From NCBI RefSeq assembly GCF_014189535.1, contig NZ_CP050308.1, positions 1,736,001 to 1,800,000 on the forward strand: a stretch of 64,000 nt of DNA. The letters are read 5' to 3'. The notes beneath the pieces are model-generated. The model was given only the letters and a program-made list of their open reading frames with translations, did no database searches and was not told the DNA's origin. The position numbers were made by a program, and so were the translations under genes. Source of the DNA: Rhizobium lusitanum. Lineage in GTDB: Bacteria > Pseudomonadota > Alphaproteobacteria > Rhizobiales > Rhizobiaceae. Shown here piece by piece: positions 1 to 64,000 of this stretch (position 1 is the first letter of the stretch; each line of letters begins with the position of its first letter).

Positions 1-1
1 G

Positions 2-802
2 CTTGCCTCGGTTCCGAAGCACATCCTGATCTATCGCTATCTCGGCCTAGAACCGCCGGTCTTCATGCATCTGTCGCTGATGCGCAATGCAGACAAGTCG
101 AAGCTGTCGAAGCGCAAGAACCCGACATCGATCTCTTATTACACGGCACTCGGCTACATCCCCGAAGCGCTGATGAACTTCCTCGGCCTGTTCTTCATCC
201 AGATCGCCGAAGGCGACGAGCTGTTGACCATGGACGAGCTGGCCGAAAAGTTCGATCCGGAAAACCTCTCCAAGGCCGGCGCGATCTTCGATATCCAGAA
301 GCTCGACTGGGTGAACGGCCGCTGGATCCGCGAAAAACTGTCGGAAGAGGATTTCCAGCAGCGGGTGCTGACCTGGGCGATGGAAAACAGCCGGCTGCAG
401 GAAGGCCTGAAGCTTTCGCAGTCGCGTATCACCAAGCTTGGTGAACTGCCTGATCTTGCCGGTTTCCTCTTCAAGTCCGACCTCAACCTTGATCCAGCCG
501 CCTTCGCCAGGATCAAGTCGACGCCGGAAGAGCTGTTGGAAATCCTGAATACGGTGCAGCCGGACCTCGAAAAGATCCTCGAATGGAATGTGGAGACGAT
601 CGAAGCCGAACTGCGCGCCATCGCCGACCGCATGGGCAAGAAGCTGAAGGTCATCGTCGCGCCGCTCTTCGTCGCCGTATCGGGCTCCTCGCGTTCGCTG
701 CCGCTTTTCGATAGCATGGCGATCCTCGGCCGTTCCGTCGTGCGCCAGCGGCTGAAACTTGCCGCCCAGACCGTTGCGACCCTCGTCGGCCCGAAGAACT
801 GA
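2..802 (+). CDS. gltX: Glutamate--tRNA ligase, C-terminal part (5' end outside window)
   Basis: Class I aminoacyl-tRNA synthetase that charges tRNA-Glu in the cytoplasm. The reading frame is already open at base 2, so the N-terminal catalytic half with the HIGH signature lies upstream. The visible part starts at the end of the Rossmann domain. It carries the KMSKS-loop variant KLSKRKNP at about bases 107-130, followed by the alpha-helical anticodon-binding region of bacterial GltX. It ends 15 bp before lysS on the same strand, so the two synthetases probably share a transcript. Rhizobia often carry two gltX copies; which one this is cannot be told from the fragment. Confidence 0.93.
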   Translation, partial: LASVPKHILIYRYLGLEPPVFMHLSLMRNADKSKLSKRKNPTSISYYTALGYIPEALMNFLGLFFIQIAEGDELLTMDELAEKFDPENLSKAGAIFDIQKLDWVNGRWIREKLSEEDFQQRVLTWAMENSRLQEGLKLSQSRITKLGELPDLAGFLFKSDLNLDPAAFARIKSTPEELLEILNTVQPDLEKILEWNVETIEAELRAIADRMGKKLKVIVAPLFVAVSGSSRSLPLFDSMAILGRSVVRQRLKLAAQTVATLVGPKN

Positions 803-817
803 ACCGGACGTAGAACC

Positions 818-2314
818 ATGAACGACAAGACCGAAACATCAGCCCTCTCCTCCGACGCAACGGAAGTTCGCGCCCAGAAGCTCAAGCTGCTGCGCGAAAA
901 GATCGGCGACGTCTATCCGGCGCATTTCCACAGGACGCTGACCAATGCCGAATTGACGGCGAAATATGAGGGCCTGGAGCCGGACATCGAAACCACCGAT
1001 GTCGTCACCGTCGCCGGCCGTGTCTACTCGTCGCGCAATTCCGGCATGTTCATGGATATCCATGATGCCTCCGGCAAGATCCAGATCTTCAGCCACAAGG
1101 ACGTCACCGGTGAAGACGCCCGCTCCCTGCTGCCGCTGATCGACATCGGCGACATCATCGGCGTCACCGGCATCGTCCGCCGCACCAAGCGCGGCGAGCT
1201 GACGATCAACGCCCAGCAGATCACCATGCTGACCAAGTCGCTGCTGCCGATGCCCGAGAAGTGGCATGGCCTGTCCGATATCGAGCTGCGCTACCGCAAG
1301 CGCCATCTCGACATCATGACCAACGAAGAATCCAAGCTCCGCTTCCAGCAGCGCAGCCGCATCGTCTCCGGCATCCGCCGCTTCATGGAAGAAGACGGCT
1401 TCATGGAAGTCGAGACGCCGATGCTGCATTCGGTCTATGGCGGTGCCACCGCCGAGCCGTTCAAGACGCATCACAACACGCTGAAGCTCGACATGTATCT
1501 GCGCATCGCGCCGGAACTGTTTCTGAAGCGCACGCTGGTTTCGGGCCTTGCCGACAAGGTGTTCGAGATCAACCGCAACTTCCGCAACGAAGGCGTCTCC
1601 ACCCGGCACAATCCTGAATTCACCATGATGGAGTGCTACTGGGCCTATGCCGACTACGAGGACGTCATGGACCTAGTCGAGCGCCTGTTCTCGACGCTGG
1701 CGCTGTCGATCCACGGCACTACGGAATTCGCCTTCGGCGACAAGCAGATCTCCTTCAAGGGTCCTTTCCGTCGCGTGCCGATGCCCGACGCCGTCAAGGA
1801 GGCGACCGGTATTGACTTCCTGGCGATCAAGACCGACGAGGAAGCCCGCGCCGCCTCCAAGGCCGCCGGCTTCGCCGTCGAGAAGGACGCAACCTGGGGC
1901 GAATGCCTTGCCTTCATCTTCGAGGAGAAGGTGGAAGGCACGCTGATCCAGCCCTCGCACGTCACGCATTTCCCGAAGGACATTTCGCCCTTCGCCAAGG
2001 AAGTGCCGGGCGAGCCGCGCCTCGTCGAACGCTTCGAGACCTATTGCAACGCATGGGAACTCGGTAACGCCTTCTCGGAACTCAACGATCCGGAAGAGCA
2101 GCGCGCCCGCATGGTCGAACAGCTCGAGCAGGCGCATGCGCGCGGCGAGAAGCAGAAGGAACTGGACGAGGAATTCCTCGACGCCATCGACCAGGGCATG
2201 CCGCCCGCCGGCGGCCTCGGCATCGGCGTCGACCGCCTGATCATGCTACTGACCAACTCCCCGTCGATCCGCGATATCATCCTGTTCCCGGCACGACGCG
2301 CCAAGGCGGACTGA
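818..2314 (+). CDS. lysS: Lysine--tRNA ligase, class II
   Basis: Cytoplasmic class II synthetase that activates lysine with ATP and charges tRNA-Lys. At 498 aa it has the normal family length. An N-terminal OB-fold anticodon domain (about residues 55-160) is followed by the class II core. Motif 2 is visible as NRNFRNEGVSTRHNPEF, and motif 3 as GLGIGVDRLIMLLT near the C-terminus. The ATG is the first one after the gltX stop and gives the expected N-terminus. A strong stem-loop follows the stop codon, so lysS is probably the last gene of its transcript. Confidence 0.97.
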   Translation: MNDKTETSALSSDATEVRAQKLKLLREKIGDVYPAHFHRTLTNAELTAKYEGLEPDIETTDVVTVAGRVYSSRNSGMFMDIHDASGKIQIFSHKDVTGEDARSLLPLIDIGDIIGVTGIVRRTKRGELTINAQQITMLTKSLLPMPEKWHGLSDIELRYRKRHLDIMTNEESKLRFQQRSRIVSGIRRFMEEDGFMEVETPMLHSVYGGATAEPFKTHHNTLKLDMYLRIAPELFLKRTLVSGLADKVFEINRNFRNEGVSTRHNPEFTMMECYWAYADYEDVMDLVERLFSTLALSIHGTTEFAFGDKQISFKGPFRRVPMPDAVKEATGIDFLAIKTDEEARAASKAAGFAVEKDATWGECLAFIFEEKVEGTLIQPSHVTHFPKDISPFAKEVPGEPRLVERFETYCNAWELGNAFSELNDPEEQRARMVEQLEQAHARGEKQKELDEEFLDAIDQGMPPAGGLGIGVDRLIMLLTNSPSIRDIILFPARRAKAD

Positions 2315-2340
2315 GCCGGCTTCGCCGGAACAACATTAAA

Positions 2341-2384
2341 AACGACAAAGGCCGCCAGGGCAATCCATGGCGGCCTTTGTCGTT
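2341..2384. terminator. Bidirectional terminator between convergent lysS and Gfo/Idh gene
   Basis: A perfect 17-bp inverted repeat (2341-2357 with 2368-2384) encloses a 10-nt loop. It lies exactly between two convergent genes. The stem ends in a run that reads TTTGTCGTT on either strand, so it could stop transcripts from both sides. A shorter hairpin (CCGGCTTCGCCGG) precedes it at 2316-2328. Confidence 0.85.
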
Positions 2385-2396
2385 CATTCGATAGCG

Positions 2397-3560
2397 TTAT
2401 TCGTAGTCTACCCAGATGGCACCGGCATCAGCGGACCGCACGCAGTTTTCCACCCATCGCACGCCCTCAAGGCCGGCATGGACGTCGGGGAAGCCGAGCT
2501 CCTCCATTCCGGCCGGCGCGAGACCGCGCTGCCCGTCAATGGCAAAGCCGAAGCGCCGGTAGAGATTGGCCCAGGCTTCGAACAGACCCTCCGGATGGCC
2601 ACCGCCGATGCGGTCGTCGATCCGGGCTTCCGGATAGAGATAGTCCATGCCCCGTTCAAGGATGCGCACCGGCTCGCCCTGAATCTCGTAGGAGAGCTGG
2701 TTGGGACGCTCGTCCCACCATTCGACGCTCGCCTTTGACCCGACGATGCGGACCTTCTGGCCATGCATGGAGCCGGCATTGACGGCGCTCGACCAGACGG
2801 TTGCGAGCGCGCCGTTGTCGTACTCCATCAGGGTCACGGCGTTGTCCTCAAGCGGCGCCCGGCTCTTGACGAAACTCTGGCGCGTGCACATCAACCGCTT
2901 GATCTTCAGATGCGGCAGGATGACTTCCGAAATGTAGAGCGGATGCGTCCCGACATCGCCGAGCACATAGCTCGGACCGGCGAATTTTGGATCGACGCGC
3001 CAGCGTGTGGATGGGTTCAGCTCCTCCACCGCCTCGCTGTGGAAACCATGGGCGAACTGCAAATTGACGATACGGATCTCGCCGAGATCTCCGTTCTTCA
3101 CCATCGCCCGCGCCTGCTCGATCATCTGGTGCCCGGCATAGCCGTAGGTGACGCCGACGATGCGGTTCCGCGCCTGCGAAAGCGCCTTCAGCTCTTTGGC
3201 CTCGGCAACGGTGAAGCAAAGCGGCTTCTCGCAGATGACATGCAGATCATGCTCTAGCGCGGCCTTGCAGATGGCGAAATGGGTGTTGTTCGGAGTCGCG
3301 ATCGAGACGGCCTCAATACCGTCAACCCGCTTGGCCTCCGCGGCAAACATGGCCAGGTAATCCGGATAGCTGCGCGCCTCGTCGAGCCCAAGCTCCACAC
3401 CGAAGGCGCGACCGCGCTCTGGGTCGATATCGAAGGCGCCGGCCACGAGTTCGAATATGCTGTCCCTGAGTGCGGCCGAGCGATGAATATAGCCGATCTG
3501 GCTGCCGCGTCCGCCTCCGACCATGCCCCAGCGGATCGGCTTTCTCTTCAGTCCTGACAT
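2397..3560 (-). CDS. Gfo/Idh/MocA family oxidoreductase
   Basis: Predicted cytoplasmic NAD(P)-dependent sugar or cyclitol dehydrogenase of 387 aa. A Rossmann dinucleotide-binding motif (GMVGGGRGSQIG) lies at residues 12-23 and the family EKP signature, with its catalytic-site lysine, at 111-113. A C-terminal alpha/beta substrate domain follows. The frame is open further upstream, but the ATG at 3560 is preceded by AGGGAATAGG and begins the normal family N-terminus. It is the last of three minus-strand genes behind two TIM-barrel isomerases, with a 17-bp gap to the first. Such trios oxidise sugars, inositols or glycosides to keto intermediates. The substrate cannot be read from sequence. Confidence 0.88.
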   Translation of the reverse strand: MSGLKRKPIRWGMVGGGRGSQIGYIHRSAALRDSIFELVAGAFDIDPERGRAFGVELGLDEARSYPDYLAMFAAEAKRVDGIEAVSIATPNNTHFAICKAALEHDLHVICEKPLCFTVAEAKELKALSQARNRIVGVTYGYAGHQMIEQARAMVKNGDLGEIRIVNLQFAHGFHSEAVEELNPSTRWRVDPKFAGPSYVLGDVGTHPLYISEVILPHLKIKRLMCTRQSFVKSRAPLEDNAVTLMEYDNGALATVWSSAVNAGSMHGQKVRIVGSKASVEWWDERPNQLSYEIQGEPVRILERGMDYLYPEARIDDRIGGGHPEGLFEAWANLYRRFGFAIDGQRGLAPAGMEELGFPDVHAGLEGVRWVENCVRSADAGAIWVDYE

Positions 3561-3577
3561 TATCCTATTCCCTGTTC

Positions 3578-4501
3578 CTAGAAGCCGACCGACCGCAGAT
3601 AATCGCGGCTTTCCTTCACATCCTCGAGGCTTCCCGCCACGCTCAACGGATCGCGTTCCTGCTCGACGGTGATGAAACCGTGATAGCCGATCTCGTCGAG
3701 CGTCCGCTTCACCTCGGGGTAGTCGACGATGCCCCGGCCGATCGGGCACATGACGCCCTGGGCACAAGCCTCGAAGAAACGGATCCTCTCGCCGAGCACG
3801 CGCTCGAACACCGCCTGGTCGATATCCTTGAAATGGACATAGTCGAGCCGGTCCGCGTAGCGCCGCAGCGTCTCCACGGGGTCCATGCCGGCATAATAGG
3901 TATGGCCGGCATCAAGGCAGAAGCCGGCCGTCTCAGCCGGCACATCCCTGGCGATCCGCTCGATCTCGTCGGCAAACTCGATATAGCCGCCGGCATGCGG
4001 ATGGATGACGGCGCGGACACCGTATTTGTCCCGGGCAAGCTCGGCGATGGCCTTGATGTTGGCGACCATGCCGGCCCAATCCTCGTCGGAAAGCCGCGGC
4101 GCGCGCTCAGGATGACCGGCGGCATAATCCCGCTCGTCATGGCCCCAGTCCATAACGGTGAGATAGGGCGTCTTGAACCGCTGGCCGTCAACCTGCTCCG
4201 GCTGTGGCAGCCTGGTGATCACGGCGCAGATCTCATCCGTCTGGCGGAGCAGGTTCTGGCGATTGTCCGGAGAGACAAGGTCGTCGAAGATCGTTCCGGC
4301 GACAATGAAGAGATTGCGCTCGGAGAGCGCCCTGGCGACTCGCTGGTGGTCGAGCGGCACATAGCCATATGGCCCAAGTTCAAGGCCGCCATAGCCGGCC
4401 GCGGCGGCTTCGTCGAAGACGCGCTCCCAGGCCGGCAGGTTGGGATTGTTGACGTCATCCACGCCCCAGCAGCATGGAGCGGTCGTAATCGTGATGGTCA
4501 C
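3578..4501 (-). CDS. Sugar phosphate isomerase/epimerase family protein (TIM barrel, IolE-like)
   Basis: A 307-aa xylose-isomerase-like TIM-barrel protein of the IolE/sugar-phosphate isomerase superfamily, probably metal-dependent and cytoplasmic. The N-terminus (TAPCCWGVDD) and the GYGGLELGPYGY strand resemble inosose dehydratase-type proteins. Candidate metal ligands occur in the barrel strands, for example HPHAGG, CLDAGHTYYAG, YVHFKDID and the late VEQERDP. It is the middle gene of the operon, with 49 bp to the upstream gene and 17 bp to the downstream oxidoreductase. The family covers epimerases, isomerases and keto-sugar dehydratases/lyases, so the reaction is open. Confidence 0.85.
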   Translation of the reverse strand: MTITITTAPCCWGVDDVNNPNLPAWERVFDEAAAAGYGGLELGPYGYVPLDHQRVARALSERNLFIVAGTIFDDLVSPDNRQNLLRQTDEICAVITRLPQPEQVDGQRFKTPYLTVMDWGHDERDYAAGHPERAPRLSDEDWAGMVANIKAIAELARDKYGVRAVIHPHAGGYIEFADEIERIARDVPAETAGFCLDAGHTYYAGMDPVETLRRYADRLDYVHFKDIDQAVFERVLGERIRFFEACAQGVMCPIGRGIVDYPEVKRTLDEIGYHGFITVEQERDPLSVAGSLEDVKESRDYLRSVGF

Positions 4502-4550
4502 GGGGTCATTCCCTGTCTGATATTGGTAAAGTCGATTGTCGGCCCTGTGA

Positions 4551-5465
4551 TCAGAGGCGCTTCGCCGGCCAGTATTTGTCGACGTATGTCTGGATTTCCG
4601 AGCGCATGAACTTTCCGGAAGCGTCAGCCCGCTCTTCCCAGCCGAAGACGCAAGCCGTGACGATGCCGTCGAAGCCGACTTCCGCCAGCGACGAGAAGAA
4701 GACCTCCCAGTCGATTTCGCCCTGGTACATGTCCATATGCTGGTGGATCGTCACCTTCGCGCCCGGCGGATTGACGATGTAGCGCAGGCCGGAAGAGGCC
4801 TTGTGGTTATAGGTGTCGGCCACATGCACATGGTTGATCAACGGACCCGCATCCCGGATCATCTTCGCCATGTCGTCGCCGAAGTAGAATGTGTGCGGCG
4901 CGCAGTAGAGGAACTTCACATTATCCGAACCGATTGTCTTCAACATGTCGATCGCCGGATGCAGCGTCTCGCACCAGTCTTCCGGATGCGGCTCCATGTT
5001 GAGGGTAACGCCTTCCTTTTCGAAGACCGGAACGAGTTCCTCGATCGAGCGCCACCACGCCGCCTCGCTATGTTCGTGGGTATGCATGCCGCCGCAGCAG
5101 TTCGAGCGGTGGCTCCGGTCCGGCGAAGGGCCACGGCCAAATTCCGAGTTCATCGTGTCGCAATCCATCTCGACGGCGATCCGGATCGCTTCCTTCCAAT
5201 AGCCGACCGCTGCCTGCCGCTCATCTTCGTGCGGGCTTGCCCAGCGATACATCGGCAGGAGCGATGCGAGCTTGACGCCGTGGTCCTTCAGCGCCGACTT
5301 GAATTCGGCAATGCGCTCCTTGTGGGCACGCGGCCGCACCCACCAGGGAAGGAAATCGTCGCGCGGCGACAGTTCGATATGGTCAAAGCCAAGCTCTGCT
5401 GCCTTGCGGCAAAGCTGATCGAGCGGCAGGTGCCGGTGCATATGCGGGTCGAGTGCGATCTTCAT
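4551..5465 (-). CDS. Sugar phosphate isomerase/epimerase family protein (TIM barrel)
   Basis: A second 304-aa AP endonuclease-2/xylose-isomerase-like barrel, clearly different from its neighbour. Likely metal-binding strands include MNSEFG, LNMEPHPEDW, YCAPHTFYFGDD and NHVHVADTYNH. It is first in the minus-strand operon and starts about 140 bp from the palindrome that also precedes the divergent LacI-type gene. Two such barrels next to one Gfo/Idh/MocA enzyme fit oxidation to a keto sugar followed by epimerisation or C-O bond cleavage. That scheme is inference from characterised family members. Confidence 0.85.
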   Translation of the reverse strand: MKIALDPHMHRHLPLDQLCRKAAELGFDHIELSPRDDFLPWWVRPRAHKERIAEFKSALKDHGVKLASLLPMYRWASPHEDERQAAVGYWKEAIRIAVEMDCDTMNSEFGRGPSPDRSHRSNCCGGMHTHEHSEAAWWRSIEELVPVFEKEGVTLNMEPHPEDWCETLHPAIDMLKTIGSDNVKFLYCAPHTFYFGDDMAKMIRDAGPLINHVHVADTYNHKASSGLRYIVNPPGAKVTIHQHMDMYQGEIDWEVFFSSLAEVGFDGIVTACVFGWEERADASGKFMRSEIQTYVDKYWPAKRL

Positions 5466-5601
5466 GGGGCTCCTCCGTCATCCGACGTGACCACGAGCGG
5501 GCCAACGGATGATCTTTCGTCTGGATCGTTTTGGGATTCGGTTTTCCTCCCGAATTGCCCGGAGGATAGGCCCGCACCGTATTGGCTCTCCAATCCTTCC
5601 T

Positions 5602-5617
5602 TGATCAAATTTGATCA
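5602..5617. promoter_or_regulatory. Perfect 16-bp palindrome, probable LacI-type operator
   Basis: TGATCAAATTTGATCA is perfectly self-complementary, as expected for an operator of a homodimeric LacI-family repressor. It lies in the 207-bp divergent region between the isomerase operon (start 5465) and the regulator gene (start 5673), so one site could control both directions. The rest of the intergenic region shows no gene. Confidence 0.65.
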
Positions 5618-5672
5618 TTGGCGTAGGTCAGCACGGATGCAGGGCTGGAACTGCTGCTGCCGGAGGAGTGGG

Positions 5673-6677
5673 ATGACGAAAGTCACCTTGAAGGATGTGG
5701 CGGAAGAGGCCGGCGTCGGCACGGCCACGGTTGAGCGCGTCGTCAACGGCCGTGGTGGCGTCAGGCCCGAAACCGTGGAAAAGGTGTTTCTCGCCGCCAA
5801 AAGGCTGAACTACCGGCATGCGCTCTCGAACGCCCATCGCGGCCTCATCCGCATCGAGGTGATCCTGGTGCGGCCGGAAACCAGCTTCTATTCGCGGATG
5901 AACCAGGCCTTCGAGCGCATCGCTGCCTCGCTCGACCATGGTATCGTCGTTCACCGCACCTTTGCCCGGGAAAACGACCCGGCGGACTTCGCGCACTACA
6001 TCGCCAATCCGAAAGTCCGCAGATCGGCGCTGATCGTTGTCGCGCCCGACCATCCGGACGTGGTCACCAGCGTCAGAAAAGCACGCGACCTCGGGATTCC
6101 CGTCGTCCAGATCATGACCCGCCCGGCGCCGGAGCTACCCTATGTCGGTATCGACAATTACGCCGCCGGTCGCACGGCCGCCTACTATATGTCACGTATG
6201 CTGGCCGGACAGACTGGTTCCTTCGTGGCGCTCTGCCACAGCGGCGCTTACGAGAACCACAAGGAACGCATTCGCGGGTTTTCCGCCTATCTCGCCGAAC
6301 AAGGCTCGAACGCCCACACCTTCACCGAGGTGATGTTCGATCTCGACGACGAGCACAATGCGATGGAATTGCTGCGCGCCGCGCTTGACCGCGACCCGAC
6401 GATCATCGGCGTCTACAGCGCAGGCGGCGACAATGTCGCCGTCGCATCCGTTCTCCGGCAACACCGGCAGCGAGGGATCTTCTGGGTCGGCCATGAACTG
6501 ACTGAGCAGACACGCGGCTACCTGCGCCAGGGCATCCTGTCGATCGTGCTGGATCAGGCGCCGGAGATCCAGGCGCGCCGATCGATCGACCTAATGTTGA
6601 AGACATTGGGCCTGATCGATGTCGAGGTCAGCGCGGAGCCGGTGCGCTTTCTGACCGTGACCTCGGAGAACCTCTGA
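5673..6677 (+). CDS. LacI family transcriptional regulator
   Basis: A 334-aa repressor-type regulator. The N-terminal HTH (VTLKDVAEEAGVGTATVERVVNG, with residues beyond 20 not copied here) occupies about residues 3-25, and a periplasmic-binding-protein-like effector domain follows. The recognition helix reads TATVERVVNG, with Glu where most LacI members have Ser. The frame is open far upstream, but the ATG at 5673 follows a CGGAGGAGTGG ribosome site and starts exactly at the HTH. It diverges from the Gfo/Idh-isomerase operon, so it probably senses a sugar or keto-sugar and controls that operon and itself. Confidence 0.92.
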   Translation: MTKVTLKDVAEEAGVGTATVERVVNGRGGVRPETVEKVFLAAKRLNYRHALSNAHRGLIRIEVILVRPETSFYSRMNQAFERIAASLDHGIVVHRTFARENDPADFAHYIANPKVRRSALIVVAPDHPDVVTSVRKARDLGIPVVQIMTRPAPELPYVGIDNYAAGRTAAYYMSRMLAGQTGSFVALCHSGAYENHKERIRGFSAYLAEQGSNAHTFTEVMFDLDDEHNAMELLRAALDRDPTIIGVYSAGGDNVAVASVLRQHRQRGIFWVGHELTEQTRGYLRQGILSIVLDQAPEIQARRSIDLMLKTLGLIDVEVSAEPVRFLTVTSENL

Positions 6678-6776
6678 ACCAATGGCGGTTACAGGTGGCC
6701 ATTGCCTCCAGATGGCGTATAAGTCCCGCCAATCGCAGCGACATCTTCGCCGCCCGCAAATCAAAGGTGCCAATCC

Positions 6777-7061
6777 ATGACCGACAAAGACAACTCGACC
6801 GCGGATACCGAGAATGAACAGCAGCGGCTGGCCGATCTTGCCGAGATCGGCGATGTCGACCTGTCTCAGTTCGCGCCGGGGACTTTCGGCTGCCACGAGG
6901 CAATGCACACAGCATCGCTCATGCTCGACATGACCGACGATCACCTGCTGCAACACCCCGCCATCCTCGCCGATCCGGAATTCTACCGTCTCGCCGGCAA
7001 TGTTCACGAGGCACTGTTCGCGCTTTATCAGGCCATCGGCGAAAAGCATCTGGCGGATTGA
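6777..7061 (+). CDS. Conserved hypothetical protein, 94 aa
   Basis: A small acidic soluble protein with no signal peptide or membrane segment and no recognised domain. It has a polar N-terminus of about 20 residues. The rest is predicted helical, with GCHEAMHTASLMLDM and LAGNVHEALFALYQAIG segments, His/Glu residues and a regular hydrophobic pattern. It follows the LacI-type gene by 99 bp, a gap holding a 7-bp inverted repeat (CAATGGC...GCCATTG). It converges with the next gene. Function unknown; the reading frame and composition look like a real rhizobial gene. Confidence 0.7.
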   Translation: MTDKDNSTADTENEQQRLADLAEIGDVDLSQFAPGTFGCHEAMHTASLMLDMTDDHLLQHPAILADPEFYRLAGNVHEALFALYQAIGEKHLAD

Positions 7062-7102
7062 GGATTTTTATCTTCGGTCCGAAGCAGCGACGTTAGCCCG
7101 GC

Positions 7103-7921
7103 TCAGTTCGTCACCGGCGACCGCCGGCTGCTGGCGCCCGTCATCGTCGGGTCGACACCCGGCGATGGTCCCGCATTCGGGTCGGTGGCGTCGACGCCGA
7201 TGAATTCGGCGCCTTTGTCTGTCTCAGGCGGCACGTTGCCGGTCGTTGCCGGTTCGCGCTGCTTGGGCGAGGCATGGGCGGCTTCCTTCGCCGCTGCCTT
7301 TTCTTCCGCGGCCACCGCTGCCTTACGCTTGTCCGTCTTGGCGTCGCCACCCTTGTCGTTCTCGGCGGCCAGCGGATTATCGCAATCGTTATAATTCTTT
7401 AGCGCCGCCAGTGTCTCGTCGATATCGTTGGGCAGCATATTGATCTGCTCGCCGTAAAACAGGCCCTGGGCGCTCGCATCGCCATTGTAATAACGCGCGG
7501 TGACCGGCGCCTCAACGGCGCCACCCGCAACCTTATCGGGATGCGGCGCATAGACGACATCGGCGCCCAGCGCCCGTCCGCGAATATCGGATCGCAAGAT
7601 CGGGCCGTTCCTGTCGAGAACCACCACCTGAACCAGATCCGGCTTCTGCTCTTCATAGACGGCCTTGGCGACCCGAAGCGCGGTTTTCACGCGCGTCAGC
7701 CCGTCCGTCGGGTCGGTTCGGATATATTTACGTACCCAGAAGCGGTTTTCCTTGCGGATGGTGATGAGGCTGACATTGCTGCATTCCAAGCCATTTGGAG
7801 AGGCCGAAGCAAAACCTTGAAGCCTGTCCTTGCCCAGATAAAGCGCGAAAGCGCCGGAGGAGCCTATCAACAAGGCCACTCCGCCGATGAGGACGACAAG
7901 CTTCCGGGGGGACCGGAACAT
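7103..7921 (-). CDS. Hypothetical membrane-anchored protein with Ala/Lys/Pro-rich tail
   Basis: A protein of 272 aa if started at the ATG at 7921; an in-frame GTG at 7963 would add 14 residues. A positively charged start is followed by one hydrophobic segment (KLVVLIGGVALLIGSSGAFALYL), suggesting a signal anchor with the rest in the periplasm. The middle domain (about residues 45-185) looks folded. The last 80 residues are low-complexity (Ala, Lys, Glu, Pro, Thr), like a linker or periplasm-spanning tail. It diverges from the LysR gene and converges with the small hypothetical gene. No function is assigned. Confidence 0.65.
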   Translation of the reverse strand: MFRSPRKLVVLIGGVALLIGSSGAFALYLGKDRLQGFASASPNGLECSNVSLITIRKENRFWVRKYIRTDPTDGLTRVKTALRVAKAVYEEQKPDLVQVVVLDRNGPILRSDIRGRALGADVVYAPHPDKVAGGAVEAPVTARYYNGDASAQGLFYGEQINMLPNDIDETLAALKNYNDCDNPLAAENDKGGDAKTDKRKAAVAAEEKAAAKEAAHASPKQREPATTGNVPPETDKGAEFIGVDATDPNAGPSPGVDPTMTGASSRRSPVTN

Positions 7922-8133
7922 ATGCAGTAAGGCGCTCACGCCAACTGCTCCAGCATAAAGCACTCCAGCACGACAAGATGATTAGCCCTCACGTTAGGGA
8001 TGCGGCGTTTCGGAATGCTTAAAACAGAAATGAAACTTGTCCCGCTCTCGCTGCTTTTACCAAAAAAGGTCCAAGCCTTTCAGGCCGACGCCGGTCCTTG
8101 CCTTGCACCGCGCGGCCATGCTCTAACCGGGAC

Positions 8134-9042
8134 ATGGCGTTCACCTTGAGACAGCTTCAATATTTCGTCGCCGTGGCGGAACAGGGCTCGGTCACCCGCG
8201 CCGCGCAAAACCTATCGATCTCGCAATCCTCGGTTACCGAAGCCGTGAAAGAACTGGAAGGCGATCTCGGCGTCGAGCTGTTCGACCGCCACCCGCGCGG
8301 GCTTACCATCACCCATAACGGCCACCAGTTCCTGCGCCACGCAACGAAGATCCTCTCGACCGTTTCCGACGCCCGCACCAGTTTTTCCGGTCAGCAGAAT
8401 GCGACCGGCGGCACCTTGAACATCGGCGTCACCTCACTCGTCGCCGGCTATGTGCTGTCCGACCTGCTCGCACGCTATCGCCGCGTCTGCCCCGGCGTCG
8501 AGGTCAGCGCCATTGAGGACAATGGCGGCTATCTCGAACATCTTCTGGTCGGCGGCGAGCTCGACGTCGCCGTCATGGTCATTTCCAACCTGCGCGACCG
8601 CATGGCACTACAGGCCGAAATCATCGAGACATCGCCCTATCGCCTCTGGCTGCCCATGGGCCATCCGTTGGTTTCCGCCGATATCATCAGCGTCGCCGAC
8701 ATTACCCGCGAACCGCTGATCATGCTCACCATCGACGAGATCGAGGAAAACACCGGCAAGCTGCTGACGGCGCTCGGCGCCCGCCCGCATGTCGCCTTCC
8801 GCACCCGCTCCGTGGAAGCGGTGCGCAGTCTGGTCGCCACCGGTGCAGGCGTCGCGCTACTGCCGGACCTCGTCTACCGCCCCTGGTCGCTGGAGGGCGA
8901 TCGCATCGAGAGCCGCGACGTCTCAGGCTCACTGCCGGTCGTCCAGGTCGGCATGGTCTGGCGCAAGGGCTCCAGCCTGCCGCAGGCCGCCCGCGATTTC
9001 GTCGGCGTCGCCGAGAGCATGCGCTCGGGGCGGCAGCGATAG
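8134..9042 (+). CDS. LysR family transcriptional regulator
   Basis: A 302-aa LysR regulator. The winged HTH is at the N-terminus (FTLRQLQYFVAVAEQGSVTR, then SQSSVTEAVKELE, residues 3-60). The effector-binding domain follows (about 90-295), with typical segments such as GTLNIGVTSLVAG and VATGAGVALLPD. The ATG at 8134 gives the standard family start; an upstream in-frame start would add 12 non-conserved residues. It stands alone between a divergent hypothetical gene and a convergent reductase, so its target is unclear. The polyamine-type cluster starting at 10023 is one nearby candidate. Confidence 0.9.
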   Translation: MAFTLRQLQYFVAVAEQGSVTRAAQNLSISQSSVTEAVKELEGDLGVELFDRHPRGLTITHNGHQFLRHATKILSTVSDARTSFSGQQNATGGTLNIGVTSLVAGYVLSDLLARYRRVCPGVEVSAIEDNGGYLEHLLVGGELDVAVMVISNLRDRMALQAEIIETSPYRLWLPMGHPLVSADIISVADITREPLIMLTIDEIEENTGKLLTALGARPHVAFRTRSVEAVRSLVATGAGVALLPDLVYRPWSLEGDRIESRDVSGSLPVVQVGMVWRKGSSLPQAARDFVGVAESMRSGRQR

Positions 9043-9067
9043 CGCCATAGCCTCTCAATCTCCAACT

Positions 9068-9721
9068 CTATTTCGCGAGAACAATATGCGTGGCTCGATC
9101 TGTCGGAACATGTTCGATTGTCCGGTATCCCAGAGCATGGAGATCAATGCCGTTGAAGAGCGGTTCTCCTTGGCCAAGCACGGTGGGGACAAAAGCAAGG
9201 TGAATTTCATCGACATGGCCGGCCTGAACATATTGCCTCACAGTCTCGGCACCGCCGCCAATCTTGATGTCTTTTACGCCTGCCGCTTCGCGCGCCTTTT
9301 GCAACGCCTCATCAATGCCACCTGTGACAAAGTGAAATGTCGTCCCACCGAGCATCTCGATTGATGGTCTGGGATAATGTGTCAGTATGAAAGTCGGTGC
9401 GTGATAAGGCGGATTGTCGCCCCACCAGCCTTTCCATTGATCGTCCGGCCATTCCCCACGAATAGGCCCAAACATGTTACGGCCAAGGATGAAGGCACCG
9501 AAACCTTCCATCGCGCGCTGGCCGAACCGATCATCTAGGCCCGTTTCTCCGTCGTCTTTTCCGAGCATCTGACGAAACGCCCGCGTCGGGAAAAACCACT
9601 GAAAAAGTTCCTCGCCTCGCAAACCAAGCGGCCGATCTAAACTCTGATCGATACCCGCAGCGAAGCCATCAAGCGAGACACTGAACCCAGCAACTTTTAC
9701 TTTAGTCAATTGTACCTCCAT
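9068..9721 (-). CDS. Dihydrofolate reductase-like (RibD C-terminal domain) protein
   Basis: A stand-alone RibD_C/DHFR-fold protein of 217 aa, predicted to be an NADPH-dependent reductase in the cytoplasm. It opens with KVKVAGFSVSLDGF, typical of the YyaP/YwjB-like branch. A GAFILGRNMFGP strand, a GGTTFHFVTGG loop and the KIGGGAETVRQYV cofactor-side strand follow, and it ends in LFNGIDL. The ATG at 9721 begins the conserved N-terminus. Lack of a deaminase domain rules out full RibD. Members near other genes have been linked to pterin, riboflavin or xenobiotic reduction, and nothing here fixes the substrate. Confidence 0.8.
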   Translation of the reverse strand: MEVQLTKVKVAGFSVSLDGFAAGIDQSLDRPLGLRGEELFQWFFPTRAFRQMLGKDDGETGLDDRFGQRAMEGFGAFILGRNMFGPIRGEWPDDQWKGWWGDNPPYHAPTFILTHYPRPSIEMLGGTTFHFVTGGIDEALQKAREAAGVKDIKIGGGAETVRQYVQAGHVDEIHLAFVPTVLGQGEPLFNGIDLHALGYRTIEHVPTDRATHIVLAK

Positions 9722-10022
9722 ACATGCCGGCACTATAGGGCAGAGATCCGCGCCGGCGCATTGCGGCTAACTCCGTTCACTAGGACGATTGGCGTTGTCG
9801 GGAGTCGACAACTTATTTTATATTTTTTCGATCATACCGAATGGATGGAGAACCCCTTTCCCTCTCCGCCACATGATGGAACTTTTTGGAATCGGAATTT
9901 CCGATATCGCCTTTCTGATAAATGAATTTGCGAATGCGGCGAAATCGGGTCACCTTTTCTTCCGGGAACAAAAGCCAGCCACTGGCTCCATAATATCAAG
10001 GCTCAAAAACCGGGAGACTCCG
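9722..10022. promoter_or_regulatory. Intergenic region with short palindrome upstream of the ydcS-like gene
   Basis: This 300-bp gap between divergent genes holds no convincing coding sequence, although a frame runs in from 9789 without a ribosome site. It contains an inverted repeat with 7-bp arms and a 1-nt centre (ATCGGAA-T-TTCCGAT, 9891-9905). An AT-rich stretch lies at 9811-9835. These could carry the operator and promoter of the downstream transport cluster. Confidence 0.4.
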
Positions 10023-11183
10023 ATGAAGCATTTGCTGAAATCATGCACGGCTGCACTCGCATGCCTAAGTTTCGCCACGCAGGTCATCGCCGCCGAGCCG
10101 CTGAAGACGCTTGGCAAGGGCGAAGGAGCCGTGAGCATCGTCGCCTGGGCCGGCTATATCGAGCGCGGCGAAAGCGACAAGAGTTACGACTGGGTCACCG
10201 GCTTCGAGAAAGAGACCGGCTGCAAGGTCAGCGTCAAGACCGCCGCGACATCGGATGAAATGGTGGCGCTGATGAACGAAGGCGGCTTCGACCTCGTCAC
10301 CGCTTCCGGTGACGCATCGCTGCGGCTCGTTGCCGGTAAGCGCGTCCAGCCGATCAACACGGATCTGATCCCGAGCTGGAAAAATCTCGACGACCGGTTG
10401 AAGAATGCGCCTTGGCATACCGTCAACGGCGTTCACTACGGCATACCCTATCTCTGGGGGCCGAACGTGCTGATGTACAATACCGACGCCTTCAAGGATC
10501 AGGCACCGAAGAGCTGGAATGTCGTCTTCGAGGAAATGACCCTGCCGGACGGCAAGTCCAACAAGGGCCGCGTCCAGGCCTATGACGGCCCGATCTATAT
10601 TGCCGACGCCGCTCTCTACCTGATGGCCCACAAGCCGGAACTCGGCATCAAGGATCCGTACGAACTCAACGAAGACCAGTACAAGGCCGCTCTCGATCTG
10701 TTGCGCGGCCAGCGCAAACTGGTCAGCCGCTATTGGCATGACGCCATGATCCAGACGGACGATTTCAAGAACGAAGGCGTCGTCGCCTCCGGCTCCTGGC
10801 CGTTCCAGGTGAACCTGTTGCAGGCCGACAAGCAGAAGATCGCCTCGACCTTCCCCGACGAAGGCGCGACCGGATGGGCCGATACCACCATGCTGCATGT
10901 CGACAGCGAGCATCCGAACTGCGCCTATATGTGGATGGAACACTCGCTGCAAGCCAAGGTCCAGGGCGACGCCGCCGCCTGGTTCGGTGCCGTGCCCTCG
11001 GTTCCCGCCGCCTGCAAAGGCAACGAACTGCTCACCGACAGCGGTTGCGCCACCAACGGCTATGAGCATTTCGACAAGATCAAGTTCTGGAAAACCCCGG
11101 TCGCCAAGTGCACGAGCGAGAGCGAATGCGTGCCTTACCATCGCTGGGTTTCCGACTATATCGGCGTGATTGGGGGCAGATAA
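10023..11183 (+). CDS. ABC transporter substrate-binding protein, polyamine type (YdcS/PotD-like)
   Basis: A 386-aa periplasmic binding protein with a clear Sec signal (MKHLLKSCTAALACLSF..., cleavage near AAEP at about residue 24). The mature part matches the PotD/YdcS group: VAWAGYIERGESDKSYDWV, then GGFDLVTASGDASLRLVAG and GIPYLWGPNVLMYNTDAF. The frame is open upstream, but the ATG at 10023 follows GGGAGACTCC and begins the signal peptide. It is the first of five plus-strand genes in the same order as E. coli ydcS-ydcT-ydcU-ydcV-patD. Putrescine or a related amine is therefore the likely ligand. Confidence 0.88.
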   Translation: MKHLLKSCTAALACLSFATQVIAAEPLKTLGKGEGAVSIVAWAGYIERGESDKSYDWVTGFEKETGCKVSVKTAATSDEMVALMNEGGFDLVTASGDASLRLVAGKRVQPINTDLIPSWKNLDDRLKNAPWHTVNGVHYGIPYLWGPNVLMYNTDAFKDQAPKSWNVVFEEMTLPDGKSNKGRVQAYDGPIYIADAALYLMAHKPELGIKDPYELNEDQYKAALDLLRGQRKLVSRYWHDAMIQTDDFKNEGVVASGSWPFQVNLLQADKQKIASTFPDEGATGWADTTMLHVDSEHPNCAYMWMEHSLQAKVQGDAAAWFGAVPSVPAACKGNELLTDSGCATNGYEHFDKIKFWKTPVAKCTSESECVPYHRWVSDYIGVIGGR

Positions 11184-11355
11184 CTCACGCCGATCACGGC
11201 GATCGTCTCTCCATCGCAAGGAGTGGCGATCCCGCCGGGACGATGAGGGGAGCGGCATCCACAGCCCCTCGTCGCCTCGCCGAGCCCCCTCCGAAGGGAG
11301 AGGGCAAGATGGAAATATGCGCCCTATCATCTCTGCATATCCTTGGAGCACCCCA
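11184..11355. other. Intercistronic region with stacked hairpins
   Basis: A 172-bp gap between the binding-protein gene and its ATPase gene. It contains CGCCG-ATCA-CGGCG at 11188-11201 and GAGGGG/CCCCTC arms at 11245-11250 and 11265-11270. A CCCTCCGAAGGGAGAGGG-like stem lies at about 11285-11303. Such structures after a binding-protein gene often stabilise its message or attenuate read-through into the membrane genes. No gene is seen. Confidence 0.45.
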
Positions 11356-12342
11356 ATGACCGCCGTTCGTTTCCAGCAGGTATCGCGCCATTTCGGCCAG
11401 GTCCGCGCCGTCGACCGCGTCGATCTGGAGATCGCGCCCGGCGAATTCTTCGCCATGCTCGGCCCCTCCGGCTCCGGCAAGACCACCTGCCTGAGATTGA
11501 TTGCCGGCTTTGAGCAGCCGAGCGGCGGCCATATCGAGATTTTCGGCGAGACCGCCGAGGGCGTGCCGCCCTACCGGCGCAACGTCAACACCGTGTTTCA
11601 GGACTACGCCCTCTTCCCGCACCTCAACATCCTCGACAACGTCGCCTACGGGCTGATGGTCAAGGGCATCGGCAAAGTGGAGCGTCTGCGCGCCGCCGAA
11701 CAGGCACTGGAAATGGTGAAACTGCCGGGGTACGGCGCCCGCCGCCCCGGCCAGCTCTCCGGTGGCCAGCGGCAGCGCGTGGCGCTCGCCCGCGCGCTCG
11801 TCAACAAGCCGAAAGTCCTCCTTCTCGACGAGCCGCTCGGCGCATTGGACCTGAAGCTGCGCGAGCAGATGCAGGAGGAGTTGAAGAGCCTGCAGCGCGC
11901 ACTGGGCATCACCTTCGTCTTCGTCACCCACGACCAGGGCGAGGCACTGTCCATGGCCGACCGCGTCGCCGTCTTCAACAATGGCAAGATCGTGCAAGAG
12001 GGCACGCCACACGACATCTATCAGCGGCCGAAGACCAGATTCGTCGCCGATTTCGTCGGCTCCTCCAATGTGATCGCGCCCGAGATCATGTCATCGCTTG
12101 GCGGCGAACGACGCTGGGCGAGCCTGCGGCCCGAGGCTATCCGTGTTGGCGATAGTGCCGGCCTTGCCGCCACTGTGCAGGCAACCAACTTCCTTGGTGC
12201 CGCCACCCGCCTCTCCGTTGAAACGCAAGGCACACGGCTACATGTCACCGTGCCGGCCGGCCAGCCGATCCCGGAAACCGGCGCCTCGGTCCGCCTCGCC
12301 TGGGCACCTGCCGACGTGCACTATATGGACGACGCGGCATGA
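11356..12342 (+). CDS. ABC transporter ATP-binding protein, polyamine type (YdcT/PotA-like)
   Basis: A 328-aa ATPase subunit of an importer. Walker A is GPSGSGKTT, the Q-loop is in FQDYALFPHL, the signature is [15 protein letters not shown], Walker B is VLLLDEPLGALD, and the switch His is in FVTHDQGEA. A TOBE-type C-terminal domain follows (about residues 240-328), as in PotA/CysA-type ATPases. The ATG at 11356 begins the standard N-terminus; upstream in-frame sequence is the hairpin region. It overlaps the next permease gene by 4 bp (ATGA), so the two are translationally coupled. Confidence 0.93.
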   Translation: MTAVRFQQVSRHFGQVRAVDRVDLEIAPGEFFAMLGPSGSGKTTCLRLIAGFEQPSGGHIEIFGETAEGVPPYRRNVNTVFQDYALFPHLNILDNVAYGLMVKGIGKVERLRAAEQALEMVKLPGYGARRPGQLSGGQRQRVALARALVNKPKVLLLDEPLGALDLKLREQMQEELKSLQRALGITFVFVTHDQGEALSMADRVAVFNNGKIVQEGTPHDIYQRPKTRFVADFVGSSNVIAPEIMSSLGGERRWASLRPEAIRVGDSAGLAATVQATNFLGAATRLSVETQGTRLHVTVPAGQPIPETGASVRLAWAPADVHYMDDAA

Positions 12343-13310
12343 CGATGGCGAGCATCACCACCGCCGCGCCTGCGCCCACATCGATACTGCCAAGCCGGGG
12401 CGGTTTCTTCGGCCGCCTTTCGGATCTCTTCTGGCGCCGCCCGAAGCTCTTCCTCTTCCTGATGCTGACGCCGCCACTGCTCTGGCTCGGAATCATCTAT
12501 ATCGGCGCGCTGATCGCGCTGCTGCTGCAAAGCTTCTTCTCGATCGACGATTTCTCCGGAATGGTGAACTATGAATTCACGCTCGCGACCTATGCGCAGC
12601 TGTTGAATTCCGCCAATTTCGACATCATCGTCCGCACCGTCACCATGGCGGCGCTAGTGACCATTGCCTCCGCCTTCGTCGCCTTCCCGATTGCCTATTA
12701 TGCCGCGCGCTATGCGCAGGGGAAATGGAAAGCGCTGTTCTATCTCGGCGTGATGCTGCCGCTCTGGTCGAGTTACCTCGTCAAGGTCTATGCCTGGAAG
12801 CTGATCCTCGCCAAGGAAGGCATTCTGACCTGGCTTTTCGGCAAGCTCTACCTCGGCTGGCTGCTCGATGGCGTGCTTGCCTTGCCCATCATCGGCGGCA
12901 ACTCGCTGTCGGTGAGCTATATCGGCACCTTCCTTGTCTTCGTCTACATCTGGCTGCCTTACATGATCCTACCGACACAGGCCGCCCTTGAACGCGTGCC
13001 CACCAATCTGCTCGAAGCCTCCTCCGATCTCGGCGCCATGCCAAACCAGACCTTCCGCACGGTGCTGCTGCCTCTGGCGCTCCCCGGCATCGTCGCCGGC
13101 TCGATATTCACCTTCTCGCTGACGCTCGGCGACTACATCATCCCGCAGATCATCGGCTCGTCGCGCCTCTTCATCGGCCAGGCGGTCTATGCGCAGCAGG
13201 GCACGGCCGGCAATGTGCCGCTCGCCGCCGCCTTCTCGGTGGTGCCGATCGTCATCATGGCCATCTATCTCTGGATCGCCAAGAAACAGGGGGCCTTCGA
13301 TGCGCTCTGA
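12339..13310 (+). CDS. ABC transporter permease, polyamine type (YdcU/PotB-like)
   Basis: A 323-aa inner-membrane permease with about six transmembrane helices after a polar N-terminus of 45 residues. The BPD_transp_1 coupling loop [20 protein letters not shown] (residues about 228-247) contacts the ATPase. The ATG overlaps the ATPase stop, and its own 3' end overlaps the next permease gene by 11 bp. Sequence and order match the PotB-like subunit of a spermidine/putrescine-type importer. Confidence 0.92.
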
Positions 13311-14115
13311 TCGCGGCCAACGCGCCTCCCTGCCCCTGAAGACCGCCGCCGGCTGCGGCCTACTCTTCCTGCATCTGCCGATCCTCTTGATCTTCGTCTA
13401 TGCCTTCACGACGGAAGAAAAGAGCTATCAGTGGCCGCCACCCGGCTTCACGCTGCAATGGTTCGGCATTGCCTGGAACCGGCCGGATGTCTGGTCGTCG
13501 CTGGCGCTGTCGGTGCAGGTGGCAACCATCGCCACCGCCATTGCCCTGGTGCTCGGCACGCTTTGCGCTGCCGCCGTCAGCCAGACGAAATTCTTCGGCC
13601 GCGAGGCGATCTCGCTGCTGGTCATCCTGCCGATCGCGCTCCCCGGCATCATCACTGGTATCGCGCTGCGATCGGCCTTCAGCCTGTTCGACATTCCCTT
13701 CTCGGTCTGGACCATCGTTCTCGGTCACGCCACCTTCTGCGTCGTGGTCGTCTATAACAATGCCGTCGCCCGCTTCCGCCGCACCTCCGGTTCGCTGATC
13801 GAGGCCTCGATGGACCTTGGCGCCGATGGCTTCCAGACCTTCCGCCATGTTATCCTGCCGAATATCGGCACGGCGCTGCTGGCCGGCGGCATGCTCGCCT
13901 TCGCGCTGTCCTTCGACGAGGTCATCGTCACCACCTTCACCGGCGGCCAGCAAATGACGCTGCCGATCTGGATGCTGCAGGAGCTCATTCGCCCGCGCCA
14001 GCGCCCCGTCACCAATGTCGTCGCCATGGTCGTGGTGCTCGTCACCTTCCTGCCAATCCTGGCAGCCTATTATCTTACCCGCGACGGCGACCAGATCGCC
14101 GGCGGCGGCAAATAA
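13300..14115 (+). CDS. ABC transporter permease, polyamine type (YdcV/PotC-like)
   Basis: A 271-aa second permease with six predicted membrane helices and the coupling loop [20 protein letters not shown]. The start ATG at 13300 lies inside the 3' end of the preceding permease gene (11-bp overlap) and gives the usual short cytoplasmic N-terminus ([14 protein letters not shown]). It is followed 12 bp later by the dehydrogenase gene, which has an AGGGAG-type ribosome site. Together with its neighbours it forms a complete type I importer. Confidence 0.92.
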
Positions 14116-14127
14116 AGGGAGATTATT

Positions 14128-15555
14128 ATGGACATCCAAATGCTGATCGGCTCCCGCTTCGAGGCGGGCACGGAAACGGAAGAGCATATCCTCAACCCAA
14201 AGACCGGCGAAACCGTGCTCAACCTGCCTGAGGCGTCACTCGGTCAGATCGACGCCGCCGTCGACGCTGCCGAAAAGGCGTTCACGAGCTGGTCGCAGAC
14301 CACGCCCGGCCAGCGCTCCACCTATCTCCTCAAGATCGCCGACGCCATTGAAAGAGATGCCGAGGGCTTTGCAGCGCTGGAAGCGCTCAACTGCGGCAAG
14401 CCGATCAATGCCGTGCTCAATGACGAGATCCCCGCCATCGTCGATTGCTATCGCTTCTTCGCCGGCGCGGTGCGCAACCTGCATGGCCCGGTCGCCGGCG
14501 AATACCTGCCCGGCCACACCTCGATGATCCGCCGCGATCCGATCGGCATCGTCGGCTCCATCGCCCCCTGGAACTACCCATTGATGATGATGGCCTGGAA
14601 GCTGGCGCCGGCCATAGCCGGCGGCAACACCGTCGTCTTCAAACCTTCCGAACAGACGCCGCTGACGGCACTTAAGATGGCGAAGCTGCTGGCGGATATC
14701 CTTCCCGAAGGCGTCGTCAACGTTATCCTCGGCCGTGGCGAGAGCGTCGGCAACGCGCTGATCAACCATCCGAAGATTGGCATGGTGTCGATCACCGGCG
14801 ATGTCGCCACCGGCAAGAAGGTGTTGCAGGCCGCCGCCAAGACAGTGAAGCGCACGCATCTGGAACTCGGCGGCAAGGCCCCGGTCATCGTCTTCGACGA
14901 TGCCGATATCGACGCCGTCGTCGCCGGCATCCGCACCTTCGGCTATTACAATGCCGGCCAGGACTGCACCGCAGCCTGCCGCATCTATGCAGACGCCAGG
15001 GTCTACGATAATTTCGTCGCCGACCTCACCTCCGCCGTCTCCAGCATCAAGTTCAATCTGGCCGACGACACCGAAAACGAAATCGGCCCACTGATCTCCA
15101 AGCGCCAGCGCGACCGCGTCGAAAGCTTCGTCGCCCGCGCCGCCGAACACAAGCACATGGAGATCACCACCGGCGGCAAGACGTCCGGCGACCGAGGCTT
15201 CTTCTACGCTCCGACCATCGTTGCCGGCGCGACGCAGGACGACGAGATTGTTCGCCGCGAAGTCTTCGGCCCCGTCGTCTCCGTCACCCGCTTCACCAAT
15301 CCCGACGACGCCGTCGCCTGGGCCAATGACAGCGACTACGGCCTCGCCTCCTCCGTTTGGACCAAGGACATCAGCCGTGGCATGCAGACCGCCGCCCGCC
15401 TGCAATATGGCTGCACCTGGATCAACACCCACTTCATGCTGGTCAACGAAATGCCGCATGGCGGGCTCAAGCAATCCGGCTACGGCAAGGACATGTCAGT
15501 CTACGCTCTGGAGGACTACACCGCCGTCCGGCATGTGATGATCAATCATGGGTAG
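14128..15555 (+). CDS. patD: Gamma-aminobutyraldehyde dehydrogenase (PatD-like)
   Basis: A 475-aa NAD(P)-dependent aldehyde dehydrogenase, probably oxidising 4-aminobutanal from putrescine to GABA in the cytoplasm. The catalytic Cys is in NAGQDCTAA, the general-base Glu in LELGGKAP, and the cofactor site includes SIAPWNYPL and ITGDVATGK. Gene order after a polyamine-type ABC transporter equals E. coli ydcSTUV-patD. No transaminase (PatA) is present in the window, so the aldehyde must come from elsewhere. Betaine-aldehyde dehydrogenase is the main alternative, since the families are close. Confidence 0.85.
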
Positions 15556-15583
15556 GAGTGAGGCGCGGTTCGGCGCAACCGAA

Positions 15584-15608
15584 GCAATCGACCCAGAGGG
15601 TCGATTGC
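15584..15608 (+). terminator. Stem-loop after patD
   Basis: A perfect 10-bp stem (GCAATCGACC / GGTCGATTGC) with a 5-nt loop lies 29 bp after the patD stop. There is no following T tract, so it may be a weak or Rho-assisted terminator. The rest of 15556-15794 shows no gene. Confidence 0.5.
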
Positions 15609-15794
15609 AGCGACGAACGCCCTGAGCCAAAGCGAAGAGCCGGCTGGTGCGGCATACACAGATCCCATTTCGCCTTCGCGGGCGAGGTGGGCTCCTGTAG
15701 AGCAGCACAGCCTTCACTCCTCGATCAAAACGGCAGCGGAACAATTTCCCGTTTCATGCGTCTCTACTGAACGCAATGCAGAGGAGATTTCCCC

Positions 15795-15968
15795 ATGCTG
15801 AAATGGGCCATTATATTCTTCGTGATTTCCCTGATCGCCGGCTTTTTCGGCTTTTCCGGCGTTTCGGCCGCAACGGCAAAGATTGCCCGTGTGCTCTTTG
15901 CCATCTTCCTGATCGTCTTCCTGTTGTTCCTGATCATGGCGGTCACGGCCGGCAACATGGTGCTGTGA
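15795..15968 (+). CDS. UPF0391/DUF1328 small membrane protein, 57 aa
   Basis: A 57-aa, almost entirely hydrophobic protein with two predicted membrane helices separated by the conserved [20 protein letters not shown] turn. This is the YtjA/UPF0391 family pattern. An AGAGGAG ribosome site precedes the ATG. Members occur widely in proteobacteria and are often stress-responsive, but their role is not established. A hairpin follows the stop codon. Confidence 0.9.
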
Positions 15969-15984
15969 CGAGCGAGTGATCCGA

Positions 15985-16010
15985 GGGCGAGCCTTATACC
16001 AGGCTCGCCC
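15985..16010. terminator. Hairpin between convergent membrane-protein genes
   Basis: GGGCGAGCC and GGCTCGCCC form a perfect 9-bp stem around an 8-nt loop. It follows the UPF0391 stop and overlaps the last codons of the convergent DUF1345 gene. It is a plausible terminator for the plus-strand gene, though it lacks a T tract. Confidence 0.5.
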
Positions 16011-16668
16011 CGACATTGATCGCCAACGCCAGGATTGTCGTATTGAACAGGAACGACAGGATGGAATGCAGCAGCACCAGCTTGCGCATGCTGACCGAGG
16101 AAACGCCGATATCGGCGGTCTGGGAGGCAACGCCGATGGTGAAGGAGAAATAGAGGAAATCCCAATAGATCGGCTCCTCCACCGGCGCGGCGAACACCAA
16201 TCCCTCCCCCTTGCCCGGGCCGCCATAAAAGCGGTGCGCGTAGTGGATGGTGAAAAGAATGTGCAGGAACGCCCAGGAGATCAGGATCGTCACGATCGCC
16301 ATCGCGACGCGGAAAAACGCCACCTCGGGCGGTGCATCCTTGATGCCCAGCAGATCCAGGGCGATGCCACCAATGCTGGCGACCGCCGCGGCGATCGACA
16401 GGAACAAGAGCAATGCATCCGAGAAATCAAGATCGGCGGAACGCTGGCGGATACGACGCGCATCGGCCGTTAACATACGGTACAAGCTGTAGAGGATATA
16501 GGTGACGGCGGTCGTATCCCAGGCGATGAGCATATTGCTCGCATTCACGGTGCGTGAGGTCAGAAGCAGGAAAACCGCTACTCCGATCGCAATGGCAACT
16601 AGAATTACCTGATGCTTGCGCAGCAGCACGAGGCTTCTAGAACGATGCAGCTGTCCGTTCACGCCCAT
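15994..16668 (-). CDS. DUF1345 family membrane protein
   Basis: A 224-aa inner-membrane protein with about five to six hydrophobic helices. Family hallmarks are the AWDTTAVTYILYSLYRMLTA segment and the C-terminal PIYWDFLYFSFTIGVASQTAD-type motif (shown in part), followed by a short helix near SVSMRKLVLLHSILSFLFNT. The function of this family is unknown. The gene is monocistronic, converging with the UPF0391 gene and separated by about 110 bp from the SDR gene. Confidence 0.88.
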   Translation of the reverse strand: MGVNGQLHRSRSLVLLRKHQVILVAIAIGVAVFLLLTSRTVNASNMLIAWDTTAVTYILYSLYRMLTADARRIRQRSADLDFSDALLLFLSIAAAVASIGGIALDLLGIKDAPPEVAFFRVAMAIVTILISWAFLHILFTIHYAHRFYGGPGKGEGLVFAAPVEEPIYWDFLYFSFTIGVASQTADIGVSSVSMRKLVLLHSILSFLFNTTILALAINVGASLV

Positions 16669-16777
16669 GCCATTCTCCAGATTGCAAATCGTCTCTCAGA
16701 CGCCGATTCGCCGATGAGAGTGGCAAATAAAAGGAGACCCCGCAATGCGGAGCCTCCGATCCGAAGGAAGATGGCGC

Positions 16778-17509
16778 TCAGGCCGTCCAGCCGCCATCGA
16801 CGACGTGGATCTGGCCGGTGGTGAAGCCCGCCTCGTCGCCGGCGAGATAGGTTACCAGCGCGGCGATCTCCTCGGCATTCGCAATCCGGCCCATCGGTTG
16901 GCGGGCGATGAAATCGGCCATCGCTTTTTCGTAGTCGCCGGTGGCGCGCAGGCGATCATGCAGCGAAGGGCTGTCGACCGTGCCGGGGCAAATGGCATTG
17001 GCACGGATGCCCTTGGAGACGAAATCGGCGGCGATCGATTTGGTAAGCCCGATGACAGCGGCCTTGGAGGCGCAATAGGCGAAACGGTTCGGCACGCCCT
17101 TCACGCTGGAGGCGACCGACGCCATGTTGACGATTGAGCCCTTGCCCTTTTCCAGCATGCCCGGCAAGAAGGTGCGGCAGGTCGTGTACATCGCCTTGGC
17201 ATTGAGATTGAATGAGAAATCCCAGTCCTTTTCCTCGCAGTCGAGGATCGTGCCGGCATGCACGAAACCGGCGCAATTGAAGAGCACGTCGATCGGGCCG
17301 ATCTCACTAGCGTAAGCCTTGACCGCAGCACTATCGAGCACGTTCAGCACATGCGTGCTGGCGCCTTCCAGCGTCGAGAGCGTCTGCTCATTGATATCGG
17401 TGGCGTAGACATGCGCGCCGAGCGAAATGAAGCGCTCCGCCGTCGCCCGACCAATGCCCTGCCCCGCCGCCGTGATGACGACCTTCTTGCCTTCCAATCC
17501 GTGACCCAT
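16778..17509 (-). CDS. SDR family oxidoreductase (2-keto-3-deoxy-L-fuconate dehydrogenase/BDH2-like)
   Basis: A 243-aa classical short-chain dehydrogenase. The nucleotide motif is TAAGQGIGRA near residue 12; the NCAG motif, catalytic Ser region (NMASVASSVKG) and YCASK Tyr-Lys pair all follow. It resembles the DHRS6/BDH2 and KDF-dehydrogenase branch, which oxidises hydroxy acids including 2-keto-3-deoxy-L-fuconate. The ATG at 17509 starts the family N-terminus; one 7 codons upstream is possible. It is the last gene of the minus-strand catabolic operon, 107 bp after the binding-protein-like gene. In context it likely oxidises a 2-keto-3-deoxy sugar acid. Confidence 0.85.
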   Translation of the reverse strand: MGHGLEGKKVVITAAGQGIGRATAERFISLGAHVYATDINEQTLSTLEGASTHVLNVLDSAAVKAYASEIGPIDVLFNCAGFVHAGTILDCEEKDWDFSFNLNAKAMYTTCRTFLPGMLEKGKGSIVNMASVASSVKGVPNRFAYCASKAAVIGLTKSIAADFVSKGIRANAICPGTVDSPSLHDRLRATGDYEKAMADFIARQPMGRIANAEEIAALVTYLAGDEAGFTTGQIHVVDGGWTA

Positions 17510-17616
17510 AATCCTGATCCTTTCCTCCATGGCTTGATTCCGATCCGGAGAAGCCCAAGGCTGTCTCCGGATAAGAACAAGCGAAAACAGATAGCTAGAG
17601 CCGCTTCACTCTAGCC

Positions 17617-18741
17617 TCAAAACGATTGCGCGAAGCGCCGGTTGAGTTTGTCGATGAGGACTGTATGCCGCTCGGCGGTGCGCAGTCCATGGGTAATAAT
17701 CTCCGAAGCCTCACTTTGAAACGCCATATAGCCATCATGGCGCGGCCGGACATAAGCGCCTTCAAGGGTAGCCCGCGTATGACGGTAGAAATCGAGCGCC
17801 GACGCGTTGACCGCATCGCTGACCCAGGCATCGGCGTGACCCGGCTGGCCATTGCTTTCGGCGTAGAGGCCCGCCTGCACCGGCCCGCTGGCGATCCACC
17901 GCGCGAAGGCTTTGGCCTCCTCCGGCGCCGCCGTCCCAGCCGAAACGGCGATCCCCGTACCTCCAAGTGCGGAACCGTCGGACGATCTGCCATCGATCAC
18001 GGGCATATCGGCAAAGGCGATACGCGCCGAGCGGAATCCTGCGAAGGAATAGCTGACATAGCCGTAGATGAAAGGCGTAACATCATAACGGCTATCCGGC
18101 TCGCCCATGAGATCGAACACGGCGATCGGGTCCATGTCATAGCATTTGGGATCCATCCCTCTGAGGATCCGCGCCATCCAGTCGAGCACGACCTCGCCAT
18201 CCGCCCTGGCGATGAACTCCGGTCCCTCAATGCCGCAGGGCGTGCCGAGATGCGCCGCCAGCGTGAAGAAGGTCATCAGCACATGCGGCGAGCGCATCGG
18301 CAGGATCGCCCTGCCCTTCTCAGCCAGTGAAATGATCTCGGCGAGATCGGTGATCGGCCCACTCAGCCGATCCGGTCGGTAAGCCTGGACTTGCGTTGCC
18401 GCGTCGATCGGGAAGGCCCATTGCCGGCCCTGCCAATGGTAGCTCGGATAGGACCGGCCGACCGTGCCGGCGGCGATTGCCGCAAGCTCGTCCACATGCT
18501 CCGCATCATCAAGCGGCAGCAGGCAATTCTCGCGGGTGATCTGGCCGACATGCGGATGGTCGATGACGATCAAATCATACGCGGCGGCAAGCTCTTCGAC
18601 CGGGAAGGTCTCGAATTCCTGCAGCGAACGCTTCTCCCAGGCGATCTCGACACCGGTCTTTTCCAACCAAAGCTTCGAACAGGCCACCATCGGGTCGTAG
18701 CCGCGCGGATGCGACCAGGTCATTCCCTTGAGCTTCACCAT
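17617..18741 (-). CDS. Solute-binding-protein homologue without signal peptide
   Basis: A 374-aa protein with the fold pattern of family 1 extracellular solute-binding proteins: DLIVIDHPHVGQI, QWAFPIDAATQVQAYRPD, ALGGTGIAVSAGT and EEAKAFARWIASGPVQ. Its N-terminus ([20 protein letters not shown]) starts directly in the first beta strand, with no signal peptide or lipobox, so it should stay in the cytoplasm. The start codon shares one base with the stop of the MaoC gene (TGATG), so the pair is translationally coupled. A separate, exported binding protein with cognate permeases exists in the same operon. Its role may be a cytosolic ligand carrier, sensor or enzyme partner; none is established. 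Confidence 0.82.
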   Translation of the reverse strand: MVKLKGMTWSHPRGYDPMVACSKLWLEKTGVEIAWEKRSLQEFETFPVEELAAAYDLIVIDHPHVGQITRENCLLPLDDAEHVDELAAIAAGTVGRSYPSYHWQGRQWAFPIDAATQVQAYRPDRLSGPITDLAEIISLAEKGRAILPMRSPHVLMTFFTLAAHLGTPCGIEGPEFIARADGEVVLDWMARILRGMDPKCYDMDPIAVFDLMGEPDSRYDVTPFIYGYVSYSFAGFRSARIAFADMPVIDGRSSDGSALGGTGIAVSAGTAAPEEAKAFARWIASGPVQAGLYAESNGQPGHADAWVSDAVNASALDFYRHTRATLEGAYVRPRHDGYMAFQSEASEIITHGLRTAERHTVLIDKLNRRFAQSF

Positions 18742-19193
18742 CAGCCTGCCGCCCTGCGTTCGACGATCAGAATATGGTCGGCGGCGAGCACGACCTCGTC
18801 GCGCTGATTGAGCACCTCGCAGCGCTCGACAACGCGACCGGACACCGGGCGCTTCGGATCGTCTTCTTTCGCCGATATCGTCACCCGCGTGCGGATCGTG
18901 TCGCCGATATGCACCGGCCGGATGAACCGCAGCCGGTCGTAGCCATAGGAGAATGCGACAGGGTTGATCAGCGAGGCCGTCAGCCCGACGCCGATCGAGA
19001 AGATCATCGTGCCATGCGCGATACGCTGACCGCCGGGCAGGGTCTTGGCGAATTCCGCATCCATGTGATGCGGAAAGAAATCACCGGTATGGCCGGCATG
19101 GACGACGAAATCAGTCTCGGTGATCGTCCGCCCGGTCGTCGTCCTGACATGGCCGAGTTCATAGTCTTCGAAATAGATTGTCTGTTCGGCCAT
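18741..19193 (-). CDS. MaoC family dehydratase (first copy, motif intact)
   Basis: A 150-aa hot-dog-fold protein of the MaoC/(R)-enoyl-CoA hydratase family. The hydratase-2 motif is recognisable as GDFFPHHMD at residues 37-45, with Asp38 and His43 in the catalytic positions. The overhanging segment [20 protein letters not shown] is nearly shared with the second MaoC protein of this locus. Coupled by a 1-bp overlap to the signal-less binding-protein homologue and 3 bp from the Gfo/Idh gene. In a sugar-acid operon it may hydrate or dehydrate an acyl-CoA made by the CoA-transferase of the divergent arm. Confidence 0.87.
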
Positions 19194-19196
19194 GAC

Positions 19197-20270
19197 TTAC
19201 ACCTTCGGAAGTTCGGCAATCGGCGTCGCCGGAGCGGCACTCGACTGATAAGCGGCCTCGACCAGCGCCATGGTCTGCCAGGCATCCTCAACGGAGCCGA
19301 CCAGCACCTTGTCCTCGCCCGAGGCGAAGCGCTGCAGATTGGCCATGCGGTTGACGAAAGCGTCCGGAAACCAGGCGCCTTCGAGCTTCACCTCGACCCA
19401 CTCACTGCCACCATCAGGCTTAATCCATAGCTCGTCCGGCTCGCCGCGCGGATAGTCGAGATTGACGCCAAGCTTGACATAGGCCGCACCCTTGGTTCCC
19501 GAGATGCGGAACTCGCAAGCCTGGAACTTACGGCCAAAATCATGATCGTGATTGACAGAGAGCACGCAGCGCACCCTGTCGCCATAATCAAGGATCGCGG
19601 CCGTGCGCGTCTGCGCCATCTCATGGTTCGGATGGCCGATAGTCTTGGCATGCACGCCCTTGGGATTGCCGAGCAGGCCACGGATGAAATCGAGATAGTG
19701 GATCGAGTGCATCGCGATCTCGATGCGCGGTAGCCCCTTGAGGAACGGCCAGAGCCCCCACGGCGTCGCCAGCGCCAGCCAGGCGTCGAAGTCGATGACC
19801 TCGCCGAGATAGCCCTTCTCGACCGCATCATGAAGCGCCAGCATCATCGGCGCGAAGCGAAGCTGGAAATTCACCGCCGCTTTGATGTCCCGCTCGCGGC
19901 AGACCCTAAGTATCTCCGTCGCCCCGGTGAGATCGCCGCCCATCGGCTTCTGGATCAGAGCAAAGGAACCGCGCGGCAGCTTGGCAAGAATGGCGGCGTG
20001 GGCGGCGGGCGGCGTCGCCAGATCGAAGATCGCCCCTTCAACAGCCAGCACCTCGGCCTCGGTCGTGAAAACCCGGATGCCCCATTGATCCGCCAAGGCC
20101 TGCGCCTTTTCCGCATTCGGATCGTAAAGACCTACGACCGGAAAGCCGCCCTTCTTGTAGGCCGGCAAATGGGCATCGCCGACGATGCTGCCAGCGCCGA
20201 AGATCACGATGGGACGCGGGGCATTGGGCTTGGGCCACCATTGGCGGAGGGATTGGGGATCGAAAGTCAT
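19197..20270 (-). CDS. Gfo/Idh/MocA family oxidoreductase
   Basis: A 357-aa NAD(P)-dependent dehydrogenase. The Rossmann start is VIFGAGSIVGDAHLPAY, and the usual EKP motif appears as IQKPMGG (Gln for Glu) near residue 110, with the lysine kept. The C-terminal domain contains HSIHYLDFIRGLLG. The frame continues upstream through a repeat element, but the ATG at 20270 begins the conserved protein. It follows the mutarotase gene after a 121-bp palindromic spacer. A first-step sugar dehydrogenase giving a lactone is a likely role, in line with the lactonase-like gene in the other arm. Confidence 0.86.
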   Translation of the reverse strand: MTFDPQSLRQWWPKPNAPRPIVIFGAGSIVGDAHLPAYKKGGFPVVGLYDPNAEKAQALADQWGIRVFTTEAEVLAVEGAIFDLATPPAAHAAILAKLPRGSFALIQKPMGGDLTGATEILRVCRERDIKAAVNFQLRFAPMMLALHDAVEKGYLGEVIDFDAWLALATPWGLWPFLKGLPRIEIAMHSIHYLDFIRGLLGNPKGVHAKTIGHPNHEMAQTRTAAILDYGDRVRCVLSVNHDHDFGRKFQACEFRISGTKGAAYVKLGVNLDYPRGEPDELWIKPDGGSEWVEVKLEGAWFPDAFVNRMANLQRFASGEDKVLVGSVEDAWQTMALVEAAYQSSAAPATPIAELPKV

Positions 20271-20391
20271 TACACCCTCCCCTTGAGGGGGGAGGGTCGG
20301 ACCAAAGGTCCGGGGTGGGGTGATCCCTCCTGGCGCGACGAAGAGCGGCATGCGTGTCCCGAGCATCACCCCCACCCGCGCGTTCCGATGT
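20271..20391. repeat. Palindromic intergenic repeat inside the operon
   Basis: The spacer between the mutarotase and Gfo/Idh genes is built from nested inverted repeats. ACCCTCCCC-TTGA-GGGGGGAGGGT lies at about 20273-20296, CGGACC-AAA-GGTCCG follows at once, then a CACCCC-rich arm. This looks like a dispersed rhizobial intergenic mosaic element, similar in style to the element at 32413-32603. It may form a stable RNA hairpin between two co-transcribed genes. Confidence 0.6.
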
Positions 20392-20721
20392 CTAATCAAG
20401 ATGAAACACCTCCTCCATCATCGCCCACCACTCGCCCTCTTTGCGGGTCTCAAGCGGCTTCTGGCAGGGAATGCAAACCGACCACCATTCCTGGTTCTTC
20501 GGGCTCGCCGCCATCTTGGCCATATCGGCCTCGAAATCCGTACCGACATATTCCCAATAGCCGAAGAGCAGGTTTTCCGGCTCTTTCAGGAAGATCGAAT
20601 AGTTGGTGATGTTGCAGTCGGTGATCAGCGCCAGGATCTCGGGCCAGACGGCCGCATGCAGGCGCTTGTATTCCTCGATCTTCGACGGCTCCAGGCCGAT
20701 CACCATTCCCATGCGCTGCAT
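20392..20721 (-). CDS. L-rhamnose mutarotase family protein (RhaM-like)
   Basis: A 109-aa single-domain ferredoxin-like protein of the RhaM/YiiL family, which interconverts anomers of 6-deoxyhexoses. The family pattern is present: RMGMVIGLEPSKIEEYKRLH, then WPEILALITDCNITNYSIFL, LFGYWEYVGTDF and the C-terminal WWAMMEEVFHLD. The ATG at 20721 gives the normal length; the frame runs upstream into the enolase gene without a ribosome site. It lies 14 bp after the dehydratase gene. It suggests the imported substrate is a rhamnose- or fucose-like sugar. Confidence 0.9.
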   Translation of the reverse strand: MQRMGMVIGLEPSKIEEYKRLHAAVWPEILALITDCNITNYSIFLKEPENLLFGYWEYVGTDFEADMAKMAASPKNQEWWSVCIPCQKPLETRKEGEWWAMMEEVFHLD

Positions 20722-20735
20722 GATCGTGTCCTCCC

Positions 20736-21848
20736 TCAGCTGTGAATCTCTCTGGTGAACTCGCTGATCGAACGCGCCTTCACCGCTTCCCAATCCCAGG
20801 CAATGCCGATGCCCGGCTCAGAGGGTGCGAGTGCCTTGCCGTCGACGATCTCCATGCCCTTGGTGGTTAGATCGTCGAGCTGCGGGATATATTCGACATA
20901 TTTCCCGTTCGGCACGGCGCAGACGAGGCTGACATGCAGTTCCATCAGGAAATGCGGGCAGACGGGAATGTCGAAGGCTTCCGCCGCATGCGCCACTTTC
21001 AGCCAGGGCGTGATCCCGCCGATGCGGGCGACATCGACCTGGACGATCGAGCAGGCGCCTTTCTGCATGTACTCGCGGAAATGCCGGATCGAATAAATGG
21101 ATTCCCCAACCGCGATCGGCGTCGGCGTCGAGCGGGTCAGGCGAATATGGCCATCGAGATCGTCGGCCGGCAGCGGCTCCTCGATCCAGGCAAGATCGAG
21201 CTCCTTCAGCCGCGCAGCCCGGCGGATTGCCTCATCGACGGTAAAGCCCTGATTGCAGTCGGTCATGATCTCGAAGCTGGACCCGAGCGCCAGACGCATG
21301 GCCGACAGACGATCATAATCCTCCGAGCCATGCGGCTTGCCGATCTTCACCTTCGAGCCTGAGAAGCCCTTGGCCTTCGCCTGCAAGGCGTCCTCGACCA
21401 GGGCTTGCCTGTCGATATGCAGCCAGCCGCCCTCGGTCGTATAGAGCGGGCAACGATCCCTGGCACCGCCGGCGAGCTTCCAGAGCGGCAGGCTTTGCTT
21501 TTTGGCGCGCAGGTCCCAAAGGGCGGTATCGACAGCGGCGAGCGCCAGCGCCGTGATCGCACCGATGGTCGTCGCGTGGGTGGCAAACTCCATTTTGTGC
21601 CAGATCGCCTCGATGCAATCGGCATCCTCGCCGATCAACAGAGGTGCCAGATGATCCGACAGTAGCCGCATCACCGACGAACCGCCGGTGCCGATCGTAT
21701 AGCTGTAGCCGGTGCCGACTGCGCCATCTGAATCGGTGATGGTGACGATCGGCGTTTCCTGGCTGACGAAGCTCTGGATCGCATCCGTCCGCTTTACCTT
21801 CGGCGGTAGGTCGACCATGCGCAGTTCAATTTTCTCGATGCGGGCCAT
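20736..21848 (-). CDS. Enolase-superfamily sugar-acid dehydratase (mandelate racemase subgroup)
   Basis: A 370-aa two-domain enzyme predicted to dehydrate an aldonate or aldarate to a 2-keto-3-deoxy acid using Mg2+. The KxK motif is SKVKIG (K166, K168). Metal ligands are D197 (TDCNQ), E223 (WIEEP) and E249 (VGES). The second acid/base pair is D272 (VDVAR) with H299 (CPHFLMELH). The PHFxMExH block resembles L-talarate/galactarate dehydratases. It is about 60 residues shorter than typical L-fuconate dehydratase, so that exact assignment is not made. It follows the ABC ATPase gene by 16 bp. Confidence 0.88.
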   Translation of the reverse strand: MARIEKIELRMVDLPPKVKRTDAIQSFVSQETPIVTITDSDGAVGTGYSYTIGTGGSSVMRLLSDHLAPLLIGEDADCIEAIWHKMEFATHATTIGAITALALAAVDTALWDLRAKKQSLPLWKLAGGARDRCPLYTTEGGWLHIDRQALVEDALQAKAKGFSGSKVKIGKPHGSEDYDRLSAMRLALGSSFEIMTDCNQGFTVDEAIRRAARLKELDLAWIEEPLPADDLDGHIRLTRSTPTPIAVGESIYSIRHFREYMQKGACSIVQVDVARIGGITPWLKVAHAAEAFDIPVCPHFLMELHVSLVCAVPNGKYVEYIPQLDDLTTKGMEIVDGKALAPSEPGIGIAWDWEAVKARSISEFTREIHS

Positions 21849-21864
21849 ATCTCGCCTCCCTCGC

Positions 21865-22962
21865 TCAGAGCGCCAGGCTCTTGCCGGTTTCGATGGAGAA
21901 GAGATGTGCCTGGCTGAGATCGAAGCTCATCTTCAGCTGCTCGCCGCTTTTCAGGCCGCGTGGATTGAGCATGCGCGACACCCATTCGCGGCCGCCGAAT
22001 TCGACGAAAACAAGGGTTTCGTTGCCGAGCGGCTCGGTGATGGAGACGGGCAGCGTCACCTCATGCACCGCTGCCTCTGGACCGGAATGCAGGCCGTGGC
22101 CAGTGGGGAAAATATCGTCCGGGCGCAGGCCGAAGGCGACCTTCTCGCCATCCTTCACCCGGTCCGTAAACTGGCTCGGCAACGGCAGCCTGTCGCCATT
22201 CTCGAACACAAGCGCGCCGGCAGACACCAGTGCCTCCTCGATATTCATCGGCGGCGAGCCGATGAAGCCGGCGACAAAGCGGGTGGCCGGGCGCTTGAAC
22301 ACCTCGTCCGGCGTGCCGACCTGCTCGATATAGCCGTCACGCATGATGACGATGCGGTCGGCAAGCGTCATCGCTTCCACCTGGTCATGGGTGACGTAGA
22401 TCACCGTCGATTGCACCTTGGCATGCAGCTTCTTGATCTCGGTGCGCATCTGCGTGCGCAGCTTGGCGTCGAGGTTCGACAACGGCTCGTCGAAGAGGAA
22501 GACTTCGGGCTGGCGGACGATGGCGCGGCCCATGGCGACACGCTGGCGCTGGCCGCCGGAAAGCTGCGCCGGGCGGCGATCCATAAGCGTATCGAGGCCG
22601 AGGATGGCAGCCGCCTCGTTCACGCGCTGGTCGATCTCCGTCTGTGGCTGCTTGGCAATCTTCAGCGAGAAGCCCATGTTCTCGCGCACGGTCATGTGCG
22701 GATAAAGCGCATAGGACTGGAACACCATGGAGATATTGCGATCACGCGGCGGCAGGTCGTTGACGACGGTATCGCCGATCTCGATCGTGCCGTCGGAGAT
22801 GTTCTCGAGACCGGCGATCATGCGCAGCGTCGTCGACTTGCCGCAGCCTGACGGCCCGACCAGAGCGATAAACTCCTTGTCCTTGATATCAAGATCAATC
22901 CCGTGGACGATTTCCAGGGCACCGTAGCGCTTGACGAGTTTTTTGAGCGAGACCTGAGCCAT
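21865..22962 (-). CDS. Sugar ABC transporter ATP-binding protein (UgpC/MalK type)
   Basis: A 365-aa ATPase of a carbohydrate importer. Walker [11 protein letters not shown]-loop [10 protein letters not shown], signature [15 protein letters not shown], Walker [13 protein letters not shown] and switch region [11 protein letters not shown] are all present. A C-terminal TOBE/OB regulatory domain (about residues 240-365) is as in MalK/UgpC. The ATG at 22962 lies 4 bp after the permease stop and begins the standard N-terminus MAQVSLKKLVKRYG. It energises the two permeases encoded just upstream. Confidence 0.94.
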   Translation of the reverse strand: MAQVSLKKLVKRYGALEIVHGIDLDIKDKEFIALVGPSGCGKSTTLRMIAGLENISDGTIEIGDTVVNDLPPRDRNISMVFQSYALYPHMTVRENMGFSLKIAKQPQTEIDQRVNEAAAILGLDTLMDRRPAQLSGGQRQRVAMGRAIVRQPEVFLFDEPLSNLDAKLRTQMRTEIKKLHAKVQSTVIYVTHDQVEAMTLADRIVIMRDGYIEQVGTPDEVFKRPATRFVAGFIGSPPMNIEEALVSAGALVFENGDRLPLPSQFTDRVKDGEKVAFGLRPDDIFPTGHGLHSGPEAAVHEVTLPVSITEPLGNETLVFVEFGGREWVSRMLNPRGLKSGEQLKMSFDLSQAHLFSIETGKSLAL

Positions 22963-22966
22963 GGGA

Positions 22967-23833
22967 TCAACCTTTGACCGCACCGAATGTCAGACCTGAC
23001 ACCAGATGCTTCTGAATGATGAATGTAAGTGCGAGCGCCGGAACGATCATCACCACGGCGAGGGCACACATGCCGCGCCAGTCGATGGTGAATTCGGCCG
23101 TGTAGTCGAGCAGGCCGACCGGCAGCGTCTTGGAATTGACCGAGCGCGTCAGCTGCGAGGCCAGCGCATATTCGTTCCAGCAGGTGAGGAAGGCGAAGAT
23201 GCCGGCGGACGCGATGCCGGGGCCGGCGAGCGGAAACTCCACCTGCCAGAAGGCCTGCCAGCGCGTGCAGCCGTCGATCTGCGCGGCTTCCGCGAGATCC
23301 TTCGGCACCTGCCGGAAGAAGCCGTCGATCAGCCAGATGGTGAAGGGCACGTTCAGCGCGACATAGGTAAGGATCAGGCCGAAATGCGTGTCGATGATGC
23401 CGAGCCGCGCATAGACCATGAACAGCGGCAACGAGAGGGCGACACCCGGCACGGAGCGCGTCAGCATCAGGCCGAGGAACACGGTCGACTTGCCGGTGAA
23501 GCGGAAGCGGGCGAAGGCATAGCCGCCGGACATGCCGATGATGAGCGCGATGGCGGTCGAGGTGATGGAGATCACCAGCGAATTGCGGAAATAATCCCAG
23601 ACAGGAATGCCACCCTGCCCCGCGCCGCTGAACATGGCGCGATAGGCTTCGAGCGAAAGTTCCTGCGGGATCCAGACCGGCGGTTTCGCCATGATCTCGA
23701 CCGTCGGGCGCAGAGAACTCAGGATGATCCAGAAGCCCGGCAGGCAGATGATGAGCATCGCGATGAAAAGGCCAAAGAGATAGGCGACTTTTCCGATGCG
23801 GCGGCGCAGGCGTTGTTCGGTGTTGCGATCCAT
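22967..23833 (-). CDS. Sugar ABC transporter permease (MalG type)
   Basis: A 288-aa inner-membrane permease with six predicted helices. The coupling loop EAAQIDGCTRWQAFWQVEFP, about 90 residues from the C-terminus, is the MalG-type motif. The C-terminus [12 protein letters not shown] is typical of carbohydrate permeases of this class. The ATG at 23833 lies 2 bp after the preceding permease stop; a GTG three codons upstream is an alternative. It pairs with the MalF-type permease. Confidence 0.92.
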   Translation of the reverse strand: MDRNTEQRLRRRIGKVAYLFGLFIAMLIICLPGFWIILSSLRPTVEIMAKPPVWIPQELSLEAYRAMFSGAGQGGIPVWDYFRNSLVISITSTAIALIIGMSGGYAFARFRFTGKSTVFLGLMLTRSVPGVALSLPLFMVYARLGIIDTHFGLILTYVALNVPFTIWLIDGFFRQVPKDLAEAAQIDGCTRWQAFWQVEFPLAGPGIASAGIFAFLTCWNEYALASQLTRSVNSKTLPVGLLDYTAEFTIDWRGMCALAVVMIVPALALTFIIQKHLVSGLTFGAVKG

Positions 23834-23835
23834 GA

Positions 23836-24729
23836 TTACCACTCCGCTCCGATCTGGGTGCGGGCAAGCGCCAGCTTACGGAAGAAATACACTGTGAAGG
23901 CGATCGACAGGAGGATCGAGACATAGGCCATAGCGTTGGCGAGACCCATTTGCGCGTCGGCATAGGCCGTGCGCCCGACCAGCGTCCAGATAAGCTCCGT
24001 GCGCCGCGCCGGGCCGCCATCGGTCATGATCTTGACGATGTCATAGGCGCGGGCGACGTCGAGCGAACGGATGGTCATGGCGATGAAGGCAAAGGGCATC
24101 AGGAACGGCCAGGTAACGTAACGGAAGGTCTGCCAGCCCGTACAGCCATCGACTTTCGCGGCCTCCACCGGCTCCTGCGGCATGGCGAACAGACCGGCGA
24201 GGATGAGGATGGCGAAGACGGAGGTGGACGACCAGACTTCCGCGACGATGATCGAAAACAGCGCCAGATTGCCGTCGATCAGCCACGGAATGGCATCATT
24301 GGTGATACCTAGCGACTGCAAGGCATTGTTGATGACGCCGACATTGTCGTTGAACATGAACTTGAACTGGAAGCCGACGAGCACCGGCGAAAACATCATC
24401 GGGAACATCATCAGCGTGCGCAGGATGCGCTTGCCGTGGGTCGCCTTGTTGACCAGGAGCGCCAGGCCGAGGCCGAGCAGCATTTCCAGATTGAGCGCGA
24501 TCGTCAGCAGCACGACGGTCCGCACGAACGCCGCCAGGAACACCGGATCGGTCAGAATGCGGATGTAGTTGCGCAGACCGATGAAGGTGAAGAGCGTCGA
24601 CGGCCGCGTCAGGCGAAACGGCGTGAAGCTGGAATAGAAGGACAGAAGCAGCGGAAACAGCACCACCGCCACAAGCACGATGATCGCTGGAAGAAGCAGC
24701 AGGACCGGTGGGGATATTTTCTTGAACAT
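23836..24729 (-). CDS. Sugar ABC transporter permease (MalF type)
   Basis: A 297-aa permease with six predicted transmembrane helices and the coupling loop EAAKVDGCTGWQTFRYVTWP. The open frame extends upstream, but only the ATG at 24729 begins a plausible cytoplasmic N-terminus (MFKKISPPVLLLLPA) right before the first helix. It follows the binding-protein gene after a 181-bp spacer with a strong hairpin, so its expression is probably lower than that of the binding protein. Confidence 0.91.
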   Translation of the reverse strand: MFKKISPPVLLLLPAIIVLVAVVLFPLLLSFYSSFTPFRLTRPSTLFTFIGLRNYIRILTDPVFLAAFVRTVVLLTIALNLEMLLGLGLALLVNKATHGKRILRTLMMFPMMFSPVLVGFQFKFMFNDNVGVINNALQSLGITNDAIPWLIDGNLALFSIIVAEVWSSTSVFAILILAGLFAMPQEPVEAAKVDGCTGWQTFRYVTWPFLMPFAFIAMTIRSLDVARAYDIVKIMTDGGPARRTELIWTLVGRTAYADAQMGLANAMAYVSILLSIAFTVYFFRKLALARTQIGAEW

Positions 24730-24870
24730 GGTTTGCACCTGTCGGCATTCCTCAGCAGCGTGGCCCTGACTGCGTGAAATGCGATTACGTGGGGCCGAGA
24801 GGCCGGATTGACGTCCGGCCGGACAGACCAGCCCCAAAAAGGCGCAGGTCATAGGCATTTTTCAAAGACA

Positions 24871-24896
24871 TCCCGCACCCGTTTCCGGGCGCGGGA
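24871..24896 (-). terminator. Intercistronic hairpin after binding-protein gene
   Basis: An 11-bp stem with one G-U pair (TCCCGCACCCG / CGGGCGCGGGA) and a TTTC loop lies 14 bp after the binding-protein stop, before the permeases. On the minus strand it is followed by TGTCTTTG, a weak T tract. It may be a partial terminator or a 3'-end stabiliser that raises binding-protein levels over membrane subunits. Confidence 0.6.
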
Positions 24897-24910
24897 CCTG
24901 ATTGCATCGA

Positions 24911-26227
24911 TCAGAGCGAACCGGCATCCTTCAGGACGTCGGTCGCCTTTTGCGCGGCCGTGTCGAGCGCTTCCTTGGAGGTCTTGTCGCCGAGGATGGC
25001 GGCCTGAAGCTCAGGATAGACGACGTTGGAAATCTCGATCCACTGCGGCGTGCGCGGAACCGGGAAGGCGTATTTCATCGATTCCTGGAAGGTGCTCAGC
25101 ACTTCCTTCTTGTAGGGATCGGACGCAGCCTGCTGGATGTCCCATTCCCAGACCGCCTTGCGGGTCGGCAGCGTGCCGTTGGCGGCTTCGAGCTTCTGCG
25201 AATCGTCATTGGTCAGGAACCAGACGAGCGAGGCAGCCGCGTCCTTGTGAGCGCAAGCCTCGGTCACCGAGAAGCCGTGATGGCCGGACCAGCCGGTATG
25301 CTTGCCGGACGAACCGACGGGCTGCACGACGACGCCGACATTGCCGGCAACCTTCGAGGATTTCGGATCATTGAAATAGGTCGCCCAGCCCGGCCAGTCG
25401 AGATCGAGAGCGACGGTGCCCGAGGCAAAACCGGCGCCGAGATCGTCCCAGAGATAGTTGGTCGTGCCGACCGGAACGGCCTTCGCCTTGTACATGTTCA
25501 CGAACCAGTCGAGCGCGCGCACGCCGGCTTCGGAATTGAAGGCCGGCTTGCCGTCCTTGTCGAGATATTCGCCACCTTCCGCAACCAGCATTTCAAAGAA
25601 GCGACCGTTGATTGCCTCTTCCTTGCCGGGGAATTGCGTGCCGAAGAAATTCGGCGGATTGGCAAAGAAAATCGCCTGATCCGACACTTCCTTCCAGGTC
25701 TTCGGCGGCGAGAGATCGTAGCCGTACTTGGCCTTGAACGCCGTCTTCTTCGCCTCGTCGCTATAGAGGCTCTTCTGGTAGTAGAGCGCCGAAACGTCGA
25801 ATTGCGCGCGCGGCAGCATGATCAGCCGTCCGTCGATGGTGGATGCCCCAATCGTCGAATCGACGAACTGGGCGATCTCCTCCTTCGGCAGCAGTTTGCC
25901 GAGATCGGTATAAAAGTCGGGATACTGCGGCGCAAAGGACGAGTGGTTCGAGCCGACACACCAGGAGATATCGCCCGACGCCATGTCCGACTTGATTTCC
26001 TTGTCGAGCTCGAAATGGTTCTTCTTGGAGAGGATATTGACCTTGGCGCCGGTCTCCTTCTCCCACTCGGTAATGCGCGCATAGAGCGGCTCATATTGCT
26101 GGCCGCCGATCAGCTTGGCATCGATCGTCACGCCCGGAAACTTGCCGGGCAGGTCGGCGGCAAAAGCCGCGGTGCTCGCGAGCAATGCCAATATGCCGGC
26201 GGCAAGACCGGCCTTCAAATTCCTCAT
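24911..26227 (-). CDS. Sugar ABC transporter substrate-binding protein
   Basis: A 438-aa periplasmic binding protein of carbohydrate family 1. The signal peptide MRNLKAGLAAGILALLASTA ends near AAFAADLPG (cleavage about residue 24). The mature protein shows TEWEKETGAKVNILSKKNHF, LPRAQFDVSALYYQKSLY and VPRTPQWIEISNVVYPELQ. The ATG at 26227 sits 7 nt after GGGAGG; an ATG two codons earlier is too close to that site. It is first in the ten-gene minus operon and diverges from the IclR gene. A 6-deoxyhexose or sugar acid is a likely ligand from context. Confidence 0.9.
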   Translation of the reverse strand: MRNLKAGLAAGILALLASTAAFAADLPGKFPGVTIDAKLIGGQQYEPLYARITEWEKETGAKVNILSKKNHFELDKEIKSDMASGDISWCVGSNHSSFAPQYPDFYTDLGKLLPKEEIAQFVDSTIGASTIDGRLIMLPRAQFDVSALYYQKSLYSDEAKKTAFKAKYGYDLSPPKTWKEVSDQAIFFANPPNFFGTQFPGKEEAINGRFFEMLVAEGGEYLDKDGKPAFNSEAGVRALDWFVNMYKAKAVPVGTTNYLWDDLGAGFASGTVALDLDWPGWATYFNDPKSSKVAGNVGVVVQPVGSSGKHTGWSGHHGFSVTEACAHKDAAASLVWFLTNDDSQKLEAANGTLPTRKAVWEWDIQQAASDPYKKEVLSTFQESMKYAFPVPRTPQWIEISNVVYPELQAAILGDKTSKEALDTAAQKATDVLKDAGSL

Positions 26228-26361
26228 CGTCATTCCTCCCTAAAGAACCGGACTCCCCGTCCGATCGCCCTTACGACCCAAATATGGATCATTGATTTAT
26301 ATGTAAACATCATATTCATTGGCCGTCAAGCCGGGATCAACGGCGCTTGCAAATCGCAATC

Positions 26362-26384
26362 ATTCACATATGAATGATGATTCA
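26362..26384. promoter_or_regulatory. Alternating inverted half-sites, probable IclR-type operator
   Basis: Three half-sites ATTCA (26362-26366), TGAAT (26371-26375) and ATTCA (26380-26384) alternate in orientation with an exact 9-bp period. Another ATTCA lies at 26314-26318. They sit in the divergent region between the transporter operon and the IclR gene, just upstream of its proposed GTG start. This is a plausible site for autoregulation and control of both arms. Confidence 0.55.
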
Positions 26385-26407
26385 TGTTCATTGATGAGAG
26401 GCCCGCC

Positions 26408-27202
26408 GTGACCATTGAAGACGAGAGCGATCGATATCGCGCCCCGGCGCTGGACAAGGGCCTCGATATTCTGGAGCTGCTGGCGCGCATCGATGGCGGG
26501 CTGACACAGGCGGAAATCGCCAAGGCGCTCGGCAAGAGCCCGAACGAATTCTACCGCATGCTCGACCGGCTGGTGCGGCGCGGCTACGTGCAGCGGCAGG
26601 ACGGCGACCGCTTCTATCTGACGCTCAAGCTCTTCGGCCTGGCGCATTACCACGCGCCGGTGCGCCGGCTCGTTTCCTTCGCCACGCCGCTGATGCGCGA
26701 ATTCTCCAACCGCGCCGAACAGGCCTGCCATCTGGCGATTTTCGATCGCGGCTCCGTCGTGGTCATCGCCCAGCAGGATTCGCCGACCTATTGGGGCATC
26801 TCGATCCGCGTCGGCGCCCAGATTAACCTGTTCAACACCGGCTCCGGCCATATCCTGCTGGCCTTCCGCGACGAAAAGCAGCGCCAGATGATGATCAACG
26901 AGCAGCGCCGCCAGCAGGACGAGGAGAACGACCAACCACCGGCCGATCTCGACGACAGGCTGCGGGTACTCCGCGACAAGGGATTCGAGACCATGGACAG
27001 CTTGCAGACCAACGGCGTGCGCAATATCTCCGCGCCGATCCTGGCCATGGACGGCAATGCGCTGGCCGCACTCACCTGCCCCTATATCCAACCGGTCAAT
27101 CCCAACGCGCCAACCTATGATCAGGTCATCGACTATGTGCGGGAAGCGGCGAAGCAGATTTCCGAAACCGTGGTCGGCACAGTGGATACCAGCGAGCTAT
27201 AA
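26408..27202 (+). CDS. IclR family transcriptional regulator
   Basis: A 264-aa regulator with an N-terminal winged HTH (ALDKGLDILELLARIDGGLT, then LTQAEIAKALGKSPNEFYRM) and a C-terminal IclR effector domain from about residue 85. The GTG at 26408 has GAGAGG 6 nt upstream. An ATG at 26384 lacks a ribosome site and would overlap the putative operator, so GTG is preferred. It diverges from the ABC transporter/dehydratase operon and is followed 63 bp later by the lactonase-MaoC-CoA-transferase genes. It is therefore the likely local regulator, with a pathway sugar acid as a possible effector. Confidence 0.9.
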   Translation: MTIEDESDRYRAPALDKGLDILELLARIDGGLTQAEIAKALGKSPNEFYRMLDRLVRRGYVQRQDGDRFYLTLKLFGLAHYHAPVRRLVSFATPLMREFSNRAEQACHLAIFDRGSVVVIAQQDSPTYWGISIRVGAQINLFNTGSGHILLAFRDEKQRQMMINEQRRQQDEENDQPPADLDDRLRVLRDKGFETMDSLQTNGVRNISAPILAMDGNALAALTCPYIQPVNPNAPTYDQVIDYVREAAKQISETVVGTVDTSEL

Positions 27203-27265
27203 TTTTTATTTGAATAAACTATTCTTCTGTGAGTATATGTTGGCCAGCATGATGGGAGGATCGCC

Positions 27266-28102
27266 ATGCTTTTCGATAGCCACCTGCACATCGTCGACCG
27301 CGAGAAACTTGGATATCCCTGGCTGGAAGGGGCCGGCGCGCTAAACCGCGACAACCTTTACGAGGACTATGCCCGCGAAGCGCATCGCTGCGGGATTACC
27401 GACACACTGCATATGGAAGTCGATGTCGCAGAGAGCGATATCGAGCGGGAAACGGACTATGTCAAAGGCTTGAGTCAAAAGCCCGGCAGCCTGCTCCGCG
27501 GCGCCATCGCCGCCTGCCGCCCCGAAAGCAAGGATTTTCCCGCCTATCTGGAGCGCGTGCTCGCCGACCCCTTCGTCAAGGGGTTCCGTCGCGTGCTGCA
27601 TGTCGTGCCGGATGACGTTTCCGAAGGTGCGCTCTTCCGCGAAAACCTGAAACGGATTGCCGGCACCCGCCTCACCTTCGATCTCTGCGTGCTGCCGCAT
27701 CAGATTTCCAAGGCAATCGCGCTCGCCGACCTCAATCCCGACGTTCAGTTCATTCTCGACCATTGCGGCGTGCCCGCGATCAAGAAGCAGCTCAGCGAGG
27801 TCTGGTCCTCGGGAATAACCGCGATTGCCAGGCGCCCGAATGTCGTCGTCAAGATTTCCGGCATCGTCGCCTATGCCGATCCAGACAGCTGGACCGTCGA
27901 CAGGCTGCAGCCCTTCGTCGAGCATTCGATCGCTAGCTTCGGCTGGGATCGCGTGATCTGGGGCAGCGACTGGCCGGTCTGCACGCTGGGTGGCGGCCTC
28001 TCCACCTGGGTCGCCGCGACGCATGCGCTGATGCAAGGAACAAGCGCCGACGAACGCGCCCGGCTCTATCAGCGCAACGCCAAGCGTCTCTGGTCTCTCT
28101 GA
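27266..28102 (+). CDS. Amidohydrolase family lactonase (L-fuconolactonase/rhamnonolactonase-like)
   Basis: A 278-aa TIM-barrel metal-dependent hydrolase of the COG3618 type. The HLH metal motif is at residues 6-8 (DSHLHIVD), a DHCGVP strand at 165-170, and the conserved GSDWP with the catalytic Asp at 235. Characterised members open sugar 1,4- or 1,5-lactones such as L-fuconolactone. A GGGAGG ribosome site precedes the ATG. In this locus it fits between a Gfo/Idh sugar dehydrogenase and the enolase-type dehydratase. The actual sugar is not determined. Confidence 0.88.
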
Positions 28103-28133
28103 GCGCCCGGCAACATCACCGAAAGCCCATGCC

Positions 28134-28679
28134 ATGACTGCCACCGTCGGCATTTCCAGCACCCATCCGAAGACCATGCCGGCCGGCCATGCCGATATCC
28201 CCGTCTGGAACTCGGAAAACTGGTTCTATGAGGATTTTGAGATCGGCCACAAGATCCGCTCGCTGCGCCGCACGATCTCCGAAGGTGAATCCCAGCAGTT
28301 CAACGCCCTGGTGCTCGACATGCACCCCTATGTCAGCGACCAGATTTTTGCCGAGACGGAAGGCCTGTTCGGCAAGCGACTGGTGGCCGGCGCTTTCGTC
28401 TTCTCCGCCGGCCTCGGGCTGGTTGCCACCAACTGTATCAACGCCTTTTCCTATGGCTATGACAGGCTGCGCTTCATCAAGCCCACCTTCATCGGCGACA
28501 CGATCTACACCATCCGTACCAACCTGGATAAGCAGCCGAAATACCGGGATCTCGGGCTGATCCGCTCGTCCTATGAGGTCTTCAAGGGCGAAGGCGAGCT
28601 GGTTCTTTACTGCGAGCATATCCAAACCGTGCGCTACAAGGACGGCCGTCCCGCCGACGCTCCTGAATTGAAGGGCTGA
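28134..28679 (+). CDS. MaoC family protein (second copy, catalytic His replaced)
   Basis: A 181-aa MaoC-like hot-dog protein with a 25-residue N-terminal extension compared with the copy at 18741-19193. The two share the block [11 protein letters not shown][KR]-P-x(2)-IGDTI. The canonical hydratase motif GDxNPxHxD reads LDMHPYVSD here (residues 61-69): the Asp is kept (D62), but the catalytic His position is Val67. It may therefore be a non-catalytic partner, bind an acyl-CoA, or use another residue such as H64. It lies 1 bp from the CoA-transferase gene, so the two are co-translated. Confidence 0.85.
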
Positions 28680-28680
28680 G

Positions 28681-29847
28681 ATGACCGAGGAACAGAATGA
28701 GGGTTTGCTTGCCGGCATAGTGGTGCTCGATATGAGCCAGTTCCTGGCGGGGCCGATGGCAGCACTTCGGCTCGGCGATCTCGGCGCGCGGGTGATCAAG
28801 GTGGAGCGCCCCGACGGCGGCGATCTTTGTCGCAGGCTCTATCTCAGTGATACCGAGATCGGCGGCGACTCGACGCTGTTCCACGCCATCAATCGCGGCA
28901 AGGAAAGCTTCGCGATCAACATGAAGGACGAGGGCGATCTAGGCGACCTCAGGGTGCTGATCGAAAAGGCCGACGTCATCATCCAGAATTTTCGCCCCGG
29001 GGTCATCGAGCGCCTGGGCCTCGACTATGCCTCAGTCACCGCGATCAATCCGCGCATCGTCTATGGCAGCATCACCGGCTACGGCCCGGACAATGAATGG
29101 CGGCATTTTCCAGGACAAGACCTGCTCGCCCAGGCCCGCTCCGGCGCCATGTGGCTGAATGGCGAGGCCGATGACGGCCCGGTGCCCTTCGGCCTCGCGG
29201 TCGCCGACATGCTGGCCGGCAATCTCATCGTCCAGGGCATTCTCGCCGGCCTCGTGCGGCGCAGCGTCACCGGTCACGGCGTCCATGTCGAAACCAGCCT
29301 GCTTGAAGCGATGATCGATTTTCAGTTCGAGGTGCTGACGACCCATCTCAACGACGGTGGCCGCCTGCCGAAAAAGTCCTCGGTACGCAATGCCCACGCC
29401 TATCTCTCGGCCCCCTACGGCGTCTATCACTGCGCCGACGGCTGGCTGGCGCTCGCCATGACGCCGCTACCAAAACTAGCGCCGCTGCTCGACCTGCCCG
29501 CACTTGCCGATTACACGCCGGACGAAGCCTTTTCCCTGCGCGACGAGATCAAGAGCCTGATTGCCATCCGCCTGCATCAGAAGACGGTGGCAGAATGGCT
29601 CGCCATCCTCGAGCCCGCCGATATCTGGACGACGGAAGTGCTGGATTGGCCGCAGCTGCTCGAAACTGCCGCCTTCCGCCAGCTCGACATGCTGCAAACC
29701 GTGACCCGCGACGACGGCATTTCCGTTCGCACGACGGCAAGCCCGATCCGCGTCAATGGCCAGCGCCATAAAAACGATCTCGCCGCCCCGACGATCGGCA
29801 GCGGCTCAGAGAAGATCCGGGCGGAATTCGCAATCAGCGCCGACTAG
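28681..29847 (+). CDS. CaiB/BaiF CoA-transferase family protein
   Basis: A 388-aa class III CoA-transferase, predicted to move CoA between carboxylic acids. The N-terminal block GIVVLDMSQFLAGPMAALRL, then DLGARVIKVERPDGGD, and the catalytic Asp in FPGQDLLAQARSG (D147) are conserved. The C-terminal swapped domain is present, and the length is normal. It ends the plus-strand arm of the IclR locus. Finding it with sugar dehydratase, lactonase and MaoC genes suggests the sugar-acid product is handled as a CoA thioester. That is inference. Confidence 0.9.
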   Translation: MTEEQNEGLLAGIVVLDMSQFLAGPMAALRLGDLGARVIKVERPDGGDLCRRLYLSDTEIGGDSTLFHAINRGKESFAINMKDEGDLGDLRVLIEKADVIIQNFRPGVIERLGLDYASVTAINPRIVYGSITGYGPDNEWRHFPGQDLLAQARSGAMWLNGEADDGPVPFGLAVADMLAGNLIVQGILAGLVRRSVTGHGVHVETSLLEAMIDFQFEVLTTHLNDGGRLPKKSSVRNAHAYLSAPYGVYHCADGWLALAMTPLPKLAPLLDLPALADYTPDEAFSLRDEIKSLIAIRLHQKTVAEWLAILEPADIWTTEVLDWPQLLETAAFRQLDMLQTVTRDDGISVRTTASPIRVNGQRHKNDLAAPTIGSGSEKIRAEFAISAD

Positions 29848-29864
29848 ACACAGCCAAAGAAAAA

Positions 29865-29890
29865 GCGCGGCCACCCTTCGGTAGCCGCGC
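29865..29890 (-). terminator. Rho-independent terminator of tal
   Basis: GCGCGGC and GCCGCGC arms flank an inner ACC/GGT stem. On the minus strand the hairpin is followed by TTTTTCTTT, a good T tract directly downstream of the transaldolase stop at 29914. It also stands between the convergent CoA-transferase and tal genes. Confidence 0.8.
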
Positions 29891-29913
29891 CTTGTTCATC
29901 TCAGTCCAACTGC

Positions 29914-30879
29914 TTATGCAGCGGCGAGCTGCAGTTCCTTGCTGACCATGGCGCGAAGCGTGCCGAGGTCCTTGGCGAATGCGCGGATGCCTTCGGCGAG
30001 CTTTTCGGTCGCCATTGCATCTTCGTTCATCTGCCAACGATAGGTCTTTTCATCGACGATGATCTTGGCGACGGAGGTCTTGTTTTCCGGCGAGAGCTTG
30101 CGCTCCAGCTTGCCTTCGTCCTTGGCGAGCTCGTCGAGCAGGTTCGGGCTGATCGTCAGGCGATCGCAACCGGCCAGAGCTTCGACTTCGGCAGCACTGC
30201 GGAAGGAGGCGCCCATGACGATCGTCTTGATGTCGTTGGCCTTGTAGTAATTGTAGATTTCGCGAACGGACAGAACGCCCGGATCTTCTTCCGGGGTGTA
30301 GTCCTTGCCGGTCGACTTCTTGTACCAGTCAAGGATACGGCCGACGAAGGGCGAGATCAGAAAGACCTTGGCGTCGGCGCAGGCGACGGCCTGAGCCTTG
30401 CTGAAGAGCAGTGTCAGGTTGCAGTCGATGCCTTCCTTCTGCAGCACTTCCGCGGCACGGATGCCTTCCCAGGTGGAAGCGAGCTTGATCAGGATACGGT
30501 CGCGCTCAATGCCGCGCTCCTTGTAGGCGGCGATGATGGCGCGGGCCTTGGCGAGCGATGCTTCGGTATCGAAGGACAGGTCGGCGTCAACTTCGGTCGA
30601 AACACGGCCGGGAACGAGGCCGGACAGCGCGGAGCCAACGGAGATCGCCAGACGGTCGGCAACCGCAGCGGCAACTGCATCCGGCGTGCCACCCTGCTTC
30701 TTGCCCCAGGCGACGCCTTCCTTGATCGCGTCGGCGAACATCGGCGTGCCCAGCGCCTTCAGGACGATGGTGGGATTGGTCGTGCAGTCGACCGGCTTTA
30801 GACGGGCAACCGCCTCGATGTCACCGGTATCGGCCACGACCGTCGTCATAGCGCGAAGTTGGTCAAGCTTGGATGTCAT
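29914..30879 (-). CDS. tal: Transaldolase
   Basis: A 321-aa cytoplasmic enzyme of the non-oxidative pentose phosphate pathway, transferring a dihydroxyacetone unit through a Schiff-base lysine. The TalB-type motifs are clear: [12 protein letters not shown] near residue 32, the active-site lysine in [30 protein letters not shown] and [12 protein letters not shown]. It is a single gene with its own terminator. Its 5' flank is a 503-bp region shared with the divergent SorC-type regulator, but a regulatory link is not shown. Confidence 0.97.
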
Positions 30880-31382
30880 GATACCTATCCTTGTTGAATT
30901 GAGCCCATTGGGTTGGGAAATTTTGACCGGCGATTCCGTCCGGTTCGATGGACGACACGAAGACTGCGAGCGGATCGCGCCGCACTGTCACCCATGCCTC
31001 GGTAACGGCGGAAACAGCGCGATGGTTCCATTTCCGGTGAACGGTCAGAGCCGCGAAGAAACAACTTTCCGGGAACAGCCTTTTCGCCGGATGAGCGCGC
31101 CCTATATGGCTCTCTGCCCGGCCAAGCATTTCCACGGCGCAGCACTTGCACATTGCCCTCCTCGATTGGACAAAGACCGTATTCCTTAGGGCGACTATCA
31201 TCAATCCCGCCGGGAAAAGTCAAGCGACATTTGTGCATTTCAATTGACATAAGTTTCAAGCCATAGAATATCTCCATGCGAAGAGCCGATCTCGCCGCCC
31301 CTGCCATGTGCTACTGCGGCGACCCTGGTTGCCTGCGTTCAATCAAGCAGAATGGGCGGGCGAAAATCTTGCTGGAGGACCT
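30880..31382. promoter_or_regulatory. Divergent intergenic region between tal and SorC-type regulator
   Basis: 503 bp with no convincing gene; short frames across it lack ribosome sites and domain similarity. A TTGACA hexamer lies at 31244-31249 and an AATATC hexamer 17 bp further, giving a weak sigma-70-like promoter for the plus strand. The neighbouring stretch GACATTTGTGCATTTCAATT is AT-rich. Other operator-like structure was not recognised. Confidence 0.3.
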
Positions 31383-32372
31383 GTGGCCAAACTCAGACGC
31401 GGGACACACACTGCCTATTCCGAGACGGCGTCTCTGCGGCTGCGCGCCGCCTGGCTCTACTATAATCAGGGCCTGACACAGAAGGATGTCGCCGAGCAGC
31501 TCGGCATCAGCCGCACCACCGTCATCCGCCTGCTGGACGAGGCGATGCGCCGCAGCGAAGTGCAGATCTGGATCAACGAAGGCATTGATGACTGCGTCGA
31601 ACTGGCGATCAAGCTGGAGCGCATTTACGGGCTGGACGAGGCGATCGTCGTTCCGGCACCCGCCGGTGGCGACGTCAATGCCCAGGCGAAAAGCGTCGGC
31701 CTGGCGCTCGGCCAGTTTCTGACCGAAGCGATCCCCGACAATTACACGATCGGCGTCGGCTGGGGCCGGACGATGACGGCTTCGCTCGCCAGCTTCCGCC
31801 CGCCCCGCCGCGACAATTGCAAGGTGGTCTCGCTGCTCGGCGGCATCGTCGCCGTCCACCAGACCAACCCGATCGACTACACCTGGCGCCTGGCAAGCCA
31901 GCTCGGCGCGGAATGCTATATGTTCCTGGCGCCGCTTCTGGTCGATTCCATCGAGACCAAGCGCAATCTGATCGAAAAATGCGGGCTGGAAGCGATCTAC
32001 CGGCTGGCGGAAAACCTCGATCTCGCCATCGTCAGCTGCGGCGACATCGGTCCGCAATCCACTTCGCTATCCGAAGGCTTCATCTCGAAACGGGAGCTGG
32101 ATCAGCTGATCGAAGCCGGCTGCGTCTGCGACACCATGTTCAATTTCCTCGACGCCCAGGGCAATTCCGTCGACCACCCGATCAACAAGCGCGTCATGTC
32201 CGTCGATCTCGATACGCTGAAGAAGGCCAAGCATATCGTCATCTCCTCCGGCGGCGCACACCGCGCCCAGGCGATCAGCGCCACCATCAAGCGCATCGGC
32301 TGCAACACCCTGATCACCGATGAAAGTGCCGCCAAGGCGTTGTTGCAAATGGCGGTGGCGAAGGCGGCTTGA
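31383..32372 (+). CDS. SorC/DeoR-type sugar-binding transcriptional regulator
   Basis: A 329-aa regulator with an N-terminal HTH (LYYNQGLTQKDVAEQLGISR, then TTVIRLLDEAMRR, about residues 22-55) and a SorC sugar-binding domain (about 70-328). Family features include the effector pocket around GVGWGRTMTAS and the C-terminal HIVISSGGAHRAQAI segment. The GTG at 31383 is 4 nt after GGAGG and gives the family length; an upstream frame lacks similarity. It lies away from any transporter genes, so its target is unknown. The divergent tal gene is the nearest candidate. Confidence 0.88.
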   Translation: MAKLRRGTHTAYSETASLRLRAAWLYYNQGLTQKDVAEQLGISRTTVIRLLDEAMRRSEVQIWINEGIDDCVELAIKLERIYGLDEAIVVPAPAGGDVNAQAKSVGLALGQFLTEAIPDNYTIGVGWGRTMTASLASFRPPRRDNCKVVSLLGGIVAVHQTNPIDYTWRLASQLGAECYMFLAPLLVDSIETKRNLIEKCGLEAIYRLAENLDLAIVSCGDIGPQSTSLSEGFISKRELDQLIEAGCVCDTMFNFLDAQGNSVDHPINKRVMSVDLDTLKKAKHIVISSGGAHRAQAISATIKRIGCNTLITDESAAKALLQMAVAKAA

Positions 32373-32412
32373 GGGCGGCTCGACCATCAGCTGCGAATTC
32401 ATGGAGAGTGCA

Positions 32413-32603
32413 TACCCCCTCTGTCGCTTTCGCGACATCTCCCCCACAAGGGTGGAGATCGTTTGGAATTTGCCGCTACTCGTCTCTAAAACAACAAACC
32501 GCAGCGTCAACAGATTCGATGTTTGCTTGAGGCAGGCAAGCACCACGAGTTACCAATCTCCCCCCTTGTGGGGGAGATGTCACGAAGTGACAGAGGGGGG
32601 GTA
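32413..32603. repeat. Long imperfect inverted repeat (two ~48-bp arms)
   Basis: The arms 32413-32459 and 32556-32603 are nearly exact reverse complements. Each carries an internal small hairpin (GTCGC-TTT-GCGAC-like and GTCAC-TTC-GTGAC-like) and the CTCCCCCACAAGGG-type core. About 96 bp separate them. This is the form of a rhizobial intergenic palindromic or MITE-like element. It lies between the SorC-type gene and the convergent AraC-MGMT gene, with no coding capacity in 32373-32646. Confidence 0.75.
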
Positions 32604-32646
32604 CCAGAGGCGCGGCAAACTCAATGCTGCTCTGTACGCGCAACCC

Positions 32647-33519
32647 TCAAGCCTGCCCCGTTTCCCAGCCGAGCATCGCCCGCTTGCGCGTCAGGCCCCA
32701 GTGATAGCCGGTAAGATCGCCCTTCTTGCCGAGCGCGCGGTGGCAGGGAACGACGAAAGAGACCGGGTTGCGGCCAACAGCCGCGCCGACGGCCCGCATT
32801 GCTGTCGGCTGGCCGATATCCCTGGCAATATCGGAATAGGTGACGGCGCGGCCCATCGGGATCTTCAACAGGCTTTCCCACACCCGCACCTGGAAATCCG
32901 TGCCGATCAGCACCACGCGCAGCGGCTGGTCGCTCGTCCATTTAGACGGCTCGAAAATCCGGGCCGCATAGGGCACGGTCGCCTGCAGGTCCTCGACATA
33001 TTGTGCGTTCGGCCAGCGGCAGGTCATATCCTCCAGGCAGGCCTTCTCATCGCCGGTATCGCTGAAGGCAAGGCCGGCAAGACCACGGTCGGTGACCATG
33101 ATCAGGGCAAGGCCGAACGGCGAGATGTGAAACCCGTAACGAATGACCAGCCCGCCGCCCTTCGCCTTCCATTCGCCGGGCGACATCGCCTCATGCGTAA
33201 CGAAGAGATCGTGCAGCCGGCTTGGACCGGAAAGCCCGACCTCGAACGAGGTTTCGAGCAGTGGCAGATCTTCCTGGCGCAGCAGTCGCTTGGCGTGATC
33301 CAGTGTCACGGCCTGCAGGAAGGCCTTCGGCGACAGGCCGGCCCAGCGGGTAAAGGTCTTCTGCAACTGGGTCGGCGATTGCCCGAGCCTGTCGGCGATC
33401 GCTTCCAGCGACGGCTGGTCGCGATAATCCTCGGTGATGAGTTCGATCACGCGGCGGACGGTATCGTAATCCGGCCCTTCCGGCGTGATGTCTTTCTTCA
33501 ACTGTGCGATGGCATTCAT
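32647..33519 (-). CDS. AraC-HTH / methylated-DNA-protein cysteine methyltransferase fusion (Ada-like)
   Basis: A 290-aa protein. An AraC-type HTH (about residues 20-115) precedes an O6-alkylguanine DNA alkyltransferase domain (about 125-285). The alkyl-accepting cysteine is C259 in FVVPCHR, and GRAVTYSDIARDIGQPTAMR is the DNA-binding wing. The N-terminal zinc methyl-phosphotriester domain of E. coli Ada is missing, so any self-induction would have to differ. The ATG at 33519 follows AAGGAG. It repairs alkylated DNA by suicidal methyl transfer. Neighbours nth and this gene are both DNA-repair genes but are not co-transcribed. Confidence 0.92.
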   Translation of the reverse strand: MNAIAQLKKDITPEGPDYDTVRRVIELITEDYRDQPSLEAIADRLGQSPTQLQKTFTRWAGLSPKAFLQAVTLDHAKRLLRQEDLPLLETSFEVGLSGPSRLHDLFVTHEAMSPGEWKAKGGGLVIRYGFHISPFGLALIMVTDRGLAGLAFSDTGDEKACLEDMTCRWPNAQYVEDLQATVPYAARIFEPSKWTSDQPLRVVLIGTDFQVRVWESLLKIPMGRAVTYSDIARDIGQPTAMRAVGAAVGRNPVSFVVPCHRALGKKGDLTGYHWGLTRKRAMLGWETGQA

Positions 33520-33642
33520 AATCTTTCTCCTTGGAAAGGAGAACACCATGAAGAGAGGACCAAAACCACCCGTTTCTTGCGCAAAGGCTTGATCCCGAAA
33601 AGTGTGAAGCGGTTTTCGGACAAGATCATGCCCGCAAACGAA

Positions 33643-34146
33643 CTATATCCTTTGGGTCACGGTCGCCAGCGCGCGCTTGAAAGCCTTGGCAAAACTCTCG
33701 CGGTCTTCCGGATTGAGGAAGGAGCCGACATCCGTGTCATGGCTTCTGTCGCGGACATGCATCGACACCACGCCGATCTCGCTATGGCGGCGAACAAGGA
33801 AGCGTGTCCAGAAGGGATTGAAGCGATGCTCGATCATGCGCCCCGACGGCGAGAACTTGCGGATCGAGACATCGGTGCGCGACACCGTCACCTCTTCCCG
33901 CACCCGCCCCGAACGGTAATTCAGCCAGAAGGCGCCGTAGAGCAGGAAGAAGTCCGCACCGAAGAAGATGCCGATCGGCCATGCGCCGCGGATGACGAAC
34001 AGGATGCCATAGACCAGGCAGAACGTCCCCATCAACGCCAGCATCACCCTGAACCCCTTTCGCCCCAGGGAGCGATGAGGAAACAATTCGGCGGCAAAAA
34101 CCGGCCTGCTGTTGTCGGCGCCGGGATCGGCGTTGCGTTCCATCAT
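33643..34146 (-). CDS. DUF2244 family membrane protein
   Basis: A 167-aa protein (start uncertain; ATGs at 34170 and 34143 are also possible). The N-terminus is polar. Two adjacent membrane helices follow (MLALMGTFCLVYGILFVI and PIGIFFGADFFLLYGAFWL), then a soluble beta-rich domain with REEVTVSRTDVSIRKFSPSG and FNPFWTRFLVRR. This is the DUF2244 layout, an alphaproteobacterial integral membrane family of unknown function. Its 5' end abuts the divergent nth gene so closely that the promoters must overlap the coding starts. Confidence 0.8.
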   Translation of the reverse strand: MMERNADPGADNSRPVFAAELFPHRSLGRKGFRVMLALMGTFCLVYGILFVIRGAWPIGIFFGADFFLLYGAFWLNYRSGRVREEVTVSRTDVSIRKFSPSGRMIEHRFNPFWTRFLVRRHSEIGVVSMHVRDRSHDTDVGSFLNPEDRESFAKAFKRALATVTQRI

Positions 34147-34168
34147 GGGTCTTGAGTATAGGTCGTTC

Positions 34169-34948
34169 ATGGCAAACCCCAAGATCAAATCCAGCGCCCA
34201 AAACATGAAAAAGTCAAATGCGACCGCAAGCCTCAAGCCGGCTTTCAAGTGTCCCTACTCCAAGGCTGAGTTGGAGCAGATTTTCCGCCGCTTCTCCATT
34301 CAGCGGCCGGAGCCGAAGGGGGAATTGGAGCACGTCAATCCCTTCACCCTCGTTGTCGCCGTGGCTCTCTCGGCGCAGGCGACCGATGTCGGCGTCAACA
34401 AGGCGACCCGCGCCCTCTTCGCCGCCGCCGACACGCCGCAGAAGATGCTCGATCTCGGCGAAGACCGCATCCGCGACTATATCAAGACGATCGGCCTTTA
34501 CCGCAACAAGGCAAAGAACGTCGTGGCGCTGTCGGAAAAGCTGATCACGAACTTCGGCGGCGAAGTGCCGCGAACCCGCGAGGAACTGATGACGCTGCCG
34601 GGCGTCGGCCGCAAGACCGCCAACGTGGTGATGTCGATGGCCTTCGGTGAAGCGACGCTCGCTGTCGACACCCATGTTTTCCGCATCGCCAACCGCCTGC
34701 TGCTGGCGCCCGGCAAGACGCCGGACGAGGTCGAGCAACGGCTATTGAAGGTGATCCCGGATCAATATCTCTACCACGCGCATCACTGGCTGATCCTGCA
34801 CGGGCGCTATGTCTGCAAGGCGCGAAAGCCGGAATGCGAGCGCTGCGTCATTGCCGACCTCTGTCGCTCACCGGAAAAGATCTGCGATGTGCCGGCACCA
34901 CTGGTCGAGCTACCGCAGCAGCTGATCACCGCAGAGGCCGCCGATTAG
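34169..34948 (+). CDS. nth: Endonuclease III (DNA glycosylase/AP lyase)
   Basis: A 259-aa base-excision repair enzyme that removes oxidised pyrimidines. The helix-hairpin-helix LPGVGRKTANVV contains the catalytic Lys, and the catalytic Asp is in LAVDTHVFRIANR. The four [4Fe-4S] cysteines follow the C-x6-C-x2-C-x5-C spacing in CKARKPECERCVIADLC. Two in-frame ATGs (34169, 34205) precede the conserved core; 34169 is chosen, leaving a 30-residue basic extension common in rhizobia. Divergent from the DUF2244 gene. Confidence 0.95.
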   Translation: MANPKIKSSAQNMKKSNATASLKPAFKCPYSKAELEQIFRRFSIQRPEPKGELEHVNPFTLVVAVALSAQATDVGVNKATRALFAAADTPQKMLDLGEDRIRDYIKTIGLYRNKAKNVVALSEKLITNFGGEVPRTREELMTLPGVGRKTANVVMSMAFGEATLAVDTHVFRIANRLLLAPGKTPDEVEQRLLKVIPDQYLYHAHHWLILHGRYVCKARKPECERCVIADLCRSPEKICDVPAPLVELPQQLITAEAAD

Positions 34949-34965
34949 GGTAGCGACCGCAGCAG

Positions 34966-35679
34966 TCACCCGCGCCGAACCGCTTCCTTCCGCGAAATCA
35001 GCTTGTGCAGATGCACCATCATCCCAGCGGCAAACAACGGCGTCAGAAGATTGAGCAGGGGAATGGCGAGGAAGGCAGCGATCACCAGCCCTGCAAGAAA
35101 GACGGTGATCGCATGCTTGATGCGGAACTGCCGCGCCTCGTCCGGCGAGCGAAAGCGCATGGCGGCAAACTCGAAGAATTCGCGGCCGAGCAGATAGCCG
35201 TTGACCAGGAAGAAGGCGACAAGATTGACGCCGGGAATGAAGAGCAGAAAGAGCGCGATGATGTTGCCGACGATCACGATGCCCAGAAACTTCAGCGAAC
35301 TCTTCATCGCCGGCCCGAAGGGTAGAGCCTTTCCGGGCGGATCGGCCGGATAATCCCGCTTCTCCACCACCTCGGCAACATCGTCGAGAAACAGGCCTGC
35401 GATCAGTGCCGTCACCGGCGCGATCAGCAGCGCCAATGCGAGCGCCAGACCGAGGCCAGCCAAAATCCCCAGGAACAAGGTAAGCCAGCTCGTCCAATCC
35501 GGCGCTGAGGGCAAGAAGCTCTGCAGCCAGGGCAACACGACGGCCACGAAGGTGCTGTTAAGTGCAAACCAAAGAGCGAGAAGCGCCAGCAACGTCAGGC
35601 CGAGCACCTTCCAGAAAACCTTACGCGTTTCGGCGGCGAAGAGATTGGCGAGGGAAAGGCGCGCGGCATCAATGATCAT
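34966..35679 (-). CDS. EI24/CysZ-family membrane protein
   Basis: A 237-aa polytopic protein with about four to five long hydrophobic segments. Family features include an N-terminal amphipathic DAARLSLANLFAAETRKVFW, a central LIAGLFLDDVAEVVE, and FIPGVNLVAFFLVNGYLLGR followed by EFFEFAAMRFRSPDEAR. CysZ homologues move sulfate inward in enterobacteria, while many EI24 members in rhizobia are uncharacterised. It converges with nth (17 bp apart). The following 253 bp up to the RpiR gene are AT-rich and hold no gene. Confidence 0.82.
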   Translation of the reverse strand: MIIDAARLSLANLFAAETRKVFWKVLGLTLLALLALWFALNSTFVAVVLPWLQSFLPSAPDWTSWLTLFLGILAGLGLALALALLIAPVTALIAGLFLDDVAEVVEKRDYPADPPGKALPFGPAMKSSLKFLGIVIVGNIIALFLLFIPGVNLVAFFLVNGYLLGREFFEFAAMRFRSPDEARQFRIKHAITVFLAGLVIAAFLAIPLLNLLTPLFAAGMMVHLHKLISRKEAVRRG

Positions 35680-35932
35680 TCGCTCTTGTCTCCTGGGTGA
35701 TTGTCCGAGAGGTAGGTAACGATTGCAAATATATCAATATCTTCCCGCCATACGGGCGCGATTGCCACAAGATTGAATTATTGTAATAAAGTATTCTCTA
35801 ATATATTGTGAGCGTCATACTAAAAACAACAACCTAGGCATGATCGACGACTTCGATAACCTGCACGCCCGCCGATTGTTCCCGCAATCGGTGCGATAGC
35901 AGATCGGATGAACCGCTAGCGAGGCGCAACAT

Positions 35933-36784
35933 TTGGAAGACCTTGGTCACAAGCTTAGACAGTATATGAAAAGCGGCACTCCCGCCGAGCGCCGAATAGC
36001 CAAGTATTTTTCCGAACACTTGAACGAGTTACCTTTCGAAACCGCCTCTTCCGTGGCCGACCGACTGGAGTTGAGCCCGATGACCGTCGGGCGCTTCCTG
36101 CGCTCACTCGGCTACCAGGGCCTGGACGGGATCAAGATACACCTGAAAGAAAATGTAGCTCCGGTGACGCTACAATTGTCGAGCCTTCTGGAGCAGTTGC
36201 AGAAGGATGCACAAGAGGGTCGCCGGATCGCCGGTCAGATCGTCGAACAGGTCGAGATGCTGCAGCATCTCTACAATCTCGCCGGCCAGTCGCAATGGCT
36301 GGACGCCGTGACGGCAAACCTGTCCTCCAGCGAAGTTTTCGTCGCCACGCATCTTAGCCTTGCGGGCCTTGGCCGCCATTTTTGCGATCGTCTCGAATTC
36401 GCCCGCGACCAAGTGCATTTCCTCGACGGTGCCAATGGCAGCTATATCCAGCTGCTGGGCCGCCAGGCAAACGACGCGCTGGTGGTGATCATCGACTCTC
36501 CCCGTTTCATTACATCGCGGCTCTTGGCGCGTTCCGCGCGCCGCGCCGGCTACAAGGTGTTGCTGATCACCGGCCTATATACCGAATGGGCGCATGAATT
36601 CGCCAACATCACCCTCTCACTACCGCCCCTGCGCGTCGGTAGTCGCGACGATTTCTCGGCGATAACGGCGCTCCTGGAATGTCTGGCCACGGCCGTCATC
36701 CAGGCGGCGGGCGAAGAGGCGGAAACCCGCAGGCGAAAGATCGAAGAGCTGGAAGGGATGTTCACCTACGCACCGCTTCGGTAA
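35933..36784 (+). CDS. RpiR/MurR family transcriptional regulator
   Basis: A 283-aa regulator. The N-terminal RpiR HTH (about residues 5-75) contains TPAERRIAKYFSEHLNELPF and SSVADRLELSPMTVGRFLRS. A C-terminal SIS sugar-phosphate-binding domain (about 120-260) includes DALVVIIDSPRFITSRLLAR. The proposed start is TTG at 35933 with GAGG 8 nt upstream; an ATG at 35966 would remove 11 residues of the first helix. It converges with the polyol operon (16 bp gap) and is not part of it. A role in sensing a sugar phosphate of that pathway is possible. Confidence 0.86.
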   Translation: MEDLGHKLRQYMKSGTPAERRIAKYFSEHLNELPFETASSVADRLELSPMTVGRFLRSLGYQGLDGIKIHLKENVAPVTLQLSSLLEQLQKDAQEGRRIAGQIVEQVEMLQHLYNLAGQSQWLDAVTANLSSSEVFVATHLSLAGLGRHFCDRLEFARDQVHFLDGANGSYIQLLGRQANDALVVIIDSPRFITSRLLARSARRAGYKVLLITGLYTEWAHEFANITLSLPPLRVGSRDDFSAITALLECLATAVIQAAGEEAETRRRKIEELEGMFTYAPLR

Positions 36785-36800
36785 GACGACCGACGGCGGG

Positions 36801-38383
36801 TTATTCCATCGAATCCAGCTCGGCGCGGTGGCGATACATGGCGAGAAAATGCCGGTAATCGCGATCATAGAGTGGTTTCTTTTCCCGGTTCGGAAGGCGT
36901 TCATGACCGCCGGGATACATGGCCGTACCCGCGGCTGCGAGGTTCTCGTAAAGCCCGCAGGAGACCGAAGCCGCCATTGCCGTTCCCAAAAGCACCGCCT
37001 CGTTCATCTTCGGCACCACCACCTTGCAGCCGGTAACGTCGGAATAAAGCTCCATGAGCACGGCATTCTTCACATGGCCGCCGGCGACATGCAGCGTATC
37101 GGGCACATAGCCATAGTCATGCATCTTCTCGAGGATATGGCGGATGCCGAGCGCTATGGCGACGCTGGTGCGCCAGTAGAGACGGCAAAGGCCATCGAAG
37201 GAGGTGTCGAGCGTCAGGCCGCTGATGACGCCGACCGCATGCGGATCGGCAAGCGGCGATCGGTTGCCGTGAAAATCCGGCAGCACATGAAGGCGCTCGG
37301 CAAAGGCATCACCCTCGGCAGCCCTTAGTTCCGCAATGCGCCGGACGATGCGATCATGCAGCGCCGCCGTCGGTTCGCCGCCGGCCGCATGCATGTTGAC
37401 GATATGATCGAGCAGCGCACCGGTTGCCGACTGCCCGGCCTCGGCCAGCCATGTGTCGGGGAACACAGCTTCGTAATAGGGACCCCATAATCCGGTACTG
37501 CGCTTGCGTTCGCGCGAAAAGGCGACGATGCAGCTCGACGTGCCGGCGATCAGCGTCAGTTGACGCTCCAGCGCATCACGGTCGCCGGCATGGCCGCCAA
37601 GTGCACCAAACGCCCCGGCATAGGCGTCAACCATTCCCGCACCGACATGGCATTCGCGGTCGAGCCCCAGGGCTTCGGCCGCCTCCCCGTCAGCAGCCCG
37701 ACGCTTTGCCCGACGGGCGCGGTCTCTTCCGGCAGGTTGCCGCGTTCCCGCAGATCGCCAAGGCCGATCACATCGAGGAAATCCGCCTGCCACCCCGGCC
37801 TGCGATGGGCGAGATAATTCCATTTCGCCGTCAGCGTGCAGCGCGAACGCGCCAGCGAGCCGGTCGCTTTCCAGGTCATGAAATCGGCGAGATCGAAGAA
37901 GTAACCGGCCATGGCCCAGCTCTGCGGCAGGTTTTTCTTCAGCCACATCAGCTTCGGCATCTCCATCTCCGGCGACATGAACTGGCCGGAATGCTCGAGA
38001 ACCTGATGCTTCGTCGCCGTACAGAAATCTGCCTCGGCAAGTGCCCGGTGATCGAGCCAGACCATGGTGTCGAATCGGTCCTCACCGCCGGTCGAAACCG
38101 TCAGCGGATTGCCCTCTATGTCGCGCACGACCAGGGAACAGGTAGCGTCGAAACCGATCGCGCCGATGACGGAGGGGCTGACGCCGGAGGTCGTAACCGC
38201 GCTGCGCACGGCAGCACAGACCGCAGCCCAAATATTTTCGGAACTATGCTCGGCGTGGTTCTCACGCGGGCGGTTCATGAGGATCGGATGTTCGCCCTTT
38301 GCAAGCAGGTCACCGCGCGACGTGAACACGCCAGCACGCGCGCTGCCAGTGCCGATATCGACCGCAACCACGTGATCACGCAT
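36801..38383 (-). pseudogene. FGGY-family pentulose kinase (ribulokinase-like), frameshifted
   Basis: The two parts read in different frames but join into one kinase of about 527 aa. The N-terminal part (38383 to about 37690) has the DIGTGSARAGVF phosphate loop and GAIGFDATCSLVV. The C-terminal part has IAGTSSCIVAFSRE, a DFHGNRSPLADP block and the LHVAGGHVKNAVLMELYSD nucleotide site. The switch falls at the CCCC run at 37685-37688 (GGGG in the mRNA), where one base is missing relative to the intact frame. Last gene of the polyol operon. Either a recent loss-of-function mutation or a sequencing error; the rest of the gene is well preserved. Confidence 0.85.
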
Positions 38384-38403
38384 CAAGAAGGAGCCCCGTC
38401 CAC

Positions 38404-39078
38404 TTATGTCTTGTTGCGGACAAGGTGTATCAAATCCGGCATCGCGTCAAACACGACTTCGGGCGAAAGTCGCTCCAATTCTGCCCTGTAACTCGGCGAA
38501 TGGGCATGCGAACCGCCGGTGAAGGCGAAAACTGTCATGCCGGCCGCCCTCGCCGCCATGATGCCGGCCGGGCTATCCTCGATAACGATACAATCTTTCG
38601 GCGCGACCCCCATTTGCTCGGCGGCATAGAGGAAGAGATCGGGTGCCGGCTTGCCGCGCTTGACCATGCTGGCACTGAAAATACTCGGCTCCAGCCGTTC
38701 GAGCAGGCCGGTCACGCCAAGCGAGAGCCGAATGCGCTCCAGTTGGCTGGATGAGGCGACGCAACGTGGAACAGCGAGTGCGTCCAGGGTCTCGGCAATA
38801 CCGTCGATCGGCTTCAACTCGCGGCGGAAGCGGTCATAAAGGTCGTTGCGGATGCGATCGAGAAAGGCCTGGTCGATGAAGACGTCGAACTCGGTCTCCA
38901 GCGTATCGACGAGCGTGGCAAGGCTCTTGCCGAGAAAGCGGCTGTAAATATCCTCCTCGCTCATATCAACGCCGACATCGCGCATGGCATCGATCAGCAC
39001 GCTGACAGACAACGGCTCGCTATCGACAAGCACGCCATCGCAGTCAAAGATTACGAGCCCCTTCTCCGCATTCGTCAT
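38404..39078 (-). CDS. HAD family hydrolase (beta-phosphoglucomutase-like phosphatase)
   Basis: A 224-aa HAD phosphatase. Motif I is FDCDGVLVDSE, with the nucleophile and acid Asp pair. The cap domain is helical (about residues 20-85), motif II is CVASSSQ, the Lys is in KRGKPAPDLFL, and motif IV is CIVIEDSPAG. Rhizobial polyol operons often carry such a phosphatase, which may dephosphorylate a sugar phosphate by-product. It lies between two frameshifted genes (dehydrogenase upstream, kinase downstream) and is itself intact. Confidence 0.9.
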   Translation of the reverse strand: MTNAEKGLVIFDCDGVLVDSEPLSVSVLIDAMRDVGVDMSEEDIYSRFLGKSLATLVDTLETEFDVFIDQAFLDRIRNDLYDRFRRELKPIDGIAETLDALAVPRCVASSSQLERIRLSLGVTGLLERLEPSIFSASMVKRGKPAPDLFLYAAEQMGVAPKDCIVIEDSPAGIMAARAAGMTVFAFTGGSHAHSPSYRAELERLSPEVVFDAMPDLIHLVRNKT

Positions 39079-39177
39079 CGCAGATCCAACCCGAACCCTG
39101 TTTCGGCCACGTCTCTTGCGAGCGCCGGCCTTGCCATAAAAATCGGCCGGGACTTGAGCGCCCCGGCCGATAGATAA

Positions 39178-40660
39178 TTACTCCGCGAGTTTGTCGTCGA
39201 GGTATAGCTGCAGGGTGGCGCGGGTGCCCTTTTCCCACAGCGTTTTTAGCGCATGCGCAAAGCGCTTGCGGAAAAGATCCGATTTGGCGACCTCGCCGAA
39301 GATATCGTCGAAGACGAGGAAGGCGTCCGGATCATCCTTGGCCTTCAGCGCCGCCGCATGCAGCCGGTCGGCACTGGCATCGTTGAAAACGATGTCCTGG
39401 CCGCTATCGGTCTTGCCGGCGAAGTAGCGGCACCAGAGCGCCGAGACCAAAGCGAGACCGACGACATCCTCCTTGCGGGCGAGACGATCGGCCGTCGACG
39501 GCAGGATGAACTTCGGCTGGCGGTTCGAGCCATCCTGCGCCAGGCGCGGAATGGTGTCGGCGATCTTCGGATTGGAGAATCGGTGTTCGATCAGCTTGAA
39601 ATAATCGGCCAGCACCGTGTTCGGCACCGGTGGAATGACGGGAATGATCTCCTCATTCTCGAGCTTGGCGAGATAGGCGCGGATCAACGGCTCCTCCATC
39701 GCCTCATGCACGAAATGCACGTCCATCAGCGCCGCGGGATAGGCGATGGCCGCATGGCCGCCATTGAGAATGCGGATCTTCATATGCTCATAGGGCGTGA
39801 CATCGGGAACGAAGGTGACGCCGACTTTTTTCCAGCGCCGGCCGGCCGGCCGGGAAGTTGTCTTCCAGCACCCACTGCTTGAACTCTTCGCAATAGACCG
39901 GCCAGTTGTCCTCGATATCGAAGGCGCTTTTCAGGAGATCGATTTCGCGTGCGCCGGTTGCCGGCGTGATGCGGTCGACCATGCCGTTCGGGAAGGCGAC
40001 ATTGGCGGCAATCCAGTCGGCGAAGGCCGGATCGGAAAGCTTCGCCGTGCCGACGACCGCCGCTTTGGTGACGCCGCCATTGTGGGGAATATTATCGCAG
40101 GACATGACGGTGAACGGCTGCAGGCCGGCGGTGCGGCGAGCCTTGAGGCCCGCGACAACAAGACCGAACACTGTCTTTGGCGCATCCGGGTTTTGCCCGT
40201 CGGCAACGATGGCGGGGTGAGCCGGATTGAACTTGCCGGAGGCGTCGATGAAGTAGCCGCCCTCGGTGATCGTCATCGAGACGATGCGGATCGAGGGATC
40301 GGCAAGCTTGGCGATGATCGCCTCGGCGTCGCCGACCGGCAGGATGTCGACCATCGGCGCGGTGACGCGGGCGGCCGTACGATTGTTGTCCTGCTCAACC
40401 ACCGTCGTCAGGAAATCCTGGGCGGCAAGCTTTTCGCGCATGGCAGCATCCGAGGGCAACACGCCTGCGCCGATGATCGCCCAATCGTGGTCCTGGCCGA
40501 TATTGAAAAGATCGTCGAGATAGATCGCCTGATGGGCGCGATGGAAATTGCCCACACCGAAATGAACGATGCCCGCCGATAGCGACTTCGGATCATAGGC
40601 CGGAATGGCAGCGGTCGCGGCCGCTTCCTGAAGCGTTGCGAGCGATAATTTGCACGTCAT
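39178..40660 (-). pseudogene. mtlK: Mannitol/polyol 2-dehydrogenase (MtlK-like), frameshifted
   Basis: Two reading frames rebuild a long-chain mannitol dehydrogenase of about 493 aa. The N-terminal frame has GIVHFGVGNFHRAHQAIYLD, SMTITEGGYF, SCDNIPHNGG and FPNGMVDRITP. The C-terminal frame starts with KIRILNGGHAAIAYPAALM, which holds the catalytic-region residues. The frames switch at the TTTTTT run 39826-39831 (AAAAAA in the mRNA), where one extra base is present. Without it GRPALEK continues into VGVTFVPDVTPYEH. The enzyme would oxidise mannitol, sorbitol or arabitol to the ketose after uptake. Real decay, transcriptional slippage or sequencing error are all possible. Confidence 0.87.
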
Positions 40661-40784
40661 GTTTCAAGTCCTTCTGAAAGGTCTTTTTGCGCCGGATGGC
40701 TTGGGAGGCCCGCTCCGGTGGGGATGACCCCGGCCCGCCTGTATCGACAGAAGCGGGCCTGGGGTTGATTGGCACTCGCCCGGC

Positions 40785-41783
<999 letters not shown>

Positions 41784-41794
41784 GTTTCTCTTCC

Positions 41795-42637
41795 TTACTT
41801 AACCGCGCCGAAGGTCAGGCCGCGTACGAGTTGTTTCTGGCTGAACCAGCCGAGGATCAGGATCGGGGCAATCGCCATCGTCGATGCTGCCGAAAGCTTG
41901 GCGTAGAACAGGCCTTCCGGGCTGGAATAGGAGGCGATGAAGGTGCTGAGCGGTGCCGCGTCGACCGACGAGAGATTGAGCGTCCAGAAGGCCTCATTCC
42001 ACGACAGGATGATGTTGAGCAGCATCGTCGAAGCCAACCCCGGGATCGCCATCGGCGTCAGCACGTAGATGATTTCCTTTGCCAGCGACGCCCCATCCAT
42101 CCGGGCCGCCTCGAGGATCTCGCCGGGGATTTCCTTGAAGTAGGTGTAGAGCATCCAGACGATGATCGGCAGGTTGATCAGCATCAGCACGACGACCATG
42201 CCGAGACGGCTGGCGAACTGATTGTTGAGCAGGCCAAAACCCTGGAACAGCAGGTAGATCGGGATGAAGGCACCGACCGGCGGCATCATCTTGGTGGACA
42301 GCATCCACATCAGCACGTCCTTGGTGCGCTTGGTCGGCGAGAAGGCCATGGCCCAGGCGGCGGGAACGGCGACGATCAGACCTAGGATCGTCGAACCGAA
42401 GGAGATGATGACCGAGTTGGAGAAATGGAGGAAATAGTTCGAGCGCGACTGCACCTCGAAGTAATTCTCCAGCGTCCAGTGGAAGAAGAGGAACTGCGGC
42501 GGCGAAGCGATCGCGTCGCCTTCCGACTTGAAGCTCGTCAGGATCGTCCACAGGATCGGGAAGAAGATGAGGAGCGCGACGGCCCAGGCGGCGACCGATA
42601 CGACCACCTTGCGCCGTGTAGAGACATTGCGTGCCAT
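41795..42637 (-). CDS. smoG: Polyol ABC transporter permease (SmoG-like, MalG type)
   Basis: A 280-aa inner-membrane permease with six predicted helices. The coupling loop is [20 protein letters not shown] and the C-terminus [14 protein letters not shown] is typical of MalG-type subunits. The ATG at 42637 lies 1 bp after the preceding permease stop; an in-frame start 10 codons upstream would fall within that gene. It forms the translocation pore with the MalF-type partner. Confidence 0.92.
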
Positions 42638-42638
42638 C

Positions 42639-43511
42639 TTAAGCCTCCAGGTTCTTGCCGACCGCACGCATCACGAAGATCGCGACGATATTGGCCAGAA
42701 TGACGGCGATGATGCCGCCCGCCGATGCGCCGCCGACATCCTGCGACAGGACAATCTGCGAATAGACGAGATAGGTGAGGTTGGTCGTCGCCGTGCCGGG
42801 GCCGCCATTGGTGGTGACCAGGATCTCGGCGAAGGCGGAGAGCAGGAAGATCGTCTCGATGAGGATGACGACGGTGATCGCGCGGGCCAGGTGCGGCAGG
42901 GTGATGTAGATGAACTTCGAGACCGGGCCGGCGCCGTCCATTTCGGCGGCTTCCTTCTGCTCTTCATCCAGCGACTGCAATGCCGTCAAGAGGATGAGCG
43001 TTGCGAAGGGCAGCCACTGCCAGGCGACGATGATGACGATCGAAAACAGCGGCACGGTCTCAAGCCAGGTCAGTGGATCGAGCCCGAAGAACTTGAACAG
43101 ATGTGCCAGGAGCCCGTTCACCGGGTTCATGAACATGTGTTTCCAGATGAGGGCGGCGACCGTCGGCATGACGAAGAAGGGCGCAAGCACCAGCATGCGG
43201 ACAATGCCCTGGCCGAAGATCGGCTGATCGAGCAGGAGCGCCAGGGCAATGCCACCGACCACGGTGATGACCAGCGCGCCGCCGACCAGCAGCAGCGTCA
43301 CGACCAGGGAGTTGAGGAAGGCAGGGTCGGTGACGAAGTATTCGTAGTTGAGCAGCCCGATGAAGTCATGCGCACCGGGAGACAGGAGATTGTAGTTCAG
43401 CGTCGAGAAGTAGATCGTCATCACCAGAGGGACGATCATCCACGCGAAGAGCAGCAAAACCGACGGCGTCATCATGACGCGGGCAGCAGAACGGGTGTGT
43501 AACGTTGCCAT
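42639..43511 (-). CDS. smoF: Polyol ABC transporter permease (SmoF-like, MalF type)
   Basis: A 290-aa permease with six predicted helices and the coupling loop EAAEMDGAGPVSKFIYITLP. The segment TTNGGPGTATTNLTYLVYSQ is characteristic of polyol/sugar MalF-type permeases. The frame is open upstream through the intercistronic hairpin, but the ATG at 43511 starts the usual N-terminus MATLHTRSAARVMMTPSVLL. It follows smoE after 142 bp containing a strong stem-loop. Confidence 0.92.
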   Translation of the reverse strand: MATLHTRSAARVMMTPSVLLLFAWMIVPLVMTIYFSTLNYNLLSPGAHDFIGLLNYEYFVTDPAFLNSLVVTLLLVGGALVITVVGGIALALLLDQPIFGQGIVRMLVLAPFFVMPTVAALIWKHMFMNPVNGLLAHLFKFFGLDPLTWLETVPLFSIVIIVAWQWLPFATLILLTALQSLDEEQKEAAEMDGAGPVSKFIYITLPHLARAITVVILIETIFLLSAFAEILVTTNGGPGTATTNLTYLVYSQIVLSQDVGGASAGGIIAVILANIVAIFVMRAVGKNLEA

Positions 43512-43570
43512 GGCAAGTACCGACCTATCTTTTGAGCGGGAAAGGTGGCCGTAGACCGGCTGGATAAAGG

Positions 43571-43603
43571 GGCCGCCGAAGAGCATTCAGGCATTCGGCG
43601 GCC
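43571..43603 (-). other. Intercistronic stem-loop between smoE- and smoF-like genes
   Basis: GGCCGCCGAA and TTCGGCGGCC form a perfect 10-bp stem with a 13-nt loop, 50 bp after the smoE-like stop. With no T tract, it looks like a message-stabilising structure, like the malE-malF REP in enterobacteria, rather than a full terminator. Confidence 0.65.
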
Positions 43604-43653
43604 AAGGGAAGGAAGCACCCGAAGGCACTTCCCGCCATCCCTCAGAAGGTTGA

Positions 43654-44970
43654 TTATTTCGGATAACCAGCCTTGGTCATTTCGCGTGTGGTCAGCTGTT
43701 GCGCGGCCTTGAGAGCGGCGTCGACGGTGATCTGGCCGGCAAGGGCAGCGGAGAACTGCTGGCCGACGGCGGTGCCGATGCCCTGGAACTCAGGAATGGC
43801 CACGAACTGGACGCCGACATACGGGACCGGCTTGACGGTCGGGTGGGTCGGATCGGCCGAGTTGATCGAGTCGAGCGTCATCTTGGCGAAAGGAGCAGCC
43901 TTCTGGTAATCCGCATTCGCATAGAGCGAAGAACGGGTGCCGGGAGGTGCATTCAGCCAGCCTTCCTTCTCGGCGACAAGGTTGGTGTAGTCCTTGCCGG
44001 TTGCCCAGGCGATGAACTTCTCTGCAGCTTCGGTCTTCTTCGAGGAAGCCGGGATGGCGAGGTTCCATGCCCAGAGCCAGTTGCCGCGCTTGCCGAGACC
44101 ATTATCCGGCGCCAGAGCGAAGCCGACCTTGTCGGCCACCTTCGATTCCTTCGGGTCGGACACGAACGAGGCAGCAACCGTCGCGTCGATCCACATGCCG
44201 CACTTGCCGGTCTGGAACAGCGAGAGGTTCTCGTTGAAGCCGTTGGACGAAGCACCCGGAGGGCCGGCGTCCTTCATCAGCTTGACGTAGAAGTCGAGCG
44301 TGCTCTTCCATTCCGGCTGATCGAACTGCGGCTTCCACTTCTCATCGAACCAGCGGGCGCCGAAGGAGTTCGCCGTTGCCGTCAGGAACGCCATGTTCTC
44401 GCCCCAGCCGGCCTTGCCGCGAAGGCAGATGCCGTAGACTTCATGGCTCTTGTCGGTGATCTTGCGGGCAGCATCGGCAATAAAGGTCCAGGTCGGCGCG
44501 TCCGGCATCTTAAGGCCGGCCTTGTCGAACAGGTCCTTGCGGTACATCACCATCGAGCTTTCGCCGTAGAACGGAGCCGCATAGAGCTTGCCGTCCGTGG
44601 TCAGGCCGCTGCGGATGGCCGGGAGAAGATCGTCGACGTCGTAGGTCTTGTCGGCGGTGAGCTTGTCGAGCGGCGCCAGCCAGCCGAGCTTGCTCCAGAT
44701 CGGCACTTCATAGGTGCCGATCGTCAACACATCGTATTGGCCGCCCTTGGTCGCAATGTCGGTCGTGACCTTCTGGCGCAACACGTTTTCTTCGAGAGTA
44801 ACCCACTGAAGGTCAATGTCCGGGTTCTTCGCTTTGAAAGCATCCGTAAGCTTCTGCATACGGATCATGTCGCCGTTGTTAACCGTCGCTATCGTCAGCG
44901 TTTCGGCAGAGGCCATTCCGGCAAACATCAGGGCCGAGCAGGCGCTCAGCAGAAAAGTTTTCAATTTCAT
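43654..44970 (-). CDS. smoE: Polyol ABC transporter substrate-binding protein (SmoE-like)
   Basis: A 438-aa periplasmic binding protein with a clear signal peptide (MKLKTFLLSACSALMFAGMA, cleavage after ASA at about residue 22). The mature protein has TIATVNNGDMIRMQKLTDAF, LYAAPFYGESSMVMYRKDLF and TGKCGMWIDATVAASFV, as in sorbitol/mannitol binding proteins of rhizobia. A GAGGAAG ribosome site precedes the ATG. A sigma-70-like promoter lies 50-80 bp upstream. First transporter gene after the SorC-type regulator. Confidence 0.93.
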   Translation of the reverse strand: MKLKTFLLSACSALMFAGMASAETLTIATVNNGDMIRMQKLTDAFKAKNPDIDLQWVTLEENVLRQKVTTDIATKGGQYDVLTIGTYEVPIWSKLGWLAPLDKLTADKTYDVDDLLPAIRSGLTTDGKLYAAPFYGESSMVMYRKDLFDKAGLKMPDAPTWTFIADAARKITDKSHEVYGICLRGKAGWGENMAFLTATANSFGARWFDEKWKPQFDQPEWKSTLDFYVKLMKDAGPPGASSNGFNENLSLFQTGKCGMWIDATVAASFVSDPKESKVADKVGFALAPDNGLGKRGNWLWAWNLAIPASSKKTEAAEKFIAWATGKDYTNLVAEKEGWLNAPPGTRSSLYANADYQKAAPFAKMTLDSINSADPTHPTVKPVPYVGVQFVAIPEFQGIGTAVGQQFSAALAGQITVDAALKAAQQLTTREMTKAGYPK

Positions 44971-45020
44971 ATCTTCCTCCCCAGAAGATCAAATCTGAGC
45001 ATTCGCTTGGCTCATGGGCA

Positions 45021-45049
45021 ATTACTCATCCCTTGCGACAAAATGTCAA
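45021..45049 (-). promoter_or_regulatory. Predicted sigma-70 promoter of the smo-like operon
   Basis: On the minus strand a perfect TTGACA (45049-45044) is followed after 17 bp by AGTAAT (45026-45021), a 4/6 match to the -10 hexamer. The ATG of the binding-protein gene is 50 bp further. GACA-AAA-TGTC overlaps the -35 box, and TGAGC...GCTCA flanks the start-site region (about 44996-45014). Both are possible SorC-type regulator contacts. Confidence 0.55.
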
Positions 45050-45117
45050 TGCGGATTCGTTGCTGCGATGCCGAACAGCCAGCTCATCCATTTGTTTTCA
45101 TGATTATATTTTTTTGC

Positions 45118-46074
45118 TCAGCCCTTGAGCAGAAACTCAGCCGTCGCTTCGTCGGTGATCAAACCATTGATCTGATGACCGGTGACAGCGGCTTTGATCG
45201 CCTCGAACTTACGTTTGCCCTTGGCTATTCCGATGACGGAAGACGTATCGCGCGGCGGAATGGAGGCGCTGGCGACCCGATCATTGACGGCGTCCGACAT
45301 CAGCTTTCCATCGCCGTCGAAAACCCAGCCGCAGATTTCGCCGGCAGCACCCCGCTTCATCAGCGCCGTCATCTCGTCCCTCTCGAGAAAGCCATCAAGG
45401 CAAAGCGGCGCATCGACGCCCAGCTCGCCGACACCGACGAAGGTCACGTCGGCCTGCGCGCTGATATCGAGCGTCGAGCGCACCAGCGCCTGCGCATGCA
45501 GCAGCTCGCGCTCTTCGGCCGAGGAGACGAGCACCGGCAGCGGCATGGGGTAGTGCCGCGCCTTGATCGCGTCGGCCATACTGAAAATGACGTTGTAATA
45601 GGCAGCCGATCCATCCGGACCGATATTGCCGGTCAACGACACGATGCGGTGCTGCGGACATTCGATCGCCGGCAGCTGATCGACCGCCGCCTTCAGCGTG
45701 CGGCCGGTGCCGATCGCCAATACGATCGGATCGCTGCGCTTCAGCCAGCGCTCGATTTCGGCAGCCCCCGCCTCGGCGATCCCCACCGTGGACGACGTCC
45801 CGTCGGGATCGCTCGGCACCACCTCGATATGTTTAAGCTTGAATTTTTCGCGCAGCGCCGCGCCATATTCGAGGCATGCGGCGATCGGGTGGTCCAGCCG
45901 CACCTTGATCAGCCGCTCGGCAACGGCCAGCGACACCAACCGCTGCGCCGACTGCCGGGAGATTCCCATGGCGCTGGCGATCTCGTCCTGCGTCCGCCCG
46001 GCCACATAATACAGCCAGCCAGCCCGCGCTGCGTCGTCAAGCCGCCCCTGGGAATCCAACTTCCTGGCCATCAT
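45118..46074 (-). CDS. SorC/DeoR-type sugar-binding transcriptional regulator of the polyol operon
   Basis: A 318-aa regulator. The N-terminal HTH (AARAGWLYYVAGRTQDEIAS, then AMGISRQSAQRLVSLAVAE) is followed by a SorC effector domain from about residue 60, with IGTGRTLKAAVDQLP and a C-terminal INGLITDEATAEFLL. The ATG at 46074 has AAGGGA just upstream; the longer frame would run into the FucU-like gene. It lies immediately upstream of the smoE-like gene on the same strand, so it is the natural regulator of polyol uptake. Confidence 0.9.
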   Translation of the reverse strand: MMARKLDSQGRLDDAARAGWLYYVAGRTQDEIASAMGISRQSAQRLVSLAVAERLIKVRLDHPIAACLEYGAALREKFKLKHIEVVPSDPDGTSSTVGIAEAGAAEIERWLKRSDPIVLAIGTGRTLKAAVDQLPAIECPQHRIVSLTGNIGPDGSAAYYNVIFSMADAIKARHYPMPLPVLVSSAEERELLHAQALVRSTLDISAQADVTFVGVGELGVDAPLCLDGFLERDEMTALMKRGAAGEICGWVFDGDGKLMSDAVNDRVASASIPPRDTSSVIGIAKGKRKFEAIKAAVTGHQINGLITDEATAEFLLKG

Positions 46075-46129
46075 AGTCCCTTGCGAAAACAGCGCCTCTT
46101 GCCCAGGTCGAACGACCTGGCGCGGTCGC

Positions 46130-46585
46130 TCATTCAGTTTCCGGCGGGATGACACCCTTGGTCAAGGTGAAACAACCATAGAAGCGGCGTTCGCCGGTCT
46201 GGATCACGCAATAGGCCTCTTTCGCCCTCTCGTAGAAGGCATAACGCTCGACCGGTACGAGCGGCCAGTGCTTGCCTTCGGCGCGATCGATCGCCGCCTG
46301 CACTTCGCCCTGGACCTTCGGCAATTCGTCGGGCGCGCCAACGACTTCCATGCGCGTCGCGGCATCGTCGATGAAGGTATCAAGCGGCATCAGCGACAGA
46401 AGCGCCTCGACGGCCTCGGCCGCCGACACGTTGTCGATCCTCAAAAGATGGCCGAGCATCGTCTGCTGCGCGATCGACTCGGCGGGGAAATTGGTGTCGA
46501 CGACGACAAGCATGTCGCCATGCCCCATCGATGCCAGCGCGTGCAGCACATCCGCGTTCAACCGCGGCGAAATTCCCTTCAGCAT
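46130..46585 (-). CDS. RbsD/FucU family sugar mutarotase
   Basis: A 151-aa protein of the FucU/RbsD family. The N-terminus MLKGISPRLNADVLHALASM is followed by GHGDMLVVVDTNFPAES with the conserved His/Asp. The C-terminal ERYAFYERAKEAYCVIQTGE is the FucU-type active-site block (Tyr and Glu). These enzymes interconvert anomers of fucose, ribose or related sugars. It has a GGAGGAGG-type ribosome site and precedes the SorC-type regulator by 55 bp, so it probably opens the polyol operon. Confidence 0.9.
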   Translation of the reverse strand: MLKGISPRLNADVLHALASMGHGDMLVVVDTNFPAESIAQQTMLGHLLRIDNVSAAEAVEALLSLMPLDTFIDDAATRMEVVGAPDELPKVQGEVQAAIDRAEGKHWPLVPVERYAFYERAKEAYCVIQTGERRFYGCFTLTKGVIPPETE

Positions 46586-46816
46586 GAAAGCCTCCTCCAG
46601 TGTTTAACCGGCGACGGCCCTGCCCTCGCCCTCTTCTCTTTGGGAGCAAACAAGTAATCGCGGTCACGATCTCTGTCCATAGGCGCCGTGAACGTTATCG
46701 GCCGGATAATCCCAAGATCAGAAAAGCGCTTCTCATCCTGGCTTATTTCAGCCTTTATTGACCAGATAGGTTCGGCGGCATTAACTGAAAGCGCAGGCGA
46801 TGGTTGTGAGGCACAG

Positions 46817-47476
46817 GTGAGAGTTCTTCTGGTCGAAGACGATGAGACGATCGGCGGCGCGGTTCGCGACCATATCGCGGCAAGCGCCCATGCCGTCGAC
46901 TGGGTGAAGAACCTCGCGGATGCGACGGAGGTCACCAGCGCCGTAAAGTACGGCCTGATCCTGCTTGACCTGCAGCTCCCCGACGGTGTCGGCATCGACT
47001 TCCTCAAGAAGCTGCGCCGCAAACCGGATGAGACGCCAGTGATCATCCTCACTGCCCGCGACCAGATTTCCGACCGCATCGAGGGATTGAACAGCGGCGC
47101 AGACGATTATCTCGTCAAGCCGTTCAACCTCGGCGAACTCTCCGCCCGCATCCTGGCGGTGGCCAGGCGCTACAGCGGCAGCCCGCAACCGACCATCCGC
47201 TTTGGCGATCTGGAGATCGATCAACCGCAACGGCGGGTCCGGCTGGATGGCAAGGACATCGTGCTCACCGGCCGCGAATGGGCCGTGCTCGACCTCCTGG
47301 TAACGCGACCGGGCGCAATCATTTCCAAGGATCAGATCGAGGAGGCGCTCTATGCCTTCGGTTCGGAAATCGAGAGCAACACGGTGGAGGTCTATGTCAG
47401 CCGCCTGCGCAAGAAGATCGGCAAGGACCGCATCCGCACCGCACGGGGCGTCGGCTATTGCCTGGGTGAAAGATGA
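46817..47476 (+). CDS. OmpR-family response regulator
   Basis: A 219-aa two-component response regulator. The receiver domain has the acidic pair EDD near residue 8, phospho-acceptor D51 in LLDLQLPDG, and Lys in DDYLVKPF. The winged-helix DNA-binding domain (about 125-218) includes LTGREWAVLDLLVTRPG and VEVYVSRLRKKIG. The GTG at 46817 follows GTGAGG by 5 nt and begins the receiver exactly. The longer upstream frame has no similarity. It overlaps the sensor kinase gene by 4 bp. TctD/QseB is the closest group by general features. Confidence 0.92.
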   Translation: MRVLLVEDDETIGGAVRDHIAASAHAVDWVKNLADATEVTSAVKYGLILLDLQLPDGVGIDFLKKLRRKPDETPVIILTARDQISDRIEGLNSGADDYLVKPFNLGELSARILAVARRYSGSPQPTIRFGDLEIDQPQRRVRLDGKDIVLTGREWAVLDLLVTRPGAIISKDQIEEALYAFGSEIESNTVEVYVSRLRKKIGKDRIRTARGVGYCLGER

Positions 47477-48813
47477 CGCTGCGCCCCACCAGCATCACCC
47501 GCCGCCTGATCGCGGCGCTGACCGGCACGGTCGTCCTCTTCTGGCTGATCGCAGTCGGCATAGGGGTCTATGTCGTAAACCACGAGCTCTCGGAGACCTT
47601 CGACGGCGCGCTGCAGGAAACCGCTGAACGGCTGATGCCGCTGGTGGTCGATGATCTCGCCAATCGTGATCCCTCGAGCGACCCGCAAAGCCTCGAGGAA
47701 TTGAACAAGGGGCTGAACCGGGAATACCTGACCTATCAGGTGCTCGACGCCTCGGGCAAGGTCATCCTGCATTCGCACGACGCGCCGCCGGTGGCCTATG
47801 AGGTACCCCTGAAAATCGGCTTCCACAACACGCCGAAGTACCGGATCTACACCGAATCCTCGATGAACGGCACAATCTTCCTGCATGTCGCCGACGCCTT
47901 CAAAAACCGGCGGGAAGCGTCGCGCGAAAGCGGCGTCGCTCTGCTCTGGCCACTGCTCGCCCTCATCCCGGCCAGCATTCTCGCCATCTTGTTCGCCGTC
48001 GGTCGCTCACTGCGGCCAATCGACCGGTTGCGCTCGGACATCGCCACCAAGGACGGCGGCAACATGGTGCCCCTCGAAAGCGACACGCTGCCGCGCGAGC
48101 TCCAGCCAATCGCCCGCTCGGTGAACCTGTTGCTCGAGCGCCTGCGCTCTGCCCTTGAGGCCGAGCGGGAGTTCACCGCCAACAGCGCCCATGAACTGCG
48201 CACGCCGATCGCCGGCGCACTGGCCCAAACACAGCGCCTGATCGCCGAATTGCCGAAGGGGCCGCTTAGCGAACGTGCCGACCGGATCGAGACGTCGCTC
48301 TCCAATCTCGGACGGCTGGCGGAGAAGTTGCTGCAGCTCTCCCGCGCCCAGGCCGGCATTGGCACCAGCGACAAGCCCGTCGACCTGATGGCCGTCATCG
48401 AAACCATCATCGGCGACTACGACCGGGACACCGCCACCGCCGGCCGCATCCTTCTGGAAAGCAGTCCGGACGAGAGGCTGATCCGCAACGTCGATATCGA
48501 TGCTTTCGCCATCGTCCTGCGCAACCTGATCGAAAACGCACTGATCCATGGCCCGACGGACGACGAAGTGATCGTCAAGGTCGATGGCGACGTCATTCGT
48601 ATCCTGAACGGTGGCCATGTGCTTTCCGTGGAAGAACTGGCCGGCTTGAAAAAGCGTTTCCAGCGCGGCAAGACGAAGGCCTCCGGTTCCGGCCTCGGCC
48701 TTGCCATCGCTGAACGCATCGTCGGACAGATCGGCGGACGTCTGGATCTCCTGTCGCCCGCCGCCGGCCAGGCGGATGGCTTCGAAGCCCGGATCACCTT
48801 GCCTTCGGCCTGA
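47473..48813 (+). CDS. Sensor histidine kinase (TctE/QseC-like)
   Basis: A 446-aa inner-membrane kinase. The first helix (about residues 13-35) and second helix (157-176) enclose a periplasmic sensor domain of about 120 residues. A HAMP-like linker is followed by the H-box FTANSAHELRTP (H240), and the ATP-binding domain has an N-box LRNLIENALIHG and a G-box SGSGLGLAIAERI. It overlaps the response-regulator gene by 4 bp, so the two form one unit. The signal is unknown; citrate/tricarboxylate or quorum-type stimuli are known for relatives. Confidence 0.92.
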   Translation: MTLRPTSITRRLIAALTGTVVLFWLIAVGIGVYVVNHELSETFDGALQETAERLMPLVVDDLANRDPSSDPQSLEELNKGLNREYLTYQVLDASGKVILHSHDAPPVAYEVPLKIGFHNTPKYRIYTESSMNGTIFLHVADAFKNRREASRESGVALLWPLLALIPASILAILFAVGRSLRPIDRLRSDIATKDGGNMVPLESDTLPRELQPIARSVNLLLERLRSALEAEREFTANSAHELRTPIAGALAQTQRLIAELPKGPLSERADRIETSLSNLGRLAEKLLQLSRAQAGIGTSDKPVDLMAVIETIIGDYDRDTATAGRILLESSPDERLIRNVDIDAFAIVLRNLIENALIHGPTDDEVIVKVDGDVIRILNGGHVLSVEELAGLKKRFQRGKTKASGSGLGLAIAERIVGQIGGRLDLLSPAAGQADGFEARITLPSA

Positions 48814-48905
48814 CGGCGTCTCGGCGGATGGCGGCTCTTATTGGCCTTGCAAAGAACGGCAAAGGGTGCGAGCAAGTGCCGCATGTTTCCTGCAGGTCAA
48901 GTTTT

Positions 48906-49832
48906 ATGATCGTTTCCTTCGACATCGGCGGTACCGCCATCAAGGGCGGCATCGCCCGCTCCGTGACGGATATCACCCCGCTTGTCCGGCGCCCGACCCC
49001 GAAAGATGATTTCGGTGAGTTCGTCGCGGCCTTGCGCGACGTCATCACTGAGGCCGGCGAGAGGCCGGACTGCCTCTCCTTTTCCATCGCCGGCGTTGTC
49101 GACCCCGACAACCAGGCACTGATCTGCGCCAACATTCCCTGTATCCACGGCCGCCGTCTCGCGGTCGAACTGGAAGCTGAACTCGGCTATCCCGTCCTGA
49201 TCGCCAACGATGCCGATTGCTTCGCCATGGCGGAGGCCATGTCCGGCGCCGGTCGCGGCCATCGCATCGTCCTTGGCGCCATTCTCGGCACCGGCGTCGG
49301 TGGCGGTCTGGTGGCGGACGGCCGCCTCGTCAACGCCGCCGGCGGTTTTGCCGGCGAGTGGGGCCACGGCCCGATCATCGCTTCCTTCGCCGGCAATCCG
49401 CCGGTCGCCATCCCCGCCTATACCTGCGGCTGCGGCCAGAAGGGCTGCGTCGATACCGTCGGCGGTGCCCGTGGCATCGAGCGCCTGCACAAGACTCTGC
49501 ACGGCCTGGAGTTTTCCAGCGAAGAGATCATCGGCCAATGGCTGGAGGGCGATGCCAATGCGGCGCGAACGATCGACGTCCTCGTCGATCTCGTCGCCTC
49601 GCCGCTGGCGCTGACCGTCAATATCACCGGCGCCACCATCGTTCCCGTCGGCGGCGGCCTTTCCAATGTCGAACCGCTGCTGGAGCGGCTGGATGCGGCG
49701 GTGCGCACCCGCATCCTGCGCAGATTCGACCGCCCGCTCGTCGTGCCGAGCGAATGCAAGGTCGAGCCCGGCCTGATCGGCGCTGCCCTGCTGGGGCTGA
49801 AATTTGCCGAGGAGCGGAACCATGCTGCTTGA
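48906..49832 (+). CDS. ROK family sugar kinase (N-acetylglucosamine kinase-like)
   Basis: A 308-aa ROK kinase. The phosphate motif is FDIGGTAIKGG at residues 4-14, the catalytic Asp is in IANDADCFAMAE, the EWGHGPI block is present, and the zinc motif is CGCGQKGCVD. NagK or another amino-sugar/glucose kinase is likely. The ATG at 48906 begins the fold. The next gene, cutC, starts 11 bp before this gene's stop codon. The pairing of ROK kinase and CutC recurs in rhizobia near amino-sugar genes, but nothing in the sequence proves the substrate. Confidence 0.88.
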   Translation: MIVSFDIGGTAIKGGIARSVTDITPLVRRPTPKDDFGEFVAALRDVITEAGERPDCLSFSIAGVVDPDNQALICANIPCIHGRRLAVELEAELGYPVLIANDADCFAMAEAMSGAGRGHRIVLGAILGTGVGGGLVADGRLVNAAGGFAGEWGHGPIIASFAGNPPVAIPAYTCGCGQKGCVDTVGGARGIERLHKTLHGLEFSSEEIIGQWLEGDANAARTIDVLVDLVASPLALTVNITGATIVPVGGGLSNVEPLLERLDAAVRTRILRRFDRPLVVPSECKVEPGLIGAALLGLKFAEERNHAA

Positions 49833-50532
49833 GGTCTGCGTCGAGGATATCGCCGGCCTTGCCGCCGCCATCGCCGGCGGCGCCGATCGCATCGAGCTTT
49901 GCAGTGCGCTTGCCGTCGGCGGCCTGACGCCAAGCGCCGGACTGATGACGGCCGCAGCCCTTGCGCCCATCCCCGCCTACGCCATGATCCGCCCGCGCGC
50001 CGGCGGTTTCGTCTATTCCGCCGATGAGCTTGCCGTGATGAAGGGCGATATCGACGCCGCCCAGCGGGCAGGCCTTGCCGGCGTCGTACTCGGCGCCTCG
50101 CTACCGGATGGCCGCCTCGATCACGAAATGCTCGGCGCACTCGTCACCCATGCCAAAGGCCTCGGCAAGACATTGCACCGCGCTTTCGATCTCGTTCCCG
50201 ATGTCGAGGAAGCGGTAGAACTCGCCATCTCCCTCGGCTTCGAGCGCATCCTGACCTCGGGCTGCGCGAAAACGGCCCTGGAGGGCGTTACCGTCCTCGA
50301 ACAGGCAATCACCGTCGCCGCCAGCCGCATCTCGATCATGCCCGGTTCGGGCGTCAATATCGGGACCATCGGCGCGCTATGGCCGCGACTGGCGATCGGC
50401 GAAGTGCATGCTTCCTGTTCCGTCGCCGAGCCGGAGACGGATGAACGCCTGCTCGCCTTCGGTTTTTCCGCACCGTCCATGCGCCGCACGGACGCCGTAA
50501 CCGTCAGGGCGCTCAAGGCGCATTTCGCCTGA
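49822..50532 (+). CDS. cutC: CutC family protein
   Basis: A 236-aa TIM-barrel protein of the CutC family. It begins LLEVCVEDIAGLAAAIAGGA and has the conserved DRIELCSALAVGGLTPSAGL and MIRPRAGGFVYSADEL blocks, then LHRAFDLVPD and ILTSGCAKTALEG. It has been linked to copper homeostasis in E. coli, but its biochemical role is disputed. The GAGGAGCGG ribosome site and ATG lie inside the 3' end of the ROK kinase gene (11-bp overlap), so the two are co-translated. Confidence 0.92.
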   Translation: MLLEVCVEDIAGLAAAIAGGADRIELCSALAVGGLTPSAGLMTAAALAPIPAYAMIRPRAGGFVYSADELAVMKGDIDAAQRAGLAGVVLGASLPDGRLDHEMLGALVTHAKGLGKTLHRAFDLVPDVEEAVELAISLGFERILTSGCAKTALEGVTVLEQAITVAASRISIMPGSGVNIGTIGALWPRLAIGEVHASCSVAEPETDERLLAFGFSAPSMRRTDAVTVRALKAHFA

Positions 50533-50671
50533 ACGGCAACTGCGAATTGACAAAGAAACGGTAGAATGATCAATCGTTCATAAACGTATATTCTGTAGCT
50601 ATAGCTCGGCTGTGGAATGCCAAGCCATTGCAGTTAAGCAGGTTTCCTCGGAGTAGCTGTAGATCTCAACC

Positions 50672-51559
50672 ATGTCGGTGGCGCCACCTCGCAAAAAAAG
50701 CAGGGCTGTCTTCTGGATTGCGGCGATCGTCATCGGCTCGATCATTTTGGCGACGGCGCTTCTTGCCAACGACATGCGCAATCTCAAGGCGCTCGATACC
50801 CGTTATCATCTGAATCTGTTCAGTCAGCCGATGCATCCGCCATCAGTCCCTGCGACAGCCATAGCCGCCCCACAAGCCACCAACGTCACCCATCCCACAG
50901 CAACACCGGTCACAACACCAGCACCGGCGCCCGCTAAGCCCATCAAAGTGACACAGGCCACACAGACGGGGAAACCGGCGCATGCCCATTCTTCGTCCCA
51001 TATATTCGATCCCCCCGTCGATGCCCTGCGCGGCGCCTTCCTGCGAAGCTGGCGAATATCGGGCCAGACGCTCTGCGCCAATCTGACGAAATTCGGCCTG
51101 CCAGTCGGAGAATGGAAGCAAAGCGTGCTGGGCGTCGGCACATTCGAATGCAGCCACCAGATCCAGAAGGGCGACTTCGGAAACCCGAATGCGGCATCAT
51201 TCTTCGTCATTGCCCGCGGCACGCCAACCGGTGATCTCGACAACATCCGCATCAAGGTGATCATGCCCGACAATGCCGACGGCCGCGCCATCGGCGAGAC
51301 CTTCATCGACGCCATGGTCATGCTACTAACGGAAACCCACTGGCTCGACTTCCAGACGGCGCTCGACGCGATCGGCAGACTGCAAGATGTGACGCAAGAG
51401 CATTTCGGCGCGAAGCTCAGCTTTTTCCGCGAATTCCAGAATGACAGGAACTTCAACCTTCAACTGGAACTACGCAGGACGACGCCGGAACAGATCCGCA
51501 CGGCAATCGTCTTCGACAAGGCGCGATGGACGCTCCGGTCGGACCTGCCGGGTAACTAG
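50672..51559 (+). CDS. Hypothetical membrane-anchored protein with Pro/Thr/Ala-rich linker
   Basis: A 295-aa protein. A basic N-terminus and one membrane helix (VFWIAAIVIGSIILATALLA) are followed by a 60-residue low-complexity linker rich in Pro, Thr, Ala (about residues 55-105). A folded periplasmic domain (about 115-295) contains two Cys residues (TLCANL and FECSHQ), possibly a disulfide. No known domain was recognised. It follows cutC by 139 bp with its own possible TTGACA box at 50547, so it may be transcribed separately. Confidence 0.72.
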   Translation: MSVAPPRKKSRAVFWIAAIVIGSIILATALLANDMRNLKALDTRYHLNLFSQPMHPPSVPATAIAAPQATNVTHPTATPVTTPAPAPAKPIKVTQATQTGKPAHAHSSSHIFDPPVDALRGAFLRSWRISGQTLCANLTKFGLPVGEWKQSVLGVGTFECSHQIQKGDFGNPNAASFFVIARGTPTGDLDNIRIKVIMPDNADGRAIGETFIDAMVMLLTETHWLDFQTALDAIGRLQDVTQEHFGAKLSFFREFQNDRNFNLQLELRRTTPEQIRTAIVFDKARWTLRSDLPGN

Positions 51560-51594
51560 CAAGTGGCCCGCGAGAATTCTCCGCCAAACGTGCG

Positions 51595-51768
51595 GTGAAG
51601 TGCCTCCATTGTGCCGGTTTCACCCTCATCGCGCTGGAGACGCCGCACTGGGTCATCGTCGTCTATGCGTTCATCTTCAGCCAGGTCACGCTGGACGGCT
51701 CGCCGCTAACGCCGGAAGATGACAGGCAGGTCAGCGGTCATTACCGCCAGTCGAAGGAAGCGATGTAA
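51595..51768 (+). CDS. Possible small ORF or gene remnant, 57 aa
   Basis: A GTG-initiated frame between the hypothetical protein and the convergent spoVR gene. It encodes CLHCAGFTLIALETPHWVIV, a hydrophobic VVYAFIFSQVTL stretch and a charged tail ending SKEAM. Codon use (GTC, ATC, CTG) resembles its neighbours, but there is no clear ribosome site. It could be the degraded 3' end of a larger gene. Low confidence. Confidence 0.3.
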   Translation: MKCLHCAGFTLIALETPHWVIVVYAFIFSQVTLDGSPLTPEDDRQVSGHYRQSKEAM

Positions 51769-51780
51769 GGACAGGACCGG

Positions 51781-53328
51781 TCACGCTGCAACCGATGACA
51801 AGCGCGGATGGGTAAGATGCTCGCGCAGCACCAGCCCGGTGCTGTCGACCTCCTGCATCAACACATCATAACTCCAGAGATCGGCGAGGTGCTGCAGCAC
51901 ACGCTTGGCGTCGGCATCCTCCAGAAAGCCGCCGTTCAGCACGGTATGCTTGACCAGCAGCCTGCGGTCGCCTGCGAGATCGACATCGACGATCTCTATA
52001 TGTGGATCGATCCAGCCGACATCATATTGCCGCGCCAGCTCGCGTCGGATGCGGCGATAGCCGCGCTCGTCGTGGATCGCCGCCACCCGAAGCCCCTCCT
52101 CCTCTTGCGGATCGTCGGTGAGGTGGAACATGCGCATCTGGCGCATCAGGTGCGGGCTGAGAAACTGCGACACGAAGCTTTCATCGCGATAGTTGGCCCA
52201 GAGATCGCGCAGGACCGCCATGGCGTCGCCGGTGCCGGCAATCTCCGGGAACCATAGCCGATCCTCTTCCTTCGGCTTGGTGACGATCCGCTCGATGTCC
52301 TGCATCATTGCAAAGCCAAGCGCATAAGGGTTGAGGCCGGAATAGCGCTGATCGTTGAAGGTCGGCTGGAAGACGACATTGGTGTGGGACTTCAGGAATT
52401 CGAGAAAATCGCCGTCGCCGATGCCGCCAAGCTCGTGCAGCCGCGTCATGATGCGGTAGTGCACATAGGTCGCCGTGCCCTCGTTCATCACCTTGGTCTG
52501 GCTTTGCGGATAGAAATACTGGGCAACATGCCGGACGATGCGCAGGATTTCCCGCTGCCAGGGCTTCAGGCGCGGCGCCATCTTTTCGAGGAAATAAAGA
52601 ACATTCTCCTGCGGCAGGCCGGCAATCGCACGCCGGCGCTCCAGGTCGAGGTCGGGCATGACCTTACCCTTGCCGACCGGAACCGTGCGCCAGAGATCGT
52701 TGAAGATCCGCTCGTCATATTCGCGGCGTTCGCGCTCGCGCGTTTCTTCTTCGCGCAGGCTCGGCGTCTTCCTGCCGGCATAGCGATGGACGCCATGCGA
52801 CATCAGCGCATGCGCGGCATCCAGCGTCCGCTCGACGGCGGCGTGGCCGTAGCGCTCCTCGCAGCGGGTAATATAGCCCTTGGCGAAGTTCAGATATTCG
52901 AGAATGCCCTCGGCATCCGTCCAGAGCTTGAACAGGTAATTGTTCTTGAAGAAGTGATTGTGACCAAAGGCGGCGTGCGCAATCACCAGCGCCTGCATCG
53001 TCGCCGTATTCTCTTCCATGAGATAGGAGATGCAGGGCGAGCTGTTGATGACGATCTCATAAGCAAGTCCGCGCAGGCCCTTGCGATAGAAAGCCTCGTG
53101 ATGGGCGAAATGCTTTCCGAAGGACCAGTGCTTGTAGAATAGCGGCATGCCGATCGAGGAATAGACATCGAGCATCTGCTCGGCCGTAATGATCTCGATC
53201 TGATTGGGATAGACGTCGAGGCCAAGCTCGTCGATGGCTATCCGCTGGCAGGCATCGTGGATCCGCTGGATGGTGGAGAAATCCCAGTCCGCACCGTCGA
53301 AAAGCCGTTCCATCGATGCTTTCGCCAT
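51781..53328 (-). CDS. SpoVR family protein (YcgB)
   Basis: A 515-aa cytoplasmic protein of the SpoVR/YcgB family, first known from Bacillus cortex formation and widely conserved in Gram-negatives as part of the prkA-yeaH-ycgB stress module. Hallmark segments are MPLFYKHWSFGKHF, YEIVINSSPCISYLMEEN, HAAFGHNHFFKNNYLF and NEGTATYVHYRIM. The ATG shares one base with the stop of the upstream YeaH gene (TAATG), so they are translationally coupled. Molecular function is unknown. Confidence 0.96.
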   Translation of the reverse strand: MAKASMERLFDGADWDFSTIQRIHDACQRIAIDELGLDVYPNQIEIITAEQMLDVYSSIGMPLFYKHWSFGKHFAHHEAFYRKGLRGLAYEIVINSSPCISYLMEENTATMQALVIAHAAFGHNHFFKNNYLFKLWTDAEGILEYLNFAKGYITRCEERYGHAAVERTLDAAHALMSHGVHRYAGRKTPSLREEETRERERREYDERIFNDLWRTVPVGKGKVMPDLDLERRRAIAGLPQENVLYFLEKMAPRLKPWQREILRIVRHVAQYFYPQSQTKVMNEGTATYVHYRIMTRLHELGGIGDGDFLEFLKSHTNVVFQPTFNDQRYSGLNPYALGFAMMQDIERIVTKPKEEDRLWFPEIAGTGDAMAVLRDLWANYRDESFVSQFLSPHLMRQMRMFHLTDDPQEEEGLRVAAIHDERGYRRIRRELARQYDVGWIDPHIEIVDVDLAGDRRLLVKHTVLNGGFLEDADAKRVLQHLADLWSYDVLMQEVDSTGLVLREHLTHPRLSSVAA

Positions 53329-54599
53329 TATCCGCTCCTTGTTTCCGCCGCCCGCCGCTGAAAGAGATCATGGAAGACCGGGTAGATCTGACTTCGATCG
53401 CTGACCCGCCGCATCGACAGCACCGGCCAACCCGCCTGAATACGCTCATAGAGCGACCACAACGCCGAGCCGGAAGAGATCGCGACGCTCCGCGCCTCGC
53501 CCACTTCCAGATAGGCGAAATACTGGCTGACCGGCAGGATGGCGTCGGTGAGCAGCGCCGCCGCCGTCGCATTGTCCGAATAGGCGTTGTCGCCGTCCGA
53601 GGCCTGCGCGGCATAGATGTTCCAGTCAGACGGCGGGAACCGGTCCTGAAGGATCCGCCGCATGGCTTCAAGCGCGCTCGACACCTGCGTGCCACCGGTC
53701 GCCGGGCTGCGGAAGAATGTCTCTTCGTCCACCTCCTCGGCCACATCCGTATGACGGATGAAGACGATCTCGACGCGGCGATACTGCCGGGTCAGGAAGA
53801 TGTAGAGCAGCATGTAGAAGCGCTTGGCGAGATCCTTCATATGTTCCGACATCGAGCCGGAAACGTCCATCAGGCAGAACATCACCGCCTGCGCCACTGG
53901 CTTCGGCTCATTCTCGAAACGGCGATAGCGAATATCGATCGGATCGATATAGGGAATGCGCCGGACCTTCGATTCCAGCAACTTGATCTCAGCTTCGAGC
54001 GCGGCTCGGCGCTCGTCGTCCTTGCATTCGGCAGCTTCGGCGGCGAGCTTGGCGACCGTTTCCGGTTTTGGGCGATGCAGTGCCACGCGCCGCATCATTG
54101 CCAGCCGCATGGTGCGGTTGATGGCAAGATTGGCAGGCGACCCCGTCACCGAATAACCGGAGCGTACCGGATTGATCTGGTCGGCCGACACCAGACGCTT
54201 CTTGGCGAGATCGGGTAGCTCGAGATCATCGAGGAAAAGATCGAGGAATTCATCGCGCGTCAGGATGAAGCGGAAAGCATCTTCACCGCTGCCCTCGCCG
54301 CCGGCTTTCGGCTTGCCGCCGCCGCTGTCCGGCCGCGGAAGGATATCGCCTTCCAGGAATTCCTTGTTGCCGGGGAGAATATGCTCCCGCAGGCCCTCAG
54401 GGCCGCGATGGAACCGAGGCTCCTCGGTTCCATCTAGGGGAATGCTGATCTCGCCACCCTTCAGGATGTCCTGAATGTCGCGATTTTGAGAGGATTCATA
54501 GACCGCTCTCTGCACCAGCGCTTTTGCTCTTCGCAAAAACCGTTGACGATTTTCTAGACTTTTACCGCCTGGGTTCAGGCGTCGGTCAACAATGTGCAT
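53328..54599 (-). CDS. YeaH/YhbH family protein (DUF444)
   Basis: A 423-aa protein of the DUF444 family with a C-terminal von Willebrand A-like region. The N-terminus MHIVDRRLNPGGKSLENRQR is diagnostic, and the MIDAS-like motif CLMDVSGSMSEHMKD lies near residue 245. An Arg/Gly/Glu-rich region (about 90-115) precedes it. In E. coli yeaH is co-expressed with the kinase gene yeaG under nitrogen or stationary stress. Here it lies 18 bp after prkA and overlaps spoVR by 1 bp. Confidence 0.95.
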   Translation of the reverse strand: MHIVDRRLNPGGKSLENRQRFLRRAKALVQRAVYESSQNRDIQDILKGGEISIPLDGTEEPRFHRGPEGLREHILPGNKEFLEGDILPRPDSGGGKPKAGGEGSGEDAFRFILTRDEFLDLFLDDLELPDLAKKRLVSADQINPVRSGYSVTGSPANLAINRTMRLAMMRRVALHRPKPETVAKLAAEAAECKDDERRAALEAEIKLLESKVRRIPYIDPIDIRYRRFENEPKPVAQAVMFCLMDVSGSMSEHMKDLAKRFYMLLYIFLTRQYRRVEIVFIRHTDVAEEVDEETFFRSPATGGTQVSSALEAMRRILQDRFPPSDWNIYAAQASDGDNAYSDNATAAALLTDAILPVSQYFAYLEVGEARSVAISSGSALWSLYERIQAGWPVLSMRRVSDRSQIYPVFHDLFQRRAAETRSG

Positions 54600-54617
54600 T
54601 CCTTCTTCCTTGGTGGC

Positions 54618-56564
54618 TCATCCCGCCTGTTTCACACGCATGTACCATTCCACAAGCCGCCGAACCTGACGCTCGGTATAGCCGCGCGCCATCATGCGTT
54701 CGACGAATTCGCCATGTTTCTTTTCCGAGTCGCCGTCCTTCTTGGACCCGAACGAAATGACCGGAAGGAGATCCTCGACCTGGGAGAACATCCGCTTCTC
54801 GATGACTTCGCGGATCTTCTCGTAACTCGTCCAGGACGGGTTCTTGCCGACATGGCCCGCCCGCGCCCGCAAGCAGAACTTGACGATCTCGTTGCGGAAA
54901 TCCTTCGGATTGGCGATGCCCGCCGGCTTCTCGATCTTGGTCAATTCCTGGTTGAGTAGCTCTCGATCCAGAAGCTGGCCGGTATCGGGATCCTTGAAAT
55001 CGACATCCTCGATCCAGGCGTCGGCATAGTCGACATAACGGTCAAAGAGATTCTGGCCGTAATCCGCATAGGATTCCAGATAGGCCTTCTGGATTTCATG
55101 TCCGATAAATTCCGCATAACGCGGCCCGAGTTCGCTCTTGATGAACTCGATATAGAGCTTCTCGGTTTCAAGTGGCAGTTGCTCGCGGCGGATCGACTGC
55201 TCCAGCATGTACATCAGATGCACCGGATCGGCGCCGATCTCCGTCGTATCGTAATTGAAGGCCGCCGCCAGCACCTTGAAGGCGAAACGGGTAGACGCCC
55301 CGTCCATGCCTTCGTCGACACCGGCCGAATCACGATATTCCTGCACGCTGCGCGCTCTCGGATCGGTCTCCTTCAGGCTTTCGCCATCATAGACCCGAAG
55401 CTTGGAGAAGGCCGTCGAATTCTCGTGCTTGGCAAGTCTCGTCAGAACCGTGAAGCGGGCGAGCGTCTCCAGCGTGTACGGTGCGCAAGGCGCATCGCTA
55501 AGCTCGGATTCCTCGATCAGCTTCTCGTAGATCTTCTGCTCTTCGGTCACCCGCAGGCAATAAGGCACCTTGACGACGCAGATGCGGTCAATGAAGGCCT
55601 CATTGTTCTTGTTGGCCTTGAAAGTCTGCCATTCAGACTCGTTCGAGTGCGCGAGAATAATGCCGGAGAAGGGAATGGCGCCGATATTCTCGGTGCCGAT
55701 ATAATTGCTTTCCTGCGTCGCCGTCAGCAGCGGATGCAGCATCTTGATCGGCGCCTTGAACATCTCGACGAATTCGAGAATGCCCTGGTTGGCGCGGTTC
55801 AGCGCGCCGGAATAGCTGTAGGCGTCGGGATCGTTCTGCGCCAGGCTTTCGAGCTTCCGGATATCGACCTTGCCGACCAGCGAGGAAATGTCCTGGTTGT
55901 TTTCATCGCCCGGCTCGGTCTTGGCGATGCCGATCTGTCGCAGCCTGGATGGCTGAATGCGCACGACGCGGAAGCGGGAAATATCGCCTTCGAACTCTTC
56001 CAGCCGCTTTAGGCACCATGGGCTCATCAGCCCGGTCAGGCGACGGCGTGGAATGCCGTAGCGCTCCTCGATCATCGGCCCCATGGTGACGGGGTCAAAG
56101 AGGCTGAGAGGGCTTTCGAACACCGGACTGAGTTCATTGCCGGCCTTCAACACATAGATGGGGTGAACCTCCATCAATGATTTCAACCGTTCGGCAAGCG
56201 AGGACTTACCTCCGCCGACGGGCCCGAGCAGATAGACGATCTGCTTGCGCTCCTCCAAGCCCTGCGCCGCATGGCGGAAGAAGGCAACGATACGCTCGAT
56301 CGTCTCTTCCATGCCGAAGAAGCCGGCAAAGGCTGGATAAGTCCGGATCGTCCGGTTCATGAAGATACGCCCAAGACGTGTATCCTTGGCCGTATCGATC
56401 AGCAGCGGCTCACCCATCGCGGCCAGCAGGCGCTCCGACGCATTCGCGTACATGAGCGGATCATCCCGGCACGCATCCAGGTATTCAGAGAATGACATCT
56501 CGACTTCGCGCCGTGCTTCGAAAGAACGGGCGAACGTGTTGAACAGTACATCATTGTTTGACAT
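54618..56564 (-). CDS. prkA: PrkA family serine protein kinase (YeaG)
   Basis: A 648-aa AAA+-like protein kinase. The Walker A sequence GPVGGGKSSLAERLK near residue 115 lies in the PrkA AAA domain (about 20-385). A C-terminal PrkA kinase-related domain follows, including EFVEMFKAPIKMLHPLLTAT and an IPFSGIILAHSNESEW block. It heads the prkA-yeaH-spoVR operon, a stress and starvation module conserved across proteobacteria. Its 5' flank (56565-57089) holds TTGC-TATT-GCAA at 56580-56591, a small palindrome near the start. Confidence 0.96.
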   Translation of the reverse strand: MSNNDVLFNTFARSFEARREVEMSFSEYLDACRDDPLMYANASERLLAAMGEPLLIDTAKDTRLGRIFMNRTIRTYPAFAGFFGMEETIERIVAFFRHAAQGLEERKQIVYLLGPVGGGKSSLAERLKSLMEVHPIYVLKAGNELSPVFESPLSLFDPVTMGPMIEERYGIPRRRLTGLMSPWCLKRLEEFEGDISRFRVVRIQPSRLRQIGIAKTEPGDENNQDISSLVGKVDIRKLESLAQNDPDAYSYSGALNRANQGILEFVEMFKAPIKMLHPLLTATQESNYIGTENIGAIPFSGIILAHSNESEWQTFKANKNNEAFIDRICVVKVPYCLRVTEEQKIYEKLIEESELSDAPCAPYTLETLARFTVLTRLAKHENSTAFSKLRVYDGESLKETDPRARSVQEYRDSAGVDEGMDGASTRFAFKVLAAAFNYDTTEIGADPVHLMYMLEQSIRREQLPLETEKLYIEFIKSELGPRYAEFIGHEIQKAYLESYADYGQNLFDRYVDYADAWIEDVDFKDPDTGQLLDRELLNQELTKIEKPAGIANPKDFRNEIVKFCLRARAGHVGKNPSWTSYEKIREVIEKRMFSQVEDLLPVISFGSKKDGDSEKKHGEFVERMMARGYTERQVRRLVEWYMRVKQAG

Positions 56565-57089
56565 GGCGCCTCGTTAGCTTGCTATTGCAATAAACGTGGA
56601 CTTAGCGAGACACTTTCCCGCTAGTATCTAAGGTGCGGTAATAGTCGCTTCGAATCAATAGGTGACCCTGCAATAATTCGTACGCTTGATTGCAGCGACC
56701 ATCAATATCTTGAAAGGTTCTTTCACCGGAATTAATTTTGATTTCACCCAAAGTTGAATGAATTTTATGAATTCCATCAATAAGGGCATGCGCCAGATCG
56801 CGAAACCCGCGAATCCAGATTCACCCATCCGGCCGGCCTGGGTCGTGACATCCCGATTGAAACAATGGGAAATTCGGGACGAAGCATACCAGCAGGCACA
56901 TAGACCACCGCCTCTACCCTCGGCCATCATGCACACCTATTGCGATCCTGTCCGGCACTCTCGCCCGCCACAATCATCAAACAACATCCAGTGCGTCACA
57001 GAGGCTCAAATAATCCGGACCGAACAGGCGGGAAGCCACGATCAAATTCGCCGTGCGTCTGAAAATTCTTGTGATTTTCTCGAGAGGGG
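56565..57089. other. Gene-poor region between prkA and the tRNA-Phe scar
   Basis: 525 bp without a supported gene. It must hold the prkA promoter at its left end. A plus-strand frame from 56758 runs through the tRNA fragment and has no ribosome site or domain, so it is not called. The right part is the junction between the chromosome and the accessory region. Confidence 0.5.
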
Positions 57090-57137
57090 TGGTGCCCAGA
57101 GCCGGAATCGAACCAGCGACACGCGGATTTTCAATCC
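57090..57137 (-). repeat. tRNA-Phe 3' fragment, first copy (attachment-site scar)
   Basis: On the minus strand this reads from the 3' part of a tRNA-Phe gene. It has the anticodon loop TTGAAAA (anticodon GAA), variable region, T-arm GCTGGTTCGATTCCGGC and the acceptor end TCTGGGCACCA with encoded CCA. The 5' half (acceptor start, D-arm) is absent, so it is not a working tRNA. It is identical over 48 bp to 59577-59624. Such fragments mark integration of a tyrosine-recombinase element at a tRNA 3' end. Confidence 0.88.
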
Positions 57138-57377
57138 AACATTAGCCAATGACAAGTATATAGTTTTCGGCTTCATGCCGCACTATGCCAGCGACAACGC
57201 AGGCCAATACTTAGACCAGCGCCACGTTCAAGTTGCGGTTTTACAATGCTTCGGGGGTCGCGCTCACATCTCCGGTCGTACAGTATTACTATCGCGCCAG
57301 TTCACAATTGATAAAATGGAATTTTGGCCATTGGCGCATCCAAAAGGTGCTGCGACACTCTGCTAGCCGACTGCGCT

Positions 57378-58403
57378 TTAACACCTACGTGTGACAACGA
57401 GACCGATCGAGGTACAAGCGAATTCGCCCACTTGGAGGCGCATATGCGGCTCGGAGTGGTAGGGCGGCAGGTCAATGTAGCCATCTACCAGCGTTCCGCC
57501 GGGGTCGAAGTTGACCGGCGCAACGTTATGCCCGGACTTCTCCAAGCGTCCGATAAGGTGTTCGATATCGCGGCGGCGATAGAGGCAGAGATCGCGGTTT
57601 TCGACTGTCCGTTCGTTCGATGACAGGTTGTACTCGGTAGTATGTACTGCAATACCGCCCGGCTTTAACGTCTCTAGGGAATTCTCGATGAAGCGGAGAC
57701 CGTGTTCCAGGGAGCCCAGATGTTCGAGGCTACATGTTGACCAGCAAAAATCGAACTCACCGTTCAGCTCCACATCGATGGCGTTCATGTCCATCGGCTT
57801 GAAGCTGACACGCTCATAAAATATTTCTCGAGGGCAGATATCGCGCACGAGAAGCTGATCTAGGTTAGCGGCATGCATGCCACCTTTGATCCAACCGCCT
57901 TCTACGGCAGTTTCTGCGGCCTGATCCGTGGTCAGAATATGGCACCCCATCTTGGCAAAGAGTGCCGGAAGCGGCTCGATCCCAACTCCAAAGGAGAGGC
58001 CTCTCCGGCCGGGCTGCAAAAGCCCGCGCTCGAAGACTGACTGTGCGATGAAAAAGTATTCCCACCATTTACGGTGCAGAGCGGGCTCCAGTTGCATCTG
58101 ATCGCACCAATAGCGGTAGTTGTCAGATGCTAACTCCCTCTGGCGGCAGAGACCAGCCGGCATCCCCATGACAATGGGTTTGGTCGGAATGAAGGAATGA
58201 TCACCAACGAGCTGAGCATAGGTCAGCTTTTCTGTGAGTTGGGAGTGTGTCGCCTGAGGATCGCGTAAAGCCTCCCTCAGGCCGCTAATTTCTGCGCTAA
58301 GTAGCTCGTTTTCTGAACGCAATCCGTCACGCTGCGCGATGAGCTTTTCCCGGTCCTCCCAAAGGCGGCGGATCGGCGGAACGAATAATGCAAGCTTTTT
58401 CAC
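57378..58403 (-). CDS. Class I SAM-dependent methyltransferase with N-terminal coiled coil
   Basis: A 341-aa protein. Residues 10-60 are a predicted coiled coil (LWEDREKLIAQRDGLRSENE, then LLSAEISGLREAL). The methyltransferase core (about 130-300) has the SAM-binding start GLSFGVGIEPLPALFAKMGC and an acidic strand MDMNAIDVELNGEFDFCWST, then SLEHLGSLEHGLRFIE. Related proteins occur in surface-polysaccharide and glycan modification loci. It is the only clear gene between the two tRNA-Phe fragments, which suggests horizontal acquisition. The substrate is unknown. Confidence 0.82.
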   Translation of the reverse strand: MKKLALFVPPIRRLWEDREKLIAQRDGLRSENELLSAEISGLREALRDPQATHSQLTEKLTYAQLVGDHSFIPTKPIVMGMPAGLCRQRELASDNYRYWCDQMQLEPALHRKWWEYFFIAQSVFERGLLQPGRRGLSFGVGIEPLPALFAKMGCHILTTDQAAETAVEGGWIKGGMHAANLDQLLVRDICPREIFYERVSFKPMDMNAIDVELNGEFDFCWSTCSLEHLGSLEHGLRFIENSLETLKPGGIAVHTTEYNLSSNERTVENRDLCLYRRRDIEHLIGRLEKSGHNVAPVNFDPGGTLVDGYIDLPPYHSEPHMRLQVGEFACTSIGLVVTRRC

Positions 58404-59576
58404 GAGTAGTCCCCACTCTCCAATGCACGCAGTGCGCTATGGCATCGATACGCCATCAGATGAATGTCAGCAATATAATTTAACATTCCTCGCGCAATGA
58501 TTGCTGCGTTATCTACAGCTCAATCATCGAGAGGAAATAAAAAGGGCCACGCGAAACTCTTCACGATAGCACGCACCTCTCTCGCCGGTCTACCAAGGAA
58601 AGTCCCGTAAAACCGAACGCGTCCCAAGCCAGACGCGGAACGACTACAGCAGTATTGTCCATTTTCTGGAGCAGGTTATCTAAGATTGTGTCCGGATGGT
58701 GGAGGCGGCGGGATCAGGTTCCCCCGAGCGTTTTTCTACAGAATCGCTTTCAGAAACCCTTTGTAGGAGTGGGATTTCCAAAGAAATTTCTAGCAACTAC
58801 ATGACACCGCTTTTTTGATATTCCTTGAAATCGACCCACCTCTTCGAAGTATGTAGTTCGTCACGGCTCCATCCGACAAGCGGTCATCACCCGTCATTTC
58901 TACCATTATGAATACTTTTGGCACTAAATTCCCCACTACAATAAATTATTTCAATATAATTTACAGCCACTATAGAAATTCTCAAAATATAGATTCCATA
59001 GAATCTAGAATATATTACTTCTGTAATGCAAATATTTATTGTCGTCTTTATTATTTATTTTCTTCGTGAAGAGATTGAGATAATGCGGAAGATGAAATAT
59101 AATATTACTTAATTATTTAAGAAAATTTTCGGTGGCCTGCTTTAAAGCCGGATTCGATATAGAAGCTACACAAATGTCGATGGGGTGAGCTCGCCTCTGG
59201 GTTACATTACAAAGTAGTCGAGAAACTTCAGTGGCTGATCATCATCGTCCCAGTTCTTTGGTTCGTCCGGCACAGGTCCCTTCAAGAATTCATCCGCAGT
59301 CTGTTGATTGGGCTGAATTGTGGCCACACAAGCTTTCGGAGATCAATCTGAACAATGGAATTCGTTGCCTTGGCGGCTCGAAAGATTCGCGGCAGACCTG
59401 CCTGTCTTATAGTAGGTATCTGTCCCAGAGCGCCTGCCAGATCGCAACATGTCGCATGGATCTGCCGATACCCTATTGAAGCCATTGGAAATGCTGGAGA
59501 GTGACTTGCGACATGATAAAGACAAAAACGAAGGTCGCGAGATCATATAAGACATTGATTTTCTTGTGGATTAGAA
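58404..59576. other. AT-rich, gene-poor island segment
   Basis: About 1.2 kb with no supported gene. The part 58890-59150 is markedly AT-rich compared with the rest of the window, with many TATT/AATA runs and stops in all frames. Small frames on both strands at 59231-59485 have no ribosome site or similarity. It may be decayed mobile DNA, or the remains of the recombination module. No integrase fragment was recognised. Confidence 0.55.
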
Positions 59577-59624
59577 TGGTGCCCAGAGCCGGAATCGAAC
59601 CAGCGACACGCGGATTTTCAATCC
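59577..59624 (-). repeat. tRNA-Phe 3' fragment, second copy (attachment-site scar)
   Basis: Identical to 57090-57137 over all 48 bp and in the same orientation, again lacking the 5' half of the tRNA. The sequences diverge right after the anticodon-stem end on one side and at the CCA end on the other. The two copies bracket 2.5 kb. Both have their CCA ends to the left, so the intact tRNA-Phe gene should lie to the right, on the minus strand. Confidence 0.88.
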
Positions 59625-59752
59625 CCGCCTATTCATTCAAAAACAGCACGTTACAAAAATAATTGTGTCAAACCCAAGCGCGGAGATCAAGCGCTTAGCG
59701 GCCGTTTGTCAAACTATCTTGCTGGCACCCGGCTTGAGCTTGGGGCATAGCA

Positions 59753-60481
59753 ATGACGCAGTATCAAGCATCCGCCGCGCTGCTGCGCACACGCGTTCTC
59801 TCGCGCTCATACGACGAGCGAGACCGGTTCTTTGAGACCGGAGAGGGTACGAAGCCCGCGAGCAAGGCATATGAAAAGCAATCATCCGCACGAGCGGCTG
59901 AGCGCGTCGTAGCGAAGGCCCGGCGCCGTCCGCTCACCAGCGAACAGCGCTCCAAGGAAATCCAACGTCGCCGCAAATGGGCGAGTGCCGGCAACATGCC
60001 GCCGGAGATCCGCGCCTGCTATTCCGAGGCAGAACGCGCCGCCCTCGGCGTCATCGCGGATCGTTGCCGCAAGAAGGGCTTCTGCGATCTCTGCCTCGAC
60101 GAAATCGCCCGCGTGGCCGGTGTCGGGCGCACGTCGGTGCAGAACGCCATTCGCAAGGCCCGTTCGAAGGGCGTTGAGCATATCTCAGTTCGAGAGCGCC
60201 CGCAGCGGTTCGGCAAGAACCTTACCAACATCATCAAGATTGTTTCGCTGTCGTGGCGCGGCTGGATCGTGCGGGCCATAGGGTTCAAAGGTTTGAGCAC
60301 TTCAGTGACTCAAATAAAAACCTCTCCTTCAGAGTGTGCGGAAACTGAAAAATCGGTTTTTGAGAAGGAGTATGCGGCTTCCGTCCATGAGCCCTCAAAT
60401 CGACCGCTCACCTGGCAGGCACGGCCCGCTGAGAAGTGGTCGCACTACTGGCGCACCTCGACCCTAGCCACCGGCTCATGA
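59753..60481 (+). CDS. HTH protein, plasmid/phage replication-like
   Basis: A 242-aa basic protein. The N-terminal 75 residues are Arg/Lys/Ala-rich. The core (about 78-150) is a helix-turn-helix: RACYSEAERAALGVIADRCR, then FCDLCLDEIARVAGVGRTSVQNAIRKARSK in outline. The C-terminus is variable. Such HTH proteins are common in rhizobial integrated elements and resemble replication-initiator DNA-binding regions. This is a judgement from pattern only. Its stop codon overlaps the next start (ATGA), so the two are co-translated. It begins 129 bp after the second tRNA fragment. Confidence 0.75.
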   Translation: MTQYQASAALLRTRVLSRSYDERDRFFETGEGTKPASKAYEKQSSARAAERVVAKARRRPLTSEQRSKEIQRRRKWASAGNMPPEIRACYSEAERAALGVIADRCRKKGFCDLCLDEIARVAGVGRTSVQNAIRKARSKGVEHISVRERPQRFGKNLTNIIKIVSLSWRGWIVRAIGFKGLSTSVTQIKTSPSECAETEKSVFEKEYAASVHEPSNRPLTWQARPAEKWSHYWRTSTLATGS

Positions 60482-60972
60482 CTGAGAGCACGGGCATGGC
60501 CGAACTGGATAAGAACACAATCAAAAGGCTGAGCAAGCTTCTACCGATGCTGACCAGCGATCAGCCGGGAGAAGTCACCGCGACCGTGGCCGCGATCTTG
60601 CGTGCTTTGAACAGCGCGGACGCTTCGATACACGATCTCGTCGCGGCACTGGGCAAACAGCAAAAGCCACGTGTGATTGAACGCATCGTCTATCGTGACC
60701 GTGTCGTCGTGGAAGAGAGGATCGTTTACCGCGACCGAGCGCCAGCACCCAAGGACGTTGCCGGCGCGGCTATGTCAGCTGATGACGTGTCGAAGGCGGC
60801 ACGGACGCTGCTTGCAGATGCCTTCCTGCATGATCGCGAGCGCGACTTCGTTTGCAACATGCTGGCGCGGGCCGAACGAGAGGGCGAACGGTTCTCGATC
60901 ACGTCGAAGCAATCCGTCTGGCTTCGGGAGCTGACGGTTCGTCATCGCGAGATGGAGGCCGGCCGTGGCTGA
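60478..60972 (+). CDS. Hypothetical island protein with duplicated ERIVYRDR motif
   Basis: A 164-aa soluble protein coupled by a 4-bp overlap to the HTH gene. Residues 1-60 are predicted helical (NTIKRLSKLLPMLTSDQPGE, then AAILRALNSADASIHDLVAAL). The middle has two close copies of ERIVYRDR separated by VVVE, and the C-terminal half is helical again with RTLLADAFLHDRERDFVCNM. An ATG at 60496 is another possible start. No known domain. It probably works with the upstream HTH protein, perhaps in DNA maintenance of the element. Confidence 0.7.
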   Translation: MTESTGMAELDKNTIKRLSKLLPMLTSDQPGEVTATVAAILRALNSADASIHDLVAALGKQQKPRVIERIVYRDRVVVEERIVYRDRAPAPKDVAGAAMSADDVSKAARTLLADAFLHDRERDFVCNMLARAEREGERFSITSKQSVWLRELTVRHREMEAGRG

Positions 60973-61075
60973 CACCCTCCCCCATTCAGGGACCGTATGA
61001 GCAGAAACATCCCCGGACGGGCCTGGGGGACTGCGGGATTTCACCAGTTGCACCCTTCGCAACCGGTACACGGAT

Positions 61076-61093
61076 ACACGTGTGCACACGTGT
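61076..61093. promoter_or_regulatory. 18-bp perfect palindrome
   Basis: ACACGTGTGCACACGTGT is perfectly self-complementary and lies 103 bp after the coupled HTH gene pair. Partial copies of the same CACG/GCAC words surround it (GGTACACGG at 61065, GCACGCGTTTGCACGGG at 61100-61116). This is the appearance of a dimeric protein-binding site or an origin-like motif cluster. Confidence 0.6.
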
Positions 61094-61096
61094 TTT

Positions 61097-61426
61097 ATGC
61101 ACGCGTTTGCACGGGTGGCGACCGTGAACAAATCAGGCAACGACCCGACAGTGACGCTGCGTTGGATGGGGCAGATCGCACAGCATGTGGCGGCTGATCG
61201 TCCTCTGCCTTGTCACCTCTCGCTGTTCCTGCTGCAAGGGCTTTCGCCCTTCCTCGAAACCGCTGGCGAAGTCTCGGTGGATCAGGCTTTCGGAACGCGC
61301 CGCCACGGCAGTATCGTTGCGGAACATAACCGGATATCGGCGAGCCTCGCCGAAAAGCAGTGGCGGCCCGCCATTCGCTGGCATGCCATTAGTCGCAGCA
61401 GACCTTCCGGACATAGGTGTTCCTAA
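61097..61426 (+). CDS. Possible hypothetical protein, 109 aa
   Basis: A frame starting MHAFARVATVNKSGNDPTVT, with helical segments LRWMGQIAQHVAADRPLPCH and LSLFLLQGLSPFLETAGEV. Its composition is protein-like, but there is no good ribosome site, and its last 38 bp overlap the 3' end of the convergent protease gene. The adjacent palindrome may be its operator. It could also be spurious. Confidence 0.4.
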   Translation: MHAFARVATVNKSGNDPTVTLRWMGQIAQHVAADRPLPCHLSLFLLQGLSPFLETAGEVSVDQAFGTRRHGSIVAEHNRISASLAEKQWRPAIRWHAISRSRPSGHRCS

Positions 61427-62678
61427 GCGTGACGATTGCGTCCTTGGCAATCAAGCCATGGGCCTTCAGGGCATTGGAGAGGTCTTTTGCTTCCCGCTCG
61501 TCGTAAATGTCATGCAGCGTCACCGCAATCCAGCCGTTGGCCGCCAGATGCGCTGCCAAGGGAACCGATGATTGCTTAACAAAGGCCCGAGCCTCATCCA
61601 GTGCTCGGAAGCTCCTGACTTGGACAAACCGTCCATCGCCAGGCGGCTCCTCGAACTGGCTCACACGGACCCATGAATAGTGCATGTATCCCGTGGATGC
61701 TCCAACCGAGACCCAATACCAGTCACCATCCGTCTCGAGCACTTGCACAGGGCTTCCATTGATTGCCTGTCCTATGGTTTTCGAGTCACCATTCGCGGCG
61801 GCCTTGATAGGAGCCGTCCCCTTTGGATGCCGTACGGCTCCGGTTCGTGCTCGTGGCACGTCGAGTGAAGGTTCTCCCCTTGCTTCGGTGCTGGCGGGTT
61901 GTTCCGCGGGAGGAGATGGCGGTTGGTTGGTGACGCCGTTGGCGCCATCAGACGAGGTTGCCGATGCCTGCGCTTCCAATTTGGCATAGCAGAGGATCTG
62001 GAAGACCGACGGCGTTATCTTGTCGGCGAGATCGGCGGTCGAAATGGGCTGCTCGTCGGCCGCCTTATCGCCTGACTGATCAGCGACACTCTGCGACTGC
62101 ATGAACAAATCGGCTACCGATGCCCGGATGGCGAAGTTGACGTTCTGCGCAGTGATGCCCATCTCGTCTGCCGTCTCCTTCGACAACGTCGCGCTTGTGA
62201 TACCAAGAAGGAAACCGTCCCGATCCACGACAGGGCCGCCAGAATTGCCCGGCTGGATCGGGGTCGAAATCTGGATATAGCGGGTGTCGTTCAGTATCCC
62301 TGCAAGCGCGTTCACATTTCCGGTCGTCACTTTCACTGAATCGGCAAGCAATGTCGCTAACGGAAAGCCTATTGCGACGATGTCCTCGCCCAATCTTATT
62401 GGCGACTTGCGGAATACCATGGGCTTGAGAGGCGCCGGCGCCGAAATCTTCACCAAAGCCAGATCGTTGACAGCATCGATCCGGGGATTGGACGCATCAC
62501 CCTTTCCTTTCACCTCAACGCGCTTGCAGTCCTTCACGACGTGGGCGTTGGTCAGGAGCCACCCATCCGATGTAACGGCAAACCCGGTCCCCGACGAAGT
62601 TGGATCGTCGGCAAGACAATTGGAAGCGATAACTGTGGACAAGCCGGCAGCGAGAAGTACGCGATACAGGACAGACAT
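61389..62678 (-). CDS. Exported trypsin-like serine protease with SH3 and SPOR-like C-terminus
   Basis: A 429-aa protein. The signal peptide (residues 1-23, MSVLYRVLLAAGLSTVIASN...LADD) is followed by an HtrA-like trypsin domain (about 24-205) with triad H46 (TNAHVV), D72 (NDLALVKI) and S146 (GNSGGPV). A Pro/Ser/Thr-rich linker (about 235-285) leads to an SH3-like domain (about 290-345: GSPVQVLETDGDWYWVSV). The last 80 residues look SPOR-like (FVQVRSFRALDEARAFVKQS). SH3 and SPOR domains bind peptidoglycan, so it is probably cell-wall-associated in the periplasm. There is no PDZ domain, unlike DegP. It sits alone in the accessory region. Confidence 0.82.
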   Translation of the reverse strand: MSVLYRVLLAAGLSTVIASNCLADDPTSSGTGFAVTSDGWLLTNAHVVKDCKRVEVKGKGDASNPRIDAVNDLALVKISAPAPLKPMVFRKSPIRLGEDIVAIGFPLATLLADSVKVTTGNVNALAGILNDTRYIQISTPIQPGNSGGPVVDRDGFLLGITSATLSKETADEMGITAQNVNFAIRASVADLFMQSQSVADQSGDKAADEQPISTADLADKITPSVFQILCYAKLEAQASATSSDGANGVTNQPPSPPAEQPASTEARGEPSLDVPRARTGAVRHPKGTAPIKAAANGDSKTIGQAINGSPVQVLETDGDWYWVSVGASTGYMHYSWVRVSQFEEPPGDGRFVQVRSFRALDEARAFVKQSSVPLAAHLAANGWIAVTLHDIYDEREAKDLSNALKAHGLIAKDAIVTLRNTYVRKVCCD

Positions 62679-63007
62679 CTGAAGTTCCCCATGCGAGTGG
62701 AGACTAGAATTTCCGACACATCCCACGCAACCTCATATTGCAACGATCATTAACGCCGGGACTTCCATGTCTCTAGGCTGCCTTAGACCGACAGGTTCCA
62801 ATCTTGCGAGCCAAAGGCAAAGGCATATCCCGGAGCTGACCCCATTCGTCAAAAAACTGATCGCTAATCCACGGTTTGCAGCGCCGAAGATCAGCGCAGC
62901 TAAGCGGCTTACTGTCGCGGAGACGCTTTTCTTGATGAGGATTGAACCACACTTCGAAAGGCCGTAGAACGGGCCTCCAGCGAGCTTTGGCTGGATAAGG
63001 CCGACAA
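62679..63007. other. Intergenic region before the HTH-GIY-YIG gene
   Basis: 329 bp between divergent genes. Frames on both strands here (for example plus-strand 62767-62967 and minus-strand 62733-63200) lack ribosome sites and similarity. Promoters for both neighbours should lie here; no clear operator was recognised. Confidence 0.4.
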
Positions 63008-63613
63008 ATGACGTCTTCGGATGAGGAAGTGAGCGAGACGAAATCATCACGTATTCGAGCTTTGGCTGCGGATGGGCTTTCAACGTCCGAGATCGCTCGG
63101 CAACTGGGAATTCGTTATCAGCACGCCTACAATGTCCTAAAGGGCACTGGTTCTCACGCTTCGGCCGTAAGTGTTGGCGAGAGGCCGGTCCTCCCTGCAA
63201 AGCCAGGGAAACCGCCCCTCCCAGTTTCCGTGCTTACCGATGGCGGGTTTTCCCTTGTCGGCCGCTGGACACTTTCCAAGACCGAGGAACTTGCTGTCGA
63301 TCAGCCATTGCCGAAAGACGTAGGCGTATATGCTTTCGTAAAGGACGGGTTCGCCGTCTACGTCGGCGTCGCGACCATGGGCATCTCGAAGCGGCTCTAC
63401 TTTTACGGCCGCCCTGGCATTTCTCAGCGAACTAGCCTGCGCTTGAACGAGACGATCAAGAACGAATTGCGAGGTCTGGCATTGATAGAGATCTACGTCG
63501 CCATACCGCCCTACCTGGAATGGAACGGCTTACCGGTCCACGGCGGTGCCGGTCTGGAACTCGGCCTGATCAAGAAATACGCTCTCCCCTGGAACATGAG
63601 GAGCGCAGGCTAG
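63008..63613 (+). CDS. HTH and GIY-YIG nuclease-domain fusion protein
   Basis: A 201-aa protein. Residues 14-46 form a resolvase-like HTH (SRIRALAADGLSTSEIARQL, then GIRYQHAYNVLKG). A Pro-rich linker (58-75) leads to a GIY-YIG nuclease-like domain (about 100-200). The GVY and YVG signature strands are at 106-108 and 118-120, Arg/Tyr residues follow in SKRLYFYGRPG, and a likely catalytic Glu184 is in GLELGLIKKY. It may bind a DNA site and nick or cut it. Stand-alone fusions like this occur in mobile and defence-rich regions. Confidence 0.8.
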   Translation: MTSSDEEVSETKSSRIRALAADGLSTSEIARQLGIRYQHAYNVLKGTGSHASAVSVGERPVLPAKPGKPPLPVSVLTDGGFSLVGRWTLSKTEELAVDQPLPKDVGVYAFVKDGFAVYVGVATMGISKRLYFYGRPGISQRTSLRLNETIKNELRGLALIEIYVAIPPYLEWNGLPVHGGAGLELGLIKKYALPWNMRSAG

Positions 63614-63706
63614 CGTTAGCTAAGACGCTGTCCAACAGCTGCGTTCGCGCCGGTGTTCGTCATCATCGAAAAAGAGTACATAGTCTCCGGCATTCCAAAC
63701 CCACCG

Positions 63707-64000
63707 CTACGTCCTGAACGCATCCAGCTCGGAGTGCAAGGTCACGGCACTTGCCTCGACGGCAGCAATGTCATCAGCGATCAGCCGATAGAGCGGAGTC
63801 TGGTCGCTAGGAGTGCGGACTTCAAGATGCTGGGCGATATACTTGATCGCTGCAATGGTCTCAGTGAACCGGTTATATAGGACGGGTTCATGGTGAGCGA
63901 GCCGGTTGCGCCCCTGGTATACGATCTCAAGATTGTCAGCCACGTCGGAGCGCTTGACGTGCTTATTCGGAAACACTTTCTTGAGGGTCGGCTTCCAGAG
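63707..64000 (-). CDS. Abi/HEPN-like protein, C-terminal part (5' end outside window)
   Basis: The frame is open from the window end to the stop at 63707, giving 97 residues of the C-terminus. LWKPTLKKVFPNKHVKRSDV is followed by LEIVYQGRNRLAHHEPVL, which contains an R-x4-H element (RNRLAH) typical of HEPN RNases and Abi-like proteins. The rest is helical. An in-frame GTG at 63976 is not a likely start because the similarity continues upstream. Abi/HEPN proteins act in phage abortive infection or toxin systems; here this is inferred from the motif only. Confidence 0.65.
   Translation of the reverse strand, partial: LWKPTLKKVFPNKHVKRSDVADNLEIVYQGRNRLAHHEPVLYNRFTETIAAIKYIAQHLEVRTPSDQTPLYRLIADDIAAVEASAVTLHSELDAFRT

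Follow-up and report, generated by a model that had tools for sequence, protein, structure and literature searches.

We propose that a locus of Rhizobium lusitanum encodes a non-phosphorylating regulon of the L-fucose type under an IclR-family regulator, joined to a conserved cassette of four genes (SBPc, CaiB, MaoC1 and MaoC2) that may dehydrate a sugar acid as its CoA ester, a reading that we regard as plausible, short of probable. The locus lies in a window of 64,000 nucleotides, the whole stretch of DNA that was analysed, and every gene named in the original prediction was found there, in both arms, at positions 16778-29847 (Table 1).

Table 1. Features of the locus, with positions in the window and the matches on which the names rest.
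Feature	Position	Strand	Evidence
SDR, FucF-like (L-2-keto-3-deoxyfuconate 4-dehydrogenase type)	16778..17530	-	PDB matches 8xwk/8y4j/8y11, 318 bits
SBPc, signal-less CUT1/maltose-binding-protein-like, predicted cytoplasmic	17617..18741	-	
MaoC1 hydratase, D...H catalytic pair intact	18741..19193	-	MaoC_dehydratas 77.5 bits; PDB 4ffu 306 bits
Gfo/Idh/MocA sugar dehydrogenase, proposed FucA role	19197..20270	-	GFO_IDH_MocA 43 bits
RhaM family, L-fucose mutarotase type (FucM)	20392..20721	-	7byu 167 bits
ENO, enolase-superfamily dehydratase or isomerase	20736..21848	-	MR_MLE_C 220 bits
ABC transporter ATPase, CUT1 type	21865..22983	-	ABC_tran 118 bits, OB_MalK, TOBE_2
ABC permease	22967..23842	-	S. 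meliloti counterpart 87% identical, annotated carbohydrate ABC transporter permease
ABC permease	23836..24729	-	BPD_transp_1 51 bits on longer frame 23836-24858
SBPp, periplasmic solute-binding protein with signal peptide	24911..26233	-	N-terminus MTMRNLKAGLAAGILALLASTAAFAADLPG; orthologue annotation
Divergent control region, two operator-like sites (26295-26307 and 26363-26375)	26234..26383	.	
IclR-family regulator	26384..27202	+	IclR_C 74 bits, HTH_IclR 52 bits
AmHy amidohydrolase, L-fucono-1,5-lactonase-like (FucB)	27266..28102	+	Amidohydro_2 177 bits
MaoC2, degenerate MaoC; catalytic His replaced by Val in the window	28134..28679	+	MaoC_dehydratas 41 bits
CaiB, family III CoA-transferase, SBPc-partner clade	28681..29847	+	CoA_transf_3 316 bits

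The minus arm is transcribed in the order SBPp, permeases, ATPase, ENO, RhaM, Gfo/Idh, MaoC1, SBPc and SDR, and the plus arm in the order IclR, AmHy (a COG3618-type amidohydrolase), MaoC2 and CaiB; intergenic gaps inside each arm are at most 175 bp and three gene pairs overlap. SBPp and the permease at 22967-23842 were named from annotated orthologous loci, in which the SBPp orthologues are sugar ABC solute-binding proteins; the Pfam scan gave no match for SBPp, and near that permease it covered the frame 22818-24020, not the gene's own frame. The minus arm together with IclR and AmHy recurs in identical order in 25 loci (L021-L045; 24 from Rhizobium and one from a 'Rhizobiales bacterium'), so that this grouping of genes is not due to chance; SBPc itself is present in these loci by construction, since they were found through it. 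The retrieved stretches end before CaiB, and the count of gene order covers the minus arm, IclR, AmHy and MaoC2, the last lying within the stretch in 24 of the 25. Next to the locus, at 29914-30879, is a gene of the transaldolase family, which is not among the aldolases of the known pathway.

Both operator-like sites of the control region belong to the nine matches to ATTYATATGTRAA (at most one mismatch) in the genome of 6.94 Mb. Over the second site, a TCATT...AATGA palindrome is present in 23 of the 25 loci; the same expression matched none of 45 other intergenic regions, in which related TTCATATA and GCATATGAA boxes recur. Another of the nine matches lies about 80 bp upstream of a second CaiB gene, with a homologue of FucC behind it. 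The locus and the second CaiB-FucC site share an operator-like sequence, and the IclR protein would be the regulator.

The assignment of the locus to the non-phosphorylating 6-deoxyhexose type, as originally predicted, is borne out by the mutarotase and the SDR, whose nearest solved relatives are L-fucose enzymes, and by synteny with S. meliloti. By sequence, the RhaM-family protein is an L-fucose mutarotase (FucM): 7byu scores 167 bits, YiiL 40 and the top entry bearing the name L-rhamnose mutarotase 37. The SDR, from its PDB matches, is an L-KDF 4-dehydrogenase (FucF); the matching structures are of L-KDFDH according to the available part of PMC11199699. For Gfo/Idh, the PDB search returned weak relatives (best 53 bits) and no close characterised one; the protein is 80% identical to its counterpart in the S. 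meliloti operon. AmHy, the FucB candidate, reaches 93 bits with NF052480, below the cut-off of 400, and ENO is nearer to other families than to L-fuconate dehydratase (119 bits), its best PDB match being 3,6-anhydro-L-galactonate cycloisomerase (251 bits). The gene set is syntenic with a locus on Sinorhizobium pSymB (S. meliloti, L101), where genes for a FAH hydrolase and for a protein annotated as L-fuconate dehydratase are present in addition. The FucC homologue of the window's genome (C5:1421130) is 88% identical to the S. meliloti gene so annotated and sits about 75 bp behind the second CaiB, which falls in the SBPc-partner clade.

The locus was found to lack a FAH gene, as the original prediction had stated, and a search of the genome for FAH gave no match inside the window. 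This had led to the suggestion that the CoA-transferase and MaoC replace the aldolase or FAH ending, the keto acid being handled as a thioester. Such a replacement is already largely refuted and we consider it very improbable, since FAH and the CoA genes occur together: a FAH-family hydrolase shares one stretch with CaiB, SBPc and MaoC in seven related loci (S. meliloti L101, Qingshengfaniella L115, Ponticoccus L123, Pararhizobium L237, L138, L182 and L184), and the window's own genome carries, outside the window, a FAH whose identity to the S. meliloti protein is 80%. The FucG homologue of this genome, at C5:2509558, scores 416 bits with NF053535, below the cut-off of 500.

Whether homologous loci go without the CoA genes, a point on which the original prediction depended, has a split answer. 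AmHy, IclR, ENO, RhaM, Gfo, SDR, fuconate dehydratase and FAH are all present in L205, where MaoC, CaiB and SBPc are unmatched, which speaks against it; some or all of the CoA genes lie near ENO at 9 of the 11 places with an ENO at least 79% identical, which speaks for it. The CoA genes are therefore an add-on to the sugar pathway rather than its terminal step. In L205 the sugar enzymes have a different ABC type nearby and the CUT1 transporter is missing along with the cassette, as would be expected if the cassette served a modified or acidic relative of fucose imported by the CUT1 transporter, for example a fucose bearing an O-methyl group or an acidic branched deoxysugar from pectin; through CoA activation and MaoC the additional group would be removed or rearranged before the fucose enzymes act. 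Compatible with this are the genes that accompany the cassette outside this lineage, for alpha-L-fucosidase (Persicobacter, Halostagnicola and Croceibacterium), a sulfatase, a GDSL esterase, a beta-galactosidase and a beta-L-arabinofuranosidase domain. However, L205 is a single cassette-free locus and thus a small sample, and crotonase-type cassettes accompany other sugar modules, so that one special sugar cannot explain all cassettes; we hold this explanation to be possible and rather doubtful.

The expectation that CoA-transferase, MaoC and binding-protein genes recur with sugar genes proved right. SBPc, CaiB (nearly always of one clade) and MaoC or crotonase co-occur in sugar loci of three phyla, Pseudomonadota, Actinomycetota and Bacteroidota, crotonase occupying the place of MaoC in some cassettes. 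Of 64 loci, 56 have a CaiB gene no more than 9.5 kb from SBPc, adjacent to it in 41, and 55 have MaoC or crotonase; by chance, CaiB would be expected near SBPc in about 2%, because there are few CaiB genes per genome (4 in the window's genome, 1-12 in 35 genomes with SBPc). In three of the eight remaining loci CaiB stands at about 10-12 kb, and in Microvirga L118 there is none among the annotated genes. A haloarchaeal fucosidase locus contains an annotated CoA transferase, a MaoC, an AMP-binding enzyme and another signal-less SBP. This distribution bears on the notion that CaiB, MaoC and SBPc are part of an acid catabolism unrelated to the sugar pathway and share the regulator by coincidence. 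CaiB and MaoC2 do stand in the opposite arm of the window's locus, and in S. meliloti CaiB-SBPc is about 10 kb from the amidohydrolase arm, with unrelated genes between; but MaoC1 and SBPc are inside the sugar operon, flanked by Gfo and SDR, and the pairing recurs across phyla and differing gene orders, which makes a coincidence improbable.

Within the cassette, SBPc has an N-terminus that, judged by eye in the window, shows neither signal peptide nor lipobox, and in 71 of 113 homologues measured there is no start codon at least 20 codons ahead of the conserved motif. The original prediction had called it a signal-less binding-protein homologue; among such proteins it forms a distinct family, found in 41 of 297 and 18 of 398 sampled genomes at the E-values used and absent from most. 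Two Bacteroidota sugar loci hold SBPc and CaiB (one of them also an alpha-L-fucosidase and a sulfatase) and, over the stretches seen, no annotated ABC permease; a role of SBPc in transport is therefore improbable. SBPc could itself be an enzyme derived from a binding protein, CaiB and MaoC preparing or finishing its thioester substrate: polar residues including R13, D56, D61, D113 and R332 are invariant among 17 aligned SBPc, and a solute-binding protein that became a dehydratase is described in the available part of PMC7683729. The predicted fold, however, is that of an ordinary CUT1 binding protein, and the invariant residues could equally grip one constant ligand group; we find a catalytic SBPc unlikely.

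CaiB has the CoA_transf_3 domain, and its putative catalytic residue, Asp176, which we take to correspond to that of formyl-CoA transferase, is an Asp in all 85 of the homologues from SBPc loci; these CaiBs form a nearly exclusive clade. In MaoC1, the GDxxPxH motif (the Asp-His catalytic motif of MaoC hydratases) is kept in 83 of 84 homologues. MaoC2 lacks the Asp-His pair, the His position being replaced in 83 of 83 homologues, and in S. meliloti the stretch seen has no MaoC2.

In the mechanism that we favour, the sugar would enter through the ABC transporter, be mutarotated by RhaM/FucM and then be oxidized at C1 by Gfo/Idh; the lactone would be opened by AmHy, a 2-keto-3-deoxy acid would next be formed, C4 would be oxidized by the SDR (FucF) and cleavage would fall to the FAH hydrolase (FucG), whose gene is elsewhere on the replicon. 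SBPc would hold the sugar acid inside the cell (an aldonate or a modified deoxyhexose acid) and, through contact with CaiB, present it for transfer of CoA to its carboxylate. MaoC1, probably joined to the degenerate MaoC2 in a heteromer, would take water off the thioester intermediate across C2-C3, giving a 2-keto-3-deoxyacyl-CoA and in the end the free acid; MaoC1 could also act on another thioester.

Known non-phosphorylating sugar pathways dehydrate by enolase-, IlvD- or UxaA-type dehydratases. SBPc, CaiB and MaoC or crotonase may instead form a previously undescribed system for CoA-dependent dehydration of sugar acids, driven by thioester chemistry and using a binding protein moved to the cytoplasm, spread over three bacterial phyla, a haloarchaeon having a related arrangement; we advance this as a tentative suggestion that may well prove wrong. 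A search limited to enolase- and IlvD-type dehydratases, reaching 12 kb from the cassette, found neither in six of eight records. In type A loci, including that of the window, the cassette is accompanied by an enolase-type protein and frequently by a dehydratase of the fuconate or UxaA type, and a second dehydration route therefore looks redundant there for plain L-fuconate. If the suggestion is true, sugar-acid catabolism gains a CoA-thioester branch, a family annotated as extracellular solute-binding consists of cytoplasmic metabolic proteins, and it becomes clear why rhizobia, marine bacteria and a haloarchaeon repeatedly have CoA-transferases and MaoC among their sugar genes. The cassette is a directly testable gene set in a laboratory rhizobium.

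Compared with the CUT1 binding proteins of sugar ABC transporters (the trehalose/maltose-binding protein 1eu8 and SmoF), SBPc is 15-19% identical, has no signal peptide, is paired with CaiB and occurs in Bacteroidota loci without annotated permeases. Among family III (CaiB/BaiF) CoA-transferases, the nearest named models to the window's CaiB are the succinate-glutarate and mesaconate CoA-transferases; it falls far below the cut-offs of all seven matching NCBIfam models and sits in a clade almost only of CaiBs from SBPc loci. In the methylaspartate cycle, which is not known to involve sugar genes or a binding protein, the mesaconyl-CoA hydratase belongs to the MaoC family. The CoA-transferase and hydratase of this cycle resemble the cassette in that CoA activation precedes the hydratase, and differ in their substrate, mesaconate (PMC5592240, in the part available). 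The cyclohexadienyl dehydratase that evolved from a solute-binding protein likewise employs the binding-protein fold outside transport; it had an arginine-binding ancestor and performs other chemistry, while catalysis by SBPc is only hypothetical here (PMC7683729, in the part available). The closest parallel to the sugar arm is route 3 of Herbaspirillum huttiense (FucM-FucA-FucB-FucC-FucF-FucG), as given in the available part of PMC11199699. Its mutarotase and KDF 4-dehydrogenase are closely related to those of the window, where a lactonase-like amidohydrolase is also found and where FucC- and FucG-type genes exist elsewhere in the genome. The window differs from it in its proposed first dehydrogenase, a Gfo/Idh protein, in an extra enolase-superfamily protein, in the position of FucC and FucG outside the locus and in the addition of CaiB, two MaoC proteins and SBPc.

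The locus spanning 16778-29847 is a fucose-type regulon joined by a widely distributed add-on CoA cassette made up of a signal-less binding-protein homologue (SBPc), a family III CoA-transferase (CaiB) and a hydratase of either the MaoC or the crotonase family. Pfam and NCBIfam scans of the window bore out the genes first read there and their grouping into two arms around an IclR gene. The minus strand carries ten genes, running from a periplasmic binding protein to the SDR, and the plus strand four, namely IclR, the amidohydrolase, the second MaoC (MaoC2) and CaiB. Gaps inside each arm do not exceed 175 bp; the first MaoC (MaoC1) shares one base with SBPc, and one base separates MaoC2 from CaiB. 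This gene order is kept, as far as the flanks extend, in 25 loci (L021-L045) picked by an SBPc identity of 78-92%, the flanks stopping short of CaiB.

Coordinates of the locus genes, of their neighbours in the window and of related features elsewhere (C5, contig of the window's own genome; L-numbers, fetched loci)
Feature	Position	Strand	Remark
Separate ABC transporter with aldehyde dehydrogenase	window 9789-15555	+	adjoins the locus
SDR	window 16778-17530	-	
SBPc	window 17617-18741	-	no visible signal peptide
MaoC1	window 18741-19193	-	
Gfo/Idh protein (Gfo)	window 19197-20270	-	
RhaM-family mutarotase	window 20392-20721	-	
Enolase-superfamily protein (ENO)	window 20736-21848	-	
Amidohydrolase	window 27266-28102	+	
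MaoC2	window 28134-28679	+	degenerate
CaiB	window 28681-29847	+	
Transaldolase-family gene and regulator with Sugar-bind domain	window 29914-32372		adjoins CaiB
FGGY-kinase C-terminal domain, mannitol dehydrogenase domain, ABC ATPase, binding protein	window 36801-44970		possibly a polyol set
SpoVR and PrkA genes	window 51781-56564		
Second CaiB with L-fuconate dehydratase homologue	C5:1421130-1423627		same as L114:9128-11628
Second signal-less SBP type	L235:16139-17371		
Second signal-less SBP type	L240:10121-11248		
Second signal-less SBP type	L242:9992-11179		
Second signal-less SBP type	L241:9992-11227		
AMP-binding enzyme gene	L241:8323-9951		directly beside signal-less SBP; haloarchaeal fucosidase locus

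The sugar arm was compared with solved structures and family models. The RhaM-family protein scored 167 bits against the L-fucose mutarotase 7byu, versus 37-40 bits for the rhamnose-type entries. The SDR scored 318 bits against 8xwk, 8y4j and 8y11, the L-2-keto-3-deoxyfuconate 4-dehydrogenase of Herbaspirillum huttiense, whose route runs through FucM, FucA, FucB, FucC, FucF and FucG (PMC11199699). The amidohydrolase reached 93 bits with the L-fuconolactonase model, under its cut-off of 400, and ENO lies nearest in the PDB to 3,6-anhydro-L-galactonate cycloisomerase (251 bits), with L-fuconate dehydratase at 119 bits. In several loci ENO occurs together with a fuconate or UxaA-type dehydratase.

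The original prediction also suggested that the CoA-transferase and MaoC may take the place of the aldolase or FAH-type hydrolase ending of a non-phosphorylative 6-deoxyhexose pathway. This part did not survive: FAH shares loci with the CoA genes in L101, L115, L123, L138, L182, L184 and L237, so the latter are no substitute for the ending and form an add-on instead. The window's genome has four matches to the FAH of Sinorhizobium meliloti, none of them inside the window: a strong one at C5:2509558 (80%) and three weaker ones of 34-36%; the best model for the strong homologue is 2,4-didehydro-3-deoxy-L-rhamnonate hydrolase, at 416 bits against a cut-off of 500. A search with ENO, which gave 37 places spread over 36 of 297 genomes, added 20 stretches, none covered before. 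One of them, L205 (G237:C80), contains amidohydrolase, IclR, ENO, RhaM, Gfo, SDR, L-fuconate dehydratase (FucC) and FAH at 68-90% identity to the nearest reference protein, while MaoC, CaiB, SBPc and the CUT1 transporter are each without a match in the fetched stretch; the core path therefore does not need the cassette. Another, L213, also carries MaoC1.

The cohesion of the cassette was assessed in 64 loci (55 SBPc places, less the one in the window's genome and four partial hits from genomes G134 and G183, plus 14 more), whose neighbourhoods were scored by tblastn. CaiB lies within 9.5 kb of SBPc in 56 of them, adjacent on the same strand in 41; of the eight exceptions, three (L127, L141 and L157) have it about 10-12 kb away, by coordinates among the matches listed. 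MaoC is found in 33 loci, crotonase in 23, either in 55, and CaiB together with a hydratase in 53. With about 4.5 CaiB genes per genome among the matches listed for 35 genomes, linked CaiBs counted too, chance proximity of SBPc and CaiB would be about 2%. Two tallies were set aside: that of loci without dehydratase (32 of 53), because ENO lay just outside the fetched stretch in several of them, and that of transporter types, because its loci were chosen by SBPc. Judged by title and start of abstract, no description of an SBPc-CaiB-hydratase cassette was recognised in the open-licence literature, which also yielded no paper giving the gene numbers of the S. meliloti fucose locus.

In the topology of a midpoint-rooted tree of 109 sequences, which includes 20 unlinked CaiBs hand-picked from among the matches listed, the CaiBs of SBPc loci group almost entirely in one clade. 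The unlinked L232 and L233 fall inside this clade, and L081_0, from an SBPc locus, falls outside. The tree also holds L193 and L194 from the window's genome, putative CaiBs, each represented by the longest frame in its stretch and not relied on. The putative catalytic Asp is kept in all 85 CaiBs from SBPc loci. The Asp-His pair of MaoC1 is intact in 83 of 84 homologues, and MaoC2 has lost the catalytic His while retaining the Asp in 83 of 83 homologues examined, which suggests from the residues that MaoC2 may be a non-catalytic partner in a heteromer with MaoC1, although the S. meliloti stretch showed no MaoC2. A structure near the MaoC1 hydratase already exists, since PDB entry 4ffu, whose label reads just 'oxidase', is a near homologue of it (306 bits).

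The cassette recurs in two architectures, that of the window (type A) and a crotonase type (type B), in which an aldose epimerase and an SDR are neighbours of CaiB, SBPc, crotonase and an FAH-family protein about 385-400 residues long, as in Streptomyces (L116), Pseudosulfitobacter (L117) and Variovorax (L120); Sinorhizobium L121 is alike without the FAH gene. On a plasmid of Persicobacter psychrovividus, SusCD-type genes, an alpha-L-fucosidase, a sulfatase and a RhaT symporter precede, in order, SBPc, two CaiBs, a second signal-less SBP, Gfo, alcohol dehydrogenase, SDR, MaoC, IclR and lactonase; of its 144 kb, 84 were covered, and these show no annotated ABC permease. In Rufibacter, SBPc occurs with two CoA transferases, a second signal-less SBP, Gfo, MaoC and RhaT, and the 21 kb covered there show neither an annotated ABC permease nor a fucosidase. 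SBPc as a second transporter component was rejected on these two Bacteroidota loci, seen in part and with gene tables that may be incomplete, and on the absence of a visible signal peptide. In Croceibacterium an ABC set is present, and the cassette neighbours an alpha-L-fucosidase, beta-galactosidases, a GDSL esterase and a beta-L-arabinofuranosidase-domain protein. The haloarchaeon Halostagnicola (L241) combines alpha-L-fucosidase, a mandelate-racemase-family protein, Gfo, RhaM, amidohydrolase, MaoC, an annotated CoA transferase, an AMP-binding enzyme and a second-type signal-less SBP (26.3 bits against the SBPc profile); an ABC set lies close by. Second-type SBPs score at most 26.3 bits with that profile and are found in Bacteroidota, Sphingomonadales and the haloarchaeon, at cassette loci or related ones.

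As to its chemistry, the cassette would activate a sugar acid as its CoA ester, which the hydratase would then dehydrate. This scheme fits the gene content and is put forward tentatively, at somewhat under even chances. Its main hint is that no enolase-superfamily or IlvD-type dehydratase lies within 12 kb of the cassette in six of eight records, which may leave the dehydration to the hydratase; the other two are Sinorhizobium L121 and Halostagnicola L241. UxaA-type enzymes fell outside this search; in Persicobacter, a gene annotated as altronate dehydratase stands about 26 kb from the cassette. The main rival to CoA activation of the sugar acid is that the cassette serves a modified-sugar substrate.

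Elsewhere in the window's genome, a second CaiB (C5:1422479-1423582) groups with the CaiBs of SBPc loci in their clade, with an L-fuconate dehydratase homologue (88%) just downstream, at C5:1421130. An operator pattern built solely from the window's two sites, both in its divergent control region, has nine matches in 6.94 Mb at up to one mismatch, two of these being the window's own sites; the reversed pattern, run as a control, has two in the same genome. One match, at C5:1423705, lies about 80 bp upstream of the second CaiB frame; by simple proportion, the chance that one of seven random sites lands in the 300 bp upstream of a given gene is about 3 in 10,000. An earlier pattern (four matches), in which one position had been widened to admit the second-CaiB site, was not relied on. 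The region upstream of FAH has a loose operator-like sequence outside the nine matches, and a GATCCA palindrome occurs at up to three mismatches in 27 of 71 intergenic regions, mostly of the Rhizobium group; the palindrome was set aside.

The S. meliloti pSymB operon resembles the window in ENO (91% identity), RhaM (90%), Gfo (80%), MaoC1 (91%) and SDR (63%), and continues with an FAH-family hydrolase and then an annotated L-fuconate dehydratase; there, CaiB-SBPc lies about 10 kb away from the amidohydrolase arm. The transporter of this operon is reportedly assigned to L-fucose by fitness data. The CUT2 protein SMc02774 is a published L-fucose binding protein of S. meliloti (PMC3454389), so the pSymB transporter, if so assigned, would be a second system.
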